DNA of 32,399 nt. It comes from a virus. The notes under the pieces were generated by a model. It made no database searches and was not told the origin of the DNA. It worked only from the letters and a program-made list of their open reading frames with translations. The stretch is taken from the IMG/VR virus record IMGVR_UViG_3300007276_000169, positions 1 to 32,399 of that record; one strand, written 5' to 3'. This document shows, in pieces, positions 1-32,399 of this stretch (within the stretch, counting starts at the first letter, position 1; each line of letters opens with the position of its first letter). The translations under genes were made by a program, and so were the position numbers.

Positions 1-996
1 GGTGGTATTACATTTTACGAAACTGGTACATACGATGTTGACTCTCCACAGTACGGAGCTAAAATAGTATATAATGAAGTTGCGGATGAATTTGCTATTG
101 GAACTATGCATAACAATGTGTTTATGCGACAGATTTATTTTAAAAGGGCAATAGCAAGAACTTATTTTAATGGAGATTTACAGGTAAGAGATTCATCTCC
201 AGCTATTACCATTGTAGATACAAGCACTACAGTAGCAAGTGGAGATGTGGTAGGTATAATTAATTTTTTTAATGAAGATGATGACGGCTCAACACTTAGA
301 ATACAAGCTGTAGCTACAGAAGACCATGCATCAGGCACTAACGGTGGAACTAAGCTAGAAATTAAAACAACACCTAACGGTTCTAGTACAGAAGCAGTTG
401 CACTTACAGTAGGAGAAGATAAATCTTTAACTGTAGAAGGTACAATAGAGCTAGGACATGCAAGCGATACTACTATAGCTAGGTCAGCAGCAGGTATTGC
501 TACTATAGAAGGAAAGCAAATATTTACAACTAATACACCTGCCTTAACTAGTGCAGCTGCAGGAGTACCTGCTGTAACAATGCAAATTAGACGCACTATT
601 ACAACAGCTGAAGCTAACGCCCTTAACAGCACGCCAATAGAGTTAATTCCAGCTCAAGGAGCTAATACAGTTATAGTACTTGCAGGTGGTATAATTAGAA
701 TTGATAGAGCTGCTACACAAACTAATGCAGCAGCTGATATGAATTTTCATTACGAAGGTCTTGAGCCTGGAACATTTGCACAAACATCTCTTTTTCACGC
801 TAGAAGGTTTATGTATAATGAGACTGGAGATAGAGTTTACAATATAATTCCAGGAATGTCAGCGTATGAAGTTGCACAATCTTTAACTCAAGATGTAAAT
901 AAAGCTGTAGAAGTGTCTGTTGATTCAGCACTAACATCTAATTGTATTACTAGCATGGACATTTATTTAACATACCACGTATTTAATATTTCATAA
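1..996 (+). CDS. Tail-fibre/structural protein, C-terminal part (5' truncated)
   Basis: The frame is open from base 1, so the gene begins upstream of the window; the first ATG, at 106, is internal, and the 35 codons before it continue without a stop. The visible 331 residues end at a TAA two bases before the next ATG. They are rich in Thr, Ser, Ala, Gly and Val and look beta-structured. One segment contains GHASDTTIARSAAG followed by IATIEGKQIF, a module I recognise from fibre and structural proteins of many marine phages, where it lies before the C-terminal domain. The last 150 residues look like a compact terminal domain with no catalytic motif. By position at the head of the tail genes it is probably a fibre or receptor-contacting virion protein. 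The role is inferred from composition, the recognised module and context; an appendage of the capsid is also possible. Confidence 0.6.
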   Translation, partial: GGITFYETGTYDVDSPQYGAKIVYNEVADEFAIGTMHNNVFMRQIYFKRAIARTYFNGDLQVRDSSPAITIVDTSTTVASGDVVGIINFFNEDDDGSTLRIQAVATEDHASGTNGGTKLEIKTTPNGSSTEAVALTVGEDKSLTVEGTIELGHASDTTIARSAAGIATIEGKQIFTTNTPALTSAAAGVPAVTMQIRRTITTAEANALNSTPIELIPAQGANTVIVLAGGIIRIDRAATQTNAAADMNFHYEGLEPGTFAQTSLFHARRFMYNETGDRVYNIIPGMSAYEVAQSLTQDVNKAVEVSVDSALTSNCITSMDIYLTYHVFNIS

Positions 997-998
997 TT

Positions 999-1772
999 AT
1001 GGCGTTAGAAAATAAAAAACATACAAAATTTTATACAACTGATGGATCTAACGCTGATAAAGTTTCTACAGCTAAACTTGCTTATGTAAAAGATTTGTGG
1101 GATAAAGACGTTGCTAGTGGTAGTAATTTAAATTTATTAGATGATCCTACTTTAGGGCCATTACTATATCAGATGCAGCAAATGCAAGACGAGTTAGATT
1201 CTATAAGAACGCATATAGTTAATGATATTGGTGATGGTGCTCAAGGACCACAAGGCCCTGCTGGACCTAAAGGAGATACTGGTGATGCAGGTGCAGATGG
1301 TTCTAACGGTAGTACAGGAGCTAGAGGGCCCGCAGGTAATGATGGTGCAAGAGGTGCTGCTGGACCTGCAGGTGGTGTGTATGGAAACATAATCAAGATA
1401 CTACCTACACAGTTTATGGGTAATGATGATGTTAGTTATGAACGTACTGTTATTGAAGATGATGTTAGAGGCAAATTAGGAGTTAGAGTAACTCACTCTT
1501 CTCAAGAAATATTTGCATCTACTACAATACCAGAAGGTAAGAGAGTAACAGGGTATGCTGTGTATGCTAGTAGTAAAGTAACAACCTACTTAAATGGAGT
1601 AGATTTAGCTTCAGGAGTATCATCTGAAATAGGTACTGGATTTTCAGGGGCTGTTATAAACTTAAAGACAACATACAACTCTGCAGAAACTAACTACGTA
1701 GCTATAAAAGTTATGACTACATCGACAGGACAAGTAATATACGGAGCAGTAATTGTCATAGCAGACATATAA
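999..1772 (+). CDS. Collagen-repeat fibre-like virion protein
   Basis: This 257-residue protein has three parts. Residues 1-79 are polar and end in a short heptad-like helix containing [13 protein letters not shown], which could register a trimer. Residues 80-124 are 15 uninterrupted Gly-X-Y triplets with Pro, Ala, Lys, Asp and Arg in the X/Y places, a collagen-like triple-helix signature. Residues 125-257 are a Val/Thr/Gly-rich, probably beta-structured head domain. This helix, collagen stalk, globular head plan is known for phage tail and head fibres, and it sits between another fibre-like gene and the tail-tube genes. Start ATG lies in the context TAATTATGG, two bases after the upstream stop. 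A role as a trimeric host-contact or capsid-surface fibre is inferred; the receptor cannot be read from sequence. Confidence 0.65.
1236..1370 (+). repeat. 15 in-frame Gly-X-Y (collagen-like) triplets
   Basis: Forty-five codons encode an unbroken Gly-X-Y series, residues 80-124 of the fibre-like protein, beginning [16 protein letters not shown]. The DNA is locally richer in GG and CC than its surroundings because of Gly and Pro codons. Codon choice varies between triplets, so this is a protein-level repeat and not a recent exact tandem duplication. Confidence 0.9.
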
Positions 1773-1796
1773 TAATATAATAGTAAAAATAATAGT

Positions 1797-2714
1797 ATGG
1801 CACTAAACGGGAAATATATATCATTAAAAATAATAATGGAAGAACTTTATGCTGACAATGGTTATCAGTATGAAATTCCTTGGGTTGATTGTATGATGTG
1901 GGCAGAGGAAGCTCTTAATTTAATTGGCCATCCTAGACAATATATTAGAAAAGTTACAGGACATTTAGAGCACCCAGATTTAGATATAAAAAACTACAGA
2001 GCTAAACTCCCTTGCGACTTTTATCAATTAGAACAAATATCTGTAAATGGATTAGCTGCTAGATACTCTGGAGATACTTTTCATCATTTGCTTAGTGGGG
2101 ATTGCTGTGGTATTGACACAGATTCTAGCTCAGGATTATCTTACAATTCAGAACAAGTAGTTATTAGGAACTGGGGGACAGATGTTATGACTTACAATGA
2201 AGAAACTCAATCGTATTCTTACGAAGCTAGAGATTTAGAAGATATGCAAAATTTAAATCTTCAAGTAGATGGTACGCAAGAGTTTGCTTTAGGAGGAGGT
2301 TATGGTAGTAGTACTAGAGAAGTAACTTTTGACTTAAACAATGATCACATAACTCTTTCTGACAAAGAAGGTAAAGTGTGTATGGCGTACTTAGCTTTAC
2401 CTCTAGATAAAGATGGTTTGCCTCTAATCCCAGACAATGTAAGTTACAAGTTAGCTATAAAAAAATACTTAGCTATGAAGATAGATTACATAGAATGGAG
2501 AAGAGGTACATTAAATCCTCAAGTATTCCAACACTCTGAGCAAGAATGGGCTTGGTATGTAGGACAAGCAGGTAATAAAGCTAAGATGCCTAACTTAGAT
2601 GCTATGGAAGCTATTAAAAATCAAACAATGCGTTTGTTACCTAATATAAATGCACATGAAACTTTTTTTAAATCTTTAGGTTCACCTGAAATAAGAAAAA
2701 ATTACAATAAATAA
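1797..2714 (+). CDS. Tail ring/adaptor-type protein (crAss-like)
   Basis: A 305-residue soluble protein with no signal peptide or membrane segment. The N-terminal region, with WVDCMMWAEEALNLIG near residues 29-44 and YRAKLPCDFYQLEQI further on, matches my recollection of the approximately 300-residue proteins encoded just before the muzzle gene in crAss-like phages, which form rings between portal and tail end. The acidic, aromatic C-terminal half contains a Trp-rich stretch (EQEWAWYVGQ). The gene is preceded by a 24-base A/T-only-like spacer without a Shine-Dalgarno sequence, and its TAA stop overlaps the next ATG (TAATG), suggesting coupled translation with the muzzle protein it probably contacts. 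The ring role rests on recalled similarity and gene order; the exact ring cannot be assigned. Confidence 0.55.
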   Translation: MALNGKYISLKIIMEELYADNGYQYEIPWVDCMMWAEEALNLIGHPRQYIRKVTGHLEHPDLDIKNYRAKLPCDFYQLEQISVNGLAARYSGDTFHHLLSGDCCGIDTDSSSGLSYNSEQVVIRNWGTDVMTYNEETQSYSYEARDLEDMQNLNLQVDGTQEFALGGGYGSSTREVTFDLNNDHITLSDKEGKVCMAYLALPLDKDGLPLIPDNVSYKLAIKKYLAMKIDYIEWRRGTLNPQVFQHSEQEWAWYVGQAGNKAKMPNLDAMEAIKNQTMRLLPNINAHETFFKSLGSPEIRKNYNK

Positions 2715-5700
2715 TGGGACAACTTAGCGTAAATACATTTAATAAAGGTATGAACCAGGATGTAGGAAAAACAGTTCCGCAAGAAGGTTCGTATTTAAAC
2801 GGTAGAAACCTTAGAATTATTGCTAACGAAGATTCTCAAGAGTCTGGCGTAGTAGTTAATGTAAAAGGAAATGCTTTTTCTGTAGACTTTAATGTTGAGC
2901 AAAGCGCATTATCGCCTTGTCAAGATGCTTGGGCGCAGTTAGGGCAGAAGTATTTTTTAGAAGGTATGCTTGTTAGTGCAGGAGATTTTATTGCGTATCA
3001 AAATGTAATATATTACAATCCAAGTTTAGAAGGAGCTATAACTGAATCTGATATAGAAGGAAAATGTATTCTATGCGGTAGACCCACTGATAATGCAAAC
3101 CCTTTATATTATATAGAGGGGTACGGAGACCCAAGTATAACTAGTTTTGAAGTTCCAAGCGCATCTGAGTTAGAAGGATTAAATGGAGAAATGCCTGTAG
3201 ATGTTATAGGATGGACTTCTATAAGAGATAACGTTTACATTTTTGCTACATCTAATAACAGCTTTAATCCAGGAGGAGTTCTTTTAGACGAACCTATTAA
3301 CCCTGCTAGCTACGGATATATATACAAACTAACTTTTGATCTTTCAAGTAATGCTGCTTCTAGCGAGTTAATTTATTTTGATTCAGAATTAAATTTTACT
3401 TCTAGACACCCTATAGAAGCAGTGGGTAGGTATGAAACAAACTCAATAGAAAGACTTTATTGGACAGATAACTTTAATCCTCCTAGGACTATAAATTTAA
3501 AAGATCCTAACATTTTAGATTTAACTCCAGACGATTTAAATTTAAATCCATCTATATCTTTTTCTAAGCCTAAAATAACTTCTGTTACTAATGGAGGGGC
3601 TTTACCTTCAGGAATGTATCAATACGCGTACAGACTAAGAAATACTGTAGGAGCAGAAACTAGGTTCTCTCCTTTGTCAGGGCTTGCGCATATAGTGCAG
3701 GCATCAGAAGGAGAAAATTATTGGGAATACTCAGAAGATCCTGAAAATATTACAGAGTATGTAGGTAACGAGCCAGGAGAACTTTGTTCTAAAGCAGTAA
3801 ATATACAAATAGACAACATAGATACTGACTATGATTTTATAGAAATAGCAGTTGTGTATAGAACTACAAGAGAAGGTATTTCTAATTGTTATGTATTCTC
3901 TTCTAGAAAAGTAGTGTCAGATAGTATGAATGTTATTCATTCTAGTGATCAAAATATTGTAGCACTAATACCTTTAGCAGAGTTAACTTCTTTTTCTTTA
4001 AAGATTGATAAAGCAAAAACTATAGAAACTAAAGATAACAGATTATTTTTAGGAAACATTGTAAGCCCTGTAGATGATATAGAATTTAATGCTAGAGCTT
4101 ACAGATATAAAAGAGATGATGAGCACGCTCATGACTTTAGTACACCTAATGAAGTAGAAACTTATGTAGATGATACTTTTGATTTAAATGCTGACTATGT
4201 AACAGACAGCGATTCTTATGAAGATCAAAATTTTGAGTATTCTTTGCAAGAAAATCTAGACTCTTTAAATCCTTATAACTCTGAAATTATAAGCGTAGTA
4301 GATTCTTCTAAAAGTTATAAGTACCAAAAAGATGGAAGAACTATAGGAGGAGAAGGTCCTTTTATAAAATATGAATTTATTAAAAAAGAATTAGATGGAG
4401 ATCAGTTTGTTAGTGGAACTCCTCCACAACTACCTCCGTTTGTAGAAGTAAAACCTACGTCAACAGATTGTAGTACAGGAGAAACTTTTTTAGATTATAA
4501 AAACCCTGTAATAAATGCTAATTATAAAGGATACCAAAGAGATGAAATTTATAGATTTGGTATAGTTTTTTTTGACACTCAAGGTAATCCAGGAGGAGTT
4601 AATTGGATTGGAGATATTAGATTTCCTACTCACTATGATATAGATTATAAAAAAGGAGCAGATTTATATAACTTTACATTATCACAAACTAGAAATACAG
4701 ATAATTTAACACATGCAGGTACTGTAGAAGAATATAGTTCTACAGGTTCTCAGAGTGGGATTACTTTAAACATAAATGAAGATAATCAAACAAACTGGGA
4801 TAATGAGTTTAGTGCATTTGAAGGTGAAGGAAATCTTGTATCTGAATTAGGAACTACTCAAGGAAATATGCTACCTAATAAACATTCTATGTATGCTTTA
4901 GGAATTAAATTTGAAGTAAACATACCTCAAGATATACAAAAACGTATAAGTGGTTGGAGCATAGTAAGGGTAGAAAGAAAAAAACAAGACAAGACTGTCC
5001 TAGGAATGGGAATGGGTAATTATTTGTACAGATTTGGTAAAAGCGGAAACGAGTTAAATTCTTATAGAGCTGCATTTAATGCGCATTCTGCAACATGGCC
5101 AAGTGGAGGTGGATGGAACATTGCTAATAAAGGAGAGATAAGAAATAATTTATTGTCTTTAGATAGCCCTGACTTTTTATTAAGCGGAGAGTATCCTACT
5201 GCATCAGACTGTGATTATATAGAAGTGTGTGGAGAACTAGGAACTGGAGGCTCTTCAAATAGTTATGAGAATGATTTTATACAAGACGACGATGATCATT
5301 TTTACAGAAAATTTTATTCTCATGCATGTACCACTAGAAATATAAATAATAAAGAATCTAAGGCAGTTAGAGGAATAAATTATAGATTCTTTTCTCCTGA
5401 GCAGTCTGCAAAATTAACTCAAGGAGGTTCTTTATCTTCTTCTTATGTAGGGGGAGATGGTGAGCAATACTTTAAAAAAGGTATACATAATTTTGCAATA
5501 AGAGTAAACAATAATGGAGAAGATATAGATTATTACAGCACAGGTGCTGAAACTTTATATATTCAATTTCCTGGGTACCATATAGGTGGTAATCAGAATG
5601 CGAGTTATTACACAGAATCAATACCTGATGGTCAAAATATACAGGTAAGTTATCCTCATTCAGATGTAGTTTTAGTTTCTACATTTGGAGAAGCTAATGG

Positions 5701-7414
5701 TAATCAAATGTATTTTCATCAATCGGGTACATCTCCTTTTTCAGGAGCTAGTGGGTTAGATGCTAGTTTATCTGCAAATGATGACGACGGAGGACATTCT
5801 AATATATGGGATCTTTTTAAAGTTCAAGAAAAACCTCTACTTGCTTGGCGAAGAGAAAGGCCTAATCAATATGGAGGTAAAGAAAAATTTGCTAGAGATA
5901 GAAATGTGTATATTTCTGCAAGCAACTTTGTTCCAGTAACTGAAGTAGCAAGAGATATTAACTCCACTGAAACTGAAATAGATGTTTGGGGTGGAGACAC
6001 ATATGTACATTTTTATGACATGGTAAAAATGAAAAAATGGGAAGCTGTAGACGGAAGAAAAAATAAAAGCATTAAAAAATTTAATTTTAATTATGCATTT
6101 CCTGTAGAAACTACATATAATTTAAGTTTAAGAGAAGGTTTTCATTTTGCTAATAAAAGTAATTTTGACGGTAAAGCTGCAGATGAGTTAAGATGGGATG
6201 ATACTAGTATTAGAGAGTTTTATTCTGCAGAAAATGATCTGTTAGAGTATTACCCTAAAAATTCAGAAGTAATTAATACAGGAGAACACGATAACAGAGT
6301 TGTATACTCAGACGAAAAAGCTAACGGAAATCTAAAAGATAGTTGGACAAGTTTTAAATACAATAATTATAAAGATATTGATGGTAAATATGGTCCTATA
6401 AATAAATTAATTTTATTTCAAGACAATTTATTTTCTTTTCAAGATAGAGGAATAGCAATGTTTTCTATAAACCCTGTAGCAGTAACTACAACTAAAGATC
6501 AAAACTCTTTAGTGTTAGGTACAGGTAAGGTTGTGCAAGACTATAAATACTTATCTAATGACATAGGAAGCAAGCATCAATGGGCAATTATTTCTGCATC
6601 TAAAGGTTTGTATTGGGTAGATATTTTAACTAATTCTATTTATAAGATAGCACCAAAGTCAGGTGTTATGGAAATATCTAGAGTTAAAGGTTTAAAAAAT
6701 TATTTTGAATCTAAACTTGAAAACTCTTTGTTCCCTTATACAGAATATTTAAATAATATAGGAGACAACCCTTTCTATAGAGATGGGATTACAGTAGGGC
6801 ATGACGCTAAGAATAATGAAATTTTATTTAGCTTTTTGTTTAGAAACTTAACTGGACGACCGCCTTACAATATAACATACAATAACGAGATTTCTGAAAC
6901 TATTTGTTATAGTGAAACTACACAAAGCTTTACGTCGTTTTATGATTTCTCAACACCAATGTTTATAAACACTCAAGATAAATTAATGAGTGTACACCCT
7001 TCGCAATTAAATAAATTGTTTTTACACAATAGTGGAGAGTATGGTAATTGGTATGGGCAAAGCAATAACACTACTTTAGAATTTATAGTAAATAAATACC
7101 CTTCAGAAACTAAAGTATTTGATAATCTAGAATGGCATACAGAAATTTTAGATGGAACTACAAATCTAGCAAACCTAACTTGGAGCTCTATACGTATGTA
7201 TACAGATTACCAAGAGAGTGGGCAAACACTTACTCCTGGAGAGAATATAAAAAGAAGAGAAAGAACTTGGAAGACTGCTGTCCCTAGAGAAAAGGGATCA
7301 ATGGAAAGATTTAAAGATAAATATGTAACTACTAAATTAACTTATATTAATGAAAGAGCTTATAAAATAAGAGCTCATTATGTTAAAACTAAATTTAGGG
7401 TTTCTAAAAGATAA
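2714..7414 (+). CDS. Tail muzzle/stabilisation protein (crAss-like gp44 / P22 gp10-like)
   Basis: A 1,566-residue protein beginning with SVNTFNKGMNQDVGKTVP and, shortly after, YLNGRNLRI. An N-terminal 'mostly beta, NKGMN-D' opening followed by a 'N-x-R' strand is typical of the large stabilisation proteins that close the tail of crAss-like phages and are distantly related to P22 gp10. Residues about 1250-1340 contain the pattern GTGKVVQ, GSKHQWAI and GLYWVDILTNSIYKI that I associate with the conserved beta-propeller-like part. The C-terminus (RERTWKTAVPRE through KTKFRVSKR) is basic. There are no membrane segments or catalytic motifs, and many Asp/Asn/Ser-rich loops. It should form the distal tube through which DNA and cargo pass and plug it until adsorption. 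The start overlaps the ring-protein stop by one base. The role is by recognised pattern; I could not align it. Confidence 0.75.
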   Translation: MGQLSVNTFNKGMNQDVGKTVPQEGSYLNGRNLRIIANEDSQESGVVVNVKGNAFSVDFNVEQSALSPCQDAWAQLGQKYFLEGMLVSAGDFIAYQNVIYYNPSLEGAITESDIEGKCILCGRPTDNANPLYYIEGYGDPSITSFEVPSASELEGLNGEMPVDVIGWTSIRDNVYIFATSNNSFNPGGVLLDEPINPASYGYIYKLTFDLSSNAASSELIYFDSELNFTSRHPIEAVGRYETNSIERLYWTDNFNPPRTINLKDPNILDLTPDDLNLNPSISFSKPKITSVTNGGALPSGMYQYAYRLRNTVGAETRFSPLSGLAHIVQASEGENYWEYSEDPENITEYVGNEPGELCSKAVNIQIDNIDTDYDFIEIAVVYRTTREGISNCYVFSSRKVVSDSMNVIHSSDQNIVALIPLAELTSFSLKIDKAKTIETKDNRLFLGNIVSPVDDIEFNARAYRYKRDDEHAHDFSTPNEVETYVDDTFDLNADYVTDSDSYEDQNFEYSLQENLDSLNPYNSEIISVVDSSKSYKYQKDGRTIGGEGPFIKYEFIKKELDGDQFVSGTPPQLPPFVEVKPTSTDCSTGETFLDYKNPVINANYKGYQRDEIYRFGIVFFDTQGNPGGVNWIGDIRFPTHYDIDYKKGADLYNFTLSQTRNTDNLTHAGTVEEYSSTGSQSGITLNINEDNQTNWDNEFSAFEGEGNLVSELGTTQGNMLPNKHSMYALGIKFEVNIPQDIQKRISGWSIVRVERKKQDKTVLGMGMGNYLYRFGKSGNELNSYRAAFNAHSATWPSGGGWNIANKGEIRNNLLSLDSPDFLLSGEYPTASDCDYIEVCGELGTGGSSNSYENDFIQDDDDHFYRKFYSHACTTRNINNKESKAVRGINYRFFSPEQSAKLTQGGSLSSSYVGGDGEQYFKKGIHNFAIRVNNNGEDIDYYSTGAETLYIQFPGYHIGGNQNASYYTESIPDGQNIQVSYPHSDVVLVSTFGEANGNQMYFHQSGTSPFSGASGLDASLSANDDDGGHSNIWDLFKVQEKPLLAWRRERPNQYGGKEKFARDRNVYISASNFVPVTEVARDINSTETEIDVWGGDTYVHFYDMVKMKKWEAVDGRKNKSIKKFNFNYAFPVETTYNLSLREGFHFANKSNFDGKAADELRWDDTSIREFYSAENDLLEYYPKNSEVINTGEHDNRVVYSDEKANGNLKDSWTSFKYNNYKDIDGKYGPINKLILFQDNLFSFQDRGIAMFSINPVAVTTTKDQNSLVLGTGKVVQDYKYLSNDIGSKHQWAIISASKGLYWVDILTNSIYKIAPKSGVMEISRVKGLKNYFESKLENSLFPYTEYLNNIGDNPFYRDGITVGHDAKNNEILFSFLFRNLTGRPPYNITYNNEISETICYSETTQSFTSFYDFSTPMFINTQDKLMSVHPSQLNKLFLHNSGEYGNWYGQSNNTTLEFIVNKYPSETKVFDNLEWHTEILDGTTNLANLTWSSIRMYTDYQESGQTLTPGENIKRRERTWKTAVPREKGSMERFKDKYVTTKLTYINERAYKIRAHYVKTKFRVSKR

Positions 7415-7432
7415 TTATTATATTTGCGAATT

Positions 7433-10400
7433 ATGGCTAAAGGAACAAAAAAGAATAAAAATAAAAAAGCTACAACTCCTCCATTTCAGTTTTACGGAGA
7501 TGAAGTACTTCTTGGACAGGGAGTAACTAACATGTTACCTGAAGTAACTATCACTGATGACGCTCCTAGAAATAACCCACAACTAGGATATTTTAGTCGA
7601 ATGTATCCTGAAGCACAATACGGAAATGTAAGTAAGTATGCAGGATTTATAGATAATCTTGGAGCTACCGCAAGAACAGGTGGTGAAATAGGAGCAGGTA
7701 TGGCTCCTGGGGTTGGGGAAGCAATAGACGCTGTTTACGTAGCAGATGCATTAAGTAGGGGAGACAAAGAGGAAGCTGCATTTTATGCTGCAATGGGGGT
7801 TTTACCAATTGCTTCTGCACCTTTATTTAAAACTATGAAAGGTGCTTACCAAGGTGTTAAAGGGGCGTTAGGTGGTGACATTGCAGCGGCTAGAAAACGT
7901 TTAAAGAATTTCGATAATTATAAAACAGATGTTCTAGACGGGGGGCACAGAAATATAATGAACTATGCTGCTGATAGAAATCTGTCAATGGATTCTGCAA
8001 TAAATGAGCAAGTAGTTCGTAAAATGATGGACGATATTGCAATTACAGGAGGGTTAAAAAAGAATCCTCAATTAAGAACCCAAGTTAGAAACTTTATTTC
8101 CGCTGCAGGAGAAAGACAAGGAAGAAAACAATTAGCTGATCTTACTGGTGTACCAGATGATTTTGGTAAAAGTAGTGGATATAATATTTTAACAGGTAAA
8201 GAAATATATAAAAATCCTGCAGGTAGACCTAACTCATATAAACTTGGGCAAGCAGGTACTATGGCTGCGTTACAAAAACAATATCCTAACTTAGATATAA
8301 AAGGGATTGCTAAAGGAGATGCTGCTCCATTTAATTTTGTACAAAACACAGGAAGATTAACTAATGTTTATAATAATAAATTTACAACATTAGCAAACGG
8401 AAGAAAAGTACCTGTAAGTAAAAAAGATGCAGCACAAAGAATAAATTATTCTTTAGATTTAATGAAAAAATATTCAGATCCAGAAAATCTTGCTTTAGGA
8501 TTAGAGTCTTTTTCTAAGAATTCAGGTAATGTACCAATGAGTGAAAGGGTTGCATTAAGAAATAATTTAAATGCTTTTGGGTTAAGCCATAGTCCTTCTG
8601 ATGTATCGAGATTTTATAGAGGAAAAAGTGTTAATAATATTTTAAATACACCAGCCACTGATGCTAATAGTATTTTACGTATAGCTGAAAGAGGTCCAAG
8701 GAATGCTTCTGAGAAAAAAGCTCTTGATTTATATAATAATTATATATCAACTAATAAACAATCTAAACTTAGTTTACCTGCTATTGAAATGCCTAACATG
8801 CCTAAATTAAATTTACCTAATGTAGATTTAAAAAGAGTAGTAAATAATAATAACGTACTTAGAGGGCTTCATAGAGGTATGGTAAATGTAAAAAATGATA
8901 TAAACGATCCTTTACAGAGAATTTATCAAAGTGAAAAAGGAAGACTTGGAGATTATTTACCTCAAAATTTAAGATCAGGTTACGCTAGAAGATTAGAGTC
9001 AGGGGCAGATGATTTACAAAAAAGTTATACAAACCCTATCCCTTCTTTTAATGTATTTAGAAATAACCCTCAAGCTGGTTCAAGAGAGTTACAGCACTCA
9101 ATTGGAAAAACAATAGATGCTGCAAAAAACCAACCTGGAAATGTATTAGGAACTCCGTCAATGAGTTTAGATTCTTATGGACATTGGCTTGCTAACAGTA
9201 GAAAACTTAGTGGAGACAATGTAGGAATATTATCTTCTGCTAAAGGATCTGAAGTTCCTTTAAGCACTATGGGTGTTAATAGTAGAGCAAAAGCTACAAT
9301 AAAAGTTCTTGAAGATTTTAAAAAATCTGAAAATTTAAATGACATTCAAATAAGACAACTAGATAAAATCTTAGGAGACTATAAAGGTATAGGAAAATTA
9401 TACGATGATAGTGGAGTTTTAACTGGGGCAGGAAACTTAAAAGAAATGGCAAAATCTCAGTTAGGAGAAATAAGAGGAGGAATAGATTTAAGAAATTTCT
9501 TTGAAAATTTAGATCCTGCTAAAATTCCAGGAGGTTTTAGCGATTTTGGTTCAAAAATGCATCCTACGCAAGGAGAAGATATACTTAAAAAAATAAATAA
9601 TTTAGAGTTAGAAAATATAAATAAAAAAATCTTAAGTTATAATGAGGTTGCTAGAAACAGTAAAGGTATGGAAGAAATACCTCTAGCTAGACTTGATGGA
9701 GATTCCTGGAAGTCTCAAATAATGGTAAATGCTCCTAGAATGAGAGCAATACCTACTAATCCTAGTGCTCCTAATTATCCTCAATACCAACAAGCTATAA
9801 AAAAAGGTGCTGAACAATTTAAAAATAGAGCAATAGGTTTATATGGGGCAGGAGTTCCTTTAGCTACATACGGTAGTTATAAGTTAGGAAAAAACTTTGC
9901 AGATAATTATGCAAATTCTTCAGAAGAAAAGGCACAACAAAACGTTATTAGCTCTGTAAAAAATAGAGCTGTAAAAATGGATATGCCTAACGCAGATGCA
10001 TTTGACCCAATGGATAGTACTCAATACCAACAGTTTAAAAGGTATGAGGATTCATTATTTAACCCTAATTTTAATCCTGACACAACTATAAATTACGCTA
10101 AAGGAGGGTTCTTTAAAAAGGTAGGGCAAGGAATAAGAGACTTAGGAGTAGCTGCAGTAAATACTGCTGCATCTCCTTTTGAATCTATATTAGGAACTGA
10201 CTTTGGAATAGATGAAAAGTTTGGATACAAAACTAAGTTTGGAGAAACTGTAGGAAATGTAGGAGAAACTGTAGGCTCTGCAGTAGGATCTTTTGCACCT
10301 ACAGCATTAAATGTAGTTGCTCCTGGACTAGGAACAGCTGTACAAATGGGAGGACAAGCTGTAGGAGCTGGACTAGAAAGCGCAGGAGTAACTAAAGATA

Positions 10401-12445
10401 TATCTACAGACCCTCAATCTGCAATGGGTTCTCAAATAGGACAATTAGGTAGTATGTTTGCAGGAGCAAATCCTGCAGGTGGTTTTGGAGATTTAGCTAA
10501 CAACATGGCTAACACTAATATGATGCAAAACTTCTCTGGAATATTTTTAGGAAATCAAACTCCCCCAGCACAAAAAGGTATGAAAAATTATAAATATGAA
10601 GAAGGCGGTATATCAGAACAAGCAGATATAGAGGCTGAAAGTGGTGAAATTGTTTTAACTCAAGGAGGACAACCAAGAAGTTTAAACTCTAAAGCAGGGT
10701 TAAATAATTTAGGTGAAGGTGCTTATGAAATAAAAGGAGATGAATCTCATTCTAGAGGTGGTGCAGACTTAGTATTACCTGAAGGAGAAAGCACAATTGT
10801 AACTAACTTAAAAGGCAGGTCTACTAAAGTAAAAGCTTTGTATGCAAAAATTTCTAAAGCAAATGAAAAAATTAAAAGCACTGACTTTATAGAAAGACAA
10901 CAAGGAGAGTTAGAAAAAAGAAATGCTATGGCTCAAGTTCAACAAGAGGTAGCAGAACAACAAAAAGATAATGGGAATCAGACTAATGTAGATACAGATA
11001 TGGCAAAAAGAGGTTTATGGGCAAATATACATGCTAAAAGAAAAAGAATAAAAGCAGGTAGTAACGAAAGAATGCGTAAGCCTGGCAGTAAAGGAGCGCC
11101 TACAGCAGAAGCTTTAAAAAACTCTCAAGCTATGTACGGTATGCAATACATGAAAGCTGAAAATGGTATGCAATTTACAAATTTACCTGAAGGAATTTCA
11201 TCTTCTATGTATGGGCTAGGGTTTAACCCTCAATCAATGCCTGGTATGGAGCCTGGTGCTTACTCTAATATGGATAGAAGTACATCTTTGCCTATGAGAA
11301 GTGCGCAAGGACAGTACGAAGGTAGAAGGACTATGCCACCAAGAGCTCAAGAAGGTGTAGTTAACTACAACATGCCTGCAACAGGGCCATACTCTAATCC
11401 TATGGGGCAAATGTATAGCGGTAATCAAGATTTAGGAGGAGGAGTATCTTTCGATAGACAAGTAGGTTTTATGAATGACCAAGGAGTTCAAAATATGTAT
11501 CCTGAATATCAAAATCAAATAGGAGCTATGTACGGAATGTCCAGACCAAAACAAAATTCTATTAATTTATCTCAAGCAGGAATGCCTAACATTGCTGTTC
11601 CAAATACACCTCAGTCTTTTAGACCGTACAGCAATCCAGTTCCACCGCAAGATTTTGGAGTAGGAGATGGTATGTCTACAAGCAGATTAAATCCAAACGG
11701 AGACAATGAAATAAATCTTTCTCAAGTAGGTAGACCTGCTGAGTATCCTACTACATTAAACAGTATAGGAATAAACAGTATTTCTAATCCTTATGAGCAA
11801 AATTCTCAATTAAGAAGACAAGGTTCTCCACCTCCAAGAACTTACCCTACACCGCCAAGAGATGGATTTGATTTTAAAAGTATGATGCCTTATGCATCTT
11901 CTATATATAATGTAGGAGCAGGTATAGCAGGACTAATAAATCCTGCAGAAGGATTAAAAGCTTCAGACTATCAATTAGACGGTAGAATGAGAGCTAACAA
12001 AATAGATCCTTACTCTCAAATATCTCCTTCTTTACAAATAGCTGCAACTGCTATAGGCTCAGAAAGAGATCCAGTAAGAAGACAGGCAATGGCTTCTAGT
12101 ATGGCACCTAATGTAGCGCAACAATTTTCTAGAACTAGTTATTTAAATAATCAGTTAGAAAATGAGGCTCAAAGATATAATTTAGGTATAGATAAATACA
12201 ATAAAGGAGTACAAGGCCAAGTTGATAAATTTAATATGGGATTAGAAGCTATGCCTTATCAAATGATACAACAAGGATTAGGGCAAGCAGCTAACACGTC
12301 AATAGCAATGGATAGAAACAATATGCTTAGAAATTTATCTAAAACAGCAAGATTTGACGAAGGAAATTTTAACTTTAACTATGGGTTTGGAAATACTAAA
12401 CCAGGCCAGTTTAAATATGATCCTATAACAGGTGAAAAACTATAA
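7433..12445 (+). CDS. Giant virion/cargo-type protein with glycine-rich hydrophobic and Met/Pro/Gln-rich regions
   Basis: A 1,670-residue protein of unproven function. A TTG nine bases upstream (7424) also opens the frame, but the ATG at 7433 lies in the AATTATGG context shared by its neighbours and gives the lysine-rich start MAKGTKKNKNKK, so I prefer it. Residues about 60-130 are Gly/Ala-rich; 130-880 are polar and helical with many basic and Asn residues. Residues 890-985 are Gly/Ala/Val-rich and hydrophobic, as in membrane-interacting ejection proteins. Residues 1057-1150 contain GEIVLTQGG and HSRGGADLVLPEGES, a motif I recall in structural proteins of Bacteroidota phages. Residues 1234-1500 are low-complexity, rich in Met, Pro, Gln, Asn and Tyr and probably disordered. 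Its place right after the muzzle gene matches the first cargo protein of crAss-like phages. Function inferred from context only. Confidence 0.6.
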   Translation: MAKGTKKNKNKKATTPPFQFYGDEVLLGQGVTNMLPEVTITDDAPRNNPQLGYFSRMYPEAQYGNVSKYAGFIDNLGATARTGGEIGAGMAPGVGEAIDAVYVADALSRGDKEEAAFYAAMGVLPIASAPLFKTMKGAYQGVKGALGGDIAAARKRLKNFDNYKTDVLDGGHRNIMNYAADRNLSMDSAINEQVVRKMMDDIAITGGLKKNPQLRTQVRNFISAAGERQGRKQLADLTGVPDDFGKSSGYNILTGKEIYKNPAGRPNSYKLGQAGTMAALQKQYPNLDIKGIAKGDAAPFNFVQNTGRLTNVYNNKFTTLANGRKVPVSKKDAAQRINYSLDLMKKYSDPENLALGLESFSKNSGNVPMSERVALRNNLNAFGLSHSPSDVSRFYRGKSVNNILNTPATDANSILRIAERGPRNASEKKALDLYNNYISTNKQSKLSLPAIEMPNMPKLNLPNVDLKRVVNNNNVLRGLHRGMVNVKNDINDPLQRIYQSEKGRLGDYLPQNLRSGYARRLESGADDLQKSYTNPIPSFNVFRNNPQAGSRELQHSIGKTIDAAKNQPGNVLGTPSMSLDSYGHWLANSRKLSGDNVGILSSAKGSEVPLSTMGVNSRAKATIKVLEDFKKSENLNDIQIRQLDKILGDYKGIGKLYDDSGVLTGAGNLKEMAKSQLGEIRGGIDLRNFFENLDPAKIPGGFSDFGSKMHPTQGEDILKKINNLELENINKKILSYNEVARNSKGMEEIPLARLDGDSWKSQIMVNAPRMRAIPTNPSAPNYPQYQQAIKKGAEQFKNRAIGLYGAGVPLATYGSYKLGKNFADNYANSSEEKAQQNVISSVKNRAVKMDMPNADAFDPMDSTQYQQFKRYEDSLFNPNFNPDTTINYAKGGFFKKVGQGIRDLGVAAVNTAASPFESILGTDFGIDEKFGYKTKFGETVGNVGETVGSAVGSFAPTALNVVAPGLGTAVQMGGQAVGAGLESAGVTKDISTDPQSAMGSQIGQLGSMFAGANPAGGFGDLANNMANTNMMQNFSGIFLGNQTPPAQKGMKNYKYEEGGISEQADIEAESGEIVLTQGGQPRSLNSKAGLNNLGEGAYEIKGDESHSRGGADLVLPEGESTIVTNLKGRSTKVKALYAKISKANEKIKSTDFIERQQGELEKRNAMAQVQQEVAEQQKDNGNQTNVDTDMAKRGLWANIHAKRKRIKAGSNERMRKPGSKGAPTAEALKNSQAMYGMQYMKAENGMQFTNLPEGISSSMYGLGFNPQSMPGMEPGAYSNMDRSTSLPMRSAQGQYEGRRTMPPRAQEGVVNYNMPATGPYSNPMGQMYSGNQDLGGGVSFDRQVGFMNDQGVQNMYPEYQNQIGAMYGMSRPKQNSINLSQAGMPNIAVPNTPQSFRPYSNPVPPQDFGVGDGMSTSRLNPNGDNEINLSQVGRPAEYPTTLNSIGINSISNPYEQNSQLRRQGSPPPRTYPTPPRDGFDFKSMMPYASSIYNVGAGIAGLINPAEGLKASDYQLDGRMRANKIDPYSQISPSLQIAATAIGSERDPVRRQAMASSMAPNVAQQFSRTSYLNNQLENEAQRYNLGIDKYNKGVQGQVDKFNMGLEAMPYQMIQQGLGQAANTSIAMDRNNMLRNLSKTARFDEGNFNFNYGFGNTKPGQFKYDPITGEKL
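10241..10275 (+). repeat. Two 14-base direct repeats in the hydrophobic region
   Basis: GGAGAAACTGTAGG occurs at 10241-10254 and 10262-10275, exactly 21 bases apart, giving the protein repeat GETVGNVGETVG. The period is seven codons. It sits inside the glycine-rich hydrophobic segment and fits a small in-frame duplication in a low-complexity region. Confidence 0.8.
11561..11734 (+). repeat. Diverged 50-residue-spaced INLSQ(A/V)G repeat
   Basis: The peptides INLSQAGMP (from residue 1377) and INLSQVGRP (from residue 1427) are exactly 50 residues (150 bases) apart within the Pro/Asn-rich tail region. The DNA of the two copies differs at several third positions, so this is an old repeat kept at protein level or a short linear motif that recurs. 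Confidence 0.6.
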
Positions 12446-12447
12446 TT

Positions 12448-15222
12448 ATGGCAGTAAGAGGACTAACAGGATTAATGATGGCAGGGCCTATGGAGCAAAC
12501 AGAGTTTTCTCCTTACCCATACCAAGAAGTGTTACAAAGAAATCAAGCTAAAGAGCAATTGTATGACGCAACCGCGCAGTCTAACATTGCATTTATGGAT
12601 GAAATGGATTTGTATTCTACTATACCTGGTACAAAAGATGAAGCTGACGCGCTTACAAAACCATATTTAGATCGTATGAATGAGTTGTATGATGCATCAG
12701 GAGGAGACTTGTCACAAATGGCAGCCCCAATGCAACAACTAACATACGAATACTATACAGGAATGTCTGATGCAGGTAAAAGATTAAAAGGAGCTGGGGC
12801 AGCGTATAAAGCACAACAAGCATCTCTTCAAAAAGGTGTAGAAGAAGGTACTTATACACAAGAAAGAGCAGGAGCTATACTTGCAAAACAAACTCAAAAC
12901 TTTAATCAAAATCTAGAAGCATTTAAATCTGGAGAAATAGATGTAATGCCTCAAGGAACTGAATTTACAGGGTCACCTGTAGCTACTCCTGATATAACAG
13001 ATGACATGTTTAAAATACAAGAGATGATAAATAAAAATCAAATCTCTAGTGTAAATATGGAGCCTATATTTGGACCTGACGGACAATCTATTGTAGGATA
13101 CAAAGATGTAATTACAAAAAGAGAGTATACAACAGGAGAAGGAGCTAGAGAACTTACAAATAGATTCTTAAACGCAATGCCTGAGTATTCAGAGTGGGCA
13201 AATGAAGCTTATGATTTAGGATTAGTAGAAAATTATAACAGAGATGTGCACGGAAGTGCCTTTGATTTATACGCACAAAAAGATCCTACAGTAATGCCTT
13301 TGTCTGAAGATCCTGGAATGGCAAATATGCAAATGCAAATGGCAGGCGTAGAAACTCCTGAAGAATACAATGAAGTTATGGGGCTAAAACAAAACATGGT
13401 CCGTCAACAAATTGCAGAAGTAGGAGAAGAACAAGCTGGAGCTAGTCAATTTAGAACAATGCAAAGAGAAGCAATGTTAGATGATATTGCAGCAGGTTCT
13501 GGAATAAGTGAGGTAGATAGAATTTCATTAACAAGCGCAGGAACTGATACAAATGATAGTACAGTAGGATATAATATTGGCGTAGGTGATTCTTATACTA
13601 CACAGCAAATACCGCTAGGAGATGCTACAGGTAGAGTAACTAATTTAGAAGACTATCAAGCTGAAGTAGGAAACAAACAAGCTAGGTATGCAGATTTACA
13701 AAATAAGTTAGAGCAAGGAAATGTAAGCCCTGAAGAAACGCAAGCGTTTACTGATGAAATGACTGCAATACAAACAGATTTAGATAATCTTTCTAAACTA
13801 GAATTCCCGTTACAAACAGGAAATTTAAAAGATAAAACTATTGAAGAAAATATAAAAGATTATAGTAAATTTGGAAGTGTAATAGGACAAAATGCAATGC
13901 AAAGATTATCTCCCGAAACTAGAGAGTTTTATAATTCATTTAATGAAAGAGCACAGTTTTCTGAAGATGATATTGCAGGACACGCGGCTTTACACACACA
14001 CTTTAACACAATTAAAAATTATTTAGATCAATACAGTGATGTAGATTTAGATAGATTAATAGAAAATTATAGTGAAGGTGGTGTTGAACAGTTATTAGGA
14101 CAAACAATACCTGGAGATGTGTTAAGGTTGTATAAAGATTATGCAAATAAATTTGAACGTTTTGAAAATATAACAGACGTAGATAGACAGTTTACATATC
14201 ACCAACCTTCTGCAGACACAGACAACAATGAGTTTGTTAGAACACAAAGAAGAAGTAGTGATTTCTTAACTAATCAAGGAGGGCCTTACATGGATGTGCT
14301 ACAACCTGATGCAGGTTCTGTACAAGAACTTTATGCAGATGCTTTTGAAACTATTAGAAGCGGAATATCTGGAGAAATTGTAGATGCTGATGGTGTAACA
14401 AAAACTTCTAGTTGGGCCCCACAGTTGTATGTAGGTGAAGGATTGTTTGAAGGTAAACCATACTTTGTGTTAGACCCTAAGTTTTATAAAGTAGGAAACC
14501 AACAACCGCAACCTATACCTTTCTCTATGCTTAACAATAAAGCATCTTTTATGGGTCAAAATGTAGGTGATTACATGAATCAATTAGATAAAATGATTAT
14601 AACTATGGACAATGAAAAGTCTATGAGCGCTTATAATTCTTTATCAGATCAATATATATTTGAAGGACGACAATTGTACACTAATCCAGACGAAGCTGCT
14701 AAACAAGGTATGACAGTTGAAGCAGCTAGAGAAATGGGAGCGCAAAGAGTTACGCAAGGTGTAGGAATGCAATTAAATGCGCAGTACTTACCAACGCTTC
14801 AAGCGTCAGGTATAGAAACTGCAACATCTAGTATAATTACTGCTAACAATGACGAGTTTGAGTTTAGAGTGTTAGATCCTAAAATGTTAAGTCAAGGGCC
14901 TATAAAAAATAAAGAAACAGGTGAATTAATATTTGATCCTAATACAGATCAATTACGTGTAGAACGTAAAAGACTTATGGCGCCTAGAGATGTAGATGCA
15001 CAAGAAGGTGTTACTGCACAGCCAATGTCTGAAACATTCTCTATGTATTTTTACAGACCTACAGGTGACGAGGATTCAAACTTAAGAATTTCAAATAATA
15101 TGACGCCAATACAATTTGGTAACGGCGAGACAGAAGCTCCTAGTTTAGAGTCTTTAATATACAGAGTTTTTGAGGGAGATGCACAAGTAGAAAATATATT
15201 ATCTGGAATACAAAGAAGATAA
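12448..15222 (+). CDS. Helical internal-virion-type protein of unknown function
   Basis: A 924-residue acidic, Gln/Glu/Met-rich protein. The N-terminus contains a run of small and hydrophobic residues (GLTGLMMAGP), then EFSPYPYQEVLQRNQAKEQ, then long amphipathic helices with no Cys/His clusters or nucleotide-binding loops. The motif near residues 15-60, a Pro-Tyr element followed by a helix and LYSTIPGTKDEADAL, resembles the start of medium-large proteins in the same position of crAss-like and other Bacteroidota phage genomes, as far as I recall. Residues about 400-560 are strongly helical; 560-900 appear mixed alpha/beta. Its ATG lies two bases after the upstream stop in TAATTATGG, so the two genes are closely coupled. 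It is probably a virion-packaged or tail-lumen protein made with its neighbours. No enzymatic activity can be assigned. Confidence 0.55.
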   Translation: MAVRGLTGLMMAGPMEQTEFSPYPYQEVLQRNQAKEQLYDATAQSNIAFMDEMDLYSTIPGTKDEADALTKPYLDRMNELYDASGGDLSQMAAPMQQLTYEYYTGMSDAGKRLKGAGAAYKAQQASLQKGVEEGTYTQERAGAILAKQTQNFNQNLEAFKSGEIDVMPQGTEFTGSPVATPDITDDMFKIQEMINKNQISSVNMEPIFGPDGQSIVGYKDVITKREYTTGEGARELTNRFLNAMPEYSEWANEAYDLGLVENYNRDVHGSAFDLYAQKDPTVMPLSEDPGMANMQMQMAGVETPEEYNEVMGLKQNMVRQQIAEVGEEQAGASQFRTMQREAMLDDIAAGSGISEVDRISLTSAGTDTNDSTVGYNIGVGDSYTTQQIPLGDATGRVTNLEDYQAEVGNKQARYADLQNKLEQGNVSPEETQAFTDEMTAIQTDLDNLSKLEFPLQTGNLKDKTIEENIKDYSKFGSVIGQNAMQRLSPETREFYNSFNERAQFSEDDIAGHAALHTHFNTIKNYLDQYSDVDLDRLIENYSEGGVEQLLGQTIPGDVLRLYKDYANKFERFENITDVDRQFTYHQPSADTDNNEFVRTQRRSSDFLTNQGGPYMDVLQPDAGSVQELYADAFETIRSGISGEIVDADGVTKTSSWAPQLYVGEGLFEGKPYFVLDPKFYKVGNQQPQPIPFSMLNNKASFMGQNVGDYMNQLDKMIITMDNEKSMSAYNSLSDQYIFEGRQLYTNPDEAAKQGMTVEAAREMGAQRVTQGVGMQLNAQYLPTLQASGIETATSSIITANNDEFEFRVLDPKMLSQGPIKNKETGELIFDPNTDQLRVERKRLMAPRDVDAQEGVTAQPMSETFSMYFYRPTGDEDSNLRISNNMTPIQFGNGETEAPSLESLIYRVFEGDAQVENILSGIQRR

Positions 15223-15225
15223 ATT

Positions 15226-18200
15226 ATGGTTAAAATAAGTGATTTAAATCTAAATGTTGCAGAGCCTATACAGCCTACACAAACGTTAGACCCCGCAACT
15301 AGTTTACCTAAAGAAGACATTCGAACTCCGATGTCTTCTTTAAAGTTAAGAGGCGTATCAGGACCAAAAATAGGTAAGTATGCAGGATTAGGGTTAATGG
15401 ATTTAACATCTTCTGCAGGAACAGATTTTACAATTACTAGTGCAACAAGACATGGGAATAAAGATTCGCATCACGGTACAGGTAATGCTATAGATTTTGG
15501 TGTTCAGTATGGTAATGGAGATGGGAGAGACCTAATCAGCTATTTCTTTGACAATGAAGAAGGTACAAATCTAAGTCAAAGAGGTGCAGATTTTCTTAGA
15601 AAACATAACGCAGAGTTAATAGATGAAAGATCTAGGGATGGGCAAGCTCATTTTCATTTAGAGTTTAATAATCCAGAAACAGCAAAAACTATTTATGGCC
15701 CTAAAGATGATCAACCTTTTTATGAAAAAGGATCAGTAACTAGTGAAGAAGGTTTTCCTATATATGGAGTACAGGATTCATATAAAAATAATGATTACAA
15801 TTCTGCAGAAGGATATTCTAAAGCCTACGACGATCTTGTAGATGAAGATGGTATGATGGAGATAGGCCCACAAAGCCAATTCTTTTTAAACTATGGAACT
15901 ACATACGAAGAGGCTATAAGTGAGTCTCCTATTGTAGAGCAGCCTGCTGCAGAACAGCCTGACGATAAACCTTTAAATACTTTTTCTAATTTTGAAACTG
16001 TAGAAGGTAAGGATTTTGGTAGATACATAGATAATCCTTATCAACATTATAGTAATGAGCGAGTACCTTTTGTACTACGAGGTAATTTGTTAGGAGCTAA
16101 TAGAGATACTGTTGAAGGATACTATCCTCTATTTAAAAACAGATCTGAAGCTAGTATACGTAGAGAGGCAAGATCAGGTCTTAGTTTGTTTGGCGATTAT
16201 GGTATAGATATACACCCAGGAACTAACATAAAAGAAGAGACAGCACTTAAACAAACAAACGCTAATAAATTTATTAGATCTTTTGGTAACATGTCAAGCT
16301 CTTTCTTAGAGGTAAGTGCAAGTACAGTTAATACAATTTTGTTAGGAGCTCCGTCAGCATGGGCACAAGGTAGATTTAGTGGTGTGTTTAACAATCCTGG
16401 TAATGAAATACTAAGTAATTTTAAAAATTGGTATAAGCAAGAGTACCCTATACACGCATCTAAATCTGAAGAAGAAATGTCTTTGTTGCAAAGTATTGGA
16501 ACAGCAAACTTTTGGGCAGACCAAGGTATGGATGGTGTAGGGTTTTTATTAGGAGCTGCTGTAACAGGTGGTGCGGCTGCAGAACTTAAAGTAGCTACAA
16601 AACTATCAAAAATGATGGGAATAGCTAATCCTAAAAATTATGCTAGGGCTGCATCTGCTATGTTTAGAAAATCTACTGTATCTGGTGGGTTCCAACTAGC
16701 TAGAAGAGCTGTTCAGGGCTCAGGTACAACATCTGCTCGATTAGCAAAAGCTAATTTTATAGGCGCAGGTTTAATATCTGCAGCTGGTGAAGCTTCTATT
16801 GAGGCAAACATGATATTAAAAAATTCTATAGATCTTATTAGTAAAATGCAAGCTGAAGGTGATCCTAGGTATCAAGGAATGTCAGAAAAAGATATAAGAG
16901 ATACTGCAGAAGCATATGCTAATATAGCGTGGGGATTAAATGTAGTTACTGTAGGAGCGTCTAACCTTGTAATGTTTAAAAATTTATTTGGAGGAGGTTC
17001 TACTAATTTATTTAGTAAATATCTTAAGTCTAGACTTGTTACTCAAGGAGGTAAAACTACATTTAAAGAGTTAGGTAAAGCAGGATGGGTAAAAGAGTGG
17101 GCTAAGAATTGGTGGAAACGTCCTTTAGCAGAAATGAATGAAGAGTGGATACAATACGCCCTAGAAAGAGGAGCTAAAGATTATTTTACTCACGAATACA
17201 CACCTGATTTAGAAAATGTAAGAGATTACATAGATAGTGGTGTAGGTATGGGAATATCTATGGCTAAAGGATGGTGGCAAACACCGCAAGAACTTCATGG
17301 ACAACAGGCTATGTTTTTAGGGGCATTGCTAGGTAAATTAGGTGAAGCTGGAGGTTCGTATTTTAGAGGGGCACCTACAGAATGGAAAAGCTACCAAGAA
17401 AAATACGAAAGAACAAAAGCAGTTGCTGATGAGTTAAATGCTGTTCAAGAAAATGGAGATGTATACAAACACATACTACATCTTGCAAACTTAACTAAGT
17501 CAGAAGAAAGACAAAGGCAAGCCTTAGAAAAAAATGACACGTTTAAATTAAAAACAGACGAAGCATTTAAAATATTCAAAACTATTGAATTGTTTGAAGA
17601 AACAGGACAAATAGATGTATTGCTAGATTTATTAGACGATGTAGCTAAAATGTCTAACGAAGAGTACGCAGAAACATTTGAAAGAGATCAAACAAATCCT
17701 AACGACCCTTTAGGCTTACCTGTAACTAAAGTAGATGTAAATAAAGAAATTGATTTTTTAAGACAAAGAATAAAAGATTACCAAGACAACCTTGCACCAA
17801 TAAAAGAAGGTATAGCTGCAATGATGCCACAGATAGCACGTAAACTATCTAATGACCCTAATGTAGACGCACAGACTCTAGCACTTATACAACAAAAGCT
17901 AGCGTACTATTCTTACATGTCTAAAGATTTTGATAGACGTACAGATGAAATAAACACAGCACTTTTAGACCTTACTGCAGGTATTATAAACATGGAAGGA
18001 TTTAAAGGCATTGAGCTTACTAAAAAAGACTTAAACGACTCTAAAGTACTGCAAGAAGTGTTTAGTAAGTTTGTAGAGCAGTTAGAACGAATGAGTGAGG
18101 CAGAAATAAATCTAAATGATTTAGAAATGCAACAATTATTTGATTTATTTGCTGATGGACTAGTTATGGCTAGAGAATTACAGTCGTTTCAAGAAATGAT

Positions 18201-20961
18201 TGAAGGTATATATAATAATCCTGCAAAAGAATTCCAAAAAGCAAAAGAAGATTTAGATAAAAGAGAAGAAGCTAAGAATCAAGCTGAAGAAAAGATAGCA
18301 TCTATAGTAGAGAGTGGGCAAGCATCTGAAAACGCAACTCAAGATGAAAATAATAAAGAAAGCAATGAAACTCCTGCAGCTGAAGAGCAAAGCAAAGAGC
18401 AGCCTAAACCGCAAAAAGTACAAAGAAATTTAAAGGATGATTATATATCGAAAGAAGATTTAGAAAAAGATCTTGAAATAGATGGAGTTATTCCTGAGTT
18501 TGGAAAATTTAGAGATAATGAAACATATCAAGAAGAAGAACTTGTTAAAGATGAAGAGACTGGTGAACTAATACCTGTAATAAGAACTAGAGTTAAGGCT
18601 GCAGCTAGCAGAACTAAAGGTAAAAGCGTAAAAATAAACGGAAAAATTTTTCAGATACAAATAGAATTGTATGATGATGGAACAGCTATATACAGAGTAA
18701 ATTCTACAAAAGTTAAAGCAGGTGTAGTAAATGTAGATAAATCACTTTCAGAAGCTGAGCTTGATTCTGAGTTAGAGGCTTCACTTAAAAAAGAATCTAC
18801 TAGCTCAAATCAGGTAAATAATGATAGACAAGAAACTTTAGATATAGCCAAAACAATTTCTCCTGCAAATTATATACAAGTTCAAGGTAAACCAAAACAA
18901 CTTTTAACTAAGTTTAGAGAATATATTAAAGATGTTCTTTTACTAGAAGGAATGGATATTGGGTATTCAAATGGTAATTTAGAGTATGGAGATAATATTA
19001 AAGTACCTGCTTCAATAATACAAGCAGGTGGAGGGGCTACAAGTGTTTTAGATATAAATATAGAAGATTTTATTAATGCTTATTTTGACGCTGCTCCACG
19101 TAAAAAAGAATCTCCTAAGTCAAATAAGCCTAATCCTGCAGAATCTTCGCAAACTACTAACGAAGCTACAGAAAGAGATCCTGAAGTACCTTCTAATGAA
19201 ACTTCTATAAATGAAAATGAAGAATCTCAAGTAAAAATATCTAAAGAAGATGATAGTTTACAAGCAGGTATTGAAAAAGACGAACCTGTAAAACTAGGAA
19301 GCATACTTACAGCGGCATGGAAATCTGTGAGAAACTTTTTTAATAACACGCCTGGTATAGATCCTACTACATCTAATTATTTAGAAAACCCTGATACAGG
19401 GAATATAACCCAGCAAAACAAAGATATTGTATGGGAAATAGATTTTAATTATATAGAGCTTCGTGAAGGAGGGCAATACCCTAGAGGAACAGTTAATAAA
19501 CTTAAAAATAAAACAGATTTAACAGATGAAGAGTTAAAAGTAGTTCCAATTAAAGGTACGCTATTAACTAAAGAAGGCACTACATTAACATTCTACATGC
19601 ACGAGGAGCCGTATATATTTACTAATATGGATCCTAAAAAATGGAAACAAGCAATAGAAGAGTTAAGTACTTTTAGACGAGACTTTTATAATTTATATCA
19701 AAAAGACAAGATTGCTACAGCTAAAGTAGTTTCTATGAGTGGAGGACATTTAGACACTCGTAGAGGACAAAAAAATAATTTAGCTACAGTTCTTAATAAT
19801 GGAGACCCTAGAGTTAGAGATAAAAGAGTTGTGTTTGTATTTAATGATGGTAGTGAGTATGTAGATTCGTTTGGAAGAACTTATCCTGAATTAAGTTTAA
19901 ACACTACAAACCCTAACACTAAAGGGGCAGTATATATGCCTATACAAATGAATAATGGCGATATATTCCCGCTTCGTGTTTCTATAGAAAATTTAAATAG
20001 ACCAGCAGCAGAGTTATTATACACTATTTACACAGATAGAATGTCTAAAAAAATACTGTTAAATGATGTTATGTCTGAAGCTTGGATAAGTGATTATATA
20101 AAAACACATGATTTTGGAGATCAAATATTTTTTATGAAAAAATTATTTGATTACGTAAGTAATAGTGAATTAACTCCTACGTTTTCTGAAGTACTAAATA
20201 TGTTAGTGTATGAGCATGAACAAGTTACAAAAATGCATGCATTTAGATTTGATGTAAAAAATAACTTACTAAAATTAGGTAATGAAGTTGATGGCATAAT
20301 AACTACAGAGTCATATAGTATGCAGGATATAGAAAGTAATAAAGAAAAAATTATTGACTGGTTTGTAGAAAATAAAAGATTTAATGTACAACGATCTAGA
20401 ACTTCTGATCCTAATTACGTAAATTTGTTTGTTGAAAATAAAATTGTACACACAAATGCTTTTACACATAGACAAACAGGAACACCTTTTATACAGCCTA
20501 GCGTTAGAATGTCTGTAATAAATAGTCCTAGTGAGTACGCAAAAGAAGTTAAGGAAGAAAAACCTCCTCTACTTGTCTTAGAGAGTGTTAAAGAAGGTGA
20601 AGTTGGTGATATTGTAATGGAGTCTGTAAAAGATGAACTTATAAAAAATGAAATTGCAAAATCAGAAGAAAGTGCAGCAGCTGATGAAGTAGTTAGAGAT
20701 TTAAACAGCACTATGTCTGTAGAAGAAACTGAAGCACAACTAAATGCAGCTATGCTAGCTTCTCTTGTAGAAGAAAAAGTAACACCAGAAACAGAAGAAA
20801 AAGCTGTAGAAGAAAAAATAAAAAGAGAAACTTTACCTCCTCAAAATAACAATGAGCCTGCGTGGATGTTAGATATGGACGCTTTAGATGATTTAGATGA
20901 CATTGATGGTGGAATAGATACGAGTAACTTAGAAGATGATGACCAAACCCCTTGTAAATAA
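15226..20961 (+). CDS. Giant cargo protein with N-terminal M15-type peptidoglycan peptidase domain
   Basis: A 1,911-residue protein. Residues 60-150 form a D-Ala-D-Ala carboxypeptidase/endopeptidase-like M15 domain: S81-x-H83-x-x-G86-x-A88-x-D90 (SHHGTGNAID) and H142-F-H144-L-E146 give the usual zinc-ligand pattern (His83, Asp90, probably His144). A general base cannot be named safely. Residues about 438-451 and 673-710 are Gly/Ala-rich and hydrophobic, possible membrane-contact segments. Residues 750-1060 are helical. Two Glu/Lys/Asn/Pro-rich linkers (about 1004-1070 and 1292-1345) look disordered and divide the remaining chain into domains of unknown fold. The last 140 residues are strongly acidic. 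Such an enzyme at the front of a giant virion protein fits local cell-wall opening during DNA ejection. The stop overlaps the polymerase ATG (TAATG), linking production of the two. Confidence 0.7.
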   Translation: MVKISDLNLNVAEPIQPTQTLDPATSLPKEDIRTPMSSLKLRGVSGPKIGKYAGLGLMDLTSSAGTDFTITSATRHGNKDSHHGTGNAIDFGVQYGNGDGRDLISYFFDNEEGTNLSQRGADFLRKHNAELIDERSRDGQAHFHLEFNNPETAKTIYGPKDDQPFYEKGSVTSEEGFPIYGVQDSYKNNDYNSAEGYSKAYDDLVDEDGMMEIGPQSQFFLNYGTTYEEAISESPIVEQPAAEQPDDKPLNTFSNFETVEGKDFGRYIDNPYQHYSNERVPFVLRGNLLGANRDTVEGYYPLFKNRSEASIRREARSGLSLFGDYGIDIHPGTNIKEETALKQTNANKFIRSFGNMSSSFLEVSASTVNTILLGAPSAWAQGRFSGVFNNPGNEILSNFKNWYKQEYPIHASKSEEEMSLLQSIGTANFWADQGMDGVGFLLGAAVTGGAAAELKVATKLSKMMGIANPKNYARAASAMFRKSTVSGGFQLARRAVQGSGTTSARLAKANFIGAGLISAAGEASIEANMILKNSIDLISKMQAEGDPRYQGMSEKDIRDTAEAYANIAWGLNVVTVGASNLVMFKNLFGGGSTNLFSKYLKSRLVTQGGKTTFKELGKAGWVKEWAKNWWKRPLAEMNEEWIQYALERGAKDYFTHEYTPDLENVRDYIDSGVGMGISMAKGWWQTPQELHGQQAMFLGALLGKLGEAGGSYFRGAPTEWKSYQEKYERTKAVADELNAVQENGDVYKHILHLANLTKSEERQRQALEKNDTFKLKTDEAFKIFKTIELFEETGQIDVLLDLLDDVAKMSNEEYAETFERDQTNPNDPLGLPVTKVDVNKEIDFLRQRIKDYQDNLAPIKEGIAAMMPQIARKLSNDPNVDAQTLALIQQKLAYYSYMSKDFDRRTDEINTALLDLTAGIINMEGFKGIELTKKDLNDSKVLQEVFSKFVEQLERMSEAEINLNDLEMQQLFDLFADGLVMARELQSFQEMIEGIYNNPAKEFQKAKEDLDKREEAKNQAEEKIASIVESGQASENATQDENNKESNETPAAEEQSKEQPKPQKVQRNLKDDYISKEDLEKDLEIDGVIPEFGKFRDNETYQEEELVKDEETGELIPVIRTRVKAAASRTKGKSVKINGKIFQIQIELYDDGTAIYRVNSTKVKAGVVNVDKSLSEAELDSELEASLKKESTSSNQVNNDRQETLDIAKTISPANYIQVQGKPKQLLTKFREYIKDVLLLEGMDIGYSNGNLEYGDNIKVPASIIQAGGGATSVLDINIEDFINAYFDAAPRKKESPKSNKPNPAESSQTTNEATERDPEVPSNETSINENEESQVKISKEDDSLQAGIEKDEPVKLGSILTAAWKSVRNFFNNTPGIDPTTSNYLENPDTGNITQQNKDIVWEIDFNYIELREGGQYPRGTVNKLKNKTDLTDEELKVVPIKGTLLTKEGTTLTFYMHEEPYIFTNMDPKKWKQAIEELSTFRRDFYNLYQKDKIATAKVVSMSGGHLDTRRGQKNNLATVLNNGDPRVRDKRVVFVFNDGSEYVDSFGRTYPELSLNTTNPNTKGAVYMPIQMNNGDIFPLRVSIENLNRPAAELLYTIYTDRMSKKILLNDVMSEAWISDYIKTHDFGDQIFFMKKLFDYVSNSELTPTFSEVLNMLVYEHEQVTKMHAFRFDVKNNLLKLGNEVDGIITTESYSMQDIESNKEKIIDWFVENKRFNVQRSRTSDPNYVNLFVENKIVHTNAFTHRQTGTPFIQPSVRMSVINSPSEYAKEVKEEKPPLLVLESVKEGEVGDIVMESVKDELIKNEIAKSEESAAADEVVRDLNSTMSVEETEAQLNAAMLASLVEEKVTPETEEKAVEEKIKRETLPPQNNNEPAWMLDMDALDDLDDIDGGIDTSNLEDDDQTPCK
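15451..15657 (+). other. M15 metallopeptidase zinc-site motifs
   Basis: The first motif, S-x-H-x-x-G-x-A-x-D, is at residues 81-90. The second, HFHLEF, is at residues 142-147. Their order and spacing of about 50-60 residues match M15 peptidases, including phage endolysins and VanX/VanY relatives. His83, Asp90 and His144 are the expected metal ligands by family rule; which acidic residue is the base is uncertain. Confidence 0.75.
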
Positions 20962-23900
20962 TGAAATGTAATTTATTAGATGAATCGTTTAAAAACGGTA
21001 AGAATTCAGTATTAGCTGCAAATGGGCAAACTTCTTTGTTGTTTGGACAATTGTATGATATATACAATGAAGACGGACAAAAAGCATACAATATATACCT
21101 TATTACACAGCAAGAAAATTTTAACAAATGGTTTGCAGCAAGTGAAACTGGTAATAATGTAGATGAGAATGGTGAACCTAAAATATTTAAAAACTTTTAC
21201 GTAAGTATAGATCCAGAAACAAAGCAATCAAAAAGATGGTATATATTTGATTCTAATATAGAATCTGCCACTGCTATGTACCCTGTAGGATTGACACGTA
21301 TACCAGGAATGACACCTGCAGAAATAAAAGAAGCAGTTGATGTTTTGTCTGCAGCGTTTGTAAAAAATAAAAGATACCAAGTACAAGATTTTGATGATGT
21401 AAAAAATTTAGACTACAGATTTTTTGGTGAGTGGGCTGCAGTGCACATGATGCAGTTAAGAAAAAATCCAAAATTAAAAGGAACTAAAACATATAGACTG
21501 TATCAACAAATCTTTGAAGATATAGTATACTTAAGAAAAGATGTACAAGATAGAGACGGAAATCGTTTACCTTTATTAGATGAAAACGACATGCCTGTAC
21601 CTAGGTATAATCCTAAAGATCCTGTAAACTCGTCGCAACTATTAGAAATGGTATTCTCTAGAATGCAAAGAGAAACTAGAATAGAGCTAAAAGAAGATGA
21701 GAAAACTTCAGCACTAAACGTAAAAGAAGCACATTTTAGCAACCCTAAAGAAAAGCTAACTGCAAATGTTAAGCTTATGATTAGGAGTTTATTTAAAGTT
21801 ACGTTTAAAGAAGGTAAAATTGTACCTGTAACAAGTAAAATACTTGGTAAGCCTACGCTAGTAGATCTTACTAAAACGTATGCTACTATAATGCAGTATT
21901 TAAGTAACATATACTCTTCAGATCCTACAGTAGATGTGTACACTTTAATGATAGATAAATTAAAAGATGTGCAAGGATTCCATCCTGAGTTTAACGAACT
22001 GGTAGCAATGCTAGAAAGATCTCCTCAATATAAAAAGACTCAATTTGTGCAAGCATTTATGAGACCTGAGCTAGATTACACAAGTACGTTTGTAGATGGT
22101 ACATCTAAAGTAGGTACAAGAATAGGTAGCCCTGATGTACAGTCTAGTGAAAAAAACATTAGAGATAATTGGCAAATAGCGTACGAGCAACTAATGACTA
22201 AACCTAATCAAACAGGTAAAAGAATATTAGATGTAAGAAACGCAGAAAGAGCGGTGAAAGCCTATAAAGAGTTTAATGCAAAATTAAAGCAAGTTTATAA
22301 AAGAGCTTTAGTTTCAGCAAAAAAGCAATCTTTACAAGATCTTACAGAAGCAGATATAGACTTAAGTCTTATAGCAAAAGTGTTTGCGCAAATGTTAAAC
22401 ACTATAGGCGTGCAAGCAGACTCTACAGCGTTAGAATATCTATTTAAGCAAGGAAAAAACCCTGCAATAGAAGCTAATAGCTTGATGTCTGACCTTAAAT
22501 ATATATTTTTAGGTAGTACAAAAAAAGGGTCATTAGGATTACAAAATCTTATTGATAATCACAATAAAACAAAAGAAGGTAGATCTTTTCCTTTACTAGA
22601 AGATGTAGAGGGTAATATAAATTCTGTAATGTTTGATGAAAAAGCTATTAAACCTTTTTCTACAGCACAAGGAATTTATGATGCAGATTTATTAGAAACT
22701 ACTGTACTTGGGCCAGGAGCTACATTGTATTGGAAATACGGTATGTATTCTTATTTACATACAGCAGTACTACGGATCCAAAAAGGAGATAAATCCTACG
22801 TAGAGCAATTAAAAAAATTACCCTACACAGAAACATCTGTATGGGTAAATTGGTTATTAGAAAATGAAGACAACGCTTTTGCAATAAAGCAGTTTCTTCA
22901 TATGGTGAATACTTCTACAAAATCTGAAGGTAAAAAGAATACGTATCTTACAGGAGCTGATGCATTAATTAATAATATGACTAGAATACTAAATGGGCAG
23001 TACACAACTGTTTCTACAGGTACATCTAGTACGCAACATTATTTACAAGGGCCTGAAAACTTAGATTCTGGTGTAGAATATTTAAATGGAGATATTACTT
23101 TTAGTAATAATAAAGTTGTGTTTACATTTCAAAATTATATAAAAGCAGATATAGAATCCCAAAGACAAGCTTGGGATCATGTGTTTGGTAAAAATAAGTT
23201 ACCTGAAGATCAATTGCTTTTAAATTACCACTATAAATTAGATAAAGAAGGGGTGAAACAATTTATTGACCCTAAAACTAAATTACCTACAGGTAATGTG
23301 TTTAAGGGAGATACTATGATGTTTCCTGACTTAGCATACGGTAAACCTATAGCAAAAAAATTAAAACTTTATCATACAACTGCATCAGATACAGAGTATA
23401 CTCGAAACTTACCTATGCATTTAACAGATGAGATTCTTAATTCTGAAGAAATAAAAAGCATGATAAAAACAGCTTTTATATCAGAGTTTAAGAAAAGTTT
23501 AGAGCTAGCTAAGAAATATGATGTATACTTTGAAAATAAAGAAGGTGTATTGTACAGTAAAGCAATTGATGCTACTCTAATAAATTCTTTTAAAACTAGA
23601 AGAGGTAAAGACAACAACACTCTTAAGTCTCAAATATCTGCAAGAGCTTTTGGGGATTACGTATTTAATAGTATAATATCTGCAAGAGAGTCTATGGGAA
23701 TGTTTGTAGGGCACCCTGCAATGTATAAATCTATAGAAGATGTACCTAAACGTTCAGGACACTTTACTACACCTACACAAAGATTTAGAATATATGAGCA
23801 TAAAGGTAAATGGGCTATAAATCCTAAATACTATCATGCAACTGTAGATGATATAATGAGTCCTGGAGAGTTTTTTACAGATCCTAAGTGGAAAAAAGCG

Positions 23901-26900
23901 TTGGGAAAAAGTATATCAGATATGTTTGAAGAAGTAGATCTTACTGATGGTACTACTTGGATAACTCCAGAATTATTTAAACAAAGAGAACGTGGTTTAG
24001 GTAGATGGCCTGATAGTAAAGAAAAAGCTTTTGAGCGTATTATGCGTGGAAAAGCTAAAAAAGATGATTACAAAAAAGTTAATTTTACACCACAAAAATT
24101 TACAGTTAGAGGAACACAAGTTTCAGGGCAATATAATGTGCCTAGAATAGAAAAAACTGCATATGTAGTGCTTTGGCCTGATTTAGTAGAAACAACACCA
24201 CTGAAAAACCTATATGATAAAATGGTGGCGTTTGAAAAGGAAAACTCTACAGATAAAGGTGTTATTGGTGTGCAAGTAGCTGTAATAAGTGCAGTTAAAG
24301 CTGGAGCTAAAAGTATCACTAAAATAGATACAAATGGTGTAATAAACGATAATTTTGAATTAGATTTCTCTTTAGAAAATCACGAAATGATGGGGTTAGC
24401 GCAAGAGCTTCCTTCTAAAGGGTTTACTTCTACAATTGTAGGTTCTCAGCCTAAACAAATTATATTATCTAATATAGATTTAGATGCAGCTTACCCTGGG
24501 TACACTAGCGGTGCAGAGTTATTAAAAGATTATTATACTAATGAATCTATAATAGCAAACAAAGGGAAAGAAAAATTTGCACAAGCTCACGGAATTAACC
24601 CTAGCTTTTTAAATCCTGGAGTAAATGACCCTGCTAAGCTGCATGCAAAGTTAATGGAGCGCTACTTAGATACAGAAGATGATAATATGATAAAAGGATT
24701 GGAAGACGGTACTATACCTTTAGATGCTATGTTCCAAGACAGAAGAGGATTACAAAGCGCACTAACAAATGGCCTTAGTAGAAAATCTATATTATATAAA
24801 GCATTAGGAGGACAATTTGTTCAGATAGCTGGATTTGGATTAGGGCAAGACTCTGCTAGGTACTCTGAGTTAAAAAAGAGTGAGAAAAACAGAATCAGGT
24901 GGATGATAGATGCAAAAAATCTAAAAGCTCCACAATTAGATTTAGAAAATAAAAAGATAATACCTGGTCAAATACTGTTACCGTATGAGTTTATAGAAAA
25001 GATCAAACCAAAAGACGGTAGATCAGTGGAGCAACTTAGTGATACAGAGTTAAAACAATTAGTAGATAAAGATGCACTACGTCTTTTAGGGTATCGTATA
25101 CCAAACCAATCTATAGCTTCTATCTTTTCTATGGAGATAGCAGGTGTGCTACCAAAAGGATCAGGGGATTCTATAGTAGTATTTGATGGTATGACTACAC
25201 TAACAGGTAGTGACTTTGATATTGATAAGATATTTTTACTAGTACCTCATTTAGAATTTATAGACGGTAAACTAAGAAGAGTTGAGTTAGATTCTTCTGA
25301 CTCTATGGAGGCATTTGAAAATGAAAGAATAAGAATATGGGAATCTATACTGCAAAACGCAGAAAAAAGTAATGAATTATTGTTTCCTACAGATACAGGC
25401 TTCTTAAAGGATGACGCTAATGATGTATATAACATGGCGTTTGAAGGAAGTGATGAAAAGGTTATGACTAATCTTAAATTCTTTGGACCTGTATACCAAG
25501 ATTCGTTAAAAACTAGATTTTTAATGGGTAAAAAAATGGTAGGTTCTGTAGCAAACAACATTGTAGATCATATACCTTCCTCGTTAGCAGGGCTACAGTT
25601 AACAGAGTATATAGGTTATGGGCATAAAGGTATGGGAAAAGATGCTGCAGTTTACACTGACTTGTCTAGAAACGACGTTATAGGTAGTGATATGCTTATA
25701 ACTCAAATTATATCTGCGTATATGAATGCAAACGTGGATATTGAAAAAGACCCATACATATCTTATGTAAACTTTAACACTCACACTGTAAACGTAGCAT
25801 TTTTGTTATTACGTTCAGGTGTAAACTACAAATGGGTAAATAGATTCTTAGCACAACCTGTAATTAGAGAGTATGTAGACAATCTATTCTCTTTAGATAG
25901 TGAAGCTCTTTCAGATGTACAATTAACTAAAAGTGCAATACAGAAAAAAGCAGTTAATAAAACTAAAAAAGATTTCTTCCCTAAAACACGTAAAGTAGAA
26001 GAGGTAGTAGAAGAGTCTGAAATAGAGATTGATGAGATAGCAGCTTTAGATGAAGAAGTGTTAGAAGCAGAAGAAGAAGAAGTGGTTGTAGAAGAAGACA
26101 ACATTGCACAAGAACTTACTGTACCAGTATTAGAAGATTTGCTAAGATTTGGAGACACTAATGAAAATTATTTTGAAATGCAAAAGTTTATTCTTGATGA
26201 ATTTTTAAGATTAAACGAGCACGGAGACTCAGTGTTAGAGCAAATGTTAGGGTCTAGACTTATATCTACAGGTTTAGGTAGAAATCTAACAGAAGTTAGA
26301 ATGAGGAAGGAGAAAAAAGAATCTTTAGAAAAAGATCCTAGATTTATAAACTTTGGAAGCAAATACCAAAACAATACTGCAGACGGACTAACTTTAATGG
26401 GAGTAGCGCATCAGTATATAGATTACATCTTAGAAACTTTTGAAGATACATTTTTATCTGAGTCTGAGTTTATGGTAGAAGGGTTACATAAATTATTAGA
26501 TGTAACTCTTATGTCAGATAACATACTAAATAGACAAAAGCTTGTAGATACTATGTATACATATTTGTACTCAGGGTTTCAAATAGCAAGTACAGAAGAG
26601 TTTGGGATGCAAAATTTATTATTTTCTAAGTCTCAAGCAGATTCGTTTGTAGTAGAGTTTAGGGAAATGCAAAAAAGCAATCCTGACAGTATATTATTAA
26701 ACAAACTACTAACTAGTAAAATAAATTCTTTTGGACAAAATGAATTACCTAGTTATGTAAAATCTAGAGGCTTAAAAGGTGTGCCTTCTGAGATAAAAAA
26801 CTTAGCTGTTCAAGAATGGGAAGATTTATATATAGACCCAAAAACAAGAAAATTTGCAATAAAATTAGTTAATATGGCGTTTTTTGTGTCTGGATTTAAC

Positions 26901-27650
26901 AATAACATGAATTCTTTCCATACCTACATACCGATGACTTGGGTAAAAAACAGTGGGTTTTCGGATTATGTAAAGCATAATTTAGAAGACTTAAGTTTGT
27001 TGTCTATAGATGATATGGTAGACCAAATTTTAAGACATAACACTGAAAATCCTAGAATGGTTACAGATCTTGGTACAAAACCTAAAAAAGTACAAAAAGG
27101 AATTAAAAATAGTGGGTTTAAAGATTCTAAAAATAAATATGTACCGTTTAAAAGAGAGCTTAGTATAACTCTTACTGGTAAAGCCAGAGAAGCTGTAAAA
27201 AGAAAAAAAGCAAATGGTAAAACTATATACGCACCTATTATAAAAAGTAATGTTCTAGGAGAGTTAACTACGCAGATTATGGGGTATAGAGCAGATGGAA
27301 CACCTATTTATACAAAAACTCGTGCTGTAAGAAGTTTAACTTATAAACTTATAGGATTACAATACACAACAGTAAATGGGAAGCCGAGTAAAAATCCTGT
27401 ATACGAAGTTATATCTCCTTTAGGTTTTAAAGACTCTAAAGGGAATACTATAAATGAGTATAGATATGATCCTGAAGGATATACAGAAAAACAAACAAAT
27501 TATAGTATCTTTGAGCAAAATGATCCTAAAATAGAATTAAAACAATTCCAGCTAGCAAGTTATAGAGAGTTTAGACAAAGCTTAAAAGAGTTGGTAGTTA
27601 AGGTAGATAAAAAACCTACAAATAATAACCCTGAAAGAGATATTTGTTAA
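20961..27650 (+). CDS. Giant single-chain virion RNA polymerase, phi14:2 gp66-like
   Basis: A 2,229-residue protein, about the size of gp66 of Cellulophaga phage phi14:2, the virion-packaged RNA polymerase of a crAss-like phage with two double-psi beta-barrels in one chain. The metal-binding motif D1418-F-D1420-I-D1422 lies in LTGSDFDIDKIFLL. Upstream, R1379-I-P1381 (YRIPNQS) sits 39 residues before D1418, mirroring the NRAP element about 35 residues before NADFDGD in the bacterial beta-prime subunit. Lys1153 and Lys1165, around VGSQPKQI (1160-1167), are candidates for the conserved lysines of the other barrel. An acidic low-complexity stretch (about 1680-1714) follows the active-site region; there is no signal peptide or clear membrane segment. 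It is expected to be ejected with DNA and to transcribe early genes. Identification rests on motifs, size and context; promoter specificity is unknown. Confidence 0.88.
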   Translation: MKCNLLDESFKNGKNSVLAANGQTSLLFGQLYDIYNEDGQKAYNIYLITQQENFNKWFAASETGNNVDENGEPKIFKNFYVSIDPETKQSKRWYIFDSNIESATAMYPVGLTRIPGMTPAEIKEAVDVLSAAFVKNKRYQVQDFDDVKNLDYRFFGEWAAVHMMQLRKNPKLKGTKTYRLYQQIFEDIVYLRKDVQDRDGNRLPLLDENDMPVPRYNPKDPVNSSQLLEMVFSRMQRETRIELKEDEKTSALNVKEAHFSNPKEKLTANVKLMIRSLFKVTFKEGKIVPVTSKILGKPTLVDLTKTYATIMQYLSNIYSSDPTVDVYTLMIDKLKDVQGFHPEFNELVAMLERSPQYKKTQFVQAFMRPELDYTSTFVDGTSKVGTRIGSPDVQSSEKNIRDNWQIAYEQLMTKPNQTGKRILDVRNAERAVKAYKEFNAKLKQVYKRALVSAKKQSLQDLTEADIDLSLIAKVFAQMLNTIGVQADSTALEYLFKQGKNPAIEANSLMSDLKYIFLGSTKKGSLGLQNLIDNHNKTKEGRSFPLLEDVEGNINSVMFDEKAIKPFSTAQGIYDADLLETTVLGPGATLYWKYGMYSYLHTAVLRIQKGDKSYVEQLKKLPYTETSVWVNWLLENEDNAFAIKQFLHMVNTSTKSEGKKNTYLTGADALINNMTRILNGQYTTVSTGTSSTQHYLQGPENLDSGVEYLNGDITFSNNKVVFTFQNYIKADIESQRQAWDHVFGKNKLPEDQLLLNYHYKLDKEGVKQFIDPKTKLPTGNVFKGDTMMFPDLAYGKPIAKKLKLYHTTASDTEYTRNLPMHLTDEILNSEEIKSMIKTAFISEFKKSLELAKKYDVYFENKEGVLYSKAIDATLINSFKTRRGKDNNTLKSQISARAFGDYVFNSIISARESMGMFVGHPAMYKSIEDVPKRSGHFTTPTQRFRIYEHKGKWAINPKYYHATVDDIMSPGEFFTDPKWKKALGKSISDMFEEVDLTDGTTWITPELFKQRERGLGRWPDSKEKAFERIMRGKAKKDDYKKVNFTPQKFTVRGTQVSGQYNVPRIEKTAYVVLWPDLVETTPLKNLYDKMVAFEKENSTDKGVIGVQVAVISAVKAGAKSITKIDTNGVINDNFELDFSLENHEMMGLAQELPSKGFTSTIVGSQPKQIILSNIDLDAAYPGYTSGAELLKDYYTNESIIANKGKEKFAQAHGINPSFLNPGVNDPAKLHAKLMERYLDTEDDNMIKGLEDGTIPLDAMFQDRRGLQSALTNGLSRKSILYKALGGQFVQIAGFGLGQDSARYSELKKSEKNRIRWMIDAKNLKAPQLDLENKKIIPGQILLPYEFIEKIKPKDGRSVEQLSDTELKQLVDKDALRLLGYRIPNQSIASIFSMEIAGVLPKGSGDSIVVFDGMTTLTGSDFDIDKIFLLVPHLEFIDGKLRRVELDSSDSMEAFENERIRIWESILQNAEKSNELLFPTDTGFLKDDANDVYNMAFEGSDEKVMTNLKFFGPVYQDSLKTRFLMGKKMVGSVANNIVDHIPSSLAGLQLTEYIGYGHKGMGKDAAVYTDLSRNDVIGSDMLITQIISAYMNANVDIEKDPYISYVNFNTHTVNVAFLLLRSGVNYKWVNRFLAQPVIREYVDNLFSLDSEALSDVQLTKSAIQKKAVNKTKKDFFPKTRKVEEVVEESEIEIDEIAALDEEVLEAEEEEVVVEEDNIAQELTVPVLEDLLRFGDTNENYFEMQKFILDEFLRLNEHGDSVLEQMLGSRLISTGLGRNLTEVRMRKEKKESLEKDPRFINFGSKYQNNTADGLTLMGVAHQYIDYILETFEDTFLSESEFMVEGLHKLLDVTLMSDNILNRQKLVDTMYTYLYSGFQIASTEEFGMQNLLFSKSQADSFVVEFREMQKSNPDSILLNKLLTSKINSFGQNELPSYVKSRGLKGVPSEIKNLAVQEWEDLYIDPKTRKFAIKLVNMAFFVSGFNNNMNSFHTYIPMTWVKNSGFSDYVKHNLEDLSLLSIDDMVDQILRHNTENPRMVTDLGTKPKKVQKGIKNSGFKDSKNKYVPFKRELSITLTGKAREAVKRKKANGKTIYAPIIKSNVLGELTTQIMGYRADGTPIYTKTRAVRSLTYKLIGLQYTTVNGKPSKNPVYEVISPLGFKDSKGNTINEYRYDPEGYTEKQTNYSIFEQNDPKIELKQFQLASYREFRQSLKELVVKVDKKPTNNNPERDIC
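25212..25226 (+). other. DFDID catalytic metal-binding motif of the RNA polymerase
   Basis: The five codons encode Asp1418-Phe-Asp1420-Ile-Asp1422. Three alternating aspartates are the signature of the catalytic beta-barrel of cellular multisubunit RNA polymerases (DFDGD), RNAi polymerases (DLDGD) and crAss-like virion polymerases (DFDID). The Asn two residues before the motif in bacterial enzymes is replaced by Gly1416 here. Confidence 0.9.
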
Positions 27651-27652
27651 TT

Positions 27653-30600
27653 ATGGCATGTAAATTAAAAATAGACCTAGACAATAACCCTAGATTTAAA
27701 GACAATTCAGAGGCTGTATTTGACTTTGTACATTCGCCTCAGTTTATAGACCTGTTTGGCGACTGGTTATCTCTTGCAAACGTAGGAATAACATCTGAAG
27801 AAGATCCTAGAGTTGATGAGTTTGGTTATCCTACTATTGAGTCTGTTATAGACATTATTGATAGCAACGAAATTAAAATAGAAATACAGCAAGAATCTAC
27901 ATTACTCTTAGGAACTGAGTATGAAGAAGCTAACAGAGATAAAATAATAACTGACCTTATAAAAAGAGTTAAGTCTCGTATAAAAAACTTACGTACTGCT
28001 AAGAAAATACAAATGTATGGTGCCGAGGAGTTAGAGTCTAGGATACAAAATGCTACATCTATAGAAGAAGCACGTAAAATACGTATAGATTACATGCGGT
28101 CTAAGTACGTAACAGATCTAGAAGCGTTAGCTGCGCAATTAGAAAAATTTAATGATAAGGTTGCGTTAAAAGGATATTTAAAAACTGTAGAGTTGTTATT
28201 AAAAAATGCAAAACAAGTTTTAAATATACAAGGAGCTTTAGATATAGCTACAATATATGAATACGACCAAAGACTTAAATTTATAAATACTGTTGATGAA
28301 GTTATAGAGCTTGTATCAAAAGAAAGAGAATTAAATTTATACATAACACAAGACAATACAGGAGGTACTGCAGTAGATTACAATAAAATACTTTCTGAAA
28401 AAGCTTCTATACAGTCTCAGTTTAACTTTAAAGCAAGACAAGCTATTGCAAACAAGTGGGGATCTGTTCCTGGTAAAATGACTGCAGTATATTATAGAAA
28501 ATACTCAGACTCATTTTCTGATTCAAAAAAAGGTGGTATTCCTTATACGCAGTGGAGAAAAGCAAGAGCATTAAAAGATAATACAAAAAGCAGAAAAAGA
28601 TATAGTGAAGAGCGAGGTGTTTTTGTTGCAGAGCAAATGGAGCGTAATGCTGATGTAATCAAGCAGGCAGAAATAGATAATTTTATGCGTATTTTAAAAG
28701 AAAATCCTAAAGATTTGTCTGGGTTCGCGCATTACATGCTAGATGCTCGTAATATGGGGGATGATGTAATATCTCTAGCTGCAGAAATACTAGATAAAAA
28801 AGATTATCTAACAATGCGTAAAACTATAGAAAAGTTTACGGAGCTTGAAAAATTGTGGAAACAATATATTAAAGGGAAAAGTACTACAGACATGCGTAGT
28901 TTGTGGGGAGATATGATCGGTAGAGAAGAAAATGGTAAGCTTACAAAATTTTTAGTAGATGAAATAAAACCTGACTTCTGGACAGCGCGTACAAAGTTTT
29001 TAACTCCTATGCTAGACGCTCAAGATAAATACGGCCAAAACAGTTACCAATATATAGAAGCAAAAAAGTCATATATAGAATGGTATAACGACAATGTAGA
29101 GAGTAGAGATAAAGTTTCTGGTAAATACAATGTAAAGTCTCAATGGAAAGATCCTAGATTTAATTTCTTTGCAGACGAAACTAATAAAAATAAAATAGAG
29201 TATAAGATGTATTGGTTCTTTCGTGACATGATCACAGAAAGAGATGAGATGTACCCTAATAGAAGAGGATTAAAACTACCTGCAATACAAAAAACATTAA
29301 TGGAAACTAGTTTTGAAGACGGTTTAATTGCTTCAATAAAAAGAATATATAAAGATAAGTTCACACTTACAGCAGATGATATTGATTACTATGAGAAAGG
29401 TGAAGACAATTCAGATGACATAAGTAAATGGGAGCAGGTAAAAGCTTTGATGTATACAAATTTAAATGAATACGGACAAGTGCAACAAAAAATACCTGTG
29501 TACTATAGACAGGACGATAAAGTGCCTTTAAATGAGCAATCTTATGATTTACCGTCTATACTTTTAATGGACTATTGGGGAGCTGTTAATTGGGAAGAAA
29601 GTTCTTACGTTCAAGCAGAGCTAGAAATTTTAAAACAAGTGGTGGGAACTAGTAAAGTAGGTAAATACCATTGGGGTAAAAAGAAAGCACAAAAAATAAA
29701 AGTAAAAGGAAAAGAAGAACTTTCTTTTGAAATGGAAGACGGTATGGCTTCTAATGTATACAAAAATCTTACATCTGTAATAGAAGATAGGTTGTACGGA
29801 GTTAAAAATGTAGGGTCAGGTAAAGCAAATAAAATAGCTAGTACTTTAATGTCTTGGACAACAGATACTATGCTTATATTTAACTATTACTCTGCAATAG
29901 CTTCTGTATTCCAATCTAAAACTATACAATCTATGCGCGCTATGAGCGGTATGTACTTTGATGTAGAGTACGGGATGAAAGAGTTAATAAATGCAGAGAA
30001 AAAATTTGCTTTAGATATGCCTAATATATTTGGTGATATAGGAGTAATTAGGCCTGGAGCAATAACTAATTTATTAGGAGAAAGATTTCAAGCAGAACAA
30101 GATTGGAATCCTGCAGCTAAGAAATTTATGGCAGCTACAAAGTTAAGCCAGTCTGCAGATAAAAGTACATTACACGGGTTTCACCAAATGGGAGAGCACT
30201 ATGTACAACACTTATTAATGTATTCTTTTTTAAACGGAATAAAAGTACAAAATAGTAAAGGTGAATATATAAATAAAGATGGGAAAGTCGTAAAAGATAG
30301 GAATCAAGCAATGTCGTTTGATGAAGTTTACGAAGCTAAAGAAAAAGAATTAAAAGTAAGAGATGGAATAGATGTAGGCTCCTTAGTTTTTAATACAGGT
30401 AGAGTTATAAAAGTAAAAAATAATAATTTAGTTGACGCAGAGTTTAAAGTAACTAGACAGTTGTTTGAATTAAATTATTACATCAATGGTAACTATACAA
30501 GCAAAAACAATGCGCTAGCTCAAAGATATATAATAGGTAGGGCAGGGTTTTCTTTACGTAGATGGATGATTCCTGGAGGATTAGAAAAATACAGAGGTGC

Positions 30601-31225
30601 AAATAAAGTGTTTACACCTAGAGAAGACTTGCGGGCAGATGACTTAGATTTTAGTAGACAATCTGAAGAATTTCAATTTGGTTCGTTTACAGAAGGAATG
30701 AGATTCTTGAGTACAATACTAAAACAAGGAGAACTTTTAAAAGCAGAATTACGTGCAGACAGATGGAATAGTTTGTCTGAAAGAGAAAAAGGTGATCTGC
30801 GAAGAGCAACAATATATATTGTAGATATGCTTTTATCAGGAGTTAGTAGTTCTGTGCTGCTTGCAGCAGCTAAAGCTGCACCTAATGACGATGAAAAGAA
30901 ATTAATTTTATATGGTGCATTTTTTGTTCGTAGAATATACTCAGAGTTATCTTTTTACATGAATCCTATAGAAATAGTAAGAATATTTAGAAGTCCTGCA
31001 GCATCTATAAGCATGCTTGAAAATGCAATTGAATTATTTATGAGATTCTTTTTTAAAGAAATACCAAGAATAGCTATGGGCCAAGGATTTGAATTATACA
31101 CAAGAGGTAAAAGAAAAGGTTCAACTAAGATAGGTAAAGAACTGTATGATGTATTACCTGTATTAAGTCAGTTAGATAGAGATGTAGAAAACTCTCTTAA
31201 ATTTTTAATGGGAAATAATAATTAA
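27653..31225 (+). CDS. Giant cargo-type virion protein downstream of the polymerase
   Basis: A 1,190-residue protein starting MACKLKIDLDNN. A TTG at 27644 opens the frame three codons earlier, but the ATG at 27653 follows the upstream stop by two bases in the TAATTATGG context found at other junctions here, so it is preferred. Residues 24-38 (DFVHSPQFIDLFGDW) and 54-61 (VDEFGYPT) resemble a short leader I recall in large phage polyproteins. The middle is Lys/Glu-rich and helical with several Trp and Tyr. Residues 1059-1077 (SGVSSSVLLAAAKAA) are hydrophobic, followed by RRIYSELSFYMNPIEIVRIF and a basic segment; this C-terminal pattern recurs, to my memory, in giant proteins of crAss-like phages. 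It is probably packaged and ejected with the polymerase, perhaps as a membrane or DNA-contact factor. No catalytic site is recognised. Confidence 0.6.
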   Translation: MACKLKIDLDNNPRFKDNSEAVFDFVHSPQFIDLFGDWLSLANVGITSEEDPRVDEFGYPTIESVIDIIDSNEIKIEIQQESTLLLGTEYEEANRDKIITDLIKRVKSRIKNLRTAKKIQMYGAEELESRIQNATSIEEARKIRIDYMRSKYVTDLEALAAQLEKFNDKVALKGYLKTVELLLKNAKQVLNIQGALDIATIYEYDQRLKFINTVDEVIELVSKERELNLYITQDNTGGTAVDYNKILSEKASIQSQFNFKARQAIANKWGSVPGKMTAVYYRKYSDSFSDSKKGGIPYTQWRKARALKDNTKSRKRYSEERGVFVAEQMERNADVIKQAEIDNFMRILKENPKDLSGFAHYMLDARNMGDDVISLAAEILDKKDYLTMRKTIEKFTELEKLWKQYIKGKSTTDMRSLWGDMIGREENGKLTKFLVDEIKPDFWTARTKFLTPMLDAQDKYGQNSYQYIEAKKSYIEWYNDNVESRDKVSGKYNVKSQWKDPRFNFFADETNKNKIEYKMYWFFRDMITERDEMYPNRRGLKLPAIQKTLMETSFEDGLIASIKRIYKDKFTLTADDIDYYEKGEDNSDDISKWEQVKALMYTNLNEYGQVQQKIPVYYRQDDKVPLNEQSYDLPSILLMDYWGAVNWEESSYVQAELEILKQVVGTSKVGKYHWGKKKAQKIKVKGKEELSFEMEDGMASNVYKNLTSVIEDRLYGVKNVGSGKANKIASTLMSWTTDTMLIFNYYSAIASVFQSKTIQSMRAMSGMYFDVEYGMKELINAEKKFALDMPNIFGDIGVIRPGAITNLLGERFQAEQDWNPAAKKFMAATKLSQSADKSTLHGFHQMGEHYVQHLLMYSFLNGIKVQNSKGEYINKDGKVVKDRNQAMSFDEVYEAKEKELKVRDGIDVGSLVFNTGRVIKVKNNNLVDAEFKVTRQLFELNYYINGNYTSKNNALAQRYIIGRAGFSLRRWMIPGGLEKYRGANKVFTPREDLRADDLDFSRQSEEFQFGSFTEGMRFLSTILKQGELLKAELRADRWNSLSEREKGDLRRATIYIVDMLLSGVSSSVLLAAAKAAPNDDEKKLILYGAFFVRRIYSELSFYMNPIEIVRIFRSPAASISMLENAIELFMRFFFKEIPRIAMGQGFELYTRGKRKGSTKIGKELYDVLPVLSQLDRDVENSLKFLMGNNN

Positions 31226-31389
31226 TGAAACTAGGATTCGGGTTAACATGGGCAAAAGGAATAGTATTTGGTGTGCGCCACTTCCAACCAGAAGAGCATG
31301 CACCTTACTATGAGGTACAATTTTTTTTAGGATTAATACAAATTTTTATAATAATAGACAATGGCAACACTGACAATAACATTAACTGA
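31225..31389 (+). CDS. Small 54-residue membrane-like protein
   Basis: A short frame begins at an ATG sharing its A with the upstream TAA stop (TAATG), the same overlap seen at 2714 and 20961. It encodes MKLGFGLTWAKGIVFGVRHF, then a Glu/His/Pro stretch, and then a hydrophobic segment FFLGLIQIFIII (roughly residues 33-44) before a polar Asn-rich tail. It fills almost exactly the 135-base gap before the next gene and overlaps that gene by 29 bases in another frame. Composition, overlap start and gap filling suggest a real gene; small proteins of this kind occur in Bacteroidota phages. A membrane-associated role is possible, but function is unknown. The reading could also be a chance frame. Confidence 0.6.
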   Translation: MKLGFGLTWAKGIVFGVRHFQPEEHAPYYEVQFFLGLIQIFIIIDNGNTDNNIN

Positions 31390-31807
31390 AGCTGTTACAA
31401 TGGGTGACGGTAGTACCGATAGAGGTACAACAAATGTGCAGAGCGTAGATGTAAATGAGGTATCTCATAGAATTATGGATGTACCTGCAACTTATACAGA
31501 AATAATTAAATTTGGAGCAGCTGCATCAGCAGGAACGTTTAAAGACGGTTCTGTAAAATATTTACGTATTACAAATTTAGATAGTAGTGCAGATATTGAG
31601 CTTAAAATAAAAATGACAGATTCACAATACTTTGTAAAAGTAAATCCTGAAGATCATTTTTTATTAGGTAATAGTGTAATGGATGCTATGGAAGATGGAG
31701 ACACATCTCTTGGTACAGCACCTACTTTTGCTGCAATAGATAGTATATCTGCTAAATCTAGTAGTGGTGTTATACAGATAGAGTTATTTGTAGCTTGTAA
31801 AGATTAA
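31361..31807 (+). CDS. Small beta-rich putative virion protein
   Basis: A 148-residue Thr/Ser/Ala/Asp-rich protein starting MATLTITLTEAVTMGDG. It contains VKYLRITNLDSSADIELKI and other alternating hydrophobic/polar strands, with no signal peptide, membrane segment or catalytic motif. I recognise the pattern 'start with TLTITLTEAV, then ITNLD' from small structural proteins of marine phages, probably capsid-surface or fibre-associated. It is the last gene of the + strand run, overlaps the start region of the 54-residue ORF, and ends in tandem stops (TAATAA) just before the hairpin region. The structural role is an inference from similarity to remembered sequences and from position. Confidence 0.6.
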   Translation: MATLTITLTEAVTMGDGSTDRGTTNVQSVDVNEVSHRIMDVPATYTEIIKFGAAASAGTFKDGSVKYLRITNLDSSADIELKIKMTDSQYFVKVNPEDHFLLGNSVMDAMEDGDTSLGTAPTFAAIDSISAKSSSGVIQIELFVACKD

Positions 31808-31812
31808 TAAAG

Positions 31813-31851
31813 AAAAAAAAAGGGGGAAAAAGCACAAAGCCTTCTCCCCCT
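31813..31851 (-). terminator. Intrinsic terminator of the - strand gene
   Basis: On the - strand the RNA forms a 12-base-pair stem (31851-31840 with 31832-31821), starting with AGGGGGA opposite TCCCCCT, with a seven-base loop (31839-31833). Two positions that are A-C mismatches on the + strand become G-U wobbles on the - strand. The stem is followed by eight U residues (31820-31813). Wobbles and U-tract both favour the - strand, so this ends the rIIB-like transcript. Confidence 0.85.
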
Positions 31852-31913
31852 ATTAATTTCTCACAAAGACAACAACAAGTAACAACAACACAAAACTTTG
31901 TGAGAATTAATTA
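31852..31913 (+). terminator. Second hairpin, probable end of the + strand operon
   Basis: An 11-base perfect inverted repeat, TTCTCACAAAG (31858-31868) and CTTTGTGAGAA (31896-31906), can extend through ATTAATT with one bulged base. The 27-base loop is built almost only of A and C (CAA-type repeats). The downstream sequence AATTAATTACTTTATT is U-rich but not a clean U-tract. It is the likeliest stop for the + strand run, though it might instead be an RNA-stability or processing element. Confidence 0.55.
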
Positions 31914-31915
31914 CT

Positions 31916-32399
31916 TTATTGAAGTATTGAGTCAGCAACAGCTCTACGCTCTGCTAATTCTTTTTCAATTTCATTTATTACATCTCGCTTAGACTCTTCA
32001 TAATTTACTATATCGTCTTCCATAGTAGCATGGTCAAACGAAGCATAATCAGATTCTAAATAGATGGCATCATTCTCGCCGTTAGTAATAGCAATAGGAT
32101 AATACTCACAAGTACGCATCTTAGTATTGTTATAGTCAGTAGGAACTGCTACAACATTACGAGGACTTACTAGTACTTCTAGTATTACACCCCCACTATA
32201 ACCAAAGTCATGTACATACTCCATAGAACCTACATGTAAACCTGCAGAGCAAGTTACTTCAGGATCAGAGTCACACTCTTCTCTTGGCATTGTAATAGGC
32301 TCACCAACTTTAACTGTCATACCATGTGCACCTGAGTGATACGGTTTGAAAGTCATAGACTGGTTAAGAGTTTCTTCAATACGCTCACCTGTGTTTTCA
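31916..32399 (-). CDS. rIIB: rIIB-like protein, C-terminal part (5' truncated)
   Basis: The - strand frame runs from its stop at 31916 to the window edge without interruption; the Met codon at 32354-32356 is internal, because 14 more in-frame codons precede it. The visible 160 residues include CSAGLHVGSMEYVHDFGY and then LEVLVSPRNVVAVPTDYNN and KMRTCEYYPI. This is the conserved C-terminal pattern of RIIB-like proteins of T4-type and many other phages (GLHVG, P-x-x-VV-x-VP, K-x-R-x-C). A charged Glu/Asp/Arg helix ends the protein. In T4, RIIB with RIIA affects lysis timing and resistance to the lambda Rex exclusion system; the role in this phage is unproven. It is transcribed against the virion genes and probably belongs to an early or middle operon. 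Confidence 0.72.
   Translation of the reverse strand, partial: ENTGERIEETLNQSMTFKPYHSGAHGMTVKVGEPITMPREECDSDPEVTCSAGLHVGSMEYVHDFGYSGGVILEVLVSPRNVVAVPTDYNNTKMRTCEYYPIAITNGENDAIYLESDYASFDHATMEDDIVNYEESKRDVINEIEKELAERRAVADSILQ

Follow-up and report, generated by a model that had tools for sequence, protein, structure and literature searches.

Paired cysteines at the facing ends of three giant cargo proteins suggest a stapled virion RNA polymerase in crAss-like phages

How does a phage force a set of giant proteins out through its narrow tail and keep both their order and their number right? In the crAss-like phage crAss001 the cargo must partly unfold, because the constrictions on its way are less than 50 Å wide, and packing, along with contacts among the proteins, probably determines the order of the cargo (PMC10172136). 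We address the question with a 32,399-nt stretch of viral DNA (positions 1 to 32,399 of IMG/VR record IMGVR_UViG_3300007276_000169; hereafter the window), in which a giant open reading frame (ORF) lies between the genes of two other large putative cargo proteins.

What does this ORF encode? It is genuine, with an ATG start, 2,229 amino acids, and no internal stops. Against PDB sequences it matched 6vr4, the RNA polymerase gp66 of phage phi14:2 (phmmer E=3.5e-83 over residues 25-1659), and a profile of its core matched the same entry at E=2.2e-268. An AlphaFold2 (AF2) model of residues 880-1720, built from an alignment of 62 window and viral-contig sequences, had a mean pLDDT of 85.8. In a Foldseek search of the PDB, 6vr4 was the sole match with E<=0.001 for this model (E=3.9e-46; TM 0.80 over the query; rmsd 3.6), a result for the core as a whole. 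Neither PHROGs (no match for the window polymerase, gp66, or crAss001 gp50) nor Pfam (nothing above cut-off for the polymerase) was of help, so family libraries are uninformative here. The first-pass annotation, made from the letters and their translations, had proposed a single-chain, two-barrel RNA polymerase related to gp66 and had named a profile search and a structure prediction as checks. Sequence, profile, and AF2-core matches all bear this identification out; the protein adds a new and divergent RNA polymerase to a known family. In the polymerase tree it clusters with three other environmental sequences (L006, L014, and L017), within an environmental group that also holds phi14:2.

The catalytic elements lie where they had been placed, RIP at residues 1379-1381 and DFDID at 1418-1422, and the occurrence of both in the polymerase is far beyond chance. 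R1379, P1381, G1416, D1418, F1419, D1420, D1422, and K1423 show 100% conservation in two alignments, one with 78 relatives and one with 146; for the SDFD[IV]DK stretch the conservation is partly selected, because the patterns by which viral-contig relatives were retrieved included it. The motif G-[SA]-DFD[IV]D is also found in gp66, crAss001 gp50, cr118, cr55, and crAss002 gp33, all retrieved without that pattern. Three lysines of the first-barrel region (K1046, K1065, and K1113) are near-invariant in the same alignments and are candidates for the catalytic pair. The motif reads GSDFDID and not NADFDGD, the form found in cellular multisubunit beta-prime.

Does this active site select its substrates in an unusual way? 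The positions at -2 and -1 relative to the first Asp are Gly1416 and Ser1417; in Escherichia coli beta-prime they are Asn458 and Ala. The Arg of R-x-P contacts ribose in bacterial enzymes, and this arginine is invariant in the gp66 family. The glycine had been read as a replacement of Asn that could change NTP discrimination. It is indeed present where bacterial beta-prime has Asn, but it is universal in the family: gp66, crAss001 gp50, and crAss002 gp33 share it, as does the virion polymerase of phage P23-45, gp96, an active enzyme from another clade (STGVDFDGD). The active YonO of SPbeta has Gln at the same position. Because gp66 and its relatives all carry Gly at -2, it is a family trait rather than a special change, and an altered NTP discrimination distinctive of the window enzyme is highly improbable; this part of the first-pass annotation falls away.

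The surroundings of the gene, also described as giant cargo genes, match phi14:2 in order, from g072 to g065 (Table 1). The downstream protein is 26% identical to phi14:2 g065 (E=3e-57), the match between the 924-aa protein and g068 was not significant, and an AF2 model of the N terminus of the upstream protein had a pLDDT of 38.7. The upstream and polymerase genes overlap (TGTAAATAATGAAATGT). In phi14:2, the annotation lists the counterparts as virion proteins on mass-spectrometry evidence, and crAss001 gp47, gp49, and gp50 were detected in virions by the same means (PMC10172136). Virions of phi14:2 contain the polymerase, which carries out rifampicin-resistant early transcription (PMC10136315). 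Because the homologues in phi14:2 and crAss001 were found by mass spectrometry, we infer a virion location for the window polymerase as well. We read the ORF as encoding the catalytic subunit of the virion RNA polymerase of a crAss-like phage, presumably packaged. Longer IMG/VR contigs (up to 65 kb) carry the same phage with 100% identity, and an 85%-identical relative is found on a 94-kb contig. The Crassvirales major capsid, portal, and terminase genes lie outside the 32-kb window.

Table 1. Features of the window, with positions counted from its first nucleotide
Feature	Position	Strand	Basis and remarks
Tail tubular (P22 gp4-like) protein, phi14:2 g072 homologue	1797..2714	+	Homology
g071-like virion protein (crAss001 gp44/muzzle position)	2714..7414	+	Homology; 10 cysteines, an ordinary content
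Large protein of the cargo/tail block	7424..12445	+	TTG ORF; 1670 aa from ATG at 7433; no cysteines
Cargo-position protein, 924 aa	12448..15222	+	No cysteines
Upstream cargo protein, g067-like, 1911 aa	15226..20961	+	Homology; stop overlaps polymerase start (TAATG); lone Cys at 1910
Upstream protein Cys1910, second-last residue	20953..20955	+	Sequence
Catalytic RNA polymerase ORF, gp66 family, predicted virion protein	20961..27650	+	ORF reading, sequence and structure matches; 2229 aa; Cys at residues 3 and 2229 only
Polymerase Cys3, facing the C-terminal Cys of the upstream protein	20967..20969	+	Sequence
AlphaFold2-modelled core, residues 880-1720	23598..26120	+	Superposes on 6vr4
K1065, first-barrel region, candidate catalytic Lys	24153..24155	+	Alignments; near-invariant
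K1113, first-barrel region, candidate catalytic Lys	24297..24299	+	Alignments; invariant
R-x-P element, R1379-I1380-P1381	25095..25103	+	Invariant in 146 sequences
Metal-binding motif, barrel A, G1416-S-D1418-F-D1420-I-D1422-K1423	25206..25229	+	Alignments; Gly at -2 family-wide
Polymerase Cys2229, last residue, facing the N-terminal Cys of the downstream protein	27645..27647	+	Sequence
Downstream RNA-polymerase-associated cargo protein, g065-like, 1190 aa	27653..31225	+	Homology; lone Cys at residue 3
Downstream protein Cys3	27659..27661	+	Sequence

How are cysteines distributed over these giant chains? The upstream protein has one (residue 1910 of 1911), the polymerase two (residues 3 and 2229 of 2229), and the downstream protein one (residue 3 of 1190), so that each end that faces another chain carries a cysteine. 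By our own arithmetic for the window alone, the four cysteines in these 5,330 residues would all come to lie no more than three residues from the four facing ends with a chance of ~2e-12. Two further proteins of the block, of 1,670 and 924 aa, are cysteine-free, and the g071-like protein has 10.

The same arrangement is found in other phages. In phi14:2, cysteines occupy the last residue of g067 (C1797), residues 3 and 2179 of g066, and residue 3 of g065. In crAss001, gp47 has a cysteine third from its end, gp50 has one at residue 5 and another ninth from its C terminus, and gp49 has one at residue 5, the facing-end peptides being CNS (gp47 C terminus), CITTNSTIEELAAK (gp50), ICGANTLYEL (gp50 C terminus), and CAIIPQVR (gp49). 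crAss001, DAC15, and cr128 obey the rule with the upstream gene on the opposite strand; it is therefore a feature of the proteins. An exception is crAss002 (Intestiviridae), where gp32 ends in Cys (2019 of 2020), as the rule expects, and the first of the seven cysteines of the fused gp33 lies at residue 35 from the annotated start. Terminal cysteines in crAss-like cargo proteins are not mentioned in the literature that we searched, which consisted mostly of papers outside subscription journals and did not take in the phi14:2 structure paper, and the rule appears to be unreported so far.

Do the cysteines follow the boundaries between chains? About half of the relatives have the upstream protein and the polymerase in one chain, and some join all three cargo proteins in a single chain of at least 5,000 residues. 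We assigned each junction as split or fused by homology, using profiles of the upstream and downstream proteins and leaving cysteines out of the assignment. Terminal cysteines were followed in about 140 relatives, and the junction counts are for relatives whose sequences near the active site diverge by over 10%. At split upstream junctions, 45 of 46 polymerases had a Cys in their first 15 residues, with cysteines on both sides in 43, as against none of 44 at fused ones (split vs. fused, p=9e-25). The downstream junction behaved alike, with cysteines on both sides in 102/102 split cases and in 0/13 fused ones (p=2e-17). The commonest number of cysteines per polymerase chain was two where both junctions were split (31/38), one where the upstream junction was fused (16/26), and zero where both were fused (7/9); the single case with only the downstream junction fused had one. 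In upstream-fused relatives, the remaining terminal cysteines are only the facing pair at the surviving junction. Fusion and cysteine states also change together on the polymerase tree: six of seven independent switches in one set agree, with one showing no difference and none opposing (p=0.031), and all nine in a second set agree (p=0.004), or 15 of 16 overall with none contrary.

The cysteines keep close to the ends. They lie at residues 3-7 and within nine residues of the C-terminal end in the polymerase, within seven residues of the end in the upstream protein, and at residues 2-8 in the downstream protein. Among split chains, 76 of the 85 polymerase cysteines are found within 15 residues of one or the other terminus. 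Cysteines are nearly absent from the outer ends of the trio (upstream N terminus, 1/24; downstream C terminus, 0/27). Certain relatives from the gut carry a few cysteines in the interior of the chain. A table of fusion and fission based on length held a few exceptions, and the homology-based classes left only one (L095, with 11 internal cysteines and no terminal one). Three relatives that do not follow the rule (L053, L042, and L071) were excluded because the polymerase itself is in two frames; these look like frameshifts or insertions. The end-cysteine rule is statistically very strong.

What could tie cysteines to the ends of separate chains? Which ends carry or lack a Cys, and which pair is lost at a fused junction, are all predicted only by head-to-tail pairing. 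We therefore favor, with a probability of roughly 0.68, a reading in which the three chains of a crAss-like virion polymerase trio are stapled head to tail through their terminal cysteines for ejection and release, where we infer the disulfide, the packaging, the threading order, and the reduction. Links between like ends (N-N or C-C dimers), or a Cys3-Cys2229 ring in the polymerase with the upstream protein joined to the downstream one, would make use of the fact that the polymerase has a Cys at both termini. Chains with an upstream fusion, however, retain only the C-terminal Cys, which faces the one near the N terminus of the downstream protein. Double fusions have lost their cysteines altogether, and the outer ends of the trio lack them; such links are very unlikely. 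The overlap of the upstream and polymerase genes might suggest a pattern at the RNA level, with TGT or TGC near start and stop codons acting as a translation-coupling signal between adjacent genes. But the C-terminal Cys persists in genomes that carry the upstream gene in the opposite orientation, and these genomes rule out a nucleotide-level origin; the position of the Cys also varies, and the neighboring 924-aa and 1670-aa proteins have none, which leaves this idea with next to no credibility.

It is harder to set aside contacts of the same head-to-tail kind that involve no disulfide, such as a Zn or Fe-S site or a reversible pairing that guides subunit assembly in the virion or after entry. 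The pattern itself shows only that two ends are selected jointly, and a metal site across chains would fit it equally. Two thiols, though, would be a sparse ligand set for a metal, and there is usually one Cys per end with no second nearby; moreover, its position shifts by several residues, which better suits a flexible disulfide. We consider a non-disulfide contact unlikely. Between two single thiols, a disulfide is the simplest bond.

How might stapling of the three chains work? The polymerase would be packed in the capsid together with its upstream (1,911 aa) and downstream (1,190 aa) neighbors, its terminal cysteines linking the chains in the order upstream-C / C-polymerase-C / C-downstream, through bonds that would most simply be disulfides formed in an oxidizing virion. 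The linked trio could then act as one thread, securing both copackaging and ordered ejection. The three giant proteins would leave through the tail partly unfolded, the host cytoplasm would reduce the bonds and free the chains, and the polymerase would refold in the host and transcribe early genes with its gp66-type two-barrel active site. Inter-protein disulfides do occur in the crAss001 virion tail (PMC10172136). In the cryo-EM maps of crAss001 the cargo is not resolved. The phi14:2 gp66 was reportedly crystallized as a lone protein, so the links would be unnecessary for folding. The gut is anoxic, and how oxidation could take place there calls for an explanation. The phages checked had no redox enzyme in common, with thioredoxin or glutaredoxin above cut-off only in cr128; given this inconsistent presence, a phage-encoded reducing partner was rejected. 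End-stapling would also explain the near absence of other cysteines in the cargo proteins. The virion polymerases of N4-like phages have no cysteines at all, a lack ascribed to passage through tail and periplasm (PMC3715699, PMC3915230).

For crAss-like phages in general, it is likely that terminal-Cys disulfides create a reducible covalent train of several thousand residues, with fusion and stapling interchangeable in evolution. A cysteine at each facing end where the chains are separate, and at none where they are fused, offers a concrete answer to the question of ejection order and number. If true, a very abundant group of human gut viruses would carry a covalent, redox-released cargo train, and end-cysteines could serve as a sequence marker for proteins ejected as one unit in other phages. 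The disulfide prediction may be testable on existing data, because reduced and untreated virion samples of crAss001 were both analyzed by LC-MS/MS; the data-availability statement of that study covers maps, coordinates, and alignments and does not list a mass-spectrometry deposit (PMC10172136).

How does the window polymerase compare with known systems? The virion polymerase of phage N4 (Schitoviridae) has a T7-type fold. Like the window polymerase it is a giant, cysteine-depleted enzyme, and it is ejected, as the window polymerase is predicted to be (PMC3715699, PMC3915230), but it is a single chain for which no terminal cysteines are reported. Thermus phage P23-45 gp96 and Bacillus SPbeta YonO are, like the window polymerase, single-chain two-barrel enzymes with R-x-P and DxDxD (PMC10770324); they differ in that gp96 is fused to a tape-measure protein and YonO is an 839-aa prophage protein, and neither has detectable sequence similarity to the window polymerase outside the core. 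In crAss001, gp50, gp47, and gp49 are the counterparts of the three cargo proteins of the window; crAss001 differs in encoding the upstream partner on the opposite strand, in an additional internal Cys of gp50, and in the motif GSDFDVDK in place of GSDFDIDK. The phi14:2 gp66 (6vr4) is about 25-30% identical to the window polymerase and has a long insert after DFDID that the latter lacks, and the window phage belongs with L006, L014, and L017 to an environmental clade separate from phi14:2. The two polymerases are nonetheless homologous over their full length (2180 and 2229 aa), lie in the common gene order g072-g071-...-g067-g066-g065, and share GYRIP, GSDFDIDK, and just two cysteines, both of them terminal.

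How are the three giant cargo proteins encoded in relatives of the window phage? One relative (L108) carries the upstream cargo protein, the virion RNA polymerase, and the downstream cargo protein as a single chain of 5,485 aa with zero cysteines. The gene lies in a chromosome-size contig of an isolate, and a relative may therefore be integrated there. The polymerases of L095, from an Erysipelotrichaceae MAG, and L247 have 10–11 internal cysteines and lack the terminal ones; apparently, when the depletion of cysteine goes, the cysteines at the ends go with it. In L053, L042, and L071, the polymerase gene occupies two reading frames, broken at unusual places (between the barrels or after DxDxD), which could represent a frameshift, an intron, or an assembly error.

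Features of the window and of the fused relative
Feature	Position	Strand	Remarks
Fused upstream–polymerase–downstream protein (L108)	390-16847		Chitinophaga sp. YR573, 4.8-Mb contig
Collagen-like protein, 257 aa	window 999-1772	+	Pfam Collagen, tail-fibre PHROGs
Peptidase-like motif region	window 15466-15663	+	residues 81-146, upstream cargo protein
Alternative starts, downstream gene	window 27644-27653		TTG 27644 vs ATG 27653
148-aa protein after cargo genes	window 31361-31807	+	
RIIB-like protein, end part	window 31916-32398	-	PHROG E=5e-26

Within the window, the downstream gene likely begins at the ATG (MACKLKID), in agreement with the starts of its relatives, rather than at the TTG called mechanically. 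Outside the trio, the collagen-like protein has a Gly-X-Y stretch (Pfam E=1.1e-6), and the protein similar to RIIB lysis-inhibitor families is interrupted by the window end. The 148-aa protein, whose sole cysteine is residue 146, had no family matches.

The motif region of the upstream cargo protein returned no matches in Pfam or PDB searches, and AF2 gave no confident model of this N-terminus (pLDDT 38.7). The region contains SHHGTGNAID and HFHLE, which resemble the zinc motifs SxHxxGxAxD and HxH found in peptidoglycan peptidases of the M15 type; in the proposed disulfide-linked train, this N-terminus would be the unattached one.
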